Shown here: positions 1 to 64,000 of the stretch, piece after piece | Layout of the letters: each line of letters starts with the position of its first letter | How positions within the stretch are numbered: the stretch's first letter is position 1 | Assembly: GCA_022842465.1 (NCBI GenBank) | Contig: JALHPN010000004.1 | Location: 1 to 64,000 of the forward strand | DNA length: 64,000 nt | Source: Polyangiaceae bacterium | GTDB lineage: Bacteria > Myxococcota_A > Polyangia > Polyangiales > Polyangiaceae | Reading direction: 5' to 3' | The notes under the pieces: generated by a model | Database searches by the model: none | Seen by the model: the letters and a program-made list of their open reading frames with translations, nothing else | What the model was told of the DNA's origin: nothing | Made by a program: the position numbers and the translations under genes

Positions 1-1065
1 GGCGGCGAGCGCGGGTGCGCGCTCGCGGCCGGAGGAGCGCTCGATCTCGTGCGGGCCGTCGCGCGGGGGTTCGCCGCGATCCCGTACGGGAGCGTGGCGG
101 TCCCGCCCCCGACGGCGCTCGAGGCCGTCCTGCTCGGGACCCTGCTCGGCCTCGCGGCGGTCCGCGCCGTTCGCGCTCGGACGGCGGCCGTGCTCCTGCT
201 CGGCGGGCTCGTGGTCGCCGAGGGGCTCGCGCGTCGCGGGGGCTCGCCGCGAGGCCTCCTCCGCGTGACGTTCCTCGACGTCGCGCAGGGAGACGCCGCG
301 CTCGTGGACTTCCCGGACGGCAGGGCGATGCTCGTCGACGGAGGCGGCCTCGTCGGCAGCCCGCTCGACATCGGCGAGCGCGTCGTCGCGCCCGTCCTCC
401 GCGCGCGTCGTCGGGCCGAGCTCGACGCGGTCGTGCTCTCGCATCCTCATCCGGATCACTTCCTCGGTCTCGCCTCCGGGCTCGCTCGCGCCCGCGTCGC
501 GAGCTTCTGGGACACGGGCCAGGGCGAGAGCGAGGGGACGGAGCACGTCGGTCCGTACGCGTCCCTCCTCGCCCGCCTCCGTGCGGAGGGCACCCTCGTG
601 CGGCGGCCAGACACGCTCTGCGGTCGTCACGTCGTCGGAGGCGTGGTCGTCGACGTCCTCGCCCCGTGCCCTCGTCACGACCCTTCGCTCGGGCCCAACG
701 ACAACTCTCTCGTCATCCGCCTCCAGCTCGGCGCGAGAGCCGTTCTCTTCGTCGGCGACGCCGAGCACGCGGAGGAGGCGGAGCTCCTCTCCCGCGCCCG
801 GGGCTCTCTACGCGCCGACGTCCTCAAGGTGGGTCATCACGGCTCGCGTACGTCCTCGTCGGAGTCCTTCGTTGCGGCGGTGGCGCCCTCGGTGGCGGTG
901 GTGTCGAGCGGTGTCCGGAACCGCTTCGGCCATCCCCACGTGGCGACGCTCCTGACGCTCGCTCGCGCGGGAGCGAGGACGTACCGGACCGACATCGACG
1001 GTGCGATCACGGTCACGACGGACGGGAGGGAGCTCCGCGTCGAGACGGCGGAGGACGCGTGGTGA
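1..1065 (+). CDS. ComEC/Rec2-like DNA-uptake protein, C-terminal part (5' end outside window)
   Basis: The frame is open to the left edge, so the start is missing. What remains is a short hydrophobic stretch followed by a metallo-beta-lactamase-fold domain. Visible motifs are HPHPDHFLG (HxHxDH metal site), NDNSLVIRL, GDAEHAEE and VGHHGS, all typical of the C-terminal domain of ComEC/Rec2. ComEC forms the inner-membrane channel that carries single-stranded DNA into the cell during transformation, and the MBL domain is proposed to degrade one strand. The hydrophobic residues at the N-terminal end of the visible part (VLLLGGLVV) fit the end of the competence membrane domain. A stand-alone MBL hydrolase is possible if a GTG at 49 is the true start, but the open frame upstream favours truncation by the window. 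Confidence 0.8.
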   Translation, partial: GGERGCALAAGGALDLVRAVARGFAAIPYGSVAVPPPTALEAVLLGTLLGLAAVRAVRARTAAVLLLGGLVVAEGLARRGGSPRGLLRVTFLDVAQGDAALVDFPDGRAMLVDGGGLVGSPLDIGERVVAPVLRARRRAELDAVVLSHPHPDHFLGLASGLARARVASFWDTGQGESEGTEHVGPYASLLARLRAEGTLVRRPDTLCGRHVVGGVVVDVLAPCPRHDPSLGPNDNSLVIRLQLGARAVLFVGDAEHAEEAELLSRARGSLRADVLKVGHHGSRTSSSESFVAAVAPSVAVVSSGVRNRFGHPHVATLLTLARAGARTYRTDIDGAITVTTDGRELRVETAEDAW

Positions 1066-1076
1066 CCTCGGAGCTC

Positions 1077-1601
1077 TCAGGCGCGCTCGACGACACCGAT
1101 GAACGGCAGGTTGCGATAGCGCTCGCCGAAGTCGAGCCCGTACCCGACGACGAACTTGTCTTCGATCGTGAAGCCCAGGTAGTCGACCTGCACGCTGACT
1201 CGGGCGCGAGCCGGCTTGTGCAGGAGCGAGCAGACCTTGACGCTGTGCGGGTTGCGGGTCCGGAAGAGGTCCATGAGGTGTGCGATCGTGAGGCCGGTGT
1301 CGACGATGTCCTCGACGATGAGGACGTCCTCGTTCGCGATCGGCTTGGAGAGGTCCTGCGTGATCTGGACGACACCGCTCGTCTCGGTGCCCTCGCCGTA
1401 CGAACGCACGCCGAGGAAATCGATGCGGAGCGGGAGGTCGATCGCGCGCGCGAGGTCGGCGGCGAAGACGAAGCTCCCCTTCAGCACGACGACCAGCGTG
1501 AGGTTCTTGTCCCTGTAGGCCGCCGTGATCTCCGCGCCGAGCTCCTTCACACGGGCCGCGATCGCCTCCTGGGACAACATCGTGACGATGCGTTCGCTCA
1601 T
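1077..1601 (-). CDS. hpt: hypoxanthine phosphoribosyltransferase
   Basis: This purine-salvage enzyme transfers the phosphoribosyl group of PRPP to hypoxanthine (and usually guanine) to make IMP/GMP in the cytosol. The PRPP-binding loop VEDIVDTGLT lies at residues 96-105. An LKGSF segment near residue 40 and the C-terminal DFGERYRNLPFIG are both family hallmarks. At 174 aa it matches the usual bacterial length of about 175-185. The reading frame extends 12 codons upstream, but ATG at 1601 (MSERIVTML) aligns with family N-termini. It is transcribed divergently from the TPR gene starting at 1657, which leaves 55 bp for two promoters. Confidence 0.95.
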   Translation of the reverse strand: MSERIVTMLSQEAIAARVKELGAEITAAYRDKNLTLVVVLKGSFVFAADLARAIDLPLRIDFLGVRSYGEGTETSGVVQITQDLSKPIANEDVLIVEDIVDTGLTIAHLMDLFRTRNPHSVKVCSLLHKPARARVSVQVDYLGFTIEDKFVVGYGLDFGERYRNLPFIGVVERA

Positions 1602-1656
1602 GGGCCGCTGTGTCGCCTTGACGCGGCCCGAAGGCAAGACTCACCTTGGCACTCCC

Positions 1657-1980
1657 GTGAGCACCCCTCCGAACAAGCGCCTTGCGTTCCTGGAAAAGCT
1701 GACCCGCGATGGATCGAAGGATCCGCTCGCGTGGTACGGGCTGGCGATGGAGTACCGGAAGCTCGAACGGTGGGACGAGGCGCTCCAGACGTTCGCGGCC
1801 CTCCGCGCGGAGAACCCGGACTACGTGGCCATGTACCTCATGTGCGGTCAGATGCTGGACGGCGTCGGACGCAAGGAGGAGGCACGATCGTGGATGGAAG
1901 CCGGGCTCGAGCGAGCGCGCGCGAAGGGGGACGGCCACGCCGCCTCCGAGCTCGAGTCTGCGCTGGCCCTCCTCGACTGA
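1657..1980 (+). CDS. small tetratricopeptide-repeat protein
   Basis: This is a 107-aa cytosolic protein made of about two TPR-like helical hairpins: DPLAWYGLAMEYRKLERWDEAL, then NPDYVAMYLMCGQMLDGVGR with KEEARSWMEAGLERA. The GTG at 1657 was chosen because the longer upstream reading overlaps the hpt start and has no recognisable content. TPRs are protein-interaction scaffolds, and the partner cannot be told from sequence. Similar small TPR proteins occur widely in myxobacteria as conserved hypotheticals. Confidence 0.75.
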   Translation: MSTPPNKRLAFLEKLTRDGSKDPLAWYGLAMEYRKLERWDEALQTFAALRAENPDYVAMYLMCGQMLDGVGRKEEARSWMEAGLERARAKGDGHAASELESALALLD

Positions 1981-1993
1981 GGACGCCTCGGCG

Positions 1994-2425
1994 TCAGTGA
2001 GGCTCGGCTTCGCCGCTCCGGAGCCGATCGATCGCGTTCGCGAGCGCGTCGAGGTCCACCGGCTTCGCGAAGTGGAGGTCGAACCCGGCCTCGAGCGCGC
2101 GGGCCCTGTCGGACGCGCTTGCATAGGCCGTCACGGCGATGACGGGCAGCCGGCGACTCCCCGCGCCCTCGCGCTCGCGGAGCGTCCGTACGAGCGCGTA
2201 ACCGTCGGCTTCGGGCATCGCGATGTCGGAGACGACGACCTCGGGGGCGCCGTCCATCATGTCGAGCGCGTCCGCGACCGAGCTCGCGACGAGCACGTGC
2301 GCTCCTCGCGATTCGAGGAGCGCACGAAGGAGCTCGCGCGCGTCCTCGTCGTCGTCGACGACCAGGACCCGGACGGCTTGGAGCAAGGGTGGCGGGCTCA
2401 GGACGCGCGCGTTCGGCAATTGCAT
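1994..2425 (-). CDS. stand-alone response-regulator receiver domain protein
   Basis: A single CheY-like receiver of 143 aa. The acidic pocket is VVDDDED (residues 22-28), the phosphoacceptor is Asp67 in VVSDIAMPE, the conserved Thr is in IAVTAYAS (about 99) and the conserved Lys is Lys121 in FAKPVD. No output domain follows, so it probably acts by protein-protein contact or as a phosphorelay intermediate. ATG at 2425 (MQLPNARV) is preferred over upstream starts that add low-complexity sequence. No histidine kinase lies nearby, so the cognate kinase is unknown. Confidence 0.88.
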   Translation of the reverse strand: MQLPNARVLSPPPLLQAVRVLVVDDDEDARELLRALLESRGAHVLVASSVADALDMMDGAPEVVVSDIAMPEADGYALVRTLREREGAGSRRLPVIAVTAYASASDRARALEAGFDLHFAKPVDLDALANAIDRLRSGEAEPH

Positions 2426-2525
2426 CGCGGTTTTCGATGACCTGCACGGGTCATGTCGATGAGTGTAGCTTCTCCGTTTCAGGTGACAAACGAGGCGGGG
2501 CGGCGGGCCCACGGGACTGTGGCGT

Positions 2526-2861
2526 TCATGCGCGTCGCGTGGCAATTCCGCGCGCCGTGCGGAGGAGCTCCGCCACCTTTCGCGGGGGGAGGTCTCGGGT
2601 CGCCTCGATCAGCTTCTGTCGCGCGTCCGCTTGGAAATTCAGCAGATCCAGCGGCAGGACCCCCAGCCCCTCTGCGATCTGCTTCAGCGTCTGGACGTTC
2701 GGTCGAACGAGCCCTCGCTCCACGTTGGAGAGGTGGCCCTTCGAGTAGATCGCGCTCTGCTCGGCCAGATCCTGAATGCTCATCCCTGCGCTCTGGCGCA
2801 GGGAGCGGATGCGCTCTCCGACGGCAACGGCGATCTCGTCGGGGGAGGTTCGTCTCGGCAT
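2526..2861 (-). CDS. XRE-family helix-turn-helix regulator
   Basis: A 111-aa cytosolic DNA-binding protein. Residues about 10-70 form a Cro/C1-type HTH: GERIRSLRQSAGMSIQDLAEQ, then SKGHLSNVERGLVRPNVQTL and LKQIAEGLGV. A short C-terminal helical tail (RKVAELLRTAR) follows. ATG at 2861 (MPRRTSPDE) is preferred to the upstream extension. It sits between rarA and the receiver gene on the same strand but is separated from both. Its target is unknown. Confidence 0.85.
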   Translation of the reverse strand: MPRRTSPDEIAVAVGERIRSLRQSAGMSIQDLAEQSAIYSKGHLSNVERGLVRPNVQTLKQIAEGLGVLPLDLLNFQADARQKLIEATRDLPPRKVAELLRTARGIATRRA

Positions 2862-2967
2862 GGGCCGGCGACCCAGCAACCTACGGGCCACATCGCGCAC
2901 AGCCGAGGTGCGGCGCCCGTTCGCCCTCAGGTGCGGCAAGGATGCGCCGCGCGACGCCGAATCGCCG

Positions 2968-4335
2968 CTATGGCTTCCTGGCGCGGAGCGCGTCCAAACG
3001 TGCGCGGATCCGAACCTCTTCGCCCTGCGAGCTCGGCTCGTACACGAGCGCGTCTGCGATCGAATCCGGCAGGTACGTCTCGCCGGGGACGACGCTCCCC
3101 TCGTGGTCCGGTGGATACCGATACCCCGCGCCGTAGCCGTCCTCGCGCATCAGCTTCGTGACCGCGTTCCGGAGCTTCAGCGGGACGGGGAGCGCGCCCA
3201 TCTCGTCCACGAGGCGCTTCGCGCGCTGCCACGCGTTCTTCACCGCGTTCGATTTCGGGGCGCACGCCATGTAGAGGGTGGCGTGCGTGAGCGGGTAGAT
3301 CCCCTCGGGCATCCCGAGACGACGGAACGCCTCGTCCGCGCTCGTCGCGACCACGAGGGCGCGCGGATCGGCGTTGCCGATGTCTTCGCTCGCGAAGATC
3401 ACGAGCCGCCGCGCCACGAAGAGCGGATCCTCTCCCGCCTCGAGCATCCGCATCAGCCAGTAGACGGCGGCGTCCGGATCCGACCCTCGCATCGACTTGA
3501 TGAACGCGCTGACGACGTTGTAGTGCTCTTCGCCGCTCTTGTCGTAGAGGAGCGGCGCCTTCTCCTCCGAGAGCGCGAGCAGCTCGTTCGTGATCGTCGT
3601 CTCCCCTCGCGACCGCGCGAGGTCGGCGGTGGCTTCGAGCACGGACAGGGCGCGCCGCCCGTCGCCGCGCGAGAGCCGCGCGATCGTCACGAGCGCCTCC
3701 GGCTCCGCGGTGAGGCCGCCCCCGCCGAGGCCGTGCACCTCGTCCGCGAGAGCGCGCTCGAGGATCGTCACGACCGCCGCCTCGCCCAGCGCCTCCAACC
3801 GGAACACCTTGCACCGCGAGAGGAGCGCCGCGTTCACCGCGAACGACGGGTTCTCCGTCGTCGCGCCGACGAGCGTGATCGTGCCCGCCTCCACGTGGGG
3901 GAGGAACGCGTCCTGCTGCCCCTTGTTGAAGCGATGGATCTCGTCGACGAAGACGATGGTCCGCTCACCGCGGTAGTCGAGTCGCTCCTTCGCGGCCGCG
4001 ACGATCTCGCGGAGCTCCTGCAGGCTGCCGAGCACCGCGGAGAAGAGGACGAACACGGACTTCGTGCGCGTCGCGATCACGCGTCCCAGCGTCGTCTTCC
4101 CGACACCCGGCGGCCCCCAGAGGATGATCGAGGGGATCCGGTCCTCTGCGATCGCAGAGGCGAGGAGCTTCCCCGGAGCGAGGACGTGCTCCTGGCCGAC
4201 GTACTCCTCGATGCTCGTCGGGCGCATGCGCTCGGCGAGCGGGACCGCTCCGGTCGCCGTCGCCTCGCGACGCGCAGCGGCCGCGAAGAGCGTGCTGCCC
4301 TCGCTGCCTCGTCCGGTGCGGTGTCCGCGTGCCAC
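2968..4335 (-). CDS. rarA: replication-associated recombination protein A (AAA+ ATPase)
   Basis: RarA/MgsA is a clamp-loader-like AAA+ ATPase that acts at stalled replication forks. Walker A is GPPGVGKT (residues about 74-81) and Walker B is VFVDEIHRF (128-136). Sensor 1 lies in VGATTENPSF, and the C-terminal tetramerisation region includes RGSDPDAAVYWLMRMLEAGEDP and ASEDIGNADP, both diagnostic of the family. The length of 455 aa fits the usual 430-450. The likely start is the GTG/ATG cluster at 4335. The gene is divergent from the AgmX-like lipoprotein at 4388. Confidence 0.95.
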   Translation of the reverse strand: MARGHRTGRGSEGSTLFAAAARREATATGAVPLAERMRPTSIEEYVGQEHVLAPGKLLASAIAEDRIPSIILWGPPGVGKTTLGRVIATRTKSVFVLFSAVLGSLQELREIVAAAKERLDYRGERTIVFVDEIHRFNKGQQDAFLPHVEAGTITLVGATTENPSFAVNAALLSRCKVFRLEALGEAAVVTILERALADEVHGLGGGGLTAEPEALVTIARLSRGDGRRALSVLEATADLARSRGETTITNELLALSEEKAPLLYDKSGEEHYNVVSAFIKSMRGSDPDAAVYWLMRMLEAGEDPLFVARRLVIFASEDIGNADPRALVVATSADEAFRRLGMPEGIYPLTHATLYMACAPKSNAVKNAWQRAKRLVDEMGALPVPLKLRNAVTKLMREDGYGAGYRYPPDHEGSVVPGETYLPDSIADALVYEPSSQGEEVRIRARLDALRARKP

Positions 4336-4387
4336 GGCGTGACAAGCTAGCAGCTCGTGCGTCGACCTCGGCTATCCTGCGAGGCTC

Positions 4388-5332
4388 ATGTCGCGAAGGA
4401 AGGCGCTCCGTCTCCACGTCGCTCTCGCCTTCGTCGCGGGCGTGGGCGGCGCGGTGGCGGTCGCATGTGGAGGAGGGGAGCCCTCCACGTTGCCGGTCGA
4501 CCCGTCCGTCCGGCGGCCACCGACCGCGGAGGTCGCCGAGCTCGAGATCCGCGGCAGCGGGATCGACCGCTTCACGCGCTGCGCGCCGCCCGGGGCGCTA
4601 GGCCAGCACTGGATCCCGACGCTGCCGCCGTGGACGCCGCCGGCGGCGTCCGGCTCGCCCGGTGCGCCCGAGCCGTCCGCGCCGGGCCCGGAGCTCGATC
4701 GCAGCTACGTCTCGCGCACGAAGGACCGCACCGCGACCGAGCAGGCGATCGAGGCGACCCATCGCGACTTCCGCGGCTGCTTCCGGCGGAGCCTCGTCCG
4801 CGACCCGACGCAGGACGGTCGAGTGGCGATCGTCCTCCGCGTCGGGCCGGACGGGAGGGTTCTGCAGGTCGAGTCGCATGCCGCCTGCGAGATCGCGCCT
4901 GACGCCATCGCGTGCATGAAGCAGGTCGGCGCGCGTCTCCGCTTCGATCCGCCACCGGCCGGCTCGGATACGATCACGATTCCAGTCGCGTTCACCTCGC
5001 GCGACGGGGTCAAGAAGACGCAGGCGACGGACGACGACGCGTACACGGCCTCGGCCTATCTGACCGTCGAGAGCGCGCGCCCCTCGCTGCACGCTTGCGA
5101 GGCGGAAGCAAGGCGGGAGCATAGGGATCTCGAAGCCCAGGCCACGTTCACGATGACCCTGTCGGCGGAAGGCCGCGTCACGCACGTCCACATCGATCCG
5201 TGGGCCGGCGCGCAGCCGCTCCTCGTCTGCGCGGCGTCTGCGCTCGAGCGTCTCGCCTTCGCTCCGCCGGCCGGCGGCAAGGGGACCGTCATCGCGAGGA
5301 TCAATTTCAATCCACGTCAAGGGACTCGATGA
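4388..5332 (+). CDS. AgmX/PglI C-terminal-domain-like lipoprotein
   Basis: A 314-aa predicted lipoprotein. The hydrophobic signal ends in a VAVAC lipobox (Cys27) and is followed by a Pro-rich linker. Two TonB-C-like units are visible. The first runs from about residue 110 to 200, with CFRRSLVRDP, GRVAIVLRVGPDGRVLQV and ACMKQVGARLRFDPPP. The second lies near 225-310, with ATFTMTLSAEGRVTHVHIDP and ASALERLAFAPPAGG. This pattern of Cys-separated sheets ending in a 'C...L..L.F.PP.G' strand is common in myxobacterial AgmX/PglI-type proteins. Some relatives act in gliding motility, but most are uncharacterised. A role in the envelope is inferred. Confidence 0.7.
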   Translation: MSRRKALRLHVALAFVAGVGGAVAVACGGGEPSTLPVDPSVRRPPTAEVAELEIRGSGIDRFTRCAPPGALGQHWIPTLPPWTPPAASGSPGAPEPSAPGPELDRSYVSRTKDRTATEQAIEATHRDFRGCFRRSLVRDPTQDGRVAIVLRVGPDGRVLQVESHAACEIAPDAIACMKQVGARLRFDPPPAGSDTITIPVAFTSRDGVKKTQATDDDAYTASAYLTVESARPSLHACEAEARREHRDLEAQATFTMTLSAEGRVTHVHIDPWAGAQPLLVCAASALERLAFAPPAGGKGTVIARINFNPRQGTR

Positions 5333-5405
5333 GTGATCGCGTACTTCGACGTGATCGAGTCGCACAGCTTGTTTCTCGCCCAGGTCCTTGGCACAGATCA
5401 CGTCG

Positions 5406-7427
5406 ATGACGAGCCCGCGCGCCGTGGTGATCCCGTTCGGTGTCCCCGAGGACGGGCGCGGTCTAGGTCTCGGCCTGGCAGCCCTCGTCCATTCCTTCGC
5501 GCAGATCGACGGCGAGAGCGTCGCGCTCGCGCAGCTCCTCTCGCAGAAGAGCGATGATCCCTCGCCTGCCTCGACGGGAGAGCTCGCCGCGATTCGCGAC
5601 GGCGACCTCCACGACGGCGTGGAGGACGACGCCGACGGCGAGCCGCGCTCCCGACGTTCGGCCCGCCCGCCGCGGAACCAGGAGCCCGGGCCCGTCGAAG
5701 CGTTCGTCCCGCCCCAGGCGTGGAAGGATCTCGCGGGTGCGGGCTCCTCGAGCGTGAGCTACGTCGTCACCGGGGCGTTCGAGCCGCCGATCGACGGTCG
5801 CGGCCTCATCCAGCTGCTCGTGTTCGACGCCAAGAACGGCCGGACGCGCGCGCGCGTCGAGGCGCCGGTCGACGGCGACAACGCGGGGCGCACGCTCCTC
5901 GCCGCCTTCGAGGAGGCGTGGTCGCTCGTCGGCGGCGAGCTCGGACCCGTGCGCGACATCGACGACCTCGCGTGGGACGCGCTCGAGAGCGTCCTCCTCG
6001 CCGAGCGGTGCGCGCTCCATGACCCGCTCCGCGGCGGCCCGCACGACCGACTCGCCGCGATGGTGCATCTCGGGCGCGCGATCGGCGATGCGCCGGAGTC
6101 ACGCTTCCCCGCGAGCCGGCTCGCGTCGCTCGCGCTCGACGTCGCGGTCGCGCCCGGAGACGGCAAGCTCGCCGACGCGGCGATGCGCGCGCTCGTCCGC
6201 GCGACGGAGGATGCCCCGGCGAACGCCGATCTCGTCGAAGCGATCGCAGCGCTCTGCCTCCGACAGGGCGACTCGGCCGAGGCCGAGCGTCGCGCCCTCG
6301 AGGCGATCGCGATCGACGCCGGCCGCGCGCGCCTGTACGCCCTCCTCTCCGAAGCGCGTCGCGCGCGCGGCGATCTCGGCGGCGCGCGCGAGGCGATCGA
6401 GCAGGGCCTGCTCCACGACGCGACCGACCCGCTCCTCGGCACGGAGCGTGGCATCGTGCTCGTCGAACGAGGCGCCCTCCCGCAGGCGGAGAAGGCCTTC
6501 CGCATGGTCCTCGACGCGCGCCCGCTCTACCCGCCGGCCTTCGCCAACCTCGCATCGCTCGTGATGGAGCGAAAGGACGGCGTCGCGGCGGCTCGTCTCG
6601 TCGACGAGGTCCTCGCGATCGTCTCGCGCGACCTCGCCCATCCCGACGTCCTCCGACGTGCGATCCAGCTCTCGATGGCGGTCGAGCCGGAGGGGATAGC
6701 GCGCGCCTCGCGCGTCGTCCGCCTCGCCGGGGCGCTCGTCGAGCGGGCGCCGGAGGACGCGTCGGCGCACCTCGTCCTCGCGCGTGCGCTCTCGCAGACG
6801 GGCGAGCGCATGGCCGCGGCGCGACGGCTCCTCCAGGTGGAGCACATCGCGAAGGGCACGGCGCTCGCGGCCGAGGCCCAGCGCGGCCGGCTCGCGCTCG
6901 AGGAGCCGCAGGCGGCGATCGAGATCGACGCCGTCCTCCGCGCTGCGTACCAGGCGTCGGCCGCCGATCTCGACACGATCGCCGCGCGCTCGCGCACCCT
7001 CGGCGCGGCGCACGAGTCGTGGTGCGCGTACCTCGCCGCGGGCATCGCGGAGCGCCGTCTCGAGCGATGGCGTCCCGCGAAAGATGCGCTCGCGGAGGCC
7101 GTCCGGCTCTCGCCGGGCTGCACGCCGGCACACATGGAGCTCGCGGGCGCGCTCGTCGCGCTCTCGCAGCCGCTCGACGCGCTCGAGCACGCGCGCCGGG
7201 CGTGCGATCTCGACGGCGACACGGCGCGCACGCTGGCGGTCCTCGCGACGACGCTCCTCGCGGCCGGCCAGCGCGAGGAAGCGGCGACGGCCATCGACCG
7301 CGCGCTCGCCCTCGACGACACCGACGAGGCGAACCGCGCGCTCGCCGAGCGCATCCGCCAGCGTCGCGAGCGGCCGAGCGCGCTCGCGCGTCTCCGCGAG
7401 ATCTTCGGCCGCCGCCGCAAGCGCTGA
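5406..7427 (+). CDS. large tetratricopeptide-repeat protein
   Basis: A 673-aa protein without an obvious signal peptide. The first 200 residues include a strand-rich segment (SSVSYVVTGAFEPP, GLIQLLVFDAKNG) resembling the FlgO/adenylate-cyclase-associated TPR-adaptor style. From about residue 250 on there are repeated TPR hairpins, such as RLYALLSEARRARGDLGGAR, LPQAEKAFRMVLDARPLYPP and CTPAHMELAGALVALSQPLD. ATG at 5406 (MTSPRAVV) was preferred to the TTG at 5388. It is probably a protein-interaction scaffold with unknown partners. It follows the AgmX-like gene by 73 bp and may share its transcript. Confidence 0.75.
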   Translation: MTSPRAVVIPFGVPEDGRGLGLGLAALVHSFAQIDGESVALAQLLSQKSDDPSPASTGELAAIRDGDLHDGVEDDADGEPRSRRSARPPRNQEPGPVEAFVPPQAWKDLAGAGSSSVSYVVTGAFEPPIDGRGLIQLLVFDAKNGRTRARVEAPVDGDNAGRTLLAAFEEAWSLVGGELGPVRDIDDLAWDALESVLLAERCALHDPLRGGPHDRLAAMVHLGRAIGDAPESRFPASRLASLALDVAVAPGDGKLADAAMRALVRATEDAPANADLVEAIAALCLRQGDSAEAERRALEAIAIDAGRARLYALLSEARRARGDLGGAREAIEQGLLHDATDPLLGTERGIVLVERGALPQAEKAFRMVLDARPLYPPAFANLASLVMERKDGVAAARLVDEVLAIVSRDLAHPDVLRRAIQLSMAVEPEGIARASRVVRLAGALVERAPEDASAHLVLARALSQTGERMAAARRLLQVEHIAKGTALAAEAQRGRLALEEPQAAIEIDAVLRAAYQASAADLDTIAARSRTLGAAHESWCAYLAAGIAERRLERWRPAKDALAEAVRLSPGCTPAHMELAGALVALSQPLDALEHARRACDLDGDTARTLAVLATTLLAAGQREEAATAIDRALALDDTDEANRALAERIRQRRERPSALARLREIFGRRRKR

Positions 7428-7484
7428 TCGCTGCGGACTCGGGGCCGTAGGTAGACCGCCGCCACGTCCGACGTATGCCGCTCC

Positions 7485-8561
7485 ATGCCCAAGCGCGTCG
7501 TGGCCCCGTCGGTCGTCCTCGCAGCGCTCGTGACCCTCGTCGCGTGTCATACCGGGTCACCGCGGCCGGCAGGAGAGAACGCGCATCGCGATCGCGTCCA
7601 CGCGCGGCCGGCCATCCGACCCGAGCCGCGGCACACGGAGGTCACCGTCCCTCGCGCCGAAGCGCCGAGCGCTCCTCGCGCGGAGGCGCCCGGCATGAGC
7701 GATGCCGAGTGCGCGCGAGAGCCCGCGTGCGAGCGCTATGGCGCGTGCCGGGCCGTCGACGGCGCGTGTGTCGTTCTGGGTGACGACGACTGCAAGCGGG
7801 CGGCGGTGTGCGCGGCGCTCGGCCTGTGTCGCGCCGATCGCGGCGCGTGCGTGGCCCGCGCGGACGAGGACTGCCGCGCCTCCGCGGTCTGCCGCGCCTC
7901 CGGACGCTGCCGTGTGGAGCATGCGCGCTGCGTCGCACGGTCCGTCGAGGACTGTCGCGCTTCCGCGCACTGCAAGGTCGGCAAGCGATGTGGCGTCCTG
8001 CGAGGGAGCTGCTGTGCCGGCGACGAGTGCGACGACAGTCCCGGTGTGACCATGGTGCCCCTGGGGGTGACGTCCGACGCCGACTGCGCAGGCGCTCCGT
8101 GCGCGGCTTCCGGAGCGTGTCGTGAGCTCCGCGGACGATGCATGGCGGACTCGGACGAAGACTGCCTCGCTTCCGACGCGTGCTTCTCGCGGGGAGGGTG
8201 TTTCGCGGAGGGGGGCGCATGCGTGCCTCTCGTCGACGCTCAATGCGCGCCGACGTCGGGCTGCCTCGACCATGGCAAGTGCCACGCGGTGGACCGAACG
8301 TGCGTCAGCCTGACCGACGCCGACTGCGAGGCGTCCACGTGGTGCAAGGAATTCGGCCGCTGCACCCTCGTCGGCGCTTCGTGCCAAGCCGCGACGGACG
8401 CCGCGTGCCGCGCGTCGACCTCCTGCCTCGAGCGGGGTGACTGCACGTTCCAAGGCGCCACCTACGGCTGCGCGCCGGGCTCGGCTACGGACTGCGCCGC
8501 GTCCACGTCGTGCAAGCGCGAGAAGCGCTGCGCGCTCCGCGATCACCGCTGCCGGCGCTGA
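7485..8561 (+). CDS. cysteine-rich repeat lipoprotein (ten Cys4 units)
   Basis: A 358-aa secreted protein. The signal peptide ends in a lipobox-like LVAC (Cys21). From about residue 70 to the C-terminus there are ten tandem units of roughly 26-28 residues. Most follow C-x5-C-x5-C-x6-C with an acidic 'xDxD' spacer before the next Cys. Units 2, 3, 6, 7, 8 and 10 fit well, unit 4 is interrupted by a longer insert with extra Cys (GSCCAGDEC), and units 5 and 9 differ by one or two residues. The high Cys content implies disulphide bonding outside the cytoplasm. No enzymatic motif is visible, and an adhesive or structural surface role is only inference. Confidence 0.75.
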   Translation: MPKRVVAPSVVLAALVTLVACHTGSPRPAGENAHRDRVHARPAIRPEPRHTEVTVPRAEAPSAPRAEAPGMSDAECAREPACERYGACRAVDGACVVLGDDDCKRAAVCAALGLCRADRGACVARADEDCRASAVCRASGRCRVEHARCVARSVEDCRASAHCKVGKRCGVLRGSCCAGDECDDSPGVTMVPLGVTSDADCAGAPCAASGACRELRGRCMADSDEDCLASDACFSRGGCFAEGGACVPLVDAQCAPTSGCLDHGKCHAVDRTCVSLTDADCEASTWCKEFGRCTLVGASCQAATDAACRASTSCLERGDCTFQGATYGCAPGSATDCAASTSCKREKRCALRDHRCRR

Positions 8562-8592
8562 CGGAGCTCGTCTTCGGAGCGCGGTGGGCGCG

Positions 8593-9282
8593 TCAGCGCG
8601 CGCCGAAGATCGCGCTCCCGACGCGCACCATCGTCGACCCGCAAGCGATCGCGACCTCCAGGTCGTCGCTCATGCCCATCGAGAGCTCGGGCAGGCGCGC
8701 GGGACCGCCGTGGAGCGTGCGCAGCGACGACAGCGCCTCGAAGGCGCGTCGCGCCGCCTCGAGGTCGTGCGGCGGCATCGTCATGAGGCCGCGGACGCGG
8801 AGCGCCCGCTCTGCGTCGACCGCGTCGAGCACGCCGCCGAGCTCCACGGCCGTTGCGCCGTGCTTCTGCGGCTCGCCGCCGACGTTCACCTCGACGAGGA
8901 CGGGCATGCGCTCCCGCGTCTCTCCCCACCCGGCCTTGGAGGCGCGCTTGCCGAGCTCCTTGACCAGGGCGACGGAGTCGACGGTGTGGACGACGTGCGC
9001 CGCCTTCACGATGATCTTCGCCTTGTTCGACTGGAGATGCCCGATGTAGTGGAAGCGAACGCCCTCGAGGTCTTCGAGCTCTTCGGCCTTCGCTCCGAGC
9101 TCCTGCGCGTAGTTCTCCCCGAAGTCGCGCTGCCCGGCGGCGTAGGCCTCGCGAATCGCGGAGGCCGGCTTCGTCTTCGACACGGCGACGAGCTTCACGT
9201 CCGACGGCTCGCGTCCGACGGCCTGCGCAGCGCGGGCGATCCGGTCGCGGACGGTGGCGAGGTTCTCTGCGATGGTCGTCAT
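8593..9282 (-). CDS. YggS-family pyridoxal-phosphate homeostasis protein
   Basis: A PLP-binding protein of the YggS/PROSC (PLPBP) family, folded like the N-terminal barrel of alanine racemase and involved in vitamin B6 homeostasis rather than catalysis. The PLP lysine is Lys36 in VAVSKTKP. Other signatures are FGENYAQEL, FHYIGHLQSNKAK, VLVEVNVGGE, LSMGMSDDLEVAIACGSTMVRVGSAIFG. The length of 229 aa is typical. Its ATG overlaps the stop of the methyltransferase gene by 4 bp, indicating translational coupling in an rpoZ-methyltransferase-yggS operon. Confidence 0.93.
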   Translation of the reverse strand: MTTIAENLATVRDRIARAAQAVGREPSDVKLVAVSKTKPASAIREAYAAGQRDFGENYAQELGAKAEELEDLEGVRFHYIGHLQSNKAKIIVKAAHVVHTVDSVALVKELGKRASKAGWGETRERMPVLVEVNVGGEPQKHGATAVELGGVLDAVDAERALRVRGLMTMPPHDLEAARRAFEALSSLRTLHGGPARLPELSMGMSDDLEVAIACGSTMVRVGSAIFGAR

Positions 9283-10133
9283 CGGACACCTCGGCGCGTG
9301 CGGGCGCGGAAGACCATCACGTCCGAGGTCGGCGAGAGCGGCCCGCCCGAGAAGTCTCCGTGGACCGACTCGACCGCGAAGCCGTTGTAGTGGAGGAGGG
9401 CCTCCATCTCGCGCGGGAAGAACTGGCGATGAGCGAGGGGCGTCATGAACGACTGGTTGTCCACGTTCCCTCTTCCCTTCACGGGCTCGAAGATCATCGA
9501 GACGAAGAGGATCTGACGCAGCCGATCGTAGTCGAAGTGCTCCGCGTAGCTCACTCTCCCGGCGGTCGGGTGTCGGAACGGTGGGGTGCGGTAGGCGCGG
9601 CGCGGGTCACGGGTCAGATCCTCTAGGATCGGCATCGAGATGTCGAAGACGAGCTCTCCCCCCGGAGCGAGGTGCTCGCGGACGCGGGCGAGCCAAGCCT
9701 CCACGTCCTCCCGCTCGTAGAGGTGGAGCGCCGTGTTGAACGTGCAGAGGACGAGCGGGAAGCGCTCCTGGAGCTTCACCCGCCGCATGTCGCCCGCCTT
9801 GGCGGCGACGCGCGCGCGCACCTCCGGCGGCTCCGCGCGGAGGCGGGCGCGCAGATCCGCGAGCATCGTCCGCGACAGGTCGATCCCGGTCACCCTCACG
9901 CCGTGACGCGCGAGCGGGATCGCGATGCGTCCGTTGCCGATGCCGTACTCGAGGACGCGCGGGACCTTCCGTGCAAGTTGCACGTAGAAGGCCACGTCCT
10001 CGACACGGTCCGCGTACGTCTGGCTGTAATAGGCCGCGTCCTCGAAGTGAGCGCGGCTGCCGGCCTCGAGCTCGAGGTCCCGGCCCTTCGGCTTCTTCAG
10101 TAGAGGCCGGTGCGGCTCATCCCCTCGATCCAC
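9279..10133 (-). CDS. class I SAM-dependent methyltransferase
   Basis: A Rossmann-fold methyltransferase of 284 aa. Motif I is [16 protein letters not shown] (about residues 60-75), followed by [10 protein letters not shown] with the acidic residue that binds the SAM ribose. Motif IV is [13 protein letters not shown], and a later [15 protein letters not shown] is motif VI-like. The substrate cannot be inferred. The start at 10133 overlaps the end of rpoZ by 37 bp, so an internal start is possible, but the conserved domain begins near residue 30. The stop overlaps the YggS start. Confidence 0.8.
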
Positions 10134-10339
10134 TCCTGGACGACTTCGTTGCTCGTCCGATCGAAGTGGATCTTGCCCGCCGCGATCTCGCGGAGCGCCG
10201 TGACGGCCGCCTTGTTCTTCGAGGGAACGAGGGGAGGCGTGCCCTTCATCAGCTGGCGCGCACGACGCGCGGCCAGGACGACCAGCGCAAACCGGTTCTC
10301 CTCACGCTCCAGACAGTCTTCGACGGTGACGCGCGCCAT
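10097..10339 (-). CDS. rpoZ: DNA-directed RNA polymerase omega subunit
   Basis: The 80-aa omega subunit that helps assemble RNA polymerase by binding beta'. It starts [11 protein letters not shown], followed by [16 protein letters not shown], and has the [13 protein letters not shown] element usual in delta-/myxobacterial omega proteins. The ATG at 10339 is fixed by the family N-terminus, and the longer upstream reading is not coding. It is first in a minus-strand run with the methyltransferase and YggS genes, and is divergent from the phosphatase at 10431. Confidence 0.93.
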
Positions 10340-10430
10340 GGCATGCTCTCTTCCAGAGGGGGATAGGCAACCTAGTCGCGCGTGTCCCTCGGCGCAAGCA
10401 TCTCTCGAACTGCACGATAATCTACGCGAA

Positions 10431-11057
10431 ATGTACATCCTCCTCGCACGTCACGGGCAGACGGCCGACAACGCGAGCCACGTCTTCCAGGGCCACGGGG
10501 GACGAGGGCTCGATCTCCGCGGCCGGGCCCAGGCCGGGCGCCTCGCGGAGCGCGTCGCCCGCGCGAGCGTGACGGCGGTCGTCTCGAGCGACCTCGAGCG
10601 TGCGGTCGAGACGGCGGCCATCGCTGCGCCTTCGCACGTCCGGACGACCGACCGAGGGCTCCGCGAGATCGACGTCGGGGCGTGGACCGGCAAGACCTAC
10701 CGCGAGATCGAGCAGGCCCATCCCGAGGAGTGGGCCGCGTGGAGCGCGGGCCTCGATCTGCGTCGCGGGGGAGGTGAGACCTACGCCGAGCTCGCCGAGC
10801 GGGTCGACCGGTCGCTCCTCGAGATCGCGGCGACGAACCCCGGCGGCCGCGTCCTCGTCGTCACCCACGGGGGCGCGATCAAGAGCTGGGTCAGCCGCCT
10901 CCTGGACCTCGGCGCGCCGGCGCGCCGCGTCCTCGGCAGCGTCGCCAACGCGTCCCTCACCGTCGTCGAGCACGTCTCGGGCCGCGCTTTTCGGCTCCAC
11001 GCCTGGAACGACACGGCCCACCTCGAGGGCATGCCCGCCGAGGAGTCGAGCGACTGA
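10431..11057 (+). CDS. histidine phosphatase (phosphoglycerate-mutase superfamily)
   Basis: A 208-aa cytosolic phosphatase. The phosphohistidine motif LLARHGQT lies at residues 4-11. [11 protein letters not shown] carries the second-site Arg, [10 protein letters not shown] carries the acid/base region, and VVTHGG carries the second catalytic His. It resembles the cobC/GpmB/broad-specificity phosphatase group, but the substrate is not decidable. ATG at 10431 is clear because the arrangement begins MYILLARHG. Confidence 0.88.
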
Positions 11058-11104
11058 TCGAGCCGGCTTGTCTTGGGCAGCCGTCGGATAGTCTCGAGGT
11101 AATC

Positions 11105-11647
11105 ATGACGCTCTTCGGACGCGTGCCGTCCACCCCGCGAGCGCACGGCGCTCTCGCCGTCGGTATCGGTCTCGTGGCGCTCGCCTGTGGCGAGGCCGCC
11201 TCGAGCCGCGTCGCGGCCCCGACGCCCGCGGCGGCGTCCTCATCGACGCAGCCCCCGCCCACGCCGCCGCTCTCGGCTCGGCGGGATCGACCTTCGTCCA
11301 GCTCCGCGTCGACCGCGCCCGCCGCCTCTTCGGCGCCTCCTCCTGCTCCTCCGACGGCGCACGAGGCCGACGACGAGACCGGCGGCGAGTGCGTCGCGTC
11401 GACCTTCCCGGGCACGTGTGTGGCGACGGCCGACGGCACGTTCACCTTCGAGGGCGAGGTCGACGGCAAGTCCGTCACGCTGAAGGGGAACACCTTCTAC
11501 GGCAAGCCGCCGGCGAGCCGCCCCTCGGCCGGCAAGGAGCAGCCCTGCCATCTCAGGCTCTCGAAGTCGGGGACGTGCACGCCGTGCACACTCTCGCTCG
11601 GGAGCTGCGGGGGATCGGCGCTCGACCTCCATCGCGGTCGGCCGTAG
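11105..11647 (+). CDS. hypothetical lipoprotein with Cys-rich C-terminus
   Basis: A 180-aa predicted lipoprotein with lipobox VALAC (Cys28). A long Ala/Ser/Pro-rich linker (about residues 33-95) leads to a small domain with ECVASTFPGTC, TFTFEGEVDGKSVTLKG and a Cys cluster (PCHLRL, GTCTPCTLSLGSC). No known family was recognised. It follows the phosphatase by 47 bp and ends directly before the next ORF. Confidence 0.6.
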   Translation: MTLFGRVPSTPRAHGALAVGIGLVALACGEAASSRVAAPTPAAASSSTQPPPTPPLSARRDRPSSSSASTAPAASSAPPPAPPTAHEADDETGGECVASTFPGTCVATADGTFTFEGEVDGKSVTLKGNTFYGKPPASRPSAGKEQPCHLRLSKSGTCTPCTLSLGSCGGSALDLHRGRP

Positions 11648-11707
11648 GTGAATCGTGCGAGGCCCGCTGCGAGCGTTCGTTCCGCGCGTTCTGGCGAGGC
11701 GCCTCCG

Positions 11708-12487
11708 ATGACGCCCGCGGGCACGGAGGCCGGCGCGTCTCTCCGCGCGGCGTACGACGCCATCGCGGCGGAGGCGCGCCGGCAGGCGGGGGCGCCGGGG
11801 GACATCCTGCTGCGAGTCCTCGCACATCGCGCGATCTACCTCGACTCGAACGGGAACCACGCCTTTCCGCTCATCGCGCTGCACGGCGCGCTCTGGGGCC
11901 ACGACTTCTTCGAGGTGACCGGCACGCTCGGCGAGATCATCTCGTACAGGTACTTTCTCGACGCGGACGAGCGAAGGAAGCGGCACGGCATGCTCGACGC
12001 CTTCGCCGAGGGCTTCAAGGCGGTCAACCGTGAGGTCTTCGTCGACACGTACACGAACTACTTCTTCACCAAGCTCTACGGTCGGGCCAAAGGCGCCGAG
12101 GCGCTCGTGCATCCCGAGCTCCTCGATGCGCTGAACGAAATCCACGCGGCGAGGGAGCGAGGCGCGGTCCTCGACGATGCCCGGAAGCGGTCCGCGTTCG
12201 CCAAGGCGCTGGCGTTCGAGCAGGAGGTCACGGTCGCGCCGGGCATCGCCGCAGAGCTCGCGAAGTTCGACTGTCCGATCCTGCGCGCGCTCTGCATGAA
12301 GCCGAGCGTGCGATTTTCGTATTTTCCGATCTTGCGGCGCTTCTACTTCCGGGACTTCTCGAACAAGGAGGAGCGCATCGACCGAGCCCTCCGTGCGTTC
12401 GACATCGCGGTGCACCGCGGATGGGGCGCCGTGCTCGACGCGACGCACGGCTACCGGCTCGTCGTCCCTCCCGCGCCGCCGGAGTAG
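11708..12487 (+). CDS. conserved hypothetical protein, mostly helical
   Basis: A cytosolic-looking protein of 259 aa from ATG 11708, or 279 aa if the GTG at 11648 is used. No signal peptide or known motif is present. The sequence is rich in Tyr/Phe/His (ISYRYFLDADERRKRHG, YTNYFFTKLYGRA, SYFPILRRFYFRDFSNKE) and looks mainly helical. The aromatic and charged pattern suggests a folded domain rather than a spurious ORF. Function is unknown. Confidence 0.6.
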   Translation: MTPAGTEAGASLRAAYDAIAAEARRQAGAPGDILLRVLAHRAIYLDSNGNHAFPLIALHGALWGHDFFEVTGTLGEIISYRYFLDADERRKRHGMLDAFAEGFKAVNREVFVDTYTNYFFTKLYGRAKGAEALVHPELLDALNEIHAARERGAVLDDARKRSAFAKALAFEQEVTVAPGIAAELAKFDCPILRALCMKPSVRFSYFPILRRFYFRDFSNKEERIDRALRAFDIAVHRGWGAVLDATHGYRLVVPPAPPE

Positions 12488-12518
12488 CTCACGCGGCGGA
12501 GCGACGGTGGCGCGTGAG

Positions 12519-14261
12519 CTAGGGATCCGGGCGCTCGAGGCCCACGACGCGGTAGCCCCGCCTCGGTCCGAGATCGTAGAGGTGCGCATCGAGCGCGCCC
12601 TTCGCGACGCCGTTGGCGATGCGGACGACGACGTAGCGCGACGGATCGTCGTCGCGCGGCCCGCCGTCCGGCGCCACGTGCGGGAGCTCGACGCAGACGA
12701 GGCCGTCCTCGCGGGGCGCAGCGGCCACGGCTCGCTTGCTCGGCAGGGCGAGCTCCGCGTCGTAGTGGAAGGCGCCGTCGGCTCGCACGCCGCGCCGCCG
12801 CGCGAGGTCGACGCCGCAGAGCGTGGACGTGCCTTCGACGCGTAGGTCCGCGATCGGCGAGAGCTCGGTCAGGTAGCGATCGAGGATCTTCCGGAGCCGC
12901 TGCTCCAGCACCTCGGTGATGAACTCCGTCGCCGCCGGATCGGTGAACTTTCCGAGCGTGACGAGCTCCTTGATGTCGGCGCGATCGAAGCGCGAGAGGA
13001 TGCGGGCCATCCACGCGTTGTCGTGCTCCGTCGCGCGCGAGAACGACGGGTTCGGGTACTCGTTCCGCCAGCGCGCAGGGTCGAACTCCGACCAGTGGAA
13101 GTAGCCGAACATCTCCATCCCCTTCGTGCGCTGCTTGCGCTCCCAGGGGCGCTCGAGGAGCCCGAACGTGATGAAGTCCGTCCCGATGTCGGCGAAGTCG
13201 AGCAGGTACGAGTCGCCCATCCGCCGCGAGATCCCGTCCCAATCCCACTCGCTGCCGAGCGAGTCGCTCGTGTCGAGGTAGTAGTGTCGGACGAGGCCCG
13301 GGGAGGACTCGGGCGACTTCGGGTCGGCCGCGAGCCAGGAGTCCATGCTGTTCTGCTCGCGGGCGTCGAAGTGGTGGAGCCACGCCGCGAGGACGCGGCC
13401 GCCCCGGAGGTCGCGGCGGTTCTCGTGCGGGATGACGTCGTTGGGGTCGTCGCTCCGCGTCTTCTCGTACTTGAAGGGGCCGAGGAGGAACCCCGGGAGC
13501 CAGGCGCTCGCCTGGAAGCGCCAGGTGTTGCCGCGCTGGGAGGACTCGCCGAAGACCTTCTCGAGGGCCGCCTCGTCGAACGTCCGCGTGACGCCGTCGT
13601 TCGCGGTGAACTTCAGGCCGGGCGTGAGCTTCAGCTTCTTCCGCTCGACGTAGACGATCTGCTCGCACGACGTGTTGAAGCCGACGGCGTGGTAGAGCGC
13701 CGCGCCGATCGCGCTGGCCGCGCTCGGGCGCTCGGGCTGCGCCTTCGAGTCGGTCTTGAACATGTACTTCTTCTTGCCGACGCGGACGCGGAAGCCTGGT
13801 GACGCGCCGTTCGGCTTTCCTTGGTCGATCACCCACTCGCCCTCGCCCTCGGGGTCGAGCATGTCCTCTTCGCGGCAGGCGCCGCGGAGGAGCTCCTCGT
13901 GCGACGGCTTCCTTCTTCCGAGCCGGTTCGTGAACCACGCGGAGTCGGGCACCTCGTCGAAGGCGTTGACGTTCGGCGCCTCCTTCGGCGGATCGACCGC
14001 GAAGATCTTCGAGAGCGGGCGGAAGAACGTGTTGTCCGCCGCGTCCCACGCGAGCGGCGACACGTACGGCTCGGGCGCGCAGGAGACGTGTCCCTCGTCC
14101 TTCTCGCTCGGGCGCTTCTCGCAGCGGACCGTCACGGGGTCGAGGTCCGTGTCCCGCCACATCGCGCTCTTCAGCGGGAACCGCCGTACGCCGCCGCCGC
14201 ATCCCACGAGGGTCGGGAGCGCGAGGACGAGGACGAGAGAGGCGCGTCGCACGGCCCGCAT
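12519..14261 (-). CDS. large hypothetical lipoprotein with kinase-fold-like features
   Basis: A 580-aa predicted lipoprotein with a short signal and LVGC lipobox (Cys21). The central part has features reminiscent of atypical protein-kinase folds such as HipA or FAM20. These are KKKYMFKTDSKA (a possible ATP lysine), a 'SAASAIGAALYHAVGF' helix, then AAWLHHFDAREQNSMDSW (an H..D....N pattern like a catalytic loop) and HYYLDTSDSLG (a possible metal Asp). The kinase reading is inference from pattern only, since no family was recognised and a secreted lipoprotein would lack ATP in the periplasm. It is encoded tail-to-tail with the gene ending at 12487. Confidence 0.6.
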   Translation of the reverse strand: MRAVRRASLVLVLALPTLVGCGGGVRRFPLKSAMWRDTDLDPVTVRCEKRPSEKDEGHVSCAPEPYVSPLAWDAADNTFFRPLSKIFAVDPPKEAPNVNAFDEVPDSAWFTNRLGRRKPSHEELLRGACREEDMLDPEGEGEWVIDQGKPNGASPGFRVRVGKKKYMFKTDSKAQPERPSAASAIGAALYHAVGFNTSCEQIVYVERKKLKLTPGLKFTANDGVTRTFDEAALEKVFGESSQRGNTWRFQASAWLPGFLLGPFKYEKTRSDDPNDVIPHENRRDLRGGRVLAAWLHHFDAREQNSMDSWLAADPKSPESSPGLVRHYYLDTSDSLGSEWDWDGISRRMGDSYLLDFADIGTDFITFGLLERPWERKQRTKGMEMFGYFHWSEFDPARWRNEYPNPSFSRATEHDNAWMARILSRFDRADIKELVTLGKFTDPAATEFITEVLEQRLRKILDRYLTELSPIADLRVEGTSTLCGVDLARRRGVRADGAFHYDAELALPSKRAVAAAPREDGLVCVELPHVAPDGGPRDDDPSRYVVVRIANGVAKGALDAHLYDLGPRRGYRVVGLERPDP

Positions 14262-14277
14262 CCTAGCGCGGCGAGGC

Positions 14278-14964
14278 TCAGCCGCAGACGAGCTTCCGCG
14301 CGCCGCTCTCGAAGAGGATGTTCGCGCGCCCGGGCTCGGTCCCGATCACCACGCCGGTCCCGAACTTCGGGTGATCGACGAGGGCACCGACCTCGACCTT
14401 CGCCGTCGCGTCGTACTTCTTCTTCTCGCCGCTCGCGTTCGCCACCGCGCGGCTCCACTCGCTGCCGTCGTCCGGCGCTGCGGCACGGAGCGCTGCGATG
14501 GAGCCGCTCCCCTGGGTGCGCTCGTGGATCTCGCGGATGACCGTGCCGACGAGGCGCGTCAGACGCTTCCGCGCCGCGGCCGGGTCGCCGAAGCGCGCGC
14601 CGACCCGCCCGCGGATCCGCTCGAGCCGCGCCGCGGCCGGCTCCTCGAGACCGTGGAGGTCGTCCCATACGACCGCGAGCAGATCGCGCACCTCGGGATT
14701 CAGCTTCCCCCCGGCGCGCTCGAGCACCGTCCAGACGCGGTTGAGAAACGCGGAGGGCGTCCAGTCCTTCGGGTGCCCTTCGTACTCCTCGTAGGTCGCG
14801 AAGAGGAGGAACCGCGCGTCGTTCGGGTAGCGATCGGCGAGCAGGCTCCAGCCCTCGTGGGGCGCGAGCCGCGAGGCGGTGTCCCGCGACCAGATCGCGT
14901 AGACGATCATCCGGTCCGACGCGCTGGCGTCGAGCGGGCCTTCGAGACGGATGTCTTCGAACAC
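14278..14964 (-). CDS. hypothetical protein with C-terminal Tudor/SH3-like segment
   Basis: A cytosolic protein of about 228 aa. The N-terminal 90 residues are aromatic-rich, the middle is helical and Arg-rich, and the last 40 residues contain VGALVDHPKFGTGVVIGTEPG then ILFESGARKLVCG. This 'V.HP.FG.G.V......A.I.F..G.R.L' pattern matches the small beta-barrel at the C-terminus of PcrA/UvrD and CarD-like proteins. GTG at 14964 was chosen; TTG at 15003 and ATG at 14910 are alternatives. Function is unknown. Confidence 0.6.
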   Translation of the reverse strand: MFEDIRLEGPLDASASDRMIVYAIWSRDTASRLAPHEGWSLLADRYPNDARFLLFATYEEYEGHPKDWTPSAFLNRVWTVLERAGGKLNPEVRDLLAVVWDDLHGLEEPAAARLERIRGRVGARFGDPAAARKRLTRLVGTVIREIHERTQGSGSIAALRAAAPDDGSEWSRAVANASGEKKKYDATAKVEVGALVDHPKFGTGVVIGTEPGRANILFESGARKLVCG

Positions 14965-15019
14965 GACGATCTCGCATCCTACACGGGGCGCGGCCCCGTT
15001 CAACGCGAGTCCGCGCGCC

Positions 15020-16240
15020 TCACTTCACCTGCGTCTTGCAGCCGAGGACGATCTTGACTTCGACGCTCGATCCGCCGTCGCCCGCGAGCTTCTTGCAGGC
15101 GTCGCCGTAGACCTGGAGCTGCTTGCCCCCGGGGAGGTAGTCCCAGCCGTTCGTCTTCCCGGTGTCGCGTGGGACGACGTAGCCGCCGGAAGCGCCCTTC
15201 ACCTCGACGTTGAGGGAGTCGGGGTCGGGGTTCGCGCCGGCCTTCGGCTCGGGGATGCTGAACGTGCAGTCGAAGGCCTGGAGGCTGATGTCCTCGAGGA
15301 CCTTCTTGATGTCGGTCGCGAAGGCGTTCGCGGTGACGGGGTAGAAGCACTCGTTCGTCGCCGCGCAGTTGGCGGCGCGGCCCGTGCCGCCGGCGGCGGC
15401 GACGGGGGAGAGGTTCTCCGCCTTGGCGGCCTGGCGCGCGGTGTCGAGGACGCCGATGACGAACGTGCGGACGAGCTCGCCGTTCTCGGTCCCGGCGCGC
15501 GCGGCCGCGACGACGTTCGCGATGTCGTCGGAGATCCCGGTCTTGTCGCAGGAGGTCGGGTTGCCGTCCGTGAGGAGGATGACGGACTTCGCCCCCGGGG
15601 CCTTCGAGGCGCGCTGGGCGTCGACCGCCGCGCGGAGGGCGGAGGCGAGGGGCGTGCCCCAGTAGAACTCGGCGTCCGAAGCGCTCACGTGGCCGCGGAT
15701 CGCGTCGATCTGCGCCGGAGTGAGGAGGCCCGAGGGGACGCCGGCCTGGTAGGTCTGTCCGTCGCACCGGGCGTTCTGCGTCGGCTCGGGCCAGTTCGGC
15801 GTGCACTTCACGTCGTTCGCCGCCGCGTCGATGCGACAGTAGTTGTTCACCGGTGCGTCGCCCTGCGGGAAGAGCATGGCGCCGACGTTCGTCGTGGCAG
15901 GCAGTGCCCCGACGAGATCGAAGAGCCCCTGCTTCGTCGCCTGCCAGCGCGTCTGGCCGGAGGGCAGCTTGATGTGCATGCTCCCCGACCGGTCGACGAG
16001 GAGGAGGACGTTCGAGGGATCGCGCTTCACGGTCGCGATGCCCTCGGCGCACGCGCCGAGGATCGACTCCTCTCCCTTGTCGAACTCGGAGCCCGGCTCC
16101 GTGGGGGCCGGCGCGGGCACGGGCTCCGCGAACGCCGAAGGCGGGTTCCACGGCTCTTCCTCCGATCCGCAGGCCACGAGGAGGAGGCCGAGCATCGAGA
16201 GGGTCGGGACCAGGGTGCGGAGCGCGATGAAGCGGGTCAT
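15020..16240 (-). CDS. von Willebrand factor A lipoprotein (paralogue 1)
   Basis: A 406-aa predicted lipoprotein with lipobox LLVAC (Cys24) and a Pro-rich linker. The vWA domain starts near residue 75, with the MIDAS motif DRSGSM (83-88) and later WGTPLASAL and ILLTDGNPTSC, giving a metal-ion-dependent adhesion fold. The C-terminal beta-rich region ends in KIVLGCKTQVK. It shares architecture and the terminal 'VLGC.TQ' with the lipoprotein at 17280-18398, so the two are paralogues separated by a metallophosphoesterase gene. A surface protein-binding role is inferred. Confidence 0.8.
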   Translation of the reverse strand: MTRFIALRTLVPTLSMLGLLLVACGSEEEPWNPPSAFAEPVPAPAPTEPGSEFDKGEESILGACAEGIATVKRDPSNVLLLVDRSGSMHIKLPSGQTRWQATKQGLFDLVGALPATTNVGAMLFPQGDAPVNNYCRIDAAANDVKCTPNWPEPTQNARCDGQTYQAGVPSGLLTPAQIDAIRGHVSASDAEFYWGTPLASALRAAVDAQRASKAPGAKSVILLTDGNPTSCDKTGISDDIANVVAAARAGTENGELVRTFVIGVLDTARQAAKAENLSPVAAAGGTGRAANCAATNECFYPVTANAFATDIKKVLEDISLQAFDCTFSIPEPKAGANPDPDSLNVEVKGASGGYVVPRDTGKTNGWDYLPGGKQLQVYGDACKKLAGDGGSSVEVKIVLGCKTQVK

Positions 16241-16414
16241 GGCGGTGTTGTGGGCGCCTTATACACCATGTGTGCCACTTGGCTACCTCCGACAAACCTC
16301 GGCGGAATCCTTCACCGGAGGTGGACGAGCCTCGGGTGAGGGAGCCCGATCGCATGGTCCATGGACCACCCACCCCCGGGTCGGAATGGACCCAGCGCGC
16401 GGCGTCAGGTCCCC

Positions 16415-17278
16415 ATGATCCCGCGACGTTCCAGAGGCCGCGGCGGTGACTACCGGCCGTGGCGCGGGATCGTGGAGGCCGTCCTCGAGCGCGCGTACGT
16501 CGGGGACTGGCCGGCTCGGCTCTGGAGCGCCGTGCCCGGGGCGTGCGAGGTCCGGCGGACGGAGCTGGCGTTCGCCGTCGGCGAGCGCAGCCCGGGGATC
16601 GGTCGCATCGCGTTCGCCTCGGACCTCCATCTCGGCCCGACGACGCCGCGGCGCCTCCTCGAGGCGGCGTTCGACGCGCTCGCCGCCGCCGCGCCGGACG
16701 TCCTCCTCCTCGGCGGGGACTTCGTGTTCCTCGAGTCGACGGCGGCGAAGATGAGGGACCTCGGCGCGCTCCTCCGCCGCGTCCCGCGGGCGCGCGCGTT
16801 CGCCGTGCTCGGCAACCACGATCTCTGGTCGAGCCACGAGCGCCTCGAGAGCGCGCTCGAGGGCGAGGGCGTGCGTGTCCTCGTCAACGCGAACGTCGCG
16901 CTCGGCCCCGGGCTGTCGCTCGTCGGCGTCGATGATCCCTGGACGGGCTCTCCCGACGTCGCGCGGGCCTTCGATGGAGTGTCACCCGCCGACGCCGTCG
17001 TTCTTCTGTGTCACTCCCCCGACGCGCTTCCCGCGGCGCGCGCGGCGATCGCATCACGTGGCGCGCCAGCCCTCTACCTCTGCGGCCACACGCACGGCGG
17101 ACAGATCGCGATGCCGTGGGGCCCGCTCTACGTGCCGGGTCCGGTCGGTCGCGTGCACCCGTCGGGTCTCTACGACCTCGACGACCTCCGCCTCTACGTG
17201 TCGCGCGGGGTCGGCACGACCGAGCTGCCGATCCGCACCTTCGCGGCCCCGGAGATCGTCGTCGTCGACGTCTGCTGA
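16415..17278 (+). CDS. calcineurin-like metallophosphoesterase (YaeI-type)
   Basis: A 287-aa binuclear-metal phosphoesterase. All five metal/catalytic blocks are visible: FASDLHLG, LLLGGDFVF, VLGNHDLW, LCHSPD and CGHTHGGQ. The order and 'GHTHGGQI..P' match the YaeI/YkuE branch, whose members often act on membrane-linked phosphodiesters. The substrate here is unknown. ATG at 16415 (MIPRRSRG) is preferred to one at 16361. It ends 1 bp before the convergent vWA gene. Confidence 0.85.
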   Translation: MIPRRSRGRGGDYRPWRGIVEAVLERAYVGDWPARLWSAVPGACEVRRTELAFAVGERSPGIGRIAFASDLHLGPTTPRRLLEAAFDALAAAAPDVLLLGGDFVFLESTAAKMRDLGALLRRVPRARAFAVLGNHDLWSSHERLESALEGEGVRVLVNANVALGPGLSLVGVDDPWTGSPDVARAFDGVSPADAVVLLCHSPDALPAARAAIASRGAPALYLCGHTHGGQIAMPWGPLYVPGPVGRVHPSGLYDLDDLRLYVSRGVGTTELPIRTFAAPEIVVVDVC

Positions 17279-17279
17279 A

Positions 17280-18398
17280 TCAGCGGACCTCGGCGCCCTG
17301 GGTCTGGCATCCGAGGACGAGATCGACCTTCGCGCTGCCGTCGAGCTTCACCTTGTCGCACGACGCGGAGCAGAGCTGGATCTTGGTCGGGGCCGCCTCG
17401 TTGTCGTAGCGCCAGCCCTGCGTGTTCGAGCAGTCCGCGCTGAACGGGATCGTCGACGCCGAGCCGCCTGCGCCCGTGAGCTGCACGTTGACCTTCTTGA
17501 AGTCGAGGCTCTGGCCGGCGGGCGGCGCCGGGAGGCCGTACTCGCAGCTGAGCGCGGAGCCGCGGATCTTCGCGAGTGAATCGGAGAGCTCGGCGTTGAC
17601 CGTCGCGGCGTTCGTCGTCGAGACGATGAACGCCTTCGTGGAGCCCCCGGCCGCGGCGATGGTGTTCAGGCTGTCGAGTCGGTTGCCGACGCCGATGACG
17701 TAGGTGGGGATCGTCGCCTGCGACGCGGCCGCGACGTTCGCGGCGTCGCTGATGCTGTTCCCGCTGCAGTCCTGCGGGAAGCCGTCCGTCGCGAGGACGA
17801 CCGCGACCTTCCCCTTGCCGGCGAGCTGCGTCTCGACGCTCTTGCCGAAGCGGAGCGCGCCTTCGAGCGCCTGGCGCGTCGGGGTCGAGCCGTTCGGGTT
17901 CAGCTGGCCGATGCGGGTGAGGAGCTGGTTCTGCGCGTCCGGGAGCGCCACGTCACGGACGAGCGGGCTCTCGTAGGTCGAGACGCTGCACGCGTTGCCG
18001 GCCGGGAAGGCGACGAGCGACACGGTGATCCCCTTCGAGTCCGGGCTCGAGAAGAACGTCGACAGCGCCGTCCTCACCTGCTGCCACTTCGACGAGGCGT
18101 TGCCGCAGTCGCGCGGGTTCACGTTCGCCGTGAACTCGCACATGCTGCCCGACTGGTCGAGGACGAGGACCATGTGGAGCGGGAGCTGCTGGGCCGTCGC
18201 CGTCGACGTCGCGCAGCGATCGAGCTCCGAGGTGGCCGCGGGGGCGTCCGAGTTCGAGATGCTCTTCTGCCCGTCCCCGTCGTCGCCGTCGTCATCCGGC
18301 GAGTTGCCGAACGTGCCGAGCGTCGGGGCAGGAGTCCCGCAGGCCACGGCCGAGACCGCGAGCGCCGCGAGGGTGACGAGGACGGAGCGGAGCGCCAT
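17280..18398 (-). CDS. von Willebrand factor A lipoprotein (paralogue 2)
   Basis: A 372-aa predicted lipoprotein with signal ending SAVAC (Cys20) and an Asp-rich linker (DDDGDDGDG). The vWA fold carries DQSGSM (residues 81-86), NGSTPTRQALEGAL and VVLATDGFPQDC. A beta-rich tail ends in DLVLGCQTQ. ATG at 18398 (MALRSVLV) gives a better signal peptide than the GTG at 18410. It is similar in layout to 15020-16240 but clearly diverged, suggesting an old duplication. Confidence 0.8.
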   Translation of the reverse strand: MALRSVLVTLAALAVSAVACGTPAPTLGTFGNSPDDDGDDGDGQKSISNSDAPAATSELDRCATSTATAQQLPLHMVLVLDQSGSMCEFTANVNPRDCGNASSKWQQVRTALSTFFSSPDSKGITVSLVAFPAGNACSVSTYESPLVRDVALPDAQNQLLTRIGQLNPNGSTPTRQALEGALRFGKSVETQLAGKGKVAVVLATDGFPQDCSGNSISDAANVAAASQATIPTYVIGVGNRLDSLNTIAAAGGSTKAFIVSTTNAATVNAELSDSLAKIRGSALSCEYGLPAPPAGQSLDFKKVNVQLTGAGGSASTIPFSADCSNTQGWRYDNEAAPTKIQLCSASCDKVKLDGSAKVDLVLGCQTQGAEVR

Positions 18399-18581
18399 GC
18401 GAGAGGGCACCGCAAGGCACGTGCCGTCGTCGTACGTTGCAGCTCTGCGCGAAATTCCCGGCGTCTACGCACGCGGCCGTGTCTCCGGACGCACTGCGCA
18501 GTGGATCGCGTCGTCCCCACCTGAGGACGCACCGAACCGGCGAGGGGACACGCGAGCCTCTTCGGAGACTAAGCTCGCTGC

Positions 18582-19175
18582 GTGGCCACGCGCGCGTTCA
18601 CGAGATCCCGGGTGAAGCCGCGAGAGGACGAGCGGACGATCTCCGTCCCTGGTGCACGCGGTCGCATCGTCGTCGTCGCGGACACGCACTCCGCGCCTCA
18701 TCCGCGCGCCCGCGAGCTGGTCGCGCGCGAGGCCCCGGTGCACATCCTCCATGCCGGCGACATCGGGGACCTCTCCGTCGTCGACGCCCTCGCCGAGATC
18801 GCCCCGACGACGGCCGTGCGCGGGAACATCGACGCGCGGACGCCGGGCCTCCCCGACGTCGTGCGCCTCCACGTGCACGACGGCGACCGCAGCCTGCTCG
18901 AGATCCTGCTCCTCCACATCGCCGTGACGGGCCCGCGGCTCAGGCCCGACGCGGTGGCCCTCGCGCGGGCGACGGGCGCATCACTCGTCGTGTGCGGTCA
19001 CTCGCACGTGCCTTTCGTGGGGAGCGACCGCGGCCTCGTGACGTTCAATCCGGGGTCGATCGGTCCGCGTCGCTTTCACCTGCCCATCCTCTTCGGCGTC
19101 ATCGACGTCACGCCCGAGACGATCCGGCTCGAGCACGTCGACTGCGAGACGGGCGAGCGCTGGCTGCCCCCCTGA
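18582..19175 (+). CDS. YfcE/MJ0936-type metallophosphoesterase
   Basis: A 197-aa phosphodiesterase of the small YfcE family. Motifs in order are [26 protein letters not shown] (in place of the usual 'THGH' block) and VCGHSHVPF, then [10 protein letters not shown]. Members hydrolyse phosphodiesters in vitro with Mn2+, and the cellular substrate is unclear. GTG at 18582 is the best start. The fourth block is less canonical, so catalytic competence is likely but not proven. Confidence 0.85.
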
Positions 19176-19198
19176 TCGTGGTGTACCGTTTCCTCTCG

Positions 19199-20371
19199 GT
19201 GAGCCCTTTCGTTCGACGTCTCCTGGTTGTTCCCGTCGCCACATCGGTCGCGGCGATCTCGTTCGCGGCCTGCGGCGGGGCGACGACCGCGACCCCTGAC
19301 GACGGCGCCTCGGGCAGCTCCAGCGGCTCGAGCAGCAGCTCCGGCAGCGCGTCGTCCTCCGGGGGAGCCTCGTCGAGCGCGAGCTCGTCGAGCGGGTCGA
19401 GCGGATCCCCCGACGGGGGCGTCGAGGCCGGCGTCGACCCGGCGATCCTCGCGACCGCGTCGTGCTCGGCGCCCGTTCCCGCCGGTGCGGAGACGGCGGC
19501 TCCGCTCCCGACCTACGCCGGCACGTGCCCGACGCTCGAGCCCGGCGGGACGTTCACGACCATCACGTCGTCGGGCGCGGCGCGCCGGTTTTTCGTCTAC
19601 AAGCCCGAGACGATCGCGCCCGGCGAGAAGCTCCCCGTCGTCTTCCTCTGGCACTGGCTCGGCGGTGACCCGGAGGACATGGCGAGGGTGATCGACGCCC
19701 AGAACGTCGCGAACACGCGCCGCGTCCTCGCGGTCATCCCTGCGCCGAAGGGAGACGCCGCGTTCCGCTGGCCCTTCGAGACGACGCAGACGCAGGCGCG
19801 CATCGACGAGGAGCTACGGTTCTTCGACGACATGCTCGCGTGCGTGAACGCCTCCGTCCCGGTGAACAAGGAGTGCGTCGCGTCGATGGGCGTCAGCGCC
19901 GGCGCGCTCTGGACCGCGCAGCTGGCGAGCGGTCGTAGCACGCGCATCTCGAGCTTCGTCTCGCTCTCGGGCGGCACGGGCGGCGTCATCAAGAACTGGA
20001 CGCCGGGGGTCCACGCCATGCCCGGCCTCGTGCTCTGGGGAGGGGCGGGCGACGTCTTCCCGGAGCAGCTCCCGATCATGAACTTCGAGAAGGCCTCGAA
20101 GAACCTCGAGGGCGCGCTCGTCGCGGGCGGTCACTTCTTCGTGGAGTGCATCCACAACTGCGGTCACGCGGTGCCGCCGTTCGATCCCCCGCCGGCCGGG
20201 ACGCCGGCGTTCGACATCGTCTGGCGCTTCGTCCTCGATCACCCGTTCTGGCTCGGCGGAGGACAGAGCCCGATGGCAGGGAAGCCTCTTCCGTCGCCCA
20301 CGTTCCCTTCGTGGTGCTCGATCGGACAGGGCACCGCAGTGCCGCGCGCGGCGAACGCCGCGTGTGACTGA
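19199..20371 (+). CDS. secreted alpha/beta-hydrolase lipoprotein, PHB-depolymerase-like
   Basis: A 390-aa predicted lipoprotein. The signal (RRLLVVPVATSVAA) ends in FAAC, followed by a long Ser/Gly linker of the kind seen in polyangial lipoproteins. The alpha/beta-hydrolase domain has VVFLWHWLGG (oxyanion region), the nucleophile elbow GVSAG (Ser233) and a late HNCGHAVPPF with a candidate catalytic His. The order fits the feruloyl-esterase/PHB-depolymerase superfamily. GTG at 19199 was chosen; GTG at 19181 is possible. The likely role is extracellular polyester or ester hydrolysis. Confidence 0.75.
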   Translation: MSPFVRRLLVVPVATSVAAISFAACGGATTATPDDGASGSSSGSSSSSGSASSSGGASSSASSSSGSSGSPDGGVEAGVDPAILATASCSAPVPAGAETAAPLPTYAGTCPTLEPGGTFTTITSSGAARRFFVYKPETIAPGEKLPVVFLWHWLGGDPEDMARVIDAQNVANTRRVLAVIPAPKGDAAFRWPFETTQTQARIDEELRFFDDMLACVNASVPVNKECVASMGVSAGALWTAQLASGRSTRISSFVSLSGGTGGVIKNWTPGVHAMPGLVLWGGAGDVFPEQLPIMNFEKASKNLEGALVAGGHFFVECIHNCGHAVPPFDPPPAGTPAFDIVWRFVLDHPFWLGGGQSPMAGKPLPSPTFPSWCSIGQGTAVPRAANAACD

Positions 20372-20420
20372 GCCGCGGAGGCCTTCCATGACCTCGATCC
20401 AGCCTGTACCCTGACGCGCT

Positions 20421-21905
20421 GTGTCGGATCGGGAGGGGGGGCCGAAGGCGGGGAGGGACGGCGGGGCACCTCCGGGTGAGCCGACGTCGTTCGACGTCTC
20501 GCTCGACTCCCTCGCCGGAGGCGACACGATCGTCGACCCGGCGTCGGTAGCCCTCGGCAGCGACCCCGACGTCATGGCGGAGAGCGATCGCGGGAGCGAG
20601 CGCGAGCTCCCCGCCGCGCGCTCCGCGAGGCCGCACGCCTCGGACGGCCCCCTCGGGGTCGGGGACATCGTCGCGGCGAAATATGCCGTCGAGCGCGTGC
20701 TCGGCCGGGGAGGCATGGGGCAGATCCTCGCCGCCAAGCACATGGAGCTCGGGACGATGGTCGCCGTGAAGATCGTCCTCCCCGAGGCGCTCGGCTCCGA
20801 GGCGACCGTCGGCCGCTTCAAGCGCGAGGCGCTCGCGATGGCGAGCCTCCGCAGCGAGCACGCCGTCCGCATCATCGACGTCGGCGACCTCGAGGGCATG
20901 CCCTACCTCATCATGGAATACCTCGAGGGAAACGATCTCGCCGCGGAGCTCCGGCGGCGCGGGCCGCTGCCCGTGAAGGAGGCGGTGAAGTACGTCCTCG
21001 AGGCGATCGACGTCCTCGCCGAGGCGCACGACATCGGCATCGTCCACCGGGACCTGAAGCCGGGGAACCTCTTCCTCGCGTGGCGTCCCTCGGGGGCGCG
21101 CTCGATCCGCGTCCTCGACTTCGGCATCGCGAAGCCGATGGTGGGGGCGGCGCTCGCGAACGACGCAGCGCCGCGCTACGGCTCGAACGACAGCGTGGAG
21201 CTCGCCCCGCCGGCTCGCTCGCGCGCGCCCGGGAAGCTGACGATGGCAGGCATGACCCTCGGGACGCCGAACTTCATGGCGCCGGAGCAGGTCTCGAGCG
21301 GCCAGATCGGGCCGCACACGGACGTGTGGGGGATCGGCGCGACGCTCTACACCCTGCTCACGGGGGCGCTGCCCTTCACGGGCCCGAGCCTCTCGCTCAT
21401 CTGCGGCGCGGTCTGCACGCTTCCGCCGATCCCGCCGCGCGACCACCGACCGGACATCCCGCAGGCGCTCGAAGCGGTCATCCTGCGGTGCCTCAACAAG
21501 TCGGCGATGAAGCGCTTCGCCTCCATCCGTGAGCTCGCCGCCGCGCTCGAGCACGCGACGAACGTGCGCGCGCCCTCGACGACGATGGGCTTGCGCGCGC
21601 CGCGCCCACGCCCGGAGGAGGACGACGAGGAGGACGAACGGGAGGACGAGCCCGAAGAGCGCGACGACGAGGACCGCGAGGACGCCGAACAGAGCGCGCA
21701 GCACGCGGCCCTCCTCCGTCGCGCGTCGTTGCCGGACGCGCCTGTGCCCGCGGCGATCGCCACGTCACGCACGCGGCGAACGGAGGCCGCGACGGTGAAC
21801 GTGCGCGCCGCGCTCGCGGAGCGGAAGGGCGCGCGCTGGGGCCTCGCCCTCGTCGGGCTCGCGCTCCTCCTCCTCGCCGCCTTCGTCGCGCTTCGCGGAA
21901 CCTAG
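20421..21905 (+). CDS. Hanks-type serine/threonine protein kinase with C-terminal membrane anchor
   Basis: A 494-aa kinase. The Gly loop is GRGGMG (95-100), the ATP Lys is in VAVK (Lys117), the catalytic loop is HRDLKPGN (209-216) and DFG lies at 233-235, followed by GTPNFMAPEQ. An acidic low-complexity tail (about 390-430) precedes a single hydrophobic segment near 471-490, so the kinase faces the cytoplasm and is tail-anchored. No extracellular sensor follows. Its last 4 bp overlap the end of the convergent CHAT gene. Confidence 0.92.
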   Translation: MSDREGGPKAGRDGGAPPGEPTSFDVSLDSLAGGDTIVDPASVALGSDPDVMAESDRGSERELPAARSARPHASDGPLGVGDIVAAKYAVERVLGRGGMGQILAAKHMELGTMVAVKIVLPEALGSEATVGRFKREALAMASLRSEHAVRIIDVGDLEGMPYLIMEYLEGNDLAAELRRRGPLPVKEAVKYVLEAIDVLAEAHDIGIVHRDLKPGNLFLAWRPSGARSIRVLDFGIAKPMVGAALANDAAPRYGSNDSVELAPPARSRAPGKLTMAGMTLGTPNFMAPEQVSSGQIGPHTDVWGIGATLYTLLTGALPFTGPSLSLICGAVCTLPPIPPRDHRPDIPQALEAVILRCLNKSAMKRFASIRELAAALEHATNVRAPSTTMGLRAPRPRPEEDDEEDEREDEPEERDDEDREDAEQSAQHAALLRRASLPDAPVPAAIATSRTRRTEAATVNVRAALAERKGARWGLALVGLALLLLAAFVALRGT

Positions 21906-24592
21906 CGCGTCAGGACGCGGTACGCGCTCCAGTCCGCGCGCGGCATCTCGACGCGGACGACGCGGAGGGCGTCGCGGGCGCGCGCCGAGAGAGAGGTGAC
22001 GCCCGCGTCCGTCTGATGAGTGTAGAGTGCACGGGCGAGCGCGAGCGCCATGTCGTCGGCGACGGGCCTCACGGGCGCGAGCACCGCGTCCGCGCCAGCG
22101 ACGACGAAGGCCTGCGCGAGACCTAGACCTTCCGAGGCTCCTCCGCTCCGTGCAGCCTCACACGCGGAGAGCACCACGGTGCGCGGCGCGCCCGGCAGGG
22201 CGAGGAGGTCGCCGACGGTGAGGCGCGCACCGCCTTCCAGAGGAAGCGCGCTCGCGAGCACCTCCTGGTCGTCGTACACCGCGTGGCCTGCGTAGTGGAG
22301 GGTCCCGACGCCGGGCAGGGCGGAGGCGACCGCCGCAGAGGTGACGTCTTTGCCGAGCAGGGTCGTGACGCGTCTCCCCGTGCCCCGGAGCGAGGAGGCG
22401 ACGAGCTCGGCTTCGCGACGCGCCATCGGAAGGTCTTTCGTCGGATCTCCGACGACGAGCGCCGTGTCCTCGGATCGCGCGGCGGGGCGCGCGGCGCCGA
22501 GTCCGAGCGAATACTCCACGGGGACGAGGTCGCCGAGCGGAGCGCCCTCCGCCGTCGCGAGCGCCTGGACGTCGATGTCGCGGGACGCTCCGTACGCGAG
22601 CACGCGGAGCCGGGTGGCGCGGAGGCCGCCGCGCGCGGCGATCGCGGCGACGATGGCGCTCTTCGTCGCCGACGTGTCGAGCGCGCCGAGGGGATGGGCC
22701 GTCACCCGCGATCCATCGGCGACGAGGGCGAGCCACGCGTCCGGCGTCGGGAAGAGGAGGAGCTCGAGCTCGCCTGCCGCCGGTCGCGGAGGCGCCTCCG
22801 TGCGGACGACCGTCCCTTCGAGCGCCGCGATGGCGCGCTCGAGGGCCTCGCGCGCCTGCTCCTCCTTCGCCTTGCGCGAGGCCTCGACGCGCAGGAGGTC
22901 CGAGGCCGGGAGCGACCAGTCCCGCGTCGCCTCCGCGTCGAGCGCTCGGCGCGCCGCGCGGTAGTCCGTGACCGACCGCTCCCATGACGCTCGCTCGTCG
23001 GGTGCGAGGCGCGCGATCCGGAGCGCGCGATCGATCCAGAGGAGCACCCGCGCGCGCGACCGACGCGCCACGTTCGCGGCCTCCTCCGTGCGCCCTCGGC
23101 GCACGAGGACCTCGACGTGTCGCTTCGCGCCCCGATCGCGCGCCCCGAGGAACGTCTCGCGTCCGCCTCCGAGGGGGACGAGGAGGCTCGCGCGATCGAG
23201 GAGCGCCTCGGCGCGCTCGAGCGCGAGCACCACGTCAGCGTCGCGAGCGAGCGCCGCGAGCGCCTCCGCGCGCCCCACGTGGGCGCTCCACTCGGCCGTC
23301 GTGAGGAGGAGATCCTTCGCGACCGCGATCGCCTCGTCGAAGCGAGCGAGCGCGTCGCGTGGTCGCTTCTCGGCGAGCGCGATGCGGCCGTCGAGGTCGA
23401 GCCAGGCGAGGCGCTCGGTCCCGCGTGGCTCCCTCACGCGCGCTCGCGCTTCGGCGAGCCGAGCACTCGCGGCGCCCGGAGCGCCGCCTTCGAGATCGAG
23501 CGCCGCGAGGTTCGCGAGCGCGCCGCTCGCCACGAACGGATCGCTGCACGTGACGCCCGTGGCGCCCTCGAGGTATCCGCGCGCGGCGGCGCGCCCGCTC
23601 GCGCGTCCCTCGTCGCCCTCGAGCAGCACCCAGCCGAGGTTGTTGAGCGTCTCGGCCCGTTCACATCCGCGGACCTCGGGATCGCGTTCGAGGGCGCGGA
23701 GCAGCTCGCGCCCTTCGCTCCCGCGACCGAGGGCGACGAGCTCGAGCGCCAAGGCCGCGCGGGCGTTGCGCGCGAGCTTCGCCAGGCCGAGCCTCGTCGC
23801 CCGACGCTCTGCCTCGCGGAGGAGCATCGAGGCTGCGCGACGGTCACCGACCTCTGCCGCGAGGATCCCCCGGTAGTAGGGCTCTCGTGCGGCGCCGTCG
23901 GGGTACCCGCCGAGATCCGCCTTCGCGGCGTCGAGGACGGCGCGCGCCTCGGCGTAGCGATGGCTTCGCTGGTGCAGGGCGAACGCGAGCGCGAAGGAGT
24001 CGTCCGCCGCGTCGCTCGTGCGGCCGCGGGCGCGATGGGCGTCGATCGCCCTCCGGAAGAGCGGAAAGGAAGCCTCGACGCTGCCCTCCGCGAGCGCGAC
24101 GCGGGCGAGGAGGCTCGTCGCGCGCGGATCGTCCTCGTGTCCTCCGAGCGCGGCGCGCGCACCCGCGAGATCTCCCTTCGCGCGAGCGAGTCGCGCGGTC
24201 TCGAGCCAGGGCAGCGGCGTCACGTCGGCGACCGCGACCGACCACTCGCCCGCGCCCGCCCGGACGACGAGACGCGAGACGCCCTTCGGCACGTCGAACG
24301 CGCTCCCCGCGTCGGCGAGGCTCGTGGCTCCGGACGGACCTTCGACGACGACCGACGGAGGCGGAGCGCCGTCGGGGAGGATGACGCGCACGGCGCGCGC
24401 CTCGCCGAGCTCGCACGTCACCCGACCTCCCTCCCCGCGGAGCACCGCCGCGCATCCCGAGAGCTCGACGGCGAGCGGCGTCGGCTCCTCGCGGGGAAGC
24501 TGACGGCGGCAGCCCGCGACGAGACACGTCGCCGCGAGGATCGAAATCGTCAGGCGGCGTGTCAGAAGCGCCGGGGAGGCCGCGTAGACCAC
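21902..24592 (-). CDS. CHAT-domain TPR lipoprotein
   Basis: An 896-aa protein with an N-terminal signal ending in LVAGC, so it is predicted to be lipidated and exported. A beta-rich start is followed by many TPR-like repeats (about residues 130-560) and a C-terminal CHAT (caspase HetF-associated) protease-like domain. The probable dyad is His770 in LHYAGHAVYDD and Cys811 in VVLSACEAARSGG, both in the expected context. CHAT proteases are usually cytosolic, so export is unusual. It is divergent from a lipoprotein, sigma-like factor and membrane protein set at 24686-26787 that may form one locus. Confidence 0.85.
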   Translation of the reverse strand: MVYAASPALLTRRLTISILAATCLVAGCRRQLPREEPTPLAVELSGCAAVLRGEGGRVTCELGEARAVRVILPDGAPPPSVVVEGPSGATSLADAGSAFDVPKGVSRLVVRAGAGEWSVAVADVTPLPWLETARLARAKGDLAGARAALGGHEDDPRATSLLARVALAEGSVEASFPLFRRAIDAHRARGRTSDAADDSFALAFALHQRSHRYAEARAVLDAAKADLGGYPDGAAREPYYRGILAAEVGDRRAASMLLREAERRATRLGLAKLARNARAALALELVALGRGSEGRELLRALERDPEVRGCERAETLNNLGWVLLEGDEGRASGRAAARGYLEGATGVTCSDPFVASGALANLAALDLEGGAPGAASARLAEARARVREPRGTERLAWLDLDGRIALAEKRPRDALARFDEAIAVAKDLLLTTAEWSAHVGRAEALAALARDADVVLALERAEALLDRASLLVPLGGGRETFLGARDRGAKRHVEVLVRRGRTEEAANVARRSRARVLLWIDRALRIARLAPDERASWERSVTDYRAARRALDAEATRDWSLPASDLLRVEASRKAKEEQAREALERAIAALEGTVVRTEAPPRPAAGELELLLFPTPDAWLALVADGSRVTAHPLGALDTSATKSAIVAAIAARGGLRATRLRVLAYGASRDIDVQALATAEGAPLGDLVPVEYSLGLGAARPAARSEDTALVVGDPTKDLPMARREAELVASSLRGTGRRVTTLLGKDVTSAAVASALPGVGTLHYAGHAVYDDQEVLASALPLEGGARLTVGDLLALPGAPRTVVLSACEAARSGGASEGLGLAQAFVVAGADAVLAPVRPVADDMALALARALYTHQTDAGVTSLSARARDALRVVRVEMPRADWSAYRVLTR

Positions 24593-24685
24593 GATGCCCG
24601 CTCATACCACCCGTCTCGGGCCTTCGCGCCCGCCCTTTTCCCAGTTGCCCGAGACGCTTCCGGTGCTACCCCGAGACCGCCGCCG

Positions 24686-25369
24686 ATGTCCCTGCTCTCT
24701 CGCTCGCGGATCGCCCTCGCCCTCGCCGTCGCCGGCTTCGTCGCTGGCTGCAGCGCCGACGTGCGGGACGAGGGAGGGCCCGCCGTCGCGGGGAACGACG
24801 ACGGAGGCGGCTCGGAGGTCGAGGTCGCGGCGACCGAGGACGAAGTGCGTGCGTCATGCACGCAACCCAAGATGTACTTCGTCGCGGTCGCCGAGGGGAC
24901 CTGCGCACCCGTCCCGGGCAAGGGAGGGCGCTGGGTCCCGGAAGATCTCTTCGCCGACGCCCCCGCCGAGGTGAAGCGCTTCGCCTGCGCCTATCGGTGG
25001 CGCGCCGGCCCCAGCCGCACGCCCGACCGCGCCGCCCTCGAGGCCGCGCTCGGCAGCGACGCCGGGCTGGCCCCCGTCTGCGGCGTCGACGCGACGCTCG
25101 TGCCGGTCCGCTCGGAGGTGACCGAGACGGACTTCACGCCAGGCACCATGGCCGGCTCCGTCGGCTGCGACGTCTGCGGCTTCGTCTGGGGGGACAAGCT
25201 CTTCACCGTCCTCCCGCCCGAGACGGTCCTGCTCAGGACCGTCGAGGTCAGGACCGTGAACGCTGGCCTCAAGGCGTACCAGATCAACGAGACCCGGGCG
25301 CGCGCGGTGGTGACCGATCTGCCGCCGGTGGCCGGCGGCTACCTCCCGGGACGCGTGCCGGTCTACTGA
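24686..25369 (+). CDS. hypothetical lipoprotein
   Basis: A 227-aa predicted lipoprotein with signal and lipobox FVAGC (Cys22), an acidic linker, then a domain with conserved Cys (ASCTQPKMYF, GTCAPVPG, FACAYRW, GCDVCGFVWGD). ATG at 24686 is fixed by the signal sequence; the open frame further upstream is antisense to the CHAT gene and not coding. It sits 24 bp before the sigma-like gene. Function is unknown. Confidence 0.65.
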   Translation: MSLLSRSRIALALAVAGFVAGCSADVRDEGGPAVAGNDDGGGSEVEVAATEDEVRASCTQPKMYFVAVAEGTCAPVPGKGGRWVPEDLFADAPAEVKRFACAYRWRAGPSRTPDRAALEAALGSDAGLAPVCGVDATLVPVRSEVTETDFTPGTMAGSVGCDVCGFVWGDKLFTVLPPETVLLRTVEVRTVNAGLKAYQINETRARAVVTDLPPVAGGYLPGRVPVY

Positions 25370-25393
25370 TCGGCGCGGGGGGCGTGTAGCCTC

Positions 25394-26065
25394 GTGCCCT
25401 TGGACGAGCGCGCGCTCCTCGATCGAGCCCTCGGCGGCGACGTCACGGCCGTGCGCCGTCTCGTCGCGATGCTGACGCCGATCGTGCAGGCCCGCGTCGT
25501 GCGCACGCTCGTCCGTCGCCGCGGCGCGACGGGCCGGGACGTGCGCCAGGAGGTCCCCGACCTCGCGCAGGAGGTCTTCGCCGCGCTCTTCGCGGAGGAT
25601 GCTCGCGTCCTCCGTGCGTGGGACGCCGCTCGCGGGCTCTCGCTCGCGAGCTTCTGCGGGCTCGTCGCCGAGCGCGAGGCCGCGTCGATCCTGCGGAGCG
25701 GCCGGCGGAGCCCGTGGACGGAGAGCGCGACGGAGCTCGACACCCTCGAGAAGGAGCTCGCGCACGTCGCGCCGGCCGAAGCGTTCGTCGCGTCGCGCGA
25801 GCAGCTCGAGCTCGTCGTCGACCGCCTCCGTGAGGCCCTCTCGCCGCGAGGCCTCGAGCTCTTTCATCGCCTGGTGGTGGAGGAGGAGGACGTCGCCTCC
25901 GTGTGTGCGTCGACGAAGATGAGCGCGGACGCGGTCTACGCATGGAAGAGCCGCATCGGGAAGCTCGTGAGGAAGCTCGCGACCGAGATCGCGTCGAGCG
26001 AGCCGCGGATCGTGTCAGATCCCGGCGTGCCGCGGCGTAGAGCTGACGAGGAGAAGGCGCGATGA
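25394..26065 (+). CDS. ECF-like RNA polymerase sigma factor
   Basis: A 223-aa protein resembling ECF sigma factors. The N-terminal half has region-2-like helices (DVRQEVPDLAQEVFAALF, RAWDAARGLSLASFCGLVAERE). The C-terminal half has a region-4-like HTH (LSPRGLELFHRLVVEEEDV, ASVCASTKMSADAVYAWKSRIGKLVRKL). GTG at 25394 is the likely start. The next gene overlaps by 4 bp and encodes a membrane protein, the usual place for an anti-sigma factor. Divergence from canonical ECFs is notable, so the family call is moderate. Confidence 0.78.
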   Translation: MPLDERALLDRALGGDVTAVRRLVAMLTPIVQARVVRTLVRRRGATGRDVRQEVPDLAQEVFAALFAEDARVLRAWDAARGLSLASFCGLVAEREAASILRSGRRSPWTESATELDTLEKELAHVAPAEAFVASREQLELVVDRLREALSPRGLELFHRLVVEEEDVASVCASTKMSADAVYAWKSRIGKLVRKLATEIASSEPRIVSDPGVPRRRADEEKAR

Positions 26066-26787
26066 CGAAGGACGACGAGGCGCTCGGTCACCTGCGCGAT
26101 CACGTGCGCGCCGAGCGCGCACACGACGCTGCCCTCGAGCGCCTCGCCCGAGGCGGAGCCGACGCCGGCGACGTGCCCGAGACGATGGCGGCGGCGAGCG
26201 CGCCGCTCGGCGCGTCGTTCGAGGACGCGATCGTCGCGAAGCTCACGTCGGCGAAGGCGGCGCCACCGAAGACCGCGCCCCTGCTCTTCCTCCGGCGGCT
26301 CGGCCCCTACGTCGGCCCCGTCGCGCTCGCCGCGGCCGTGCTCCTCTACGTGTCCACCCGCGGCGCGGGGACCGGCGACGACGGGCCGGTGCTCCCGGAC
26401 TACGCCGCGTCGGTGCGAGGCGATCAGACCCTCCGCGCTGCGGCCGCCCAGGCGGACAGCCGCCTCCGCGTCACGAGCGACGCGTCGAGCTTCGAGATCG
26501 TCGTTCGCCCCGCGACGGCGCCGTCGTCGCGCGTGGCCGCCTGGGTCTTCACACGCGACGGGGACGAGGAGCCCGCGCCGCTCCAGGCCGACGTCGACGT
26601 CTCGCCCGAGGGCGCCGTGCGCATCCGCGGGACGGGCGCGTCGCTCGGCAGCGCTCGCGAGCTCCGCGTCGTCGTCGCACCGGCCGGTCGCACCAAGTTC
26701 GACGACGCGGCGGCGCGCGCACGGACGGGGACGACCGACGAGCACGTGCGGGTGCTCGTCGTGCCGGTCGACCGCGAAGGGCGCTGA
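26062..26787 (+). CDS. membrane protein, candidate anti-sigma factor
   Basis: A 241-aa protein with one transmembrane segment at about residues 84-102 (YVGPVALAAAVLLYVS). The N-terminal part is cytosolic and helical, and the C-terminal part is beta-rich and presumably periplasmic (FEIVVRPATAP, RVAAWVFTRDGDEEPAPLQ, ELRVVVAPAG). The start ATG overlaps the sigma-like stop (ATGA). Position and topology fit an anti-sigma factor, but no zinc-binding HxxxCxxC motif is present, so the role is inferred. Confidence 0.65.
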   Translation: MTKDDEALGHLRDHVRAERAHDAALERLARGGADAGDVPETMAAASAPLGASFEDAIVAKLTSAKAAPPKTAPLLFLRRLGPYVGPVALAAAVLLYVSTRGAGTGDDGPVLPDYAASVRGDQTLRAAAAQADSRLRVTSDASSFEIVVRPATAPSSRVAAWVFTRDGDEEPAPLQADVDVSPEGAVRIRGTGASLGSARELRVVVAPAGRTKFDDAAARARTGTTDEHVRVLVVPVDREGR

Positions 26788-26798
26788 CCGCCCCCACG

Positions 26799-27686
26799 TC
26801 AGCGCAGGCGGACGACGACGTCGTCGTGACGGATCTGGCGCGCGACCGATACGACGTCGTCGTCTTGTCCGCCCACCCCGAGCGCGATGACCACGTCACG
26901 GCGGGGCGGCAGGGCCGTCGGCACCTTGTTGACGGCGACGGCCCCGTCGACGGTGAGCGTCAGGCGGGGCGGCGACATCGCGAGCTCGAAGCGGAGGCGC
27001 GACCACGCGCCCGCCTTCGGGATCGTCTGGAGCCCGGTCACCGTTCCCGACCTGCCCCCGTCCGGAGCCTCGTACACCTCGAGGAGCGTCGCACGCGCGC
27101 TGCCCGTCTCGTCCTGCCCAACCGAGAGGACGAACGACGCGTCGGCGGCTCCGCTGTTCGCGTTGCCGACGAGGACGTTCACGACGTTCACGGTTTGCGC
27201 CGCGTACGTCGGGACGAAGAGCGCGACGTCGACCTCGAGCGCCGTGACGAGCTGGCGGGCTTCGCCGAAGTCGTGCACGAGGAACGCGAGGTTCTCGCCC
27301 GCGTCGCTGGGGTCGATCGCGGCAAGCAGCGAGCCGGGGCCCGACGCTGCGGTCTCGGTGCTGCGCACGAGCGACCCGTTCGGCGTCGTGACGGCGCTCG
27401 TGAAGCCGAAGGGCACATCCGCGTCGGTCGCCGGCTCGTCGAAGTCCGCGCAGAAATCGGCCGTGATGAACCGGCAACCCGTGGGCGCATCGGAGGCCGC
27501 GTCGCTCGCGCCCCCGCCCGCGTCGCGGAGAGCGGCGCCGTCCAGAGGCGCCTCCGGAGGCGCTGCGTCCGCGCGCTCCTCGCTCCCGCTGAGGCCGTCG
27601 AGATCCGAGAACAGAGCGCACGCGGACGCCGCGCACGCCAAAGCCACTGTGGCAGCCCAAGCCACGACTCGCGCGCGCTTCCCCAT
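26799..27686 (-). CDS. hypothetical lipoprotein, possible concanavalin-like fold
   Basis: A 295-aa predicted lipoprotein (signal ending ASAC, Cys23) with an Ala/Asp-rich linker. The domain carries CRFITADFCADFDEP, then beta-strand-like stretches (QLVTALEVDVALFVP, WSRLRFELAMSPPRLTLTVDG) typical of jelly-roll/LamG-like secreted proteins found in multiple copies in Polyangia. ATG at 27686 is fixed by the signal. The gene is convergent with the membrane protein at 26787. Confidence 0.62.
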   Translation of the reverse strand: MGKRARVVAWAATVALACAASACALFSDLDGLSGSEERADAAPPEAPLDGAALRDAGGGASDAASDAPTGCRFITADFCADFDEPATDADVPFGFTSAVTTPNGSLVRSTETAASGPGSLLAAIDPSDAGENLAFLVHDFGEARQLVTALEVDVALFVPTYAAQTVNVVNVLVGNANSGAADASFVLSVGQDETGSARATLLEVYEAPDGGRSGTVTGLQTIPKAGAWSRLRFELAMSPPRLTLTVDGAVAVNKVPTALPPRRDVVIALGVGGQDDDVVSVARQIRHDDVVVRLR

Positions 27687-27750
27687 CCTCGACCAGGCTA
27701 CCGCCCGGCGCCCGCGCACACCACCCGTGCGGTGTAGACTCGCGCGCGAG

Positions 27751-28317
27751 ATGATCTCGCGCCGGCGCTCCTCGATGCTCTTCGCCCTGGCCACTTCGGC
27801 CACGCTCGTCCTCCCGGCGCTCGCCCACGCGGCGGAGGCGCCCCCTGCGGCGCCGCCTCGGGAGAGCAGGCCGAACGCCGTGCAGCTCGATCTCGGGCTC
27901 GCCGTGGTCGGCCTCGCGTACGAGCGCGTCCTGTCTCCACGTGTCGCGCTCCAGCTCGAGGCGCAGGTGTTCGGTACGTGGTTCGGGCCGGCCTTCGACC
28001 TCCCGAACCTGCGCGGCCTCGGTGGGCAGCTCCGGCCTTCGTTCTTCCTCACCGAGGACGCGCCGCGCGGCGTCTACGTCGCGCCGTTCCTCCGCATCGA
28101 TCGGGTGACCGCCACGAAGGACGACCTCTCCGGCAGCGCAGTCGGCTTCTCGTCCGGCGTCTTCGGCGGCTACTCCTGGCTCTTCGCCGAGCGCGTGAAC
28201 CTCAGGCTCGGCGCGGGCGTCCAGTACATGGCGTACGACGTCCCCGTCGGGCTCGAGCGCGTCCGCTTCCGCACCCTCTTCCCCGCGCTGGATCTCGTCG
28301 TCGGCTGGGTCTTCTAG
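27751..28317 (+). CDS. small outer-membrane beta-barrel-like protein
   Basis: A 188-aa protein with a cleavable Sec signal (MLFALATSATLVLPALAHA, then AEAPPA). The rest has alternating hydrophobic strands (LDLGLAVVGLAYERVLSPR, VYVAPFLRIDRVTATKDD, VGFSSGVFGGYSWLFAERVN) and a terminal aromatic (GWVF), as in DUF3575/OmpA-like eight-stranded barrels. It is likely an outer-membrane protein of unknown function. Confidence 0.7.
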   Translation: MISRRRSSMLFALATSATLVLPALAHAAEAPPAAPPRESRPNAVQLDLGLAVVGLAYERVLSPRVALQLEAQVFGTWFGPAFDLPNLRGLGGQLRPSFFLTEDAPRGVYVAPFLRIDRVTATKDDLSGSAVGFSSGVFGGYSWLFAERVNLRLGAGVQYMAYDVPVGLERVRFRTLFPALDLVVGWVF

Positions 28318-28330
28318 GCCCACGTCCCAC

Positions 28331-29374
28331 GTGTCCTTCCGCGGAGCACGATCGCGTGCTACGGCCTCGGCCGTGCAGCACCGGGCAGCGATCATCCTCG
28401 CCATCACGCTCGTCGGCGGCGCGGGAGGGGCCTGCTCGCCTGCCGCCACGCCGTCGAGCGAAGCCGGCGTGGCGGACGCCGGTGCGGTCGTGCGTGGGGA
28501 CGAGGGGCCGCCCGACGCGCCCCGCGACGCGGGGAAGGGGACGGACCCCGACCGCCTCCCGGCGTCCGACTACTGCGAGACCCTCGCGCCGTCGTTCTGT
28601 GCGTTCTACATGCGTTGCGGGCGGATGGTCGCGAAGGACGAGGCGGACTGCCGCGCCGTCTTCCTCGAGTCTTGCAACGCGCGCTACGAGCCGCGGTACG
28701 TCGACCTCGAGGCGGCGGGGCTCCTCGGCCTCTCGCGCGCCGGCGTCGACGCGTGCACGGCGCACCTCGGGGCGGTGACGTGCGAAGAGCAAGCGAGCGA
28801 TCTCGACGGGCCGTGCGGGCGGATGTGGCGCGGGACCTCCGCGAAGGGCGAAGGGTGCGGGATCGACGTCGAGAGCTTCGTCTGCGGAGCAGGGACGACG
28901 TGCATCCTCGGCCTCGACTTCTGCGGGACCTGCGAGACGTCGGCGCCGCGCGGAGGCGCGTGCGAGGCGGGCGTCGTGAGGTGCGCGTCCGAGGACGCGT
29001 GCATCGCGGGCAGCTGCGTCGCCCGCGCGCTCTCCGGCGAAGCGTGCGGCGACGCGAAGCCTTGCATCACGGGCTCCACGTGCACGGACGGGACGTGCAT
29101 GGCGCCCGCGATCGTCGGTGAAGGCGAGCCCTGCGACGCCCGGCGCCGCTGCGCCTACCGCTCCTACTGCGAGGGTGGGCAGTGCGTCCGCGCCGCCCTC
29201 CTCGGCGAGCCGTGCGCGACGAGCCGCGCGTGCACGTCGGGCCGCTGCGAAGGAGGCACGTGCGTGGCGCTCCGCGACGACGGCGCGACGTGCGCGTCGC
29301 CCGCGGAGTGCTCCTCGGGTCAGTGCGTCGCCAAGGTGTGCACGCCGCTACCGTCGGCCTGCATCACGCGCTGA
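28331..29374 (+). CDS. cysteine-rich lipoprotein of the Dickkopf-like type
   Basis: A 347-aa predicted lipoprotein (AGGAC lipobox, Cys35) with an Asp/Ala-rich linker. The first domain resembles the YCETLAPSFCAFYMRC head of polyangial Cys-rich proteins. The C-terminal half has repeated short Cys motifs (GSCVARALSGEACG, GTCMAPAIVGEGEPC, GQCVRAALLGEPC, GTCVALRDDGATC). No enzymatic feature is visible. It is distinct in spacing from the ten-repeat protein at 7485-8561. GTG at 28331 is used; GTG at 28373 is possible. Confidence 0.65.
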   Translation: MSFRGARSRATASAVQHRAAIILAITLVGGAGGACSPAATPSSEAGVADAGAVVRGDEGPPDAPRDAGKGTDPDRLPASDYCETLAPSFCAFYMRCGRMVAKDEADCRAVFLESCNARYEPRYVDLEAAGLLGLSRAGVDACTAHLGAVTCEEQASDLDGPCGRMWRGTSAKGEGCGIDVESFVCGAGTTCILGLDFCGTCETSAPRGGACEAGVVRCASEDACIAGSCVARALSGEACGDAKPCITGSTCTDGTCMAPAIVGEGEPCDARRRCAYRSYCEGGQCVRAALLGEPCATSRACTSGRCEGGTCVALRDDGATCASPAECSSGQCVAKVCTPLPSACITR

Positions 29375-29473
29375 GCGGTGGCGTCGGGGCCCGGGTCGGT
29401 GAGCTCACGGTCGCTCTCGCGCGGCGCCGGCGAGTCGTCGGCTCGATGACCGCGACCGCGAACCGCCGACGCG

Positions 29474-30547
29474 TCAGGGGAACGAAACCTCGTCGACGGT
29501 TCGGACCGTCGGCGCGTCGACGTCGTAGCGTGTGACGCGGTATTTGCCGTCGAGAACGTCGATCCCGAGCGGCGCGGAGAGCTGACGACCGTAGGGGACA
29601 TACCGGCCGTCCTTCCACATCTCGACGTGGACACGCGTGGAGACGTCGCTCGTGCCGCCGTCCTTCGTGACCGAGAGCGGGTCGATCTCGAGGCGGTGGA
29701 GGACGATCGTCGTGGGCGCCGCCTCGCGCGCGACGAACGTCGCCTTGGCGCCCCAGGCGTTCTTCAAGACGAGCGTCGCGCCGGGGCGAACCGAGCGCGT
29801 GCCGAACGCCTTCACCGTCTCGAAGGCAAGGCCGTAGACATCCTCGACGTGGAAATCCGGGGCCGCGTACGTGGGCGTCGGGTAGGCGGGGTCGGTCGGC
29901 TCGAGCTGGATGGTGGCCGTGGCGACGGGCACTTCGACCTTCACGAGCTGGCCTGGAGCCGCCGCGATCTCCTTCGTACCGTCGACGGTCCGCAGGGTGA
30001 GCGGCTTGTCCGAAGGTACGAGGATCGAGCGTCCGAAGACGAGCGGGTCGACGTTGTCGAGCCTGCGGCCGCTGTCGGCGACGACCGCCCTGTCCCCGTA
30101 GTAGAGACCGGAGAGGTTGGTGCCGAGACCGTCCCAGGTGATCGTTCCCTTGCGCACGAAGAGGACGCCGACGGGCGCGGGCAGGACCACTCTCTGCCCG
30201 GCGGCGAGCGAGAGGTTCGGGAACGTGAAGTCGCTCGGCGCGTCGTTGAACCCGTACGACGCGATCTTCACCGGGTAGGTCCCGGGCGCGAGATCGATCT
30301 TGGTGCCCGGAAGCATGGGCTTGCCGTTCACGTATTGCCGAGTCTCGAACCGAGCCTGCCCGTACCAGGGGAGGGCCGCCGTCTCGACGGTCGCGTACGC
30401 CGTGTTCGCGCCGCCGATCTTCTTCTTCACGTCCTCTTCCGCCGCGTCGGTCTCATCGTCCGCGGCCGAGGCGCAGCCTGAGAGCGCGCACGCCGTGGAG
30501 GCGAGCGCGGCCATCACGAGGAGGAAGCGGAGGCGGTAGACTGGCAT
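29474..30547 (-). CDS. hypothetical lipoprotein with PEGA-like segments
   Basis: A 357-aa predicted lipoprotein (LSGC, Cys25) starting at ATG 30547; longer readings run back through the tRNA remnant and are not coding. It has several PEGA-like beta units (VNGKPMLPGTKIDLAPGTYP, LSLAAGQRVVLPAPVG, KEIAAAPGQLVKVEVPV) and is beta-rich to the C-terminus. Function is unknown. It is the last backbone gene before the island border. Confidence 0.65.
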   Translation of the reverse strand: MPVYRLRFLLVMAALASTACALSGCASAADDETDAAEEDVKKKIGGANTAYATVETAALPWYGQARFETRQYVNGKPMLPGTKIDLAPGTYPVKIASYGFNDAPSDFTFPNLSLAAGQRVVLPAPVGVLFVRKGTITWDGLGTNLSGLYYGDRAVVADSGRRLDNVDPLVFGRSILVPSDKPLTLRTVDGTKEIAAAPGQLVKVEVPVATATIQLEPTDPAYPTPTYAAPDFHVEDVYGLAFETVKAFGTRSVRPGATLVLKNAWGAKATFVAREAAPTTIVLHRLEIDPLSVTKDGGTSDVSTRVHVEMWKDGRYVPYGRQLSAPLGIDVLDGKYRVTRYDVDAPTVRTVDEVSFP

Positions 30548-30660
30548 GGTGATTCCCGGCTGGAGTTGCGCACGTTGCGTTGCGCCCGCAGATACGCCCT
30601 GCGGACTCCAGTCCTTCCCTTCACCGGCGAGGGCTCGGGACGACCCCTGGGATTGTTCGG

Positions 30661-30713
30661 CGGAGGAGGAGAGATTCGAACTCCCGGTAGCTTTCACTAC
30701 GGCGGTTTTCAAA
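30661..30713 (-). tRNA. 3' half of a tRNA-Ser(UGA) gene, candidate att remnant
   Basis: Read on the minus strand, this stretch runs from the anticodon loop (TTTGAAAACCGCC) through a long variable arm (stem TAG/CTA), the T-arm (GGGAG-TTCGAAT-CTCTC) and the 3' acceptor strand CTCCTCC with discriminator G. The long variable arm and UGA anticodon identify tRNA-Ser(UGA). The 5' half is absent: no GGAGGAG acceptor strand lies upstream, and the left anticodon stem does not pair. The match therefore begins exactly in the anticodon loop, a usual crossover site of tyrosine integrases. It is not expected to make a functional tRNA. Confidence 0.8.
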
Positions 30714-30837
30714 GGCGCCGCTCCATTTCGGCACGCGCGGCGCCCGTGTGTCATCGCGCGGACTTGGAGCTAAGAAAAACCGCCGCTCGCGGGGCGTGCC
30801 GAGACGGTGCCGAGATCGGTGGCGACACGCGGTCCGA

Positions 30838-31395
30838 TCAGCACCGCCGTCGGCGTTCGCTTGGACGGGGAGCCTTCCCGCCCTGTCTGAGGTCATCGGC
30901 CTTCACGCAAAGGAAGTGCTCGACCTGGTGGGCTCCGAGCGCGCGGAGTGAAACGGGGAACTCGTCGAGTGGCACGACCCGCCTCCCTTTGGTCGACATG
31001 ACCAGCGCATGCGCGCCATGCCTTGTGCCCGCGTGGAGGTAGACGTGGTTCGGCAGCAGCCCGCGGTGGTAGCCGATGCGCAGGGCGGTGTCGAAGATCG
31101 TCAGGTCACCGGTTCGTCGGACTCGAGCACGTGAGACGACGGCGTGAAGTTCGTCGAACGAGCGGGCACCATGAAGGGCAGCGACCTTCGACGCCAGGGC
31201 TTGTGCGAACTCGGTCAGAACGGCACGCCCCACCCGCCGTTGGTGCGCGTCGAGCGTCCCCGTCCTCGTGACGGCCATTGCTGCGCGATCAACAACGGCC
31301 GCGAATGGGATACGGAGTCCTCTCCAGTACCGTCGCTCCTTCTCGCGCTCCTGGCGAGACGTCGCGAACTCTTGCAGTAGTCTCTCCAGCTTCAT
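30838..31395 (-). CDS. hypothetical protein of the accessory region
   Basis: A 185-aa basic cytosolic protein. It begins MKLERLLQEFATSRQERE (helical, possibly coiled coil) and contains GDLTIFDTALRIGYHRGLLP and YLHAGTRHGAHALV. No known family was recognised. It is divergent from the DUF3800 gene at 31549 with 153 bp between, so the two may share a control region. It is the first gene inside the island border. Confidence 0.55.
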   Translation of the reverse strand: MKLERLLQEFATSRQEREKERRYWRGLRIPFAAVVDRAAMAVTRTGTLDAHQRRVGRAVLTEFAQALASKVAALHGARSFDELHAVVSRARVRRTGDLTIFDTALRIGYHRGLLPNHVYLHAGTRHGAHALVMSTKGRRVVPLDEFPVSLRALGAHQVEHFLCVKADDLRQGGKAPRPSERRRRC

Positions 31396-31548
31396 CGAGG
31401 GTACCGAGACTACCAAACACGCCGCCCGCCGTGAGCTGACGCAGCAGCTCACAGATGCGGGCAGCTTTCGGACCAGCAACGCGCGGGCACTCCAGCAAGG
31501 TGGCCCTGCGTTTGCCGTTGGATGGCACCGCCGTACACTACCCTGGCC

Positions 31549-32472
31549 ATGCGCGTCTTCGTCGACGAGAGCGGCTCGTTCTCCTGGCAGAAGCCCGGCT
31601 GGTCGATCGTCGCTGCGGTCGGAATCTGCGAGCTCGACGGGACCTTCGACGCGATGCTCGCGCGCTTTCGCGCGTTCGAAGGCGCACTCCCGCGGGAGCG
31701 CCGGTCCGAGAGTGGGGAGATCAAAGGGTCGGCACTGTCCGACCAGGAGCTCGCCGCGTTCGTGTGGGAGGTCCTGCCTCGCGACAGGGAGCAAACCCAT
31801 GTCTCCTTGGTCGGCTTCGACTCTCGCAGGTCGCCGCGCGACGTAGTCGCTCGGTTTCGCGAACTGCTCGCTAAGGGCGGCGCCCGGGAGCGGCATCGCT
31901 ACGCCTCCCAGCAGAATCAACGCATGGTCCAGGTTGTCGACGAGGTGGCTGCCTGGGTGCGTCGCAGGAGCGAGGAGGACATCGGATGGCTCCTCGCCAC
32001 GCAGATTGCGATCGCCGATGCCCTGTCCCATTCCGTGATAGCGCTCCTCGACGACAAGCACAACGACGGACGAGAGCTCGCCGAGCTGTCCTACGTGCTC
32101 GACCGCTCCTCGCGAATCCGCGGCGACAGAAAAGAGTACCTATGGCGCCAGATACTCAACTCCGCGCTCTGCGCCCGGTCTGCGCACGAGCCGTTTCCGC
32201 ACATCGCGCAGTGGCCGACAAACCACGCGTTCATGGCGAAGTACGGCTACGCCGACGGGCTCGACCTGCGCGCGCTGTGGAGAAACATCACGTTCGGCGA
32301 CTCGCAACAGACGCCTGGGATTCGGATTGCCGATCTGGTCGCCCAGATCGCGGTCCGACACTTTGCTCGGGACGAAGCTGTTTCGGCATGGAAGCGCATC
32401 CGGCCGCTTGTGATGGGGCCCGACGGAAGTGAGCTACACTCCGTTGCACCCGCGGTGGCCGCCGCCTCCTAG
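31549..32472 (+). CDS. DUF3800-domain protein
   Basis: A 307-aa cytosolic protein. The N-terminal MRVFVDESGSF is the diagnostic start of DUF3800, which is predicted to adopt an RNase H-like fold with acidic active-site residues. Downstream acidic positions include LLDDKHNDGRELAEL and a C-terminal PGIRIADLVAQI, also typical. DUF3800 genes are common in phages, islands and defence clusters, but biochemical function is unproven. ATG at 31549 is fixed by the domain start. Confidence 0.8.
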   Translation: MRVFVDESGSFSWQKPGWSIVAAVGICELDGTFDAMLARFRAFEGALPRERRSESGEIKGSALSDQELAAFVWEVLPRDREQTHVSLVGFDSRRSPRDVVARFRELLAKGGARERHRYASQQNQRMVQVVDEVAAWVRRRSEEDIGWLLATQIAIADALSHSVIALLDDKHNDGRELAELSYVLDRSSRIRGDRKEYLWRQILNSALCARSAHEPFPHIAQWPTNHAFMAKYGYADGLDLRALWRNITFGDSQQTPGIRIADLVAQIAVRHFARDEAVSAWKRIRPLVMGPDGSELHSVAPAVAAAS

Positions 32473-32483
32473 GACGCCGAGCA

Positions 32484-33044
32484 TCACTGAGCCGGCAGCG
32501 CCGACACGAGCGGCTCGTACGCCGCCCAGACGGCGCGGAGCGCTTCGAGGAGGGCGTCGCGGTAGCCATCCATCGAGCCTGGAAAATCCGCTGCCGGTGG
32601 CACGTACGCATATCCGACCCACCAGGGCGACGTGGCGTCCTTGCGCGCGGTCCGGATCCGCCGAGCAGCGTCTGACCCCCGAAGCGCACCGCCGACCGCA
32701 TGTGCCTTGGGCGCCCTGAGCCCGACGTAGGGAGTAGCCCCGCCGCGCATGGTCGTTCTGCCGCGTAGCCATTCGAGCGAGACGCACGCGGGAGGATCGT
32801 CGACTTCACCGAAGCCCCACGCCGACCGCGTGAGTCGGTACGACGGGTACGGCTGCTCGGCGCCAATCAACGCACGGGCGCGAACGTCGGCTCCGAGCCC
32901 GCGCGCGAGCTCCTCGACGTCTGGGCCGATCTGAGCCATCCACTCATCGATGGCAGCGGCGGCCTCCGTGCGGAGCGCCGCCCACTGCTCGATCTGCTCG
33001 CGATGGCGGAAGTAGAAACGGACGCGTTCGTCGTCGAGGCTCAT
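32484..33044 (-). CDS. hypothetical protein, third gene of a nuclease cassette
   Basis: A 186-aa protein with start MSLDDERVRFYFRHREQIEQW, then ALRTEAAAAIDEWMAQIG and a beta-rich middle (AWGFGEVDDPPACVSLEW). No known domain was recognised. Its ATG overlaps the stop of the PD-(D/E)XK gene by 4 bp, so it is translationally coupled. It might be a specificity or immunity partner of the two nucleases, which is inference. Confidence 0.6.
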   Translation of the reverse strand: MSLDDERVRFYFRHREQIEQWAALRTEAAAAIDEWMAQIGPDVEELARGLGADVRARALIGAEQPYPSYRLTRSAWGFGEVDDPPACVSLEWLRGRTTMRGGATPYVGLRAPKAHAVGGALRGSDAARRIRTARKDATSPWWVGYAYVPPAADFPGSMDGYRDALLEALRAVWAAYEPLVSALPAQ

Positions 33045-33733
33045 CGGAACTCCCTCTGAAGAGTGCGCTGGTAGTCCAAGGCGGCGTGACGCCCCCACGG
33101 GGCGTCCTCCACACTCGTCTCGGTGAGCGCCTCTTCGAGGGCGCTGCGGATGTCGGCGTAGCCGACCGCCGCGAAAGCGTCCGCGGCTTCGCCGCTCGCG
33201 GTGTGCGGCGCGCGACCTGTCGGCGTGAGGAAGATGAAGCGAGCGCCTACGTCCTCGATGAAGCGTTCGTAGAGGACGTCGCACTGCCGTGGGCTCTCCT
33301 CCGCGTCGACCTTGTTCTCGATGACGATCGTGGCGTTGCTGGTCGTGACGATGATGTCGGCACGACACTCGCCCCGCGCCACCTCGCACGTCGTCCGCGC
33401 GCCTGCGAGATCGCTGAAGTGATCGCGCGGGAACGCACGACGCAGCAGCCCCACGAGAAACCGCGTTCCGAGGCCATGCCTCGCGCACGGGTCCAGAAGC
33501 CACGCGATCATCGAAGAGTGTCTCACCTCGGCGCGCTGGATCCCGAGGATGCCGAACAGATCGTCGCGCCCGTGCACCCACGCGCCACGCGCGCGGAGCC
33601 CCTGCTCTTCGCGCGCGATCGACTCCAGGGCGCTGGCCCAGTCCGCGAGGTTGGGGGAGCCCGCGGCAGAGATCGAGCGCCACTCGTCTAGAAGGCGCTC
33701 AAAGTCACTCTCGCTCGCAGCGCTCTCCCTCAT
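33041..33733 (-). CDS. PD-(D/E)XK nuclease-family protein
   Basis: A 230-aa protein. The nuclease core is visible as RADIIVTTSNATIVIENKVD: Asp126 followed by Glu139-Asn140-Lys141, the D...ExK signature, and then Gln150. The upstream EVRHSSMIAWLLDP is typical of the PDDEXK_4/DUF family found in restriction-like loci. The gene overlaps both neighbours by 4 bp, forming a three-gene unit. Its target is unknown. Confidence 0.75.
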   Translation of the reverse strand: MRESAASESDFERLLDEWRSISAAGSPNLADWASALESIAREEQGLRARGAWVHGRDDLFGILGIQRAEVRHSSMIAWLLDPCARHGLGTRFLVGLLRRAFPRDHFSDLAGARTTCEVARGECRADIIVTTSNATIVIENKVDAEESPRQCDVLYERFIEDVGARFIFLTPTGRAPHTASGEAADAFAAVGYADIRSALEEALTETSVEDAPWGRHAALDYQRTLQREFR

Positions 33734-34686
33734 AGGTACCGCTCGCGGAATACATGAGCGACGTCGTCGCCGAGGACCTTGGGCGTCGTCATGTCCTCCA
33801 GCGTTCGAGCCTCAAACGTCGAGCGAACACGGAGGAGCGATGCATACCGTGCCGCCACTGTCACAAAGCTCGGGTTCGACGCCGGGGAGGCGAGCACGAA
33901 CTTGCCCCACGTCCACCGTTTCGTCCCGTGTTGCAGCATCGCGAGCACGAGCAAGTGGTCGAGCCAGATCTGCTGCAGCTCCGTCCCGAGGATCGCGTCA
34001 CGCCAACCGTCGGCGAAGGCCCCCGAGCGCTCGGTCACCTCTGTGTAGCGCGCGAGAGCGGACGGCTTCGGCGGCGCTTCTCTCAGCGCGTGCTCATGGT
34101 ACTTCGTCTCGATTCCGATGATCCCGCGCGAGCCGTCGATACCCTCGATCTCGATGGCGGCATCGAAGGCGCTCTGGTTGCCGAGGAAGGCGGGGTCACG
34201 CCGGCCTGGCGAGTGCTCGAAGCGGACGTCAACGGCGCCTGCCGGCGCCTCCGGCCAAAGCTCGGTCACGGCGCGCCGTGCAGCGAGGCCATCACCAGCC
34301 AGGTCGCCGAACAGGTTGAAGCACAGCGGCATCGAGGAGAGGAGATCCGCCCATAGCCGGTCTTCGTTCAGCGTCTGATATGGCTCGGGCGTGTGAAGTC
34401 GGCCTCGAACGGCGGCCAGCGCGCCAGGTGTCACGAAGTTGGCGCCGCTCTCACGTGCGAACGCGAGCTCGAGGCGGCTTCCCACAGGCGTGGCAGCGGG
34501 CCCGCCTCGGTAGGGGTGGGCGCCCATCGGAAGCCCACGCCGCTCGCGCCATCTGGCCTGCCGCCACCGCGCTCGTCGCTTCCACACGGTAGTGGCTGCA
34601 TCACGCGGGACGCGGTCGACATCGAACCAGCATTGCGCCTGCCTGGCGGCATCCTCGCTGTAGCAGGCATCGGAGGGCACGATCAT
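33730..34686 (-). CDS. PGN_0703-like putative restriction endonuclease
   Basis: A 318-aa protein from ATG 34686 (MIVPSDACYSED); upstream readings are low complexity. The middle has FDAAIEIEGIDG followed by GIIGIETKYHEH: Asp175 and Glu193-Thr194-Lys195 give a PD-(D/E)XK core, with Tyr-His-Glu after it as in PGN_0703-type endonucleases. A preceding LNEDRLWADLLSSMPLCFNLFG is also typical. It is first in a 4-bp-overlapping operon with a second PD-(D/E)XK gene. No methyltransferase is adjacent. Confidence 0.7.
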   Translation of the reverse strand: MIVPSDACYSEDAARQAQCWFDVDRVPRDAATTVWKRRARWRQARWRERRGLPMGAHPYRGGPAATPVGSRLELAFARESGANFVTPGALAAVRGRLHTPEPYQTLNEDRLWADLLSSMPLCFNLFGDLAGDGLAARRAVTELWPEAPAGAVDVRFEHSPGRRDPAFLGNQSAFDAAIEIEGIDGSRGIIGIETKYHEHALREAPPKPSALARYTEVTERSGAFADGWRDAILGTELQQIWLDHLLVLAMLQHGTKRWTWGKFVLASPASNPSFVTVAARYASLLRVRSTFEARTLEDMTTPKVLGDDVAHVFRERYL

Positions 34687-35049
34687 CGCGTAGCCATCGT
34701 TCGGTGTTCTGCCTCGGTGCGCAACCCCCCGCCGGTCTCTTCCGTGCTCGCCCATGAGGGCCCGCCGTCGAGGCCCGCGTCGACGTCCCGACACGCCTGA
34801 TACTTCTCCTCGGTGCGCCGATGGCCTCGGCGAGGCGAGGGCGCACGAGTTTGTGGATGACATCGGCGTCGGTGCCCTCGAGGCCGAAGGCGAGCCTCCC
34901 GAGATCGGGATCGGGGGACGGTCTCGGTGTCGAACGCGACCACCGGGCGATCAAAACATCCAGCGCATCCTGACGTGCCCGATGCCTCCAACCGATAGGC
35001 CGGATAGGCGTGACTGTCTCCCTGTTCAGGTGGGGGGCTAAGCAAAGAG
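34687..35049. other. non-coding stretch between nuclease cassette and integrase remnant
   Basis: Several short readings cross this 363-bp stretch but none has a recognisable domain or good start. It should contain the promoter of the minus-strand nuclease cassette. No repeat or tRNA was found by eye. Confidence 0.5.
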
Positions 35050-35077
35050 GGCGGCGTCGGGAGACGCCGCCTTCTTT
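35050..35077. terminator. perfect 9-bp stem-loop followed by T-rich sequence
   Basis: GGCGGCGTC (35050-35058), tetraloop GGGA, then GACGCCGCC (35063-35071), followed by TTCTTTC on the plus strand and a weaker CTCTTTG tract on the minus strand. It lies directly 3' of the integrase remnant's stop, so it may terminate that gene or act on both strands. The T tract is short, so rho independence is likely but not certain. Confidence 0.6.
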
Positions 35078-35457
35078 CAACGCGGTAGGAACTCGTGCCC
35101 CGCGGACTCCGTTTCGAAGACCCTGATGTAGCGCTCGGTCACTCCGATCGAGGAGTGCCCCAGCCCGACGCTGACCTGCTTCAAGGTCGCTCCGTTGGCG
35201 TGCATCGCGCTCGCCCAGGCGCGCCGGAGATCGTGGATCGAGAACTTCGGCAGCTTGAGCTTCTCTCTCACGATCCGGACCGCGTCCCAGGTCGCCTTGT
35301 CGTCGAGGCGGATGTTGTCGCGCTCGCCGATGAACTCCAGGGCGGCGTCGCACGTCGCGCGCGACACCGGGATCGTCCGGAACCGATAGGACTTCGGTTG
35401 CCATCCGTCCTTCGGGGTCACGGTGATGTAGCCGCGCTTCTCGTCGATGGGCTCCAC
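35077..35457 (-). pseudogene. truncated tyrosine recombinase/integrase, C-terminal fragment
   Basis: The 126 aa retain only the end of the catalytic domain. FSIHDLRRAWASAMH holds the HxxR pair, LGHSSIGVTERYIRV holds GH and the nucleophile Tyr. The first catalytic Arg (box I) and the whole N-terminal DNA-binding part are missing. In frame upstream the sequence still reads integrase-like (SHLDVGDVE) for only a dozen codons before a stop at 35500-35502. The break coincides with the ParB start, marking a recombination junction. It is probably the remnant of the island's integrase. Confidence 0.82.
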
Positions 35458-35474
35458 GTCGCCGACGTCGAGGT

Positions 35475-36038
35475 GTGAGCACCGTGCAGATGATCGCCAT
35501 CAACAAGATCCGCGTGCTCAACCCGCGGGCGAGGAACCATGCGAATTTCGCGGAGATCGTGACGAACGTCTCGAAGGTCGGCCTCAAGAAGCCCATCACT
35601 GTGTGCCCACGGGCCGGCTCCGGCGGCGAGTACGACCTGGTCTGCGGCCAGGGGCGTCTCGAAGCGCTCGCAAGGCTGGGGCAGACTCACGTGCCTGCCC
35701 TCGTCGTCGAGGCGACGCCGGAGGACCGGTACATCATGAGCCTCGTCGAGAACATCGCGCGCCGGCACCCGGACAGCCTCGATCTGGTCCGCAGCATCGC
35801 GGCGCTCGAGGAACGCGGCTACAACCCGGCCCAGATCGCTGACAAGGTCGGCGTGACCGAGAAGTACGTCCGGGGTCTCCTGCGCCTCCATGCGAAGGGA
35901 GAGGAGGTCCTGCTCGCGGCAGTGGAGCGCGGTGAGCTCCTCTCTCGAGGGTTGAAATCCGGGCTGCGACGCGCCCTGTCGCAGCATATGCCCGATTTGT
36001 CCCCCGCGGGGGTGGACTCCATGCCTCAGGTCCATTGA
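35475..36038 (+). CDS. truncated ParB/RepB-type partition protein
   Basis: A 187-aa protein starting GTG (MSTVQM). Residues 1-155 match the ParB/RepB N-terminal and HTH region: IRVLNPRARNHANFAEIV, VGLKKPITV, CGQGRLEALARLG, MSLVENIARRHPDSLDLV and VTEKYVRGLL. Family members of this RepB type usually have about 130 more residues. Here homology stops after LLAAVERGEL and the tail runs through two hairpins (35963-35985 and palindrome 36001-36012). It is a likely remnant of a plasmid or integrative element. It may still bind DNA, since the HTH is kept. Confidence 0.7.
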   Translation: MSTVQMIAINKIRVLNPRARNHANFAEIVTNVSKVGLKKPITVCPRAGSGGEYDLVCGQGRLEALARLGQTHVPALVVEATPEDRYIMSLVENIARRHPDSLDLVRSIAALEERGYNPAQIADKVGVTEKYVRGLLRLHAKGEEVLLAAVERGELLSRGLKSGLRRALSQHMPDLSPAGVDSMPQVH

Positions 36039-36051
36039 GACTGTACGGCCC

Positions 36052-36783
36052 GTGTTCGACGTTCCCGATCTCGACCCACCGCAACGCGACGCCGCGGCGT
36101 ATCTCGCCGCAGCCCTCTACGCCCTCGCCCGCGAGGAGCACGCCGGGCGGCGACCGAAGCGGCTCATCGAGCCGAACCACGCGACCTGGCAACGTTTTCG
36201 CGGTCGGCTCGGCCCGCTCGACTTCGCCGAGCTCGTTCTCGAGGACGCCGCGGTAAACCAGCCGGAGCCCTTCGCCCTGGAACGCGTGCTCGGGAGCAGA
36301 GAGGCCCTTCGCGCCTTGCCCGAAACCCTGGTCGGCGACTGGCTCTCGGAGCTGTCCCGGCTGCCGCTCGGTACTCCCGACCGGGATTACATCGAGGACC
36401 AGGCGAAGCGCCTCGGCTTGAAGGCGCGACCTGCGTTCAGCGACCTTCACAAGCTGGCGGCTCACCATCGCGTCCTCGAGCTGCCTGGCTCGGGAGGCCG
36501 CCTCGCCGCCCACGCCGTGCTGTCTCAGAGCGAGCTCTCGTTCAAGGACATGTTCACCGTCGCGTGTGCGTCCTGGCAGGAGCGCCTGCTCGCCGGGCTC
36601 GTCGCCGTGAGCCTCGACGTGCGCGGCGACACGCGCATCTTGGTCGATCCGACTCTCGAGCATGCTCGCAAGGCCGAGGGCGGGTTTTCGCACGTGTTCG
36701 GGCTGAAGCCCGAGAAGGGCGGCGCGTTCGACGCGCGCACGCTCGAGGGGTTCTTCCCCTCGGCAACCATCGTGCTCGTTTGA
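36052..36783 (+). CDS. unknown protein preceding pglW
   Basis: A 243-aa cytosolic protein starting GTG (MFDVPDLDPPQ). It is mostly helical. Visible stretches are EPNHATWQRFRGRLGPLDFAE, LSFKDMFTVACASWQERLLA and a C-terminal DTRILVDPTLEHARK. No family was recognised. It lies 13 bp before pglW on the same strand and is the first gene of the BREX run, so it is either an unnamed BREX-2 component or a regulator. Confidence 0.55.
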   Translation: MFDVPDLDPPQRDAAAYLAAALYALAREEHAGRRPKRLIEPNHATWQRFRGRLGPLDFAELVLEDAAVNQPEPFALERVLGSREALRALPETLVGDWLSELSRLPLGTPDRDYIEDQAKRLGLKARPAFSDLHKLAAHHRVLELPGSGGRLAAHAVLSQSELSFKDMFTVACASWQERLLAGLVAVSLDVRGDTRILVDPTLEHARKAEGGFSHVFGLKPEKGGAFDARTLEGFFPSATIVLV

Positions 36784-36796
36784 GGGGGCTTGTGGG

Positions 36797-39700
36797 GTGA
36801 CAGCGAAGTTCGTTCATGTCGGAGAACCAGCCCACGATGCCGAGCGCCAGGCGCTCAAGTTCCTCGTGGACAACCTGCCCGATGACTACGTCGTCTACGG
36901 CAACCCTTGGCTCGTGGAGCGGAGCGGCGCCGTCTTCGAGCTCGACGCGGTCGTCGTCGCACCGCACGCGCTCTACGTCGTCGAGATCAAGAGCTATCGC
37001 GGTGCGATCAGCGGCAACGACAACGATTGGTACATCCCTCAGCCGATTCGCAGCCCGCTCAAGCTCAATCGGAAGACGGCCCAGGTGCTCGCCTCGCTCC
37101 TCAAGCAGCGAAGCGTCGACGCCGCGCGCCCCTTCGTCGAGGGGCTCGTGTTCCTGTCGCACGCGAGCGACTCCCGCGTCGTCGGACCGGCGAGCGTGGA
37201 CCGCGTGCACACGCGCCGCACGATCCTCGGTTCGTTGCAGGATCCGACGTTGCTCTGGCGCCGCGAGGGACGTCGCCCGCCTGTCGACGAGCATGCCGCG
37301 CGCATCGTTCACGAGGTACTGACTGGCGCCAGCCCCTCGCAGAGGCCCGTGCGCCTCGTGCGCGAGTGGAAGCTCGAGGCGCCCGTCGATCGCACCGACC
37401 GCTACGTCGAGTACTTCGCGACGCACCGAATCACCTCCCAGCATGCGGTGCTCCGCATCTACGACGCGCCAATGCTGGAGGACGAGGCCACGCGAAAGCG
37501 GGTCGAGGATCTCTTCCGGTGGGAAGCCCAGGTTCTCCGGCGCATCGGTGAGCACCCGCACGTCCTTCACGCCGACGCGCCGTTCGTCGACGAAGCGGGC
37601 TTTGTCCTTCCGTTCGAACCTTTCTCCGGCATCACGCTTGGCAGTTGGATCGAGCGACACGGCGTGAAGCTCGGAGGCGCGGCGGGCATTCGCGCGAAGG
37701 TCGATCTCTGGAAGGAGATCGCCGAGGCGCTCGATGCGGCTCACCGGCAGGGCGTCGTTCACCGCCTGCTCCGTCCCGAGGTCATCCTCATCGAGGATGT
37801 TCCCGAGAAGCCGGACATCCGCGTCGCGGGCTTCGAGCTCGCCAAGCAGCTCTATCTCGCCGGGCAGACTGTCGCCATCAGCTCGCTCAGCGACGACCGG
37901 CGCCGGTGGGCTGCACCCGAGGTCGTTCGCTCCTTTTCCGATGCCGACGCGCGTTCGGACCAGTTCAGCCTCGGCGCGCTCCTCGCCCACATGCTCGTGG
38001 GGCGACCCGTGTTCGACTCGACCGAGGAGCTCATTCGACGAAACGGCGCGTTCACGCGCCTTCGCGACGTGAACCCGGCGTTCAAGCAAACGCTGGATCA
38101 AGCGCTCGGGACGATGCTCTCGATCGCGGCCGCCAATCGCTTTCCGTCCGTCGCGGCGGCGATCGACGCGGTCGAGAAGGCGGTCAGCGGCGGCTCGTCG
38201 CTTTCGCTGCCGACGACCCTCGATCCCGAGAACATCCCGCAGGGTACGAAGCTCGGGACGGATTACGAGGTCACGGGGAAGCTCGGCGCCGGCGGGATGG
38301 CCACCGTCTATATGGCGCGCCACCTGATGAGCGGCACCACGCGGGCGCTGAAGGTGTCGCGCCCAGATGCGCGAGCCGAGGAGGCGCTCACGAGCGAGCA
38401 CCGGGTCCTCATGCCGCTCGACCACGCGAACATCGTCAGGGCGATCGACATCACCGGCATCGTCCCCGAGCGCAAGACCCTCGTCCTCGAGCGCGTGAAG
38501 GGCGAGACGCTCGCCAAGCGACTCGCGGCGGGCGGGCTCACCGAGGAGGAGCGACGCCTCTACGCCGAGCATCTGGTCGCGGCGCTCACCTACCTCGAGC
38601 AGAAGGGAGTCGTTCACAAGGACATCAAGCCCGACAACCTCATTGTCAGCCCGGACGGACTGACGCTCATCGACTTCTCCCTCGGGGGAGAGGCCGCCGA
38701 CGAGACGACCATCGGCACGGCGCTCTATCGCGATCCGGCGCTCGAGCGCTGGTCGCCGGTCAGCGATCGGTACGCCGCCGCGCTCTGTCTCTTCGAGATG
38801 TACGTGGGACGCCACGCCTTCGGGGGACAGGCCCCGGCGCCGGGCGAGGGACCGCGCCTCGACGATCAGGAGGTCGATCGCGTCGACCTTGCCGAGTTCT
38901 TCCGCAAGGCCCTCTCGCCGTCTCCGAACCAGCGCCACCCGTCCGCGCTGGCCATGCGCTCGCACTTTCACGACGCGCTCGGCTCGAAGGCGGTGACCTC
39001 GGTCCCGCCGCCGTCACCCGCGGGCGGACTCCGTGCGGGCGACGCGCCGTTGTCGGCGACCGCGCTCAGCGGCACCGCGCTTTCCTGCCTGAGGCGAGCC
39101 GGTATCACGACCCAAGGAGCGCTCGTGGCGCTCGACGACGCGAAGATCTCGGCGCTCCCTGGCCTCGGCACGAAGAAACGCGAAGAGGTTCTCGCGCTCC
39201 GCAAGTCGCTCATCGAGTCGGGGGTCGAGCCGGCCGGGGCGCATACGGTCGAGCGTCATCCGCTCTACCCCGCACTGATCGGTGAAGAGACGGACGTTCA
39301 CGCGCTTGGCCTCCCCGGCGGCCTCGCCGATACCCTCGCGCGCGCGGGCTTCTCGACCGTCGGCCGCATCGCCGACGCGACGCGCCAGGATCTCGGCAAG
39401 CTCCAAGGTGTTGGCCCCAAGACGATCGCTCAGATCGTGCAGGGGCTCCAGCGCTTCGGCGAATCCTCGCGCAGCAGCAACGTCCCGACCTCCCTCGATG
39501 GGCTGTGGGAGCTCGCGACGAGCGCCTTCCAGGGCCAGCAGCGGCCCGTGCTCGAGCGCCTCTTCGGCATCCGTGGTGGCCGCTCTGTTACGCAGGCCGA
39601 GCTCGTCGACGAGATGGGGCTGTCCCAGCCCAACATCAGCCTCCTCAAGCAGCGCGCGGTCGACATCATCGATCGCCGCATCCTTGACGAGGTGGTCGAG

Positions 39701-40888
39701 CACGTGGAGGGCCTCTTGGTCGCGGCGGGAGGGCTCCTTCGGATCGACGAGGTCGGCGCCCGGCTTCTCGAGCGATGGCCGGTCGCGTCGGAGTTCGCCG
39801 AGCTGGGCTTCCTCCGCCTGCTCGCTGAGCTGGCGCCGACGAGGTTCACGTGCCTGCCGGTGCTCGATGAAGATCCGGGTGAGGTACTGGCGCGGCCGAC
39901 CTTCGACGCCCAATCCATCGAGGCGTTCCTCCAGGCGGCGCGCACGCTCGCGGCTTGGCCCCCGAAGAAGGCGGATGGCGTGCGCCAGAGCCTTCAGTCG
40001 TACTTGCCCGAGTATCCGCTGGATCCGATCGGGCTCGCGACGCGTCTCTCGCGGGACCTTCGGCTGACCGACGACGGCGAGCTCTACGAGACGCCCGTGC
40101 TGCTCAGCGCCGCCGTCGCGCACGTCCTACGGAAGGCGCGCTTTCCCATCAAGCTCGACGATCTGCGCGCGACGCTGCTTGCGCACTTCGGCTCAGCGCT
40201 GAATCCTCCTCCCGAGCTGCCCGAACTCACCGTCCTCGTGACGAAGCTCGCGACTTACCAGGTCGATGCTGCGACCGGGACCGTCGACGTTCCTGCGACG
40301 CGGTCGATCGAAACGAAGGCGGAGGTGACGGCGGATCCGTTGCCCTTCGAGCTCCGCGCGGAGGATCCCGGTGAGCTCGCCTGCGGCGTCCTCCGGAGCC
40401 TGGCCGAGCGAGATGGCTTCCGCTTGGTTGTCGCGTCTCCGGAAGACCACTCCGACATCGCGCGGAGCCTCGTGAGGTGCCTTGGGAGCGACGCGACGTA
40501 CGTGAGCTACGAGGACGCGTTCTTCGAGCGAGCCGGCGACCAGGTCGATGCGCTGGAGCGCGCGGAGAAGTTCCTCGCCTCGAGGCCCAAGCTGAGGCGC
40601 GAAGCCGAAGCGCTGCTCGACGCGCTCGTGAAGGATCACGGTCGGCCGGGGGCTCGCGTCGTCCTCGGCGACGCCGCGCTCTGGGGCATCTGCGACGCGC
40701 TCCACCTCGTAAAGCGGCTCTACGAGCTGACGGCGACGGGCGGGCGCGGCTTCTGGGTGCTCGTCATCCCCGGCCTCATGCATCAAAGCCAACCGCTCTT
40801 CAACGAGAAGCCCGGCGCGATCGTCTTCAGTATGCGCGGCACCGTGCTGCCCCTCGTGAAACCCGTACCCGCTTCGCTGACTCCCTGA
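36797..40888 (+). CDS. pglW: BREX-2 (Pgl) serine/threonine kinase PglW
   Basis: A 1363-aa protein. An N-terminal NERD nuclease-related domain (about 15-130: FELDAVVVAPHALYVVEIKS) is followed by two kinase-like domains. The first (about 195-480) is degenerate: the HRD loop reads HRLLRPEV near residue 322 and DFG is replaced by AGFEL. The second (about 490-760) has G-loop GAGGMATVY, catalytic HKDIKPDN (607-614) and DFS. Two helix-hairpin-helix motifs follow (LPGLGTKKREE about 786; LQGVGPKTIAQ about 870). PglW is the kinase of type 2 BREX phage defence and is needed for activity in the Streptomyces Pgl system. GTG at 36797 starts it, and pglX begins 5 bp after its stop. Confidence 0.9.
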   Translation: MTAKFVHVGEPAHDAERQALKFLVDNLPDDYVVYGNPWLVERSGAVFELDAVVVAPHALYVVEIKSYRGAISGNDNDWYIPQPIRSPLKLNRKTAQVLASLLKQRSVDAARPFVEGLVFLSHASDSRVVGPASVDRVHTRRTILGSLQDPTLLWRREGRRPPVDEHAARIVHEVLTGASPSQRPVRLVREWKLEAPVDRTDRYVEYFATHRITSQHAVLRIYDAPMLEDEATRKRVEDLFRWEAQVLRRIGEHPHVLHADAPFVDEAGFVLPFEPFSGITLGSWIERHGVKLGGAAGIRAKVDLWKEIAEALDAAHRQGVVHRLLRPEVILIEDVPEKPDIRVAGFELAKQLYLAGQTVAISSLSDDRRRWAAPEVVRSFSDADARSDQFSLGALLAHMLVGRPVFDSTEELIRRNGAFTRLRDVNPAFKQTLDQALGTMLSIAAANRFPSVAAAIDAVEKAVSGGSSLSLPTTLDPENIPQGTKLGTDYEVTGKLGAGGMATVYMARHLMSGTTRALKVSRPDARAEEALTSEHRVLMPLDHANIVRAIDITGIVPERKTLVLERVKGETLAKRLAAGGLTEEERRLYAEHLVAALTYLEQKGVVHKDIKPDNLIVSPDGLTLIDFSLGGEAADETTIGTALYRDPALERWSPVSDRYAAALCLFEMYVGRHAFGGQAPAPGEGPRLDDQEVDRVDLAEFFRKALSPSPNQRHPSALAMRSHFHDALGSKAVTSVPPPSPAGGLRAGDAPLSATALSGTALSCLRRAGITTQGALVALDDAKISALPGLGTKKREEVLALRKSLIESGVEPAGAHTVERHPLYPALIGEETDVHALGLPGGLADTLARAGFSTVGRIADATRQDLGKLQGVGPKTIAQIVQGLQRFGESSRSSNVPTSLDGLWELATSAFQGQQRPVLERLFGIRGGRSVTQAELVDEMGLSQPNISLLKQRAVDIIDRRILDEVVEHVEGLLVAAGGLLRIDEVGARLLERWPVASEFAELGFLRLLAELAPTRFTCLPVLDEDPGEVLARPTFDAQSIEAFLQAARTLAAWPPKKADGVRQSLQSYLPEYPLDPIGLATRLSRDLRLTDDGELYETPVLLSAAVAHVLRKARFPIKLDDLRATLLAHFGSALNPPPELPELTVLVTKLATYQVDAATGTVDVPATRSIETKAEVTADPLPFELRAEDPGELACGVLRSLAERDGFRLVVASPEDHSDIARSLVRCLGSDATYVSYEDAFFERAGDQVDALERAEKFLASRPKLRREAEALLDALVKDHGRPGARVVLGDAALWGICDALHLVKRLYELTATGGRGFWVLVIPGLMHQSQPLFNEKPGAIVFSMRGTVLPLVKPVPASLTP

Positions 40889-40893
40889 TCTCG

Positions 40894-43800
40894 ATGGACC
40901 AAACCACACGCAAGTCGCTGACGCAGAGCCTGAGCAAGCTGACCGTGGAGATCGCGGCGGCGCTGCGCGTGCCGATGCGGACGCCCGGGCCGGTCCAGGA
41001 GGCGGCGCAGGCGCTCCACCGCGAGGAGCAGGTCGGCGAAGCCTTCGATCTCTGGACCGATCTGCTCTCCCGCCGCGCGTCCGTCCTCTGGGTGCTGAAG
41101 AGCCTCTACCTGCGCATCCTCGAAGACCGCGGTCTCCTCCAGCCGCGGAGGATCCTCGACGCCGAGGACGAGCTCTTCCGGCACCTCGCTCCGAACCTCG
41201 GGCCCACGGCGTACCTCCGGTGGGTGTTCCGCGATCTCGCGTCCGCTCGTGGTGGCCTCCCCGAGCTCTTCGCGCCCCAGCCCGCGGAGCTCGCTGTCGT
41301 GCCCGACGCGCTCTCGCAGCGGCTCATCGACTTCTGGCGGAGCAAGAATCCGGACACAGGCGAGCTGCTCTACCGCTTCGACGACGAGCACTTCGACAGC
41401 CGGCTGATGGGGGACCTCTATCAGGACCTCGATCCGGTCGTGAAGAAGCGCTACGCGCTCCTCCAGACGCCGGACTTCGTCCTCGACTTCATCCTCGACG
41501 AGACGCTCACGCCCGCGATCGCCGAGTGGGGCGTCGAGAACGTGCGCGTCCTCGATCCAGCCTGCGGATCGGGCCACTTCTTGCTCGCCGCGTTCAAGAG
41601 GCTCGTCGCTGGCATGCGGTCGAAGCACCCGGCACGGCCCGTGCGCGAAATCGTCGAAGACGTCCTCTCACGCGTCGTCGGAATCGATCTCAACGACTAC
41701 GCCTGCGGTCTCGCTCGCGCGCGCCTCGTGATGACGGCGCTCGAGACGTGCCGCGAGACCGACCTCGCGGCAGCGGGCACGTTCCACCCACGCGTGTTCT
41801 GGGCCGATGCCCTCGAGCAGGTCGAAGAGGACGAGCAGCTCGGGCTGGCCACCATCGCGGACGACCATCGTTCAGCGATGGCGCTCCTCACACCGCCGGA
41901 GGTCCGCGCGGCGCTTCGCCCGGAGCTGAAGAAGCGCTTCCACGTGGTCGTGGGCAACCCGCCGTTCGACAATGAGAAGGACCCTCGACGGCGCGAGTAT
42001 CACCGCAGCCGTGGCAAAAGCGGACCGCGCTATCGTGCGGCCGCCGGCAAGTACTCCCTTAGCGCTCCGTTTATCGAAAGAGCGTTTCAGATTGCGAGTC
42101 CAAACGGGTGGGTTGGGCTGATTACTGCAAATTCATTCATGAAGAACGAGTTTGGCAAGGCAGTCATTGAGCGAGTTCTGCGGACCCTCGACATCCGAGA
42201 GGTTGTTGACTCTTCGGGCGTGCTTATTCCTGGCGCAGCCATTCCAACAGTCATTCTCATTTGTCGAAACCGTCGACCAGCAGCGAAAGATGTACTCGTA
42301 ACGATGGGCAAGAAGCGGGAGCCACGCCCTCCAGAGGATCCCGCGAAGGGGATGGTCTGGATGTCGATCGCTTTGCATCACAGAGCGGTCGGATACGACG
42401 GTGAGTTTATCTCGGTCACGCGTGTCGAGCGCGACGTCTTGTCGGAACATCCGTGGCGCATTGGTGGCGGCGGCGCGGCCGAGCTAAGCGCGAAGCTGCA
42501 GGAAGCACCAAATGTGCTTCTGGGCGAGATCGTCGAGAGCATCGGGATCAATTGTTTCACGCTTGCCGATGAGGTCTACGTGCGTGCGGCGCGTGACTGG
42601 CCTCGTGCGGGTGTCGCGACCCCGAGCCTCCAACCCATGCTCGGGGGTGAGACCATCAGAGATTGGGCGGCTCGTTGCGACGAGCTGGCCTTCTTTCCGT
42701 ACAACGAGGATTTTTCGCCGGCAGACCCCGCAACGCCTTCGCTATGGCGTGTCTGGCATTACCGGACGGAGTTGGCAAATGGCCTCCTGTTTGGAGGCAC
42801 TACCAAGGTTGAGGGCGGCCTTCGCTGGTACGAATACGGTCGTCTGACGCCGAGCAAGCTGGCCTCTCCGCTTTCGATTGTCGTGGCCGAGGTCGCGTCG
42901 CACAATCATGCAGTACTCGTTCGAGAGCCGACGCTTTGCAAGCAAAGTGCGATTGTTGTGAAGTTGGACGCAAATGCCTCGCTCGATGATCACCTCCTTC
43001 TTCTTGCGCAGCTAAACTCATCTGTCGCCGCCTTCTTCCTTCGCCAGGTGTGTCGCGATATGGGGGGCGGCGGAAACGGCCGTGGGATCAGCGACGAGCC
43101 CTGGGAGGTGCGCCTTCGCCTCAATTCAGGGAAGCTGGAGATGGTTCCACTGGCACGGCCTAAGACGGACGCGCGCTTGCAGATGTTCGCCCAAGCGCTG
43201 GACGAGGTTGCCCGGGAACGCTTCCTCGACGCGGTGGCGCGAACGATCGCGGATGCTGCGCCCCGCGGGGCATCCGCGTTGCGCGTTGCGCTCGAGACCC
43301 GTCGAGCACGTGACCTCGATCGGCTGTTTCGACTCGTCGGACTTCAAGAAGAACTCGATTGGCTCTGTTATGAGTTCTATCGTATTGACCCGTCGCCAGA
43401 CGCGCGCGACCCGAATCAAGTCTCGCCGATTTCCCCTGGGTGGCGACCTTTCGAGATCGCACTCGCTCGAAGGGAGGCGGAGAGTTGTAGTGCCGTCAGT
43501 CGCGGAGAGGAACCTGACGAGGCTCCTACCGCGTGGTTCACGCGGCACGGGTGGAACGCCGAAACGTCGATTGAAGCGATCCCCGAAGCCGAGCAAGCGA
43601 TCATGAGCGCTCGTCTCGAACGGACGCAGGCGAACCGTGAGTTAGCGCTACTGGAGCAGCCGACCTACAAGCGTCGGTGGTACAAGCCGGACTGCGAGCG
43701 GGAGGAGCGGCAGGCTATGGAGCTCTGGCTCGACGACCGTCTCGAAGCGTGGGCAAAGGAACGTGCTGCGCCGTTCACGGCCGCGCAGGCGAGCGCGGCG

Positions 43801-44517
43801 CTCCGTTCTGACGCGGGTGTCCTGGCGGTCGGCGAACTCCTCAGTCGACGCAGTGACTTCGACGTAGATGTGCTGATCGCTGAGCGTGTGCGCCTAGCTG
43901 CTGTCCCGAACATGAAGCACCACGTGTTCAAGGCAGAGGGCCTCCTCAAGCGCGCCGAGTGGGAGAAGACCTGGGAGCAGCAGCATCGGGAGGATTTCGG
44001 CGAGTCCGTGAAGCCGGACGTACCGCCAAAGTACTCCAAGGAAGACTTCCTCAAGAAGGAGTACTGGGACCTCCGAGGCAAGCTCGACGTCCCGAAGGAG
44101 CGCTTCATCGCGTTCACCGAGGTCCCTCCTCCCACCGGAGCGGAAACGCTCTACGCCTGGGCGGGGTGGACGCCGCGCGAGCGTGCGAAGGCGATGCTCG
44201 GTCTCGACGAGCAGCTCGAGGCCGCCGGGGTGAACGTCGCCGATCGCCACGGGCTACTCTACGGCGTGTGGTTCCTCCTCCCGTACGTTGCGTGGGAGTC
44301 CGCGGACGCTGCGCGCGACTTCCGCGCGGACGTTCGCAGCCTCGTCGGCGAGAACGGCGTGACCGAGGCGATGCTCGACGAGTGGGCCAAGCGCTTCCCG
44401 CCGCCGAAGGGAGGCAAGCCGGCCAAGCCGAAGCCCTCGCCGAGCGCGGCGCCGAAGGCGAAGAAGGGGGCGCGTGCGAAAGCGAAGGCGAAGGCGAAGG
44501 AGGACGCCGCGACGTGA
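40894..44517 (+). CDS. pglX: BREX-2 adenine-specific DNA methyltransferase PglX
   Basis: A 1207-aa N6-adenine methyltransferase that marks self DNA in BREX. The SAM motif is DPACGSG (Asp221) and the catalytic motif is NPPF (355-358). ATG at 40894 (MDQTTRKS) is 5 bp after pglW. The middle (about 41985-43500), expected to contain target recognition, is visibly less GC-rich and has different codon use from the flanks. For example 42121-42180 has 25 G/C of 60, against 42 of 60 at 41521-41580. The C-terminus ends in a Lys/Ala/Pro tail. Its stop overlaps the next start (GTGA). Confidence 0.93.
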   Translation: MDQTTRKSLTQSLSKLTVEIAAALRVPMRTPGPVQEAAQALHREEQVGEAFDLWTDLLSRRASVLWVLKSLYLRILEDRGLLQPRRILDAEDELFRHLAPNLGPTAYLRWVFRDLASARGGLPELFAPQPAELAVVPDALSQRLIDFWRSKNPDTGELLYRFDDEHFDSRLMGDLYQDLDPVVKKRYALLQTPDFVLDFILDETLTPAIAEWGVENVRVLDPACGSGHFLLAAFKRLVAGMRSKHPARPVREIVEDVLSRVVGIDLNDYACGLARARLVMTALETCRETDLAAAGTFHPRVFWADALEQVEEDEQLGLATIADDHRSAMALLTPPEVRAALRPELKKRFHVVVGNPPFDNEKDPRRREYHRSRGKSGPRYRAAAGKYSLSAPFIERAFQIASPNGWVGLITANSFMKNEFGKAVIERVLRTLDIREVVDSSGVLIPGAAIPTVILICRNRRPAAKDVLVTMGKKREPRPPEDPAKGMVWMSIALHHRAVGYDGEFISVTRVERDVLSEHPWRIGGGGAAELSAKLQEAPNVLLGEIVESIGINCFTLADEVYVRAARDWPRAGVATPSLQPMLGGETIRDWAARCDELAFFPYNEDFSPADPATPSLWRVWHYRTELANGLLFGGTTKVEGGLRWYEYGRLTPSKLASPLSIVVAEVASHNHAVLVREPTLCKQSAIVVKLDANASLDDHLLLLAQLNSSVAAFFLRQVCRDMGGGGNGRGISDEPWEVRLRLNSGKLEMVPLARPKTDARLQMFAQALDEVARERFLDAVARTIADAAPRGASALRVALETRRARDLDRLFRLVGLQEELDWLCYEFYRIDPSPDARDPNQVSPISPGWRPFEIALARREAESCSAVSRGEEPDEAPTAWFTRHGWNAETSIEAIPEAEQAIMSARLERTQANRELALLEQPTYKRRWYKPDCEREERQAMELWLDDRLEAWAKERAAPFTAAQASAALRSDAGVLAVGELLSRRSDFDVDVLIAERVRLAAVPNMKHHVFKAEGLLKRAEWEKTWEQQHREDFGESVKPDVPPKYSKEDFLKKEYWDLRGKLDVPKERFIAFTEVPPPTGAETLYAWAGWTPRERAKAMLGLDEQLEAAGVNVADRHGLLYGVWFLLPYVAWESADAARDFRADVRSLVGENGVTEAMLDEWAKRFPPPKGGKPAKPKPSPSAAPKAKKGARAKAKAKAKEDAAT

Positions 44518-46205
44518 CGAGCCGCACGATCCCCGAAAAGGAGTCGCTCACGGTCGAGTTCAAGAGCGATCGCGCGCGGCTCTCCGATGCCGATCTCGTC
44601 TTGGCGGTCGTGTGCCTCGCCAACAGCGAAGGCGGCGAGATCTACCTCGGCGTGGAGGATGACGGCCGCGTCACGGGCTTGAGCCCGGACCGGTCCAACC
44701 TCACGACCCTCGCGGCGCTCATCTCGAATCGCACGTCGCCGCCCGTCAGCGTCCGCGTCTCGACCTTCGACGAGCTCGGCCAGCGCATCGCGAAGATTGA
44801 AGTTTCGAAGTCGCACCGGATCGTCGCGACGTCGGACGGCCGGTACCAGCGCCGGCGGATCCGGAGCGACGGTAAGCCCGAGTGCGCGCCGCTCTTGCCG
44901 AGCGAGTTCACGACGCGGCTCGGAGATCTCGGGGCCCTCGACGCCTCGGCGCAGCCCCTCCTCGAAGCCAGCCTCGACGCGCTCGATCCCCTCGAGCGAC
45001 AGCGGCTCCGCGCGATCGTCGAGCGCTTCAAGGGCGACCGCACGCTCCTCGGCCTCGACGACGCGGAGCTCGACGGCGCGCTGGGCCTCACGACGAGGCA
45101 GGGAGGAAACGTACACCCGACGCTGGCCGGGCTCCTCCTCCTCGGCCACGAGGCAGCCCTTCGCCGGTGGGTGCCGACCCACGAGGTGGCGTTCCAGGTG
45201 CTCGAGGGGACCGACGTCAAGCTGAACGAGTTCTTCCGGATGCCGCTCCTTCAGGTCTTCGAGCGCATCGAGGGCCTGTTTTCAGCGCGCAACGAGCAGG
45301 ACGAAATTCAGGTCGGGCTCTTCCGCGTGGGCGTCCCGACGCTCGATCCGGACGCCTTCCGCGAGGCCCTCGTCAACGCCCTGACCCATCGCGACTACGC
45401 GCGTCTCGGGGCGGTGCACGTGCAGTGGAACGCCGACGACGTCGCGATCGCAAGCCCGGGAGGGTTTCTCGAAGGGATCACCGCCGACAACCTGCTCGTC
45501 GTCGCTCCGCGACCGCGCAACCCCGTGCTTGCCGACGTCTTCAAGAGGATCGGGCTTGCGGAGCGAACGGGGCGCGGCGTCGACAAGATCTTCGCGGGCC
45601 TTCTTCGCTATGGGCGCCCGGCCCCGAGCTACTCGAGCGACTCGACCTCGGTCGTCGTGCGGCTCGATCACTCGTCGTCGAGCCTGCCGTTTCTACGGCT
45701 CATCGTGGCGGAGGAGGCGCGCCTCGGTGCGGCGCTCCCCATCGACTCGCTCATCGCGCTCTCCGAGCTGAGGGATGCTCGGCGCCTCACGAGCACCGAG
45801 ATCGCGCGGGCCATCCAGCGCGACGAGGGAGCTGCCAAGCGCGTCCTCGAGCGTCTCGTCGAGTCCGGCCTCGTGGAGGCCCACGGAAACACGCGAGCCC
45901 GCGCCTACACGCTGAGCGCCAAGGCCTACCACGAGCTCGGCGCGAAGGCCGCGTACGTGAGGCAGGCGGGGCTCGACACGCTCGAACAAGAGCAGCGGGT
46001 GATGAAGCTCGCGCGAACCTATGGCACGGTGCGACGTGCCGAGATCATCGAGCTCTGCCGCATCTCGCCCAAGCAGGCGACGCGGCTCCTCGCGAAGCTC
46101 GTCCGGGACGGCCAGCTCGTCATGACGGGCTCCCGTAAGACCGCGGTTTATGCCCCCGCGACCCTCGGAAGCTCCGCGGGGAAAGGCCCTCGCGAGCGAT
46201 CATGA
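44514..46205 (+). CDS. AlbA_2 (Schlafen-like) / RecG-C-like winged-helix protein
   Basis: A 563-aa protein with GTG start overlapping the pglX stop. The N-terminal AlbA_2 domain reads TVEFKSDRARLSD, LANSEGGEIYLGVEDDGRVTG and IEVSKSHRIVATSDGRYQRR. The middle is the HATPase_c_4/RecG-C-like part (ALVNALTHRDYARLGAV, PRNPVLADVFKRIGLAERTG, GRGVDKIF). C-terminal helix-turn-helix segments follow (STEIARAIQRDEGAAKRVLE). Such proteins are usually transcriptional regulators. Located between pglX and pglY, it probably regulates the locus. The palindrome downstream is its candidate operator. Confidence 0.8.
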   Translation: MTSRTIPEKESLTVEFKSDRARLSDADLVLAVVCLANSEGGEIYLGVEDDGRVTGLSPDRSNLTTLAALISNRTSPPVSVRVSTFDELGQRIAKIEVSKSHRIVATSDGRYQRRRIRSDGKPECAPLLPSEFTTRLGDLGALDASAQPLLEASLDALDPLERQRLRAIVERFKGDRTLLGLDDAELDGALGLTTRQGGNVHPTLAGLLLLGHEAALRRWVPTHEVAFQVLEGTDVKLNEFFRMPLLQVFERIEGLFSARNEQDEIQVGLFRVGVPTLDPDAFREALVNALTHRDYARLGAVHVQWNADDVAIASPGGFLEGITADNLLVVAPRPRNPVLADVFKRIGLAERTGRGVDKIFAGLLRYGRPAPSYSSDSTSVVVRLDHSSSSLPFLRLIVAEEARLGAALPIDSLIALSELRDARRLTSTEIARAIQRDEGAAKRVLERLVESGLVEAHGNTRARAYTLSAKAYHELGAKAAYVRQAGLDTLEQEQRVMKLARTYGTVRRAEIIELCRISPKQATRLLAKLVRDGQLVMTGSRKTAVYAPATLGSSAGKGPRERS

Positions 46206-46245
46206 GAGCGTTTAAGACCACGTTTATGACCCATCCCGACCTCGC

Positions 46246-46263
46246 TTATGCCCGCGGGCATAA
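46246..46263. promoter_or_regulatory. 18-bp perfect palindrome, candidate operator before pglY
   Basis: TTATGCCCGCGGGCATAA is fully self-complementary. The same TTTATG(C/A)CC half-site recurs in direct orientation at 46147-46155 (inside the 3' end of the upstream gene) and 46223-46231, with a variant TTTAAGACC at 46211-46219. This is the largest intergenic gap in the BREX run. Binding by the upstream AlbA_2/winged-helix protein is inferred. Confidence 0.6.
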
Positions 46264-46302
46264 AAGCGGACATAGGCGGACTACGCAGGAGCGAGAAGCG
46301 CC

Positions 46303-49300
46303 GTGACCGTCACCATCACCCAAGCCTTCGACCTCCCGGCGCGGGAAGACATCACCGCCCTCGGCTTCGTCGTGCGCCTCAGCGAGGAAGAGGACCAGAA
46401 GCTCGTCGCGGACTACGTGATCACGCCGAAGGTCGCCGAAGAGCTCCCGGCGATCCTCAAGGCGATGCGCCACACCTTCAAGGCGCGGACCGATCTCGGT
46501 CGCTTCGTCCACGGCAGCTTCGGCTCGGGCAAGAGCCACTTCCTCTCCTTCCTCGGACTGATGCTCGAGGGGAAGGCGAGCTCTTGGGCCAAGGACGATC
46601 CGACGATCCGCGCGCTCTCCGGCGAGCATCGGCCCTGGCTCGAGGACGCAAAGCTCCTCGTCGTTCGTCTCCACATGCTGACCACGACGGGAGGGCAGGG
46701 CTCCGGCTTCGATCGCGCCGTGTACGAGGCGGCGAACGCCGCGCTCCAGCATCGAGGAAAGGCCCCCTTCGAGTTCCTCAACGTCGAGGGGGTGCTCAGC
46801 GAGGCCCGGCGTGAGGCCGAGCTCTTCGGCACGCAGTTCTGGAAGCGTCTCGAGGAGGCCGGGATCGTCGGCTCGCGCGACGAGTTCGAGGCCATGGCCG
46901 TCGGCGCGGCCGACGAGCGCGAAGCCCTCGCGCGGGCGCTCCTCCAGTGGAAAGGCCGTGACGCGACGACGGCCGGCGTCGATCCGAGCTGGGCGGTCGG
47001 CCTGCGGAAGCTATGCGAGCACGTCAAAGCGCAGGGCTTCGGCGGGCTCGTGCTCCTGGTCGACGAGTTCTTGCTCTGGCTGCGCGAGAAGAGCGGCCCC
47101 GAGTTCGAGCGCGCCATCAACCAGCTCACCGTGATGGTGGACCACGCCGACGGCGCGCGCGCCGTTCCGCTCTTCACGTTCGTGGCGCGGCAGCGGAACA
47201 TCGAGGAGTTCTTCCCGGACCTCGTGGAGGAGCGCCAGCTTCACGAGCACCTCGGTCACCACGCGAAGCGCTTTGAGCTCACCGAGCTCGAGGACGTCGA
47301 GCTCCGGCACGTCTGCCGCGGACGCGTGCTTCGTCGGCGCCCGGAGTACGAAGCCGAGGTGAGCCGCGTGGTCGACGCCCTCGCGAAGGACTACGAGAAG
47401 ATCCTCCCGTCGATCTTGCAGCAGGCGGACATTGGGTACCTGCGCGACGTCTATCCGTTCCATCCCGCGCTTATCGAGATGCTCATCGACGTGTCGTCGC
47501 TGATGCAGCGCGACCGCACCGCGCTTCGGCTCCTGTACGAGCTTCTCGTCATTCACAACGCGGACCTGCCGCTGGGCAAGCTCCTTCCGGTTGGGCGCGC
47601 CTTCGACGCGATTTTTCCGCGCGCCGGTGTGGAAGGAAGCAAGCGCGTCGAAGATCTACGCGCGATTCATCGCACCTACTACCAGCGCTTCAGCCCCGCG
47701 ATGGACAAGATGCTGCGGGACGCAGAGGCCGCAAAGGGCGACTTCGATGCGACCCGTCGCGGGGTCCTCGACACCATCGTCAAGACGGCGCTCCTCGCAG
47801 AGGTGTCACCGCGCCTCAAGGGAACCGGCTCGATGTCGATCGAGCGCCTCGTTCGATTGAATGATGCCGAGGTCACGGGCGAGACGGACCGCTCGAAGTT
47901 CAACCGCGTCTACCAGGACCTCCTCGACCTCTCGCGCATCGTGCCGGGGGCGATCCAGCTTTCCGGTCAGGGGAAGGACGCGTCGGTCTCGGTCATCCTC
48001 CAGGGCGTCAACTTTGGCGAGATCCTCGACCGCGCCCGCAGCCGCGTGATGGGGCAGAAGAACGTTCGCCTCCGCACGTTCTACAAAGTGCTCCTCCCCG
48101 CACTCCGGCTGAAGGAGGAGAAGCTCGGCGAGAAGCACGACGTCGAGTGGCGCAGGACCCCACGTCGCGGCTCCGTCGACGTCGAGAACATCCGCGAGCT
48201 TCCGAACGCTGCGTTCAAGATCCGACCGGGGGGTGAGTACCGGATCCTCATCGACTACCCGTGGGACGAGCCCGGCTACTCGGTGGCCGACGACGAACAG
48301 CGCGCCGCCGACGTCCGCAAGCGCGACGGCACCAGCCTGACCGCCTGCTGGCTCCCCCGTCATTTCACGCAGAGCGAGCTCGCCTTCCTCGACGATCTCG
48401 CGGCGCTCGAGGAGCTCACGGGATCCGCGCAAGAGGAGCTCATCCGCGATTTCGGCCCGAACGAGCGAGCGCAGATCGTCGAGCAGGCGAACAACCAGGC
48501 CCAGAACCTTCGTCAGAGCCTCCAGCAGAAGCTCGGCGAGGTGTACCGCGACCACGGGCGCATCGTGGCGCTCACGACCGGGATCGAGGCCACCGTTCCC
48601 GCCGGCGAGCTGGGGGAAATCATCGACCGCCTCGCTCGCGTGCTCCTCGACCGGCAATACCCCATGCATCCCGCCTTCGGGGCCAAGCCGGAGCCAGAGA
48701 CACTCCGCCTCCTTTGCGACTGGCTCGCGCGCGCCGCCGAGAAGCAGGATCAGATGGAGGTCTTTACCGACGAGGAGGCCAAGGTCCTGAGGACGCTCGG
48801 CGATCCCCTCGAGCTCGTGAGCATGGGTCAAACGCGGGCGCAGCTCCGTCTCGACACCCGCTACATCAAGACGGTCCGCGAAGAGGCCAAGGGCGAGTCG
48901 GTTCTCTGGGACGGCATCGATCGCAAGCTCCAAGAGACGTACGCGCTCACCCCGATCGTCCGAAACTTCTTCCTGAAGCTCTTGTCGCGCCTCGACAGCT
49001 TCCGCGTCGTGCACGCCGTTCATGGAGATCTGGTGGACGTCGAGATCGACAGCAAGTCGCGGACGCAGGTGAAGCTCGTTCGCGCTCCGCTGCTCGACCT
49101 GCCCGAATGGAGCCGAGCGCGCGAGCTCGGACCTGCGCTGTTCAAAGCTATGTCCGCGCCGTCGGCAACGCGGACACTCTCCGAACAAGATCGGTTCGCT
49201 CGCGAGCTCCACGCGTGTACGGCCGGGCGACGAGGTCAGCTCCAAGGCCTTCACGAGCGTCTCGTGAAAGACCTTGGCGCCAACGGGAAGCGGGTCGAGG

Positions 49301-49878
49301 AGCTCAAGGTGGCGATCGCGCGCCTTGCGCCGCTCGCCAAGCAGCCGTCGGACTCGTGCGCGGTGCTCCGCGACTGGCTGAAGCTCTGGCCCGACGACAC
49401 GAGCGACCCCGTTCGAACGGCGGTTGTTCGGATCGGCGACGTCTCGGCCGCGATCGAAAAGCTGGACGAGACCGTGCGGCTCAGCCTGCGCCGCGCGACG
49501 AATGGACCACTTGGCGCCGAGGTCCAGGCTCACCTCGACGCGCTTCGAGGACTCGCGGACGCGGGCGAGCAGGAGCGGCCGCTGACCGAGCAGGCGATCC
49601 AGAAGTGGAACGAGACCGGCAAGTCGCTCCTGCACCGGGTCCTCGAACACCTCCCGCCGTCGCCGCCGCCGGTTCAGGGCGGAGGTACGCCGGGCCAGCC
49701 GCCGCCTGCGGAGCCGCACGCGACGGGACCGAGCGCACCGAAGACGATCGCGGCGACGTTCGCGGCGAGCAGCGGCGCGGAGCGCGACCGGCTCATCCAG
49801 CGCGTTCGAAGTGAGCTCGACGAGCTCGCTGATGATCAGGTCGACGTGGCGATCACCATCACTCGGAGAGGTCGCTAA
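46303..49878 (+). CDS. pglY: BREX-2 ATPase PglY
   Basis: A 1191-aa large P-loop ATPase (the BREX-2 counterpart of BrxC). Walker A is GSFGSGKSHF (71-80) and Walker B is LVLLVDEFLLWL. Further blocks include FTFVARQRNIEEFFPD and YPFHPALIEMLIDVSSLMQRDRT split by a break, both typical of PglY. GTG at 46303 follows the palindromic region. It ends in a Pro-rich linker and a short helical tail. The pglZ start is 2 bp after its stop. Confidence 0.9.
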   Translation: MTVTITQAFDLPAREDITALGFVVRLSEEEDQKLVADYVITPKVAEELPAILKAMRHTFKARTDLGRFVHGSFGSGKSHFLSFLGLMLEGKASSWAKDDPTIRALSGEHRPWLEDAKLLVVRLHMLTTTGGQGSGFDRAVYEAANAALQHRGKAPFEFLNVEGVLSEARREAELFGTQFWKRLEEAGIVGSRDEFEAMAVGAADEREALARALLQWKGRDATTAGVDPSWAVGLRKLCEHVKAQGFGGLVLLVDEFLLWLREKSGPEFERAINQLTVMVDHADGARAVPLFTFVARQRNIEEFFPDLVEERQLHEHLGHHAKRFELTELEDVELRHVCRGRVLRRRPEYEAEVSRVVDALAKDYEKILPSILQQADIGYLRDVYPFHPALIEMLIDVSSLMQRDRTALRLLYELLVIHNADLPLGKLLPVGRAFDAIFPRAGVEGSKRVEDLRAIHRTYYQRFSPAMDKMLRDAEAAKGDFDATRRGVLDTIVKTALLAEVSPRLKGTGSMSIERLVRLNDAEVTGETDRSKFNRVYQDLLDLSRIVPGAIQLSGQGKDASVSVILQGVNFGEILDRARSRVMGQKNVRLRTFYKVLLPALRLKEEKLGEKHDVEWRRTPRRGSVDVENIRELPNAAFKIRPGGEYRILIDYPWDEPGYSVADDEQRAADVRKRDGTSLTACWLPRHFTQSELAFLDDLAALEELTGSAQEELIRDFGPNERAQIVEQANNQAQNLRQSLQQKLGEVYRDHGRIVALTTGIEATVPAGELGEIIDRLARVLLDRQYPMHPAFGAKPEPETLRLLCDWLARAAEKQDQMEVFTDEEAKVLRTLGDPLELVSMGQTRAQLRLDTRYIKTVREEAKGESVLWDGIDRKLQETYALTPIVRNFFLKLLSRLDSFRVVHAVHGDLVDVEIDSKSRTQVKLVRAPLLDLPEWSRARELGPALFKAMSAPSATRTLSEQDRFARELHACTAGRRGQLQGLHERLVKDLGANGKRVEELKVAIARLAPLAKQPSDSCAVLRDWLKLWPDDTSDPVRTAVVRIGDVSAAIEKLDETVRLSLRRATNGPLGAEVQAHLDALRGLADAGEQERPLTEQAIQKWNETGKSLLHRVLEHLPPSPPPVQGGGTPGQPPPAEPHATGPSAPKTIAATFAASSGAERDRLIQRVRSELDELADDQVDVAITITRRGR

Positions 49879-49880
49879 GC

Positions 49881-52454
49881 TTGGACGCGCAGGTCATTCT
49901 CCGCAGGCTGGTGGAGATGGCGGGCGGACCTGCCGAGCGGGGGTACGTCCTCGCCCTTGCGGCCGACGGGCTACGAGACCTCCCGGCGGAGTTCGCGACG
50001 TCGAGCGGCAAGTACGCCGTCGTTCACCCGACATCGGAGATCGGGCTTCGGCACGTGTTGTGGAAGGCCGACGGCGCACCCGTCTTGGCGCTCCTTGACG
50101 AGCCGCTTGCACGTCGACTGCCCGCTGATCTCGTTCGACGCGCACGCGGGCGTCGTGTCCACGCCGTGGAGCCCGCCGAGGTGCTCTCTCTTGCGCTGCA
50201 GGTTCCCGTCGTGGGCACCGAAGACGACGACGTGCAGCGCCTCGCGATCGACAACGTGGATCGGCTCCAGGCGGCGCTTCGGGAGCGCACGCTGCCGACG
50301 GTCGTCGACCGGGAGCTCCTCGACGAGCTTCTCCTCGACGTTCTCCTCGGCAAACAGGTTCGAAAGTGCTCGTCGGGCGAGCTCCTCGCGAGCTGGTTGC
50401 GGGATCCTCCGAACTGGCCCCCGCCCGTGGCCGACCTCGTGCGGCGCCAACTTCCGAGGATGCATGGCCTCGAGGGCAGGATCCTCGCCTGGGGGACGAA
50501 GGAGCCGAAGGGCCTCGAGCCGCTGCTCGTTCACGGCGTGCTCCTCGCTCTCGAGGAGCCTGAGATCCCACAGTCGGCTTGGGGAGCTCTCTGGAACGGC
50601 CCGCGCGCGCTCGGTCTCACCCTCGAGACCTTCCGCACGGCGGTCTCAGGGCTCGCTCGGCAGACCGTCGATTTCCTCGGTGCAGATGCCACCGCGTACC
50701 TCAAGAAGGCAGAGAGCGTCGCCACGCGGGTGCTCACTCCTGCCGTGCTTGCAAGGAGCCGCGATCTTCCGCTCGGCCTCGACAACCTGTGCCACGAGCT
50801 CGTGAAGGAGATGTCCTCTGGCGACGCGGTAAGCCACGTCGCCATCCAGGACATGCAGCGTCACCGGTATGCCACCGCACGTGCGGGCGAGATCGCGGTG
50901 CTCGAGCAGATGGCGCGCCTGTCGCGGTACCTCGCGGCACCTCCCGTCTCGCCCACGGCGTGCGTCCTCGAGCGAGTGCGCGCCTACCAGCGCGATGGGG
51001 CATTCGCCGATTGGGCGGCGGCACGCCTTCGGACGGCGCTTGCGAAGAGCGCCTCGTTCCGCAAGGAGGCCGGCCGAATTCTGGATCGGTATCGGGAGCG
51101 CCGGGACGAGGAGAACCTCGCTTTCGCAGAGGCCCTGCGCGCGGACTACAAGACGGCCCTCTACTCGAGCGACTGCATCGCGCTTCCGCGGATCTGGCGT
51201 CACGCGCCCGTGCACCTTGCGAACGAGAAGAAGCAGAAAAAGCTGTTTCTCGTGGTTCTGGACGGGTGCAGCTACCCCGTCTTCCTGCGCCTCGTCGCCG
51301 AGCTTGCGAACGACATCGCACCGCTCGGGTTGAGGGTCGATCCTGCGTCGCAGCAGGCGCACGGCGCGCCGGCGTTGTCGATCGTCCCCACGATCACCAG
51401 CCATGCCCGTAGCGCGATTTTCCTCGGTGAGGTTCCGAACGATCCGTGGATCGCTGAGACGATCTGGCGAGATTCGAAAGAGTCTGCGACCGATCCTGCG
51501 CGCTTCAAGCAGAACACCTCGCTCGGTAGTCGTTCCCGCAAACTGTTTCTGAAGGGCGATCTCGCGGACCACGGCGAAGGGCTCTTTGCCGCCCTACGAG
51601 ACGACGCGATCGACGTCGTTGCTGCCGTCTTCAACGCGGTGGACGATCAGATCGGCTCCAGCAACACCGGGGCTGTCGTGACGGTTCGCGCCGAGGAGAT
51701 CAGCATGTTCATCCCCAGCCTGCGCGAGGGCATCCGTGCAGGGCGGCGGGTCATCGTCACTTCCGATCACGGGCACACGCCCTTCTGGAGCAAGGATCTC
51801 CGTGTCAGCGACGGCGCCTCTGCACGCTACCGGACACTCGAGGGGAAGGACCCGGCGCCCGAGGGGTTCATCGAGATCGATGAGGGCGGACACGGCGGCG
51901 GCGCCGGACGAAAGGCGTACGCGTGGAAGATGGGCGTCTACCAGGGCAAGCCCCAAGTCGGGTTCCATGGTGGATGCTCTCTCGAAGAGATGGTCGTCCC
52001 TCTCGCCGAGCTCGCAGAGGGCGGTGTCGCGGCGGATGAGCCCGCGTGGTGGTACGGGGGAGCGAGCGCGGCGGGCAAGACGCCGGCCCCAGCGAAGGTG
52101 GCCGTTGCGGCCGTGGCCGTGGCGCCCATCAGCCCCAAGGTCGTTCAAGGAGACTTGTTCGATCCCGGACCGCTCCTCGCGACAACGGTCGAGCGTATCG
52201 GTCTACCGGGTGCCCTTCGAGCGCAGCTCGATCCGTCCGAGCTCGCGGCGCTGGCGTGCGTCTTCAGCAACCAGAACGCCCGCATCTCGGACATCGCCCA
52301 GGCGCTCCGGCGACCGAAGGCGCGCGTCCCCGGCCTCATGTCGCGCCTCGTCGGCAAGCTCCATGCGGGAGGCTTTCCGTGCCTCCGCCGGCAACCCCTC
52401 CCTGACGGTGAGGATCAGTACGTCTACGTCCGCCAAGGAACGGAACGCACATGA
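49881..52454 (+). CDS. pglZ: BREX-2 alkaline-phosphatase-superfamily protein PglZ
   Basis: An 857-aa protein. The catalytic-domain motifs are LFLVVLDGCSYPVFLRL (metal Asp), IVPTITSHARSAIF (nucleophile Thr region), VIVTSDHGHTPF (metal Asp/His) and a late VGFHGGCSLEEMVVPLAEL, the PglZ signature. PglZ is common to all BREX types. The start is a TTG at 49881 preceded by GGAGAGG about 9 nt upstream inside pglY; no better ATG exists before the conserved N-terminus. Its stop overlaps the brxD ATG by 4 bp. Confidence 0.92.
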   Translation: MDAQVILRRLVEMAGGPAERGYVLALAADGLRDLPAEFATSSGKYAVVHPTSEIGLRHVLWKADGAPVLALLDEPLARRLPADLVRRARGRRVHAVEPAEVLSLALQVPVVGTEDDDVQRLAIDNVDRLQAALRERTLPTVVDRELLDELLLDVLLGKQVRKCSSGELLASWLRDPPNWPPPVADLVRRQLPRMHGLEGRILAWGTKEPKGLEPLLVHGVLLALEEPEIPQSAWGALWNGPRALGLTLETFRTAVSGLARQTVDFLGADATAYLKKAESVATRVLTPAVLARSRDLPLGLDNLCHELVKEMSSGDAVSHVAIQDMQRHRYATARAGEIAVLEQMARLSRYLAAPPVSPTACVLERVRAYQRDGAFADWAAARLRTALAKSASFRKEAGRILDRYRERRDEENLAFAEALRADYKTALYSSDCIALPRIWRHAPVHLANEKKQKKLFLVVLDGCSYPVFLRLVAELANDIAPLGLRVDPASQQAHGAPALSIVPTITSHARSAIFLGEVPNDPWIAETIWRDSKESATDPARFKQNTSLGSRSRKLFLKGDLADHGEGLFAALRDDAIDVVAAVFNAVDDQIGSSNTGAVVTVRAEEISMFIPSLREGIRAGRRVIVTSDHGHTPFWSKDLRVSDGASARYRTLEGKDPAPEGFIEIDEGGHGGGAGRKAYAWKMGVYQGKPQVGFHGGCSLEEMVVPLAELAEGGVAADEPAWWYGGASAAGKTPAPAKVAVAAVAVAPISPKVVQGDLFDPGPLLATTVERIGLPGALRAQLDPSELAALACVFSNQNARISDIAQALRRPKARVPGLMSRLVGKLHAGGFPCLRRQPLPDGEDQYVYVRQGTERT

Positions 52455-53797
52455 CGCCGATCGCACCGGACCTCGCTCGTGACATCGTCTCCGCTCTCCG
52501 CGCCGGCGTGGTTCCCCGCACGGGCCTCGAGTACTACGCCACGGGCCTCGATCTCCTGCTTCCCGTGGTGGAAAGCGAGCTCGACGAGGTCGCCTCGGGC
52601 GAAGGCCGTGGTCGCTCCAAGTGGGTACGGGGCGAGTACGGCACCGGAAAGACCTTCGCCACGAGGCTCATCTCCGCTCGCGCACGAGCGAAGCGCTTCG
52701 CGACGACCGAGGTGCAGATCTCGATCAACGACACGCCGCTGCACCACCTCGAGACCGTCTACCGCCGGATGATGGAGCGTCTCTCCACCGACGCTCACGG
52801 TGAAGGAGCGTTCCGCGCCGTCGTCGATGCGTGGCTCTACGAAGTGGGCGACGAGGTCACCCGGCTCAAGGGGATCACCGAGGACGACCCGCAGTTTGCG
52901 GCGCTGCTCGAGACGCGTCTGGAGGAGAAGCTCGCGGAGCTGAGCACGCGCAACCCCGCCTTCTCTCAGGTTCTACGCGCCTACAGCCGCGCCATGCAGG
53001 AGGGCGACTTCCAGGGAGCCCAGGGTTTGTTGGCCTGGCTCGCAGGGCAGCCCCACATCGACCGCTCGATCACCTCTCGTGCAGGTGTGAAGGGCGCTGT
53101 CGACGGGCAGGCGGCCCTCACGTTCCTACGTGGCGTACTCACGGTCCTTCGCCAAGCGGGACACGCGGGTCTCGTCGTCGTGCTCGACGAGGTGGAGACG
53201 ATCCAGCGGATGCCGCCTCCGACGAGGGAAAAGTCGCTCAACGCCCTTCGTCAGCTCGTCGACATGCTCGCCAACAACGAGCTCCCCGGCCTCTACCTCA
53301 TCGTCACGGGCACGTTCGCCTTCTTCGACGACTACAAGGGACTGAAGGGCCTCGCGCCTCTCTACCAACGAATCGCGACGCGCTTCGAAGCCGATCCGAC
53401 GTTCGACAATCTGCGCGCGCCCCAGGTGCGCCTGCCCGCCTTCGACGAGGTTCGCCTCCTCGAGGTCGGCCGTCGCGTGCGGGATCTCTTCCCGGCACAG
53501 CACGCGGAGCGCAAAGCGCAGCGCGCCAACGACGCGTTCCTCGCCGCACTCACCAAAAAGGTCGCGACCGGTTTTGGCGGTAAGGTCGCCGTCGCCCCCC
53601 GAATCTTCCTGCGTGAGCTGGTCGATGTCCTCGACAAGGTCGACCAGTACGACAACTACGATCCCGCCAAGCAGTACGATCTCAAGCTCGACGAAGCCGA
53701 GCTGACGGCCGAGGAGCTCGCCGCACGCCGAGGCGAGGAGCCGGCGGCCGCTGGAGACGCCGGCGCTGACAAACCCAAGAAGCGCCTCGACGGGTAG
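52451..53797 (+). CDS. brxD: BREX-2 ATP-binding protein BrxD
   Basis: A 448-aa P-loop protein (DUF2791 type). Walker A is GEYGTGKT (61-68) and Walker B is LVVVLDEVETIQRMP. FYDDYKG-like FFDDYKGLKGL and the APRIFLRELVDVLDKVDQY end are characteristic of BrxD. It is thought to work with BrxHI as a DNA-translocating pair in type 2 BREX. It overlaps pglZ by 4 bp and is followed after 5 bp by brxHI. Confidence 0.9.
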   Translation: MTPIAPDLARDIVSALRAGVVPRTGLEYYATGLDLLLPVVESELDEVASGEGRGRSKWVRGEYGTGKTFATRLISARARAKRFATTEVQISINDTPLHHLETVYRRMMERLSTDAHGEGAFRAVVDAWLYEVGDEVTRLKGITEDDPQFAALLETRLEEKLAELSTRNPAFSQVLRAYSRAMQEGDFQGAQGLLAWLAGQPHIDRSITSRAGVKGAVDGQAALTFLRGVLTVLRQAGHAGLVVVLDEVETIQRMPPPTREKSLNALRQLVDMLANNELPGLYLIVTGTFAFFDDYKGLKGLAPLYQRIATRFEADPTFDNLRAPQVRLPAFDEVRLLEVGRRVRDLFPAQHAERKAQRANDAFLAALTKKVATGFGGKVAVAPRIFLRELVDVLDKVDQYDNYDPAKQYDLKLDEAELTAEELAARRGEEPAAAGDAGADKPKKRLDG

Positions 53798-53802
53798 CGG
53801 CG

Positions 53803-56571
53803 ATGGTGGGCGACATCGCAGCTTCGAGCTTCTTCCGCCTGCACCCGAACTTGCAGCACGCCATCGTGCATGACCTCGGGTGGCGTTCGTTGCGGCCTGT
53901 CCAGGAGCTCGCCGGTGATGCGATCCTCGATGGGCGCAACTCGGTGATCTTGGCGCCCACGGCCGGCGGCAAGACGGAGGCGAGCATCTTCCCGATCGTC
54001 TCGCAGATCCTGAGCGAGCAGCTCCGTCCCGTCGCGGCGCTCTACATCTGCCCGATCCGCGCGCTCCTCAACAACCAAGAGGATCGCATCCAGCGCTACG
54101 CGCGGATGGTCGGCCTCGACGCCTTCAAGTGGCACGGCGACGTGGGAACGGCGGCGCGCACTCGCTTCGCGCGCGATCCGGCCCACATCCTCATGATCAC
54201 GCCCGAGTCGCTCGAGGTGATGCTCATCGGGCAGCGGCGTGAAGCCCGCGAGCTCCTCAAGGGGCTTCGTACCGTCATCATCGACGAGGTCCACGCCTTC
54301 GCCGCCGACGACCGCGGCGCTCATCTCGCGAGCCTGATCGAGCGGCTCGTGCAGCTCACCGGCTCGGACATCCAGCGTGTCGGACTGTCGGCGACGGTCG
54401 GGAACCCGCAGGTCATCGGGCAGTGGCTCCAGGGATCGAGCCGTCGGGCGTTCCGCCTCGTCGACCCCCCAAAGCCTCCAACGCGCCGAGAGCTCCACGT
54501 CGACTTTCGTGATGGGGTAGGCGCAGCTTCAGCGGCCATCAGTCAGATGTCTCGGGGGAAGAAGAGCCTGGTCTTCGTCGAGAGCCGCTCTCGCGCCGAG
54601 CAAGTCGCCCAGGCGATGACAGGCACGGGCGTCGAGGTGTTCATCCACCACAGTGCGGTGAGCCGAGCCGACCGCGCGCTAGCCGAGTCGCAGTTCACGA
54701 GCGGGCAGAACACGGCGATCGTGTGCACGTCGACGATGGAGCTTGGGATCGATGTCGGCGATCTCGATCAGATCGTTCAGGTCGACGCACCGAGCAGCGT
54801 CGCGTCGTTCCTGCAGCGGATAGGACGCACGGGCCGCCGGGACGACACTCATCAGAACTGCACCTTCGTGTGCCTGACGCCCGAGTCGCTGCTTCAGTCC
54901 GTGGCGATCCTGCGGCTCGTCAACCAAGGCTGGGTAGAAGACGTGCGGCCCGCAGCGCAGGCGATGCACGTGCTCGCGCATCAGATCATGGCGCTGTCGC
55001 TCCAAGAGGGCGGGATCTCGCGCCATCAGCTCTTGCCTTGGGTCGATTCGGCCTACCCCTTCACGAGCATTCGCGAGGAGCGCGTGCAGGAGCTCGTGAA
55101 CACGATGATTGAACGGCAGATCCTCCACGAAGCGGACGGGCTGCTCTCCTTGGGTCAACGCGGTGAGCGGCTCTACGGCCGCCGCAACTTCTTCGAGCTG
55201 TATGCGGTCTTCACGGCGCCGCCGATCCTCCGCGTGACGCACGGACGAGAAGAGGTGGGCTCCGTGCAGTCCCTCTTCGTCTCGATGCACGACCGTGAGA
55301 AGGGCCCGCTCTGCTTTCGCCTGGCCGGTCGCGCGTGGGAGGTCGAGAACGTCGACTGGTCGAAGGGCCTGCTCGAAGTGCATCCCGCCGCGCAGGGGCG
55401 CGTCCCGAGCTGGATCGGCATGCCGAGCCTCCTCTCGACGAAGCTCTGTCAGACGATGCTCGACGTCCTGATCAATCCGGGGCCCGAGGCGGACTGGCTC
55501 AGCGCGGACGCCGCCGGGCAGCTCGCACAGCTACGTGAGGGATATGAGGGCCTGCTAGCCGAAGGCACCGCCCCGATGGAGGAGGACGCCGACGGGGTCC
55601 GCTGGCACACGTTCGGCGGCGGGGCAGTCAACCGCCTGCTCGGCGCCGGCCTCGAATCGGTCACGGGGCGCCGGTGGACCGCCGGGAACCTTTCCATCCA
55701 CTGCAAGGAGGTTGGCCTTTCCGACGCGACGACGGCTGCCCGCGCTCTCCCCGGGCTGGACTGGGAGCGCGTCGCCTCTACCGCCGCGCACGCCATGGCG
55801 CGGGGGATGGTGAGCAAGTTCCAGCCGTGCCTCCCGGAGGATGCCGAGGACCGCTTGCTCGCCGAGCGCCTCTTGGACATCGCGGGGGCCCTTCGGTTTC
55901 TCGCCACGACGAGCGTGAACGGCACGCGGCCGGCGACCCGCCCCGCGGGCCTTCGGCTCGTCGATGCCGAGGCGCACGGCCCCGGGCTACAGCTCGAGCT
56001 GCCGGTCAGGCCCGGCGCGCCCCAGCGTGGGATCAAGAACCCCGTTCAGTGGGTGGACACGCCCGCGGCACTGCGAGAGGTGGCAAGCGAGCTCCGCGCG
56101 ACATCGACCGTAGGCCTCGACGTCGAGACGGCGCTCGACTTCGGCACGCTCTGCCTGATCCAAGTCGCGACGGCGACGAGGACCTACCTCATCGACCCGT
56201 TCGCTGTCGGATCGCTCGACCCAGTCCGCGAGTTGCTGACAGGGTCGACGCCGATCAAGGTGATCCACAATGCTCGATTCGAGCAGCGCGTGCTCGCCGC
56301 GTTGGGGATCGAGCTCGGAGGCGTGTTCGACACCTTGGAGGCGTCACGTCGTGTCCACGGTCGCGAGGTGCTCGGCGGCCATAGCCTCGCGATGGTGTGC
56401 GAGCGGGAGCTCGGCTTCACGCTCGACAAGGGCGAGCAGACGTCGAACTGGAGCCGGCGTCCGCTCGATGCGGAGCAACTCCGGTACGCGGCGCTCGACG
56501 CCGAGGTGCTGTTGGCGTTGTACGAAAAGCTGACCGTGGGCAATCGCCCGCTCGTCGATGGGGGAGCATAG
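53803..56571 (+). CDS. brxHI: BREX-2 Lhr-like helicase BrxHI fused to RNase D-like exonuclease
   Basis: A 922-aa protein. The helicase part (about 1-720) has Walker A APTAGGKTEA (51-60), DEVH in IIDEVHAFAADDRG, SATVGNP, and QRIGRTGRR in the second RecA domain, which identifies an Lhr-like superfamily 2 enzyme. The C-terminal about 180 residues add a DEDDy-type exonuclease: VGLDVE (Asp773, Glu775), IHNARFEQ (822-828, with Glu827 where Asp is usual) and YAALD (Tyr895, Asp899). Typical BrxHI proteins end before this extension. It follows brxD by 5 bp. Confidence 0.88.
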   Translation: MVGDIAASSFFRLHPNLQHAIVHDLGWRSLRPVQELAGDAILDGRNSVILAPTAGGKTEASIFPIVSQILSEQLRPVAALYICPIRALLNNQEDRIQRYARMVGLDAFKWHGDVGTAARTRFARDPAHILMITPESLEVMLIGQRREARELLKGLRTVIIDEVHAFAADDRGAHLASLIERLVQLTGSDIQRVGLSATVGNPQVIGQWLQGSSRRAFRLVDPPKPPTRRELHVDFRDGVGAASAAISQMSRGKKSLVFVESRSRAEQVAQAMTGTGVEVFIHHSAVSRADRALAESQFTSGQNTAIVCTSTMELGIDVGDLDQIVQVDAPSSVASFLQRIGRTGRRDDTHQNCTFVCLTPESLLQSVAILRLVNQGWVEDVRPAAQAMHVLAHQIMALSLQEGGISRHQLLPWVDSAYPFTSIREERVQELVNTMIERQILHEADGLLSLGQRGERLYGRRNFFELYAVFTAPPILRVTHGREEVGSVQSLFVSMHDREKGPLCFRLAGRAWEVENVDWSKGLLEVHPAAQGRVPSWIGMPSLLSTKLCQTMLDVLINPGPEADWLSADAAGQLAQLREGYEGLLAEGTAPMEEDADGVRWHTFGGGAVNRLLGAGLESVTGRRWTAGNLSIHCKEVGLSDATTAARALPGLDWERVASTAAHAMARGMVSKFQPCLPEDAEDRLLAERLLDIAGALRFLATTSVNGTRPATRPAGLRLVDAEAHGPGLQLELPVRPGAPQRGIKNPVQWVDTPAALREVASELRATSTVGLDVETALDFGTLCLIQVATATRTYLIDPFAVGSLDPVRELLTGSTPIKVIHNARFEQRVLAALGIELGGVFDTLEASRRVHGREVLGGHSLAMVCERELGFTLDKGEQTSNWSRRPLDAEQLRYAALDAEVLLALYEKLTVGNRPLVDGGA

Positions 56572-56573
56572 AG

Positions 56574-56711
56574 ATGGCGTCGAGACGACGAGCTTATCCG
56601 CTCGTAGATTTTACATGTGCTGCACTGCGCAGGGCTAGGTGGTCGACCACCGACGCGTGGCGAGCCGTCGAGCGAATGATCGCGTTTCTACCTGCCGAGG
56701 GCAGTGCGTGA
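56574..56711 (+). CDS. possible 45-aa small protein
   Basis: An ATG 2 bp after the brxHI stop opens a 45-codon frame ending TGA at 56709-56711. That stop overlaps the GTG of the next gene (GTGA), the same coupling seen elsewhere in the run. A purine-rich GGGGGAG lies just upstream. The product is basic and probably helical (TTDAWRAVERMIAFL). It is absent from known BREX sets as far as I can recall. It could be spurious, since in this GC-rich DNA short frames are common. Confidence 0.35.
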   Translation: MASRRRAYPLVDFTCAALRRARWSTTDAWRAVERMIAFLPAEGSA

Positions 56712-58630
56712 AGCTGGCGAAGGAAGCCCCCTCGCGACTCCAGGCACTCTCGAGCCTGCTCCTCTCGGTGCCCGATCGGTACCGAAAAAACGAGGACTTC
56801 TTTCGGGCAATCCGCAGGTTCGTGGGGGCGTCGACGCCGGAGGAGCGCGAGACTGCTCTCGGTGACCTCAACGTCTGGGCCCTGCGAAAGCAGATCGAGG
56901 CGGAGACGGAGGGGGCGGAGGGGGCCGCCAAGGGCTTTGCCAAGACGCTGCTCGATGTGCACCCCGAAATCGTCGTGCATGCGCGCCGGGTCCCCCACCT
57001 TGGAGCGCTCGCACCCTTGGCCCCTCTCCCCGCAACACGCTGGGACTACGTGCGCCTGCTACTGCGGACGCTTCTTGAGATGAAGCAGCAGCAACCCGGA
57101 CTTGGTCTCGGCAGCTCCACGTTCGGGATCAACCATGGCAAGTCGTCCCTCTCCGGGCTTGAGATCGCGCAGGCGTGGTCCGTGCTCGGTGGCTACGGTC
57201 ACCTCTTCGGAACCTTCGCGACGGAGCGCGGTGTGCTGTTTGCCCTCGACTCCGACTCAGGTCTGGAGCGTCGGTTCGTGAGCCAGCTTGCAACCGACCT
57301 GCGAACCGCCGGTGAAGATGTCCTTCGGCGACGCGATCTGTATCGCACGTTCTACGTCCTGGCGGGCTGGCGCGCCTCTCGTTGGTCGGGGTCGGCAACC
57401 AGGACGACGGCCCTCCTCCTTCTTCGCAACCTGCTGTCGCCGCCTCCGGACGCAACATGGACGCGTTTGCTCTGGGCGTTCCGGCGGGCGCGCCAGATCG
57501 CCTATACGCGGCTGCACTCGATGCTCGGCGTGTCGATCGCGAGCTCCCCCATCCCGATCCCAAGGGCGGTTCGAGAACTCCGCCCGTTGTCGCAGATCTC
57601 GTTCTTGAACGAGGAGACGGAACCGCGAGGCGCCGTGGCTGGCCTTATTGACGCGCTCGACCGGTTCTACGGCGACGTGTTCTTTACGTCACCAGTGGCG
57701 AGCGAACGCGTACTCAGACACTTGAAGGAGTTCAAGCTCTGGTGGCAGGCGTCGAGCGCCAACCTCGAGGAACGGCTTGAGGCACTCGCCTCCGAGCCGG
57801 TCGATTGGCCAACCTCGAGCACGCCAACCCGCGCTCACTTCGCGCGACTCCATGTGCCTGACGGTGGGATCGGATGGACGAATGAGGTCCGGCAGTGGTT
57901 GAGAGATGGCAACGACACGTGGGACGGCGGCAACTTTCTCATCACGCCGTCGCGCCGCCGGGGTGACGAGTGCAGCGTGGTCGATCTCTACGTCCAGGGT
58001 CCGCCAACGCCGCGGCTCGTTGCTCACGTCGCCTCCATCCTTGCCGCACGCAACGAAGCAACGTGGGCGGCCGCGCAATCAACCCAGGGCACGAGCCGCG
58101 ATCTTTGGCGCTCAGTTGCCGGCTTCGGACTAAGCCTGTTCCAGCTCCTCCTCGCGAAGGGACGGCTAGCGCAGCTCGAACCGGTGTCGGCTGATGGCGG
58201 TGTCGGGCTCGCAATCGCCGCGACGTCGGCGACGTCGGGCTGCGGGCGGATCCATGGCTTCGCGCAACGAGTCGATGAGGAGGCCCGCCGCGCGGAGCTA
58301 GATGCACTGCGCGAGGTCGCCCTGCGGGTGGCGCCACGTGACGCCGTCTGGTTCGCGTTTCTCGGGCGCCTCCGCATCTTGGACGAGGAGTCGGGGAGGC
58401 CGCTCCAGGAGCTCGACGGGATCTTCGCACTGATCGGACGGACCGGTATCGAGTGGCACTTCGTCGAGCACAAAGGCGGCGATGCGGGAGGCATGCGAGG
58501 GCAGCTCGATGAGCTCGCACGTCATCTTGCGGTTGCGGTACCCGCCTGCGACTTCGTCTCCGTCGCCAACGGGAAGGCGGCCCATACAGCAGTGCTCTGG
58601 CCCGCGGCTCCTGCGGAGGAGGGCGTCTGA
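56708..58630 (+). CDS. unknown protein with C-terminal PD-(D/E)XK-like nuclease signature
   Basis: A 640-aa protein with GTG start at 56708. The first about 540 residues have no recognised domain and look largely helical. Near the C-terminus the segment ELDGIFALI (Asp570) and then WHFVEHKGG (Glu587-His588-Lys589), followed by a helix with Gln (GQLDELARHL), gives the D...ExK layout of PD-(D/E)XK nucleases. The assignment rests on this pattern only. Its TGA overlaps the ATG of the following gene by one base. It is first large gene of the set after brxHI. Confidence 0.6.
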   Translation: MKLAKEAPSRLQALSSLLLSVPDRYRKNEDFFRAIRRFVGASTPEERETALGDLNVWALRKQIEAETEGAEGAAKGFAKTLLDVHPEIVVHARRVPHLGALAPLAPLPATRWDYVRLLLRTLLEMKQQQPGLGLGSSTFGINHGKSSLSGLEIAQAWSVLGGYGHLFGTFATERGVLFALDSDSGLERRFVSQLATDLRTAGEDVLRRRDLYRTFYVLAGWRASRWSGSATRTTALLLLRNLLSPPPDATWTRLLWAFRRARQIAYTRLHSMLGVSIASSPIPIPRAVRELRPLSQISFLNEETEPRGAVAGLIDALDRFYGDVFFTSPVASERVLRHLKEFKLWWQASSANLEERLEALASEPVDWPTSSTPTRAHFARLHVPDGGIGWTNEVRQWLRDGNDTWDGGNFLITPSRRRGDECSVVDLYVQGPPTPRLVAHVASILAARNEATWAAAQSTQGTSRDLWRSVAGFGLSLFQLLLAKGRLAQLEPVSADGGVGLAIAATSATSGCGRIHGFAQRVDEEARRAELDALREVALRVAPRDAVWFAFLGRLRILDEESGRPLQELDGIFALIGRTGIEWHFVEHKGGDAGGMRGQLDELARHLAVAVPACDFVSVANGKAAHTAVLWPAAPAEEGV

Positions 58631-59985
58631 TGGTCGCTCACGCCCCCGTGCTCTTGCTCCATCCACGACCGACGGAGCTTCTCTACTGGTCAGCCCCGCT
58701 CGCGGCCGATGGGGACTTTTCACCAGAGGACCCCCTCGCGCTCGACTACATCGGCCAGCAGGTCGGTAACGTGCTCCTCCCGACGCTCACGACGCGGACG
58801 AGCCGGGCTCAGAGCTACGTCGTGGTGCTCTTCGGGCTTCGTCTCGCGGAGACCATGCGCGTAGAGCTCGGCCTGCCCGCAGACGACGGCACGCGCGTCG
58901 CGCTCTTCGAGCGATGGGAGCGCTTCTGGTGCCTTTCGGTGCTCGAGTCGCGCAACGGGCCTCTGCCTCGCGGGGATGAGGACGCCATGCGCGGGATCCG
59001 TGGTGCGAGCCGAGCATGGTTCGCGGGGGACACGCCGCTGCCGCTCGACTTCTCGCTCATCAGCCGTCAATCGGAGCTGGGCTCGCTCGGCGCGTACCTC
59101 TCGTCGCTGCGCGCATCGGGACTGGTCACGCCTGGCACGCTCCGCCCGACCAATCTCGCGACCGAGATCCTCGACGCGTTCTGGGACGAGCCCGAGGCGA
59201 ACGCCAACACGAAGGCTTTCGACGAGTACGCGCACCTCGCGCTCGACCCGTCGTCCAACAGGATCCATCGAAAGCTGGCCAAGGTGACGCTGCGAGGCGT
59301 CGGCGAACGAACACGGCTCAGCTGCTTGCGCGCGCGCGATCGCAAGGCTCAACAAAGTCGCCTCTACGACGCGCTCTTCGCGCGCGTCCGTGACGACAGC
59401 ACGCCGGTTGTTGGTCGCCTCGTCGAACGAGCGATCAAGCAAGGCGTCTCCGATCCGCGCACCTTCTTCGCGGGTGCAGCGGATGGAAGGTATGGATCCG
59501 TGGAAGAGGAGCTCAAGGAGCGCCTCCGCTTCGCGTGGGCGTTCTCCGCCGCTGCCAAGCACTGGCTCGACGCGTTCAATGCCGTCTACAATGAGGCGTG
59601 GAAGGGCGACGGACTCGTCCCGCGCAAGCGCGTCGAGGCCCGACTCAACAGCCGCTTGCCCGACCTCGCGCAGGCGTCGAAGCGCTTGCTCGACGAGCCT
59701 GGCATCGTCCACCTCCGACGCCTGCCCGTCCACGGAAAGGGCTTCGTCGAGCTCGCTTCCTGCGGAGCTACGGCGGGCGCTCCGGCGATCCTCGATGAGC
59801 TCCTTGCCTTCCACGCACGCGTTCAGCACGATCGCCGCGGCGCGAGGGGCTGGATCGGCCTGGAAGGCGACCGAGTCAGCGTTGAGCTTTCGTCGTACAC
59901 GGGGCACCGAGGCGAGACCGCCTATCCGTCGCTCAAGTTCGATGTCGTGCGCTCCCTCCTCCGCGATCTGGGGCGCCTTCCATGA
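58630..59985 (+). CDS. unknown protein of the post-BREX cassette
   Basis: A 451-aa cytosolic protein. No known domain was recognised. The N-terminal part has LALDYIGQQVGNVLLPTLTT and SYVVVLFGLRLAETM, and the middle is helical with basic stretches (LKERLRFAWAFSAAAKHW). It overlaps the preceding gene by 1 bp and the following PLD gene by 4 bp (ATGA), so it is almost certainly expressed with them. It may be the cassette's specificity or scaffold subunit. Confidence 0.6.
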   Translation: MVAHAPVLLLHPRPTELLYWSAPLAADGDFSPEDPLALDYIGQQVGNVLLPTLTTRTSRAQSYVVVLFGLRLAETMRVELGLPADDGTRVALFERWERFWCLSVLESRNGPLPRGDEDAMRGIRGASRAWFAGDTPLPLDFSLISRQSELGSLGAYLSSLRASGLVTPGTLRPTNLATEILDAFWDEPEANANTKAFDEYAHLALDPSSNRIHRKLAKVTLRGVGERTRLSCLRARDRKAQQSRLYDALFARVRDDSTPVVGRLVERAIKQGVSDPRTFFAGAADGRYGSVEEELKERLRFAWAFSAAAKHWLDAFNAVYNEAWKGDGLVPRKRVEARLNSRLPDLAQASKRLLDEPGIVHLRRLPVHGKGFVELASCGATAGAPAILDELLAFHARVQHDRRGARGWIGLEGDRVSVELSSYTGHRGETAYPSLKFDVVRSLLRDLGRLP

Positions 59986-62138
59986 ACCTCGGAAGCGCGC
60001 GCGCGGCCGACCGGCTCGTGGTCGAGGGCAGATGCCTCGGCGCGATCTTTATGTCCTACACGTTCGATCCGCTCTTCTTCGAGGAGACGATCCTCCGCTC
60101 CGTCCTCCGACTCCAGAGCGATCCCGTCGAACAGCAAGCCCGCTTTCTCGATGAGGCGCGCGCTGCGCTCATCGAGACCCCCGTAGCCTGCATCGTGGAT
60201 GCGTCGATGCGGATGCCCGGCAAGCGCATGCCGTACGACCTGCTCGAGGTGACCACACGGACGTTTCATCCGAAGGTGGCCCTCCTCCTCTTCGACACCT
60301 TCGCGCGCGTGCACGTCGGGTCCGGGAATCTCACGCGCGGCGGATACGGCGACAACTCCGAGCTCTTCGTCACGACGGATCTGGCGTACGACGATGGCGC
60401 GTCGGCGGGCCTGCTTCGCGAGCTGGACGCGTTCTTCGAGAGGGTCTCCGGGCTCGCGCGCACGCGGGGCACGCAGCTCGATCTCGTCCGAGCTGAGCTC
60501 GGCCGGCGAATCGTGAGCACACCTTCTTCGGGCGCCGCTAGCCTTGCCCTTCTTCACACCGAAGCCGACACGCCGATCCTCGAGCAGCTCCTCCGACTCG
60601 TCCCCGAAGACGCCAGGATCACACGCGTCGGCGTCCTCGCCCCGTTCTTCGAAAAGGACGACCTCTCGACCGGTGCGGAGATGCGTTCCGTCCTCGGTCG
60701 GCTCGCGACGAGTCGAAAGTCCAAGGACCTGGTGCTCGACATCGGAGTCTCCTGGGACGATGCCGCCGCGGTCGCGAAGCCCGAAGGAGCGGCGCCGAGC
60801 TTCGACGCTGCTGTCGGTGCACTCTGGGCGCGCGTCGAACACGCGGATGACGAGGAGCAGATCGTCCACTACACGCTCGATGGCCTCTCGGCGCAGCAGC
60901 TTCGTGTTCGAGACGCGCGTAGGGTACCCCGGCGCATGCCGCGCGACTTGCTCGAGCAGATGCTCGCGGACGGCAAGACGTGGTCGACACCACGACCGCG
61001 TGTCTTCGCGCCGGCGGCGCTGATCGACGCCGTCGCCGACCTCGCCGATCTCCGGCCGTGGCTCTACCCGACATGGACGCTCGACGACGGGAGGCGGATT
61101 CATCGTCCACTCCACGCGAAGCTCCTGCTCGTCAGCTACGTGCGACGAGGTAGGGCACAGACGCTCGCGCTCGTCGGATCTCCTAACGCGTCGAAGCACG
61201 CCCTCCTCCAGACCCACGCGGATGGCGCGAACGTGGAGCTCGCTCTCGCCATCCTTCTCGATGGCGAGGTGTGCCTCCCCGACGTGGCGACGCCACTCGT
61301 GGCGTGCGACGCCGGCGCCATCGACTGGGCGGAGCGGAGCTTTCCAGACCTGCCGCCCAACCTCGCGATGTGCATCGAGAGCGCGACGTACGATCCGAAG
61401 GCGGCGTCCCTCACGATCGCCTGGGCCGCGCCTTCACCGTACCCGCTTGGTACATGGTCGCTCCGGTACAACGGGGAGCTACTCGGATCGGGCACGGGCC
61501 TCCCGGATGCGCCCACGGTCGTGCAGCCCTTCAACCTGGCTGCGTCGACGAGTGAGATCGAGCTGTTGACCGCGTCGGGCAGTTTCTTCGTCCCCATCTT
61601 CGTGACGGATCTCGTCGCGCTCCCGTCGAATCCGACCGGCCCGTCGCTGAGCCTCGCTGAGCTGCTCATGCTTCTTTCTCGGCGGATCACGATTGAACGC
61701 CTCGAGACCGTGCGGGCAGCTTCACGGACGAGCGGCGATGCCAGCGCGCTAGACGAGCTCTTCGGGGAAGGGTTCGCGCCCACGGACGTCTTCAAGGCGT
61801 GGTGGGCATCGGCGCGGGACCTCGCAGAGCCTGGACGCTCGCTGCCGTCCTTCCGCCGCCTCCTCGAGGGCCCGACTGGCCTTGCCGGCGCCTGGAGCGC
61901 GCTACGGGACGCTGCGGAAAGGGGAGACGAGGTGCGTCGAGAGGAGGGCTGGTTCTACGGAGCCGAGCTCCTTCGCACGCTCGAGCGACTCGAGCTCCCC
62001 GAAGACGCGAGCACCGTAGAGAAGCACGCGTGCGTGGACGTATTCACCGCAAGGCTCCGGGAAGCGCTCTCCGACCTCGCACCTGCCGGAGCCACCTGGG
62101 TGAAACGCGTGGCGAACTTCTACGGGGTGGCGAAGTGA
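59982..62138 (+). CDS. phospholipase D-like (two-HKD) nuclease-family protein
   Basis: A 718-aa protein. Two HKD-type elements are visible: FHPKVALLLFD with GSGNLTRGG (His96, Lys98, then GSGN 113-116), and LHAKLLLV with GSPNAS (His378, Lys380, GSPN 399-402). Spacing resembles the PLD/Tdp1-like nuclease superfamily, used by restriction and defence nucleases. The Asp of the second motif is not obvious. The start overlaps the previous stop, and its own stop overlaps the helicase GTG (GTGA). Confidence 0.75.
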   Translation: MNLGSARAADRLVVEGRCLGAIFMSYTFDPLFFEETILRSVLRLQSDPVEQQARFLDEARAALIETPVACIVDASMRMPGKRMPYDLLEVTTRTFHPKVALLLFDTFARVHVGSGNLTRGGYGDNSELFVTTDLAYDDGASAGLLRELDAFFERVSGLARTRGTQLDLVRAELGRRIVSTPSSGAASLALLHTEADTPILEQLLRLVPEDARITRVGVLAPFFEKDDLSTGAEMRSVLGRLATSRKSKDLVLDIGVSWDDAAAVAKPEGAAPSFDAAVGALWARVEHADDEEQIVHYTLDGLSAQQLRVRDARRVPRRMPRDLLEQMLADGKTWSTPRPRVFAPAALIDAVADLADLRPWLYPTWTLDDGRRIHRPLHAKLLLVSYVRRGRAQTLALVGSPNASKHALLQTHADGANVELALAILLDGEVCLPDVATPLVACDAGAIDWAERSFPDLPPNLAMCIESATYDPKAASLTIAWAAPSPYPLGTWSLRYNGELLGSGTGLPDAPTVVQPFNLAASTSEIELLTASGSFFVPIFVTDLVALPSNPTGPSLSLAELLMLLSRRITIERLETVRAASRTSGDASALDELFGEGFAPTDVFKAWWASARDLAEPGRSLPSFRRLLEGPTGLAGAWSALRDAAERGDEVRREEGWFYGAELLRTLERLELPEDASTVEKHACVDVFTARLREALSDLAPAGATWVKRVANFYGVAK

Positions 62139-64000
62139 CGGTCCCGACGCTCGAGGAGCTTCGAACGTTCCTCCACCTGGGCGCCCGTGGAGAGAAGGAC
62201 GGCGTTCCGACCGGCGACGTGGAGCGGCAGGAGCAGACGGTTCTCCGCGCGCTGGAGGTGCTCGAGGACCGCCCCGGTGTGGTCCTCGCGGACGAGGTCG
62301 GCATGGGCAAGACCTTCGAGGCGCTCGGGGTCCTGGCTGCTTTTCGCCACGCAAATGCGAAGGCGCGCGTGGTCATCCTTACGCCGGGACCGGACCTGAA
62401 CCGGAAGTGGCTGAGCGAGCTGCGACGGTTCGGTGAGGGAGACGCGTGCGTCTACGACTTCAGCGGAACGTACGGTGGTGGCAAGAGCATCCGCGATCTC
62501 GTGGAGGTGCTCGAGCGGCACTCCGTCGCGGTCGCCCCGATCACGGCTTTCGACGCCGTGCGCGGGCTCAGCGATCGCTCCTACCTCCTGAGCCTCTTCT
62601 TCGACTGGAAGGGGATGCACGGCAACGCCGCGAACGGCGCCATCGATCGCCTCGCGAGAGCAGGGCGCAGAATCAGCCGAGTCGACGTCCGCACCGAGCA
62701 GTTCCTCGACACGTTCTCTTTCGGACGGATCGAGCGACACTTGGACTCGGCCTTCCGGGGCGGGCGGGCGCACGCCAAGGACGCGCTCGATCGCCTTTAC
62801 AACGAGATGGGTCAGGGACTCTTCGACCACCCCGAGCTCGTGAAGCGAGGGCTCGAGGTGGCGAAGTTCCGGCTCGTGCGCGCGCTCCTACCGGACATCG
62901 ATCTGCTCATCGTCGACGAGGCTCACAAGCTAAAGAATGCGGACGGTGTGCGCGTTCAGGGCGTGCTGACGGCGTTTCGGCGGAAGTTCGCCAAGGCGCT
63001 GTTCTTGACGGCCACGCCATTCCAGCTCGACGTGGGCGAGCTTCGTCAGGTCTTCCGCCTCTTCGAGCACGCGAAGACGGCCCCCCCGAGCCTGGCCGAG
63101 GAGGCCGAGTGCCTGATCGCCGACGTGCGCGACTACCAACTCGCGTGCGATGGCCTGATGGATGCTTGGTCGATGCTCGACGCCGCAGGGGCGGCCGAGT
63201 TCCGGCGTCACTACGAGGCGCACCCCGATCTCTCGAAACCGCTCGAAGACCCGGAGTTGGAGGCTGTCGCGAAGCGCATTCGAGAGGTGCGGCGGCGAAA
63301 GGACGAGCGCATCGAGCCCGCGTTTCGGACGTGGATGATCCGGAGCCTCCGCGAGGAAAAGCGCGTCTACCGAAAGCACGATAAGCGCGAGATCGTGCCG
63401 CGCGGGGCCTCGGCGATCCCGTTCTTGCTGTACGAACGTCTGATCGCGGAGCTCTTTCGCTCGGGTGACGGGACGCACAAGGCCGCCGTCGAAATCAATC
63501 TGGTCTCGTCGTACGGCGCCGCGCGTGAAGGGGCGCTCCTGGCAGATCACACGCGGACGCTCGGGCCGGAGGCACAGGCCTATCGCGACGTTCTCCGAGA
63601 CGTCCTTTCCGCGCCCGACGTTTCGGGGGACGCCGCGGACGAAACGACGGAGCGGCATCCGAAGCTCGAGTGGGTGCTGGAGGATGCGCTCGACGCGGCG
63701 GAGCGCGGAGAGAAGACGCTTGTTTTCTGTGCACGCACGGCGACGATCCGTGAGCTCGGAGCCGAGGCCACCCGGCGCTGGAGGACGCGCCTCCTCCGCC
63801 GCTGGCAGCGTGGCCTTCCCGACGCAACGCTCGCCGATGTCTTCGGAGAGTCGGACGACGACGAGCGGAGCCGAGGTCGTCATGCCCTGCTCCGCGGTCG
63901 CTTCCGCGCGCAGTACATCTTGTACCTCGGCCTGCGCGAGCGTTACCTCCGAACGCTGGTGCCCGCGGCCGCCTTCGCGGAGGACAACCTTGCTGCACTC
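62135..64000 (+). CDS. SNF2-type DNA helicase/ATPase (3' end outside window)
   Basis: The frame opens with GTG at 62135, overlapping the PLD stop, and runs off the right edge. The superfamily 2 ATPase motifs are VVLADEVGMGKT (Walker A), LLIVDEAHKLKN (DEAH box) and LTATPF (motif III), in the spacing of SNF2 enzymes, with an insertion of about 150 residues between motifs Ia and II. The second RecA domain begins after about residue 500 (LVFCARTATIRELG). It is probably the motor of a nuclease-helicase system with the PLD protein. Confidence 0.82.
   Translation, partial: MTVPTLEELRTFLHLGARGEKDGVPTGDVERQEQTVLRALEVLEDRPGVVLADEVGMGKTFEALGVLAAFRHANAKARVVILTPGPDLNRKWLSELRRFGEGDACVYDFSGTYGGGKSIRDLVEVLERHSVAVAPITAFDAVRGLSDRSYLLSLFFDWKGMHGNAANGAIDRLARAGRRISRVDVRTEQFLDTFSFGRIERHLDSAFRGGRAHAKDALDRLYNEMGQGLFDHPELVKRGLEVAKFRLVRALLPDIDLLIVDEAHKLKNADGVRVQGVLTAFRRKFAKALFLTATPFQLDVGELRQVFRLFEHAKTAPPSLAEEAECLIADVRDYQLACDGLMDAWSMLDAAGAAEFRRHYEAHPDLSKPLEDPELEAVAKRIREVRRRKDERIEPAFRTWMIRSLREEKRVYRKHDKREIVPRGASAIPFLLYERLIAELFRSGDGTHKAAVEINLVSSYGAAREGALLADHTRTLGPEAQAYRDVLRDVLSAPDVSGDAADETTERHPKLEWVLEDALDAAERGEKTLVFCARTATIRELGAEATRRWRTRLLRRWQRGLPDATLADVFGESDDDERSRGRHALLRGRFRAQYILYLGLRERYLRTLVPAAAFAEDNLAAL

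Follow-up and report, generated by a model that had tools for sequence, protein, structure and literature searches.

A PLD nuclease-SNF2 translocase cassette beside a type 2 BREX gene set in a Polyangiaceae bacterium looks like a divergent relative of PDC-M27 and Azaca

Introduction

Do the four large genes that follow a type 2 BREX gene set in Polyangiaceae contig JALHPN010000004.1 form one system, do they serve BREX, and does any part of them already have a name? A sequence-only reading of this DNA had taken them for a candidate undescribed four-gene nuclease-helicase module attached to BREX. We analysed the locus within a 64,000-nucleotide stretch of the contig (the window) and compared its genes, their order and their neighbourhoods with those of related loci.

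Results

Locus organization

The type 2 BREX gene set starts at 36797 and consists of pglW, pglX, brxC/pglY, pglZ, brxD and brxHI, the last of which bears a C-terminal 3'-5' exonuclease domain. Four ORFs, P1 to P4, lie 3' of brxHI on the same (+) strand:

brxHI, 53803..56571, + strand, terminal gene of the type 2 BREX gene set
P1, 56639 or 56708..58630, + strand, probable PD-(D/E)XK-type protein, outside the conserved cassette
P2 ('A' subunit), 58630..59985, + strand, 451 aa, core of the cassette
P3 ('B' subunit), 59982..62138, + strand, PLD-superfamily protein, 718 aa
P4 ('C' subunit), 62135..64000, + strand, SNF2-family translocase, 990 aa in all, interrupted by the window end and continuing for the remaining ~1.1 kb on the contig to C4:65107

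P1 and P2 overlap by 1 bp (TGATG), and in the window P2/P3 and P3/P4 overlap by 4 bp each (ATGA and GTGA, respectively). The sequence-only reading was therefore right about four co-directional genes with overlaps of 1, 4 and 4 bp, but P1 does not overlap brxHI: the brxHI stop at 56571 is followed by a gap of 67 bp or 136 bp, depending on whether P1 starts at the GTG at 56639 or at 56708. The motifs it had listed are all present, namely two HKD motifs in P3, a DEAH helicase motif in P4 and a D…ExK motif in P1. Short frame-overlapping ORFs at the locus were read as shadows of the main genes.

P2-P3-P4 is a recurring three-gene cassette

P2, P3 and P4 occur in identical order and on the same strand in 13 distinct loci besides the window, with hosts in the Myxococcota, Planctomycetes, and Alpha-, Beta- and Gammaproteobacteria. 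ATGA or GTGA overlaps are found at 22 of the 26 junctions of these other cassettes: the overlap is in frame at 12 of 13 P2/P3 junctions (TGATG at the remaining one) and at 10 of 13 P3/P4 junctions, where the reading frame of L048 was derived by hand. In L025, L042 and L045 an in-frame P3/P4 start is available that would give a 14 bp overlap. The protein distances of P2, P3 and P4 are correlated (Mantel r 0.94, 0/2000 permutations; calculated on the window and 11 of its 13 relatives). Among the 16 close loci other than the window's, three retain only a truncated P2.

Homologues thus do travel together beyond this locus, as the idea of a module had presupposed, but the unit that travels is smaller than the one proposed. 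P1 was found in none of the 13 other cassettes (flanks examined), and its best homologue sits within a type I restriction (RM) operon. We therefore rejected P1 as a fourth cassette subunit, and of the two extra subunits assumed for the nuclease-helicase module only P2 stands, leaving a well-supported module of a PLD nuclease, an SNF2 helicase and a single further subunit. The survey of gene neighbourhoods recovered the P2-P3-P4 order without BREX, and not the four-gene order with P1; neither BREX genes (0/13) nor type I RM genes (0/13) were detected in the examined flanks of the other cassettes.

The cassette is not generally tied to BREX

We considered whether P1-P4 could instead be an auxiliary effector of four subunits that serves type 2 BREX alone, with self/non-self discrimination via PglX methylation. 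The shared strand, the short gap after brxHI and the 1-4 bp overlaps are compatible with this, as is the finding that between 53700 and 63999 no sigma-70-like promoter and no terminator signal exceeded chance. Likewise, type I RM genes neighbour distant A/B(/C) relatives in two loci (L031 and L032), as they do a tentative pair of A-like and PLD genes elsewhere in the window's own genome (L093). Against this, the other cassettes have neither BREX nor type I RM in their examined flanks, and P1, P2 or P3 were found in none of the 20 other brxHI loci examined (out of 45 listed besides the window; L075 ends at brxHI). A BREX-dedicated effector is thereby rejected as the general case, we regard it as unlikely for this locus, and the earlier description of the module as attached to BREX does not hold. 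P2-P3-P4 is positioned after BREX within a likely defence island, and it may be co-transcribed with BREX here.

P1 is probably a separate PD-(D/E)XK-type protein

P1 carries an LDG…EHK motif (D593, E610 and K612; nt 58415 for the D and nt 58466 for the ExK) that is kept as D…ExK in 3 of 3 aligned sequences, the window's included. No nuclease family model in Pfam or NCBIfam matched P1, its single-sequence structure model was poor (pLDDT 39.8), and no P1 was found in the viral contigs and plasmids searched. Judging from its motif, P1 is probably a PD-(D/E)XK-type protein separate from the conserved cassette. It is probably an accessory of modification-based systems that here is positioned between BREX and P2-P3-P4.

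Nuclease and translocase subunits

P3 has two HxK…GSxN halves, HPK (60267)…GSGN (60318) and HAK (61113)…GSPN (61176), which are invariant in the close clade (11 relatives aligned). The first of the two GSxN motifs is degenerate in L029, L031, L033 and ZacB, where it reads xSxN. PLD-type chemistry is not known to require a metal ion. At E<=0.01 only three PADLOC families matched P3: ZacB (4e-12), PDC-M27B (7.4e-5 over 134 residues, part of the profile) and, marginally, DrmC (0.0042). Mokosh models were not among them, and we ruled out a Mokosh identity for P3.

P4 displays the SF2/SNF2 motifs, with motif I at 62291, the DEAH box at 62912, TATP at 63008 and motifs V/VI past the window. All of these are kept by the 12 close relatives aligned, and DEAH variants occur in distant relatives (DEIH in L032, DEFQ in ZacC). 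Among the best 25 of 45 PADLOC matches, P4 ranked PDC-M27C first (1.6e-46, three stretches), followed by DrmD (2.8e-25) and ZacC (6.1e-25); the PDC-M27C score exceeds that of ZacC by 71 bits. A sequence search of solved structures led to RapA for P4 and returned nothing useful for P1, P2 and P3.

P2 is a distant homologue of PDC-M27A

None of the PADLOC models matched P2 at E<=0.01, including PDC-M27A, ZacA and those of DISARM. There was no match in NCBIfam and none over the cut-off in Pfam, where the best score was sub-threshold (DUF3363, 0.0032). An AlphaFold2 model predicts a mostly helical protein (pLDDT 74), for which Foldseek returned nothing at E<=0.001 in the PDB (best E 0.42) or in the viral database BFVD (best E 0.71); a search for P2 in phages found none.

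Kinship emerged when profiles were compared with profiles. Four distant P2 relatives (L029, L030, L031 and L033) match the PDC-M27A model at 3.8e-13 to 1.7e-21 and adjoin SNF2 and PLD genes. The P2 clade aligned by hhalign to L029/L031/L033 plus L032 with 98.8% probability (E 8e-17), and to L029/L031/L033 plus L030, without L032, with 97.3%, compared with 0.1% for a reversed control. With profile-profile probabilities of 97-99%, P2 is remotely homologous to PDC-M27A, and the proposed profile search of 58630-59985 gave this kinship in place of a direct family match.

Relationship to PDC-M27 and Azaca

PDC-M27, a PADLOC candidate system, shares with the window and its 13 relatives the same-strand A-B-C order, which we found in the PDC-M27A-matching loci L029, L030 and L033 by blast and in L031 from ORF order and tblastn. 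To this are added the top match of P4 and the profile-level homology of P2. The two differ in that the PDC-M27A model fails to detect P2, which has diverged too far, P3 matches PDC-M27B only weakly and in part, and motifs diverge in detail (EDPLALDY/TTRT.RAQ versus SRDPLG/TTVT).

Azaca comprises ZacA (DUF6361), ZacB (PLD) and ZacC (SNF2), and the reading that P2-P3-P4 is simply Azaca draws on the same partner types, an identical A-B-C order in Azaca locus L052, the matches of P3 to ZacB and of P4 to ZacC, and a possible short N-terminal motif, D.(L/M)G…PG.(T/S)…TR.R, common to part of the A subunits. Homology between P2 and ZacA was nevertheless not demonstrable, and P4 favours PDC-M27C over ZacC. 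The comparison set consisted of one Azaca locus and the four PDC-M27A-matching loci; by blastp against that single Azaca locus, P2 and P3 gave nothing under E 0.01 and P4 matched in helicase motifs only. Alignments of the P2 clade to ZacA were noise (0.8% and 0.3%), as were those of single or few sequences, and it took bridging members to raise the probability to 38%, over the N-terminal motif. Two further results speak against leaning on this value: the PDC-M27A group against ZacA alone reached 26%, but with a different region aligned (the C-terminal half), and a value of 95.9% was obtained with L032 grouped with ZacA, which makes it circular in part. These comparisons make a kinship of P2 to ZacA only suggestive, and an outright Azaca identity is very unlikely.

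Other PLD-helicase systems are more remote. A reading of P3-P4 as a pared-down DISARM-type module (DrmC and DrmD) is scarcely credible: DISARM pairs a PLD protein with an SNF2-like helicase, DrmD ranks second among PADLOC families and first in NCBIfam (109.9 bits) for P4, and P3 matches DrmC marginally, but the DrmD score is far under the curated cut-off of 610, P2 has no DISARM match, DUF1998 (DrmB) was absent from P1-P6 and the brx genes scanned with Pfam, and the only listed DrmA match is P4's own helicase region (8.7e-21). We rejected a DISARM identity because the genes scanned contain no DrmB and no DrmA of its own, and because the DrmD cut-off was missed. In type 2 BREX-related (BR) systems, an HKD nuclease is likewise coupled to a Swi2/Snf2 helicase, mostly as a fusion, and DUF499/DUF3780 form the core (PMC12839542); here the PLD and helicase genes are separate, and DUF499 and DUF3780 are absent from the genes scanned.

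Calling the cassette undescribed was only partly right, in that P2 matches no PADLOC or NCBIfam model and no Pfam model over the cut-off. Given that P4 matches PDC-M27C best and that the A-PLD-SNF2 order recurs in PDC-M27-like loci and in one Azaca locus, the cassette goes halfway towards matching a named system; P2-P3-P4 looks like a divergent relative of Azaca and PDC-M27 and not a wholly new kind.

Discussion

P2-P3-P4 is probably a self-contained cassette directed against invaders and a divergent clade of the PDC-M27/Azaca architecture; in this genome it lies 3' of type 2 BREX. We infer that its products form a complex with an anti-phage role, and we propose the following direction of action as the most likely. 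The SNF2 motor P4 would track on double-stranded DNA, P2 would link this motor to P3 and gate P3, in the manner of an adaptor or sensor, and P3 would cut foreign DNA with a single active site to which both of its HxK/GSxN halves contribute. Since the predicted fold of P2 has no PDB or viral match at E<=0.001, an adaptor function for it is guesswork.

More tentatively, Azaca, PDC-M27 and this clade could be branches of one large, unrecognised superfamily that docks repeatedly beside BREX or type I RM, with P1 as a transferable PD-(D/E)XK effector for both; we consider this possible but somewhat doubtful. Common to such a superfamily would be a PLD nuclease, an SNF2 motor and a helical 'A' subunit whose N-terminal motif resembles that of DUF6361.

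Juxtaposition with BREX in one genome does not make the cassette a BREX accessory. For functional work, Myxococcus offers a natural deletion remnant in L047, to be compared with L042. M. xanthus AM003 has a native cassette, and Myxococcus sp. CA023 bears a natural remnant. The cassette defines a new compact, widely distributed PLD-SNF2 clade whose parts would not all be named by the models used here, and its unexplained A subunit links PDC-M27, and possibly Azaca, which have been separate entries so far.

The conserved P2-P3-P4 cassette

Four genes, P1 to P4, follow brxHI of a type 2 BREX set in the window, which covers bases 1-64000 of contig C4 (115,989 bases; genome 9.57 Mb). The sequence-only reading had taken all four as one defence module attached to BREX.

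BREX genes (gene scans with PADLOC and Pfam profiles) and the following ORFs
36797-56571, +, type 2 BREX set: pglW, pglX, brxC/pglY, pglZ, brxD, brxHI
53803-56571, +, brxHI, last gene of the BREX set
56639 or 56708-58630, + (strand of the BREX genes), P1, probably PD-(D/E)XK-type
58630-59985, +, P2, the helical "A" subunit
59982-62138, +, P3, the PLD "B" subunit
62135 to C4:65107, +, P4, the SNF2 "C" subunit, 990 aa, cut by the window end at 64000

The unit that is conserved elsewhere is P2-P3-P4. We searched 377 genomes of the phylum with P2 and found matches in 15, including the window's own; a pattern-seeded scan of a species-genome collection yielded 10 loci from 100 pattern matches, and PLSDB a single P2 match, on a Methylocystis plasmid. 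With duplicates merged (L022 = L038, L027 = L046), the close clade, i.e. loci with near relatives of the window's P2, numbers 16 outside the window. P2, P3 and P4 occur in order on one strand in 13 of these, and the other three (L027, L028, L047) hold a truncated P2 alone. Weak P2 matches in L029-L033 were assigned to a distant group; at L017/L034, also a weak match, no cassette gene was found.

Close-clade loci with a complete cassette
L023, L024, L025, L026: P2-P3-P4 in order
L038: Enhygromyxa salina
L039, L040: Planctomycetes MAGs
L041: Nevskiaceae MAG
L042, L045: Myxococcus, mutually close (about 93% DNA identity)
L043: Caballeronia
L044: proteobacterial MAG, P3 split over two ORFs
L048: Methylocystis plasmid, P4 spans the record start, 37% identity

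Relative to L042, L047, also a Myxococcus locus, lacks about 6.06 kb from within P2 to 8 bp short of the P4 end, and the cassette has therefore been lost nearly whole; identity beside the gap is 93% on the left and 94% on the right. The coordinates of this natural deletion are L047:9941-10492 against L042:9944-16507, with the first ~147 codons of P2 remaining. Another 6.9 kb of L042, upstream of P2, is also missing from L047.

The genes are tightly packed. In the window, P1/P2 overlap by TGATG, P2/P3 by ATGA and P3/P4 by GTGA. An in-frame ATGA/GTGA overlap joins P2 to P3 in 12 of the 13 cassettes (TGATG in L048) and P3 to P4 in 10; in L025, L042 and L045 an in-frame P4 start would give a 14 bp overlap with P3. 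Pairwise distances were compared between P2, P3 and P4 for the window and 11 relatives, excluding L044 and L048: r is 0.94 for every pair of proteins, a value reached in 0 of 2000 permutations each. This correlation supports the unit rather than proving it, as shared descent of the hosts could give the same result.

Relation to BREX

No BREX gene or P1 was found at the 13 other cassettes in the flanking DNA examined, where some contigs stop short; at L040 and L029, PglW was matched at kinase level only (26-27% identity). Counting the window's own, 35 of 188 genomes have a brxHI relative (E<=1e-60), and P1, P2 or P3 accompanies none of the 20 brxHI loci examined among 45 listed besides the window (L075 ends at brxHI). 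Judged by these loci, the BREX set beside the cassette is incidental.

Eight proteins encoded after brxHI were scanned from five hand-chosen loci of the 20.

Genes after brxHI in other loci
L073:4905-10514, TmtA-like
L091:5810-7555, dynamin-like LeoA
L078:5865-9114, MoxR-vWA pair
L082, vWA
L077, NACHT (sub-threshold)

Since these genes differ among relatives, the position 3' of brxHI seems to be a variable slot. In another Myxococcota genome, the brxHI locus L088 and the Azaca locus L052 lie about 24 kb apart (G004:C17). The window's brxHI is covered by the 925-position PADLOC BrxHI model and has a C-terminal 3'-5' exonuclease domain (DNA_pol_A_exo1, 3e-35, residues 748-911, window 56044-56535); several other relatives measure only about 700 aa.

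The brxHI stop lies 67 or 136 bp from the P1 start. Within 53700-63999 the scan detected no sigma-70-like promoter, and fewer terminator-like sites than shuffled sequence gives (3 vs 4.7); this is compatible with the co-expression first proposed, by read-through, and proves nothing at about 67% GC.

P1 matches nothing in PADLOC or NCBIfam, and its Pfam match is sub-threshold (0.072). Of 376 other genomes of the phylum, only three hold a relative: L035 (1.8e-75), inside a type I RM operon with hsdR and hsdM on either side; L036 (1.2e-10), separated by about 3 kb and other ORFs from a type II RM pair; and L037 (8.7e-5). Because of these RM surroundings and the D…ExK motif kept in all three P1 sequences aligned, P1 most likely serves modification systems as a restriction-type effector or a partner; here it is coupled to P2 by a 1 bp overlap.

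Distant relatives of the cassette proteins

P2 has no PADLOC or NCBIfam match, and Pfam gives only a sub-threshold one (DUF3363, 0.0032). Its AlphaFold2 model, from nine input sequences, is mostly helical (pLDDT 74, pTM 0.67); no fold match at E<=0.001 was present among PDB or viral models. Its weak relatives L029, L030, L031 and L033 match subunit A of the PADLOC candidate PDC-M27 (3.8e-13, 2.2e-17, 1.7e-21 and 8.9e-19), each followed by PLD and then SNF2 genes. In profile-profile comparisons, the P2 clade matched L029+L031+L033+L032 at 98.8% (E 8e-17, 360 columns), L029+L030+L031+L033 at 97.3% (reversed-alignment control 0.1%) and L032 alone at 98.4%. By these profiles, the P2 clade groups with the PDC-M27A-matching proteins.

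The Azaca locus, found by its ZacA match (E 1.1e-122; DUF6361, 2.6e-53), has the same A-B-C gene order as the window cassette. P2 against ZacA gave noise (0.8% and 0.3% in two comparisons); with the PDC-M27A-matching proteins and L032 added, the value was 38% (reversed control 0.7%), with 45 columns aligned at the N-terminal motif. The PDC-M27A group alone reached 26%, but with another region aligned, and L032 matches ZacA at 4.2e-5 over 49 residues. Kinship of P2 and ZacA is only suggested by the profiles. A tentative second A-like and PLD pair lies in the window's own genome (L093:5587-9772, contig C6), right after type I RM genes; its A-like protein (545 aa) matches ZacA weakly (5.7e-4) and its PLD candidate (852 aa) has a sub-threshold PLD match.

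P3 matches PLDc_2 marginally (0.0025, below the Pfam cut-off), and all 11 close relatives aligned retain the two HxK…GSxN halves. The first-half GSxN is reduced to xSxN in three of four distant relatives (L029, L031, L033) and in Azaca's ZacB; the second-half GSxN is unchanged in all of them. P4 has motif I (DEVGMGKT), a DEAH box, TATP, motif V and QRxGRxxR, all of which the 12 close relatives aligned retain; distant L032 has DEIH in place of DEAH, and ZacC has DEFQ. Its best PADLOC profiles are PDC-M27C (1.6e-46), DrmD (2.8e-25) and ZacC (6.1e-25). In NCBIfam the DrmD score is 109.9 bits, where the cut-off is 610, and RapA was matched in a sequence search of solved structures (3.6e-13).

Surroundings of the locus

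Near 30 kb (window about 28000-32000) GC drops from 0.73-0.75 to roughly 0.67, and it remains lower across the BREX region; the left edge of an island may lie here. Upstream of pglW lies a PDDEXK_13 restriction-endonuclease-like protein (2.7e-80, 33730-34863, minus strand), and a 748 aa ORF sits between pglX and brxC (43959-46205). Two overlapping genes come after P4 (C4:65204-68679, L002:5204-8679) and may form another defence pair. One encodes a protein with a VPA1262-family N-terminal domain (NF040700, 2.3e-47) and a PLD-like stretch; for the 628 aa product of the other no match was found. A Dsr1-like gene on the opposite strand (1087 aa, 4.1e-15; C4:68744-72007, L002:8744-12007), with a tRNA-Ser gene after it (anticodon tga; C4:72239-72326, L002:12239-12326), may mark the right edge of a defence island.

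Proposed mechanism

In the portion of its text available, a paper that lists BREX auxiliary nucleases places HKD nucleases mainly in BrxL of type 1 BREX and in type 2 BR helicases, and names no cassette like P2-P3-P4 (PMC12839542). PLD-like domains are given for Mokosh and Azaca in the available part of PMC10952713. No paper with "pdc-m27" was among the matches listed, nor did a second literature search list one with DUF6361. No methyltransferase of the kinds tested stands beside 11 of the 13 cassettes; the Methylocystis plasmid has an unclassified one about 7 kb from the cassette, and L026 a weak match to it. Self/non-self discrimination is therefore likely intrinsic to the cassette. By analogy with PLD-SNF2 pairs, we infer that the P4 motor would load onto invading DNA and track along it and that P3 would cut it, while sensing would rely on DNA ends, replication intermediates or foreign modification, with P2 as the obvious candidate for this discrimination.
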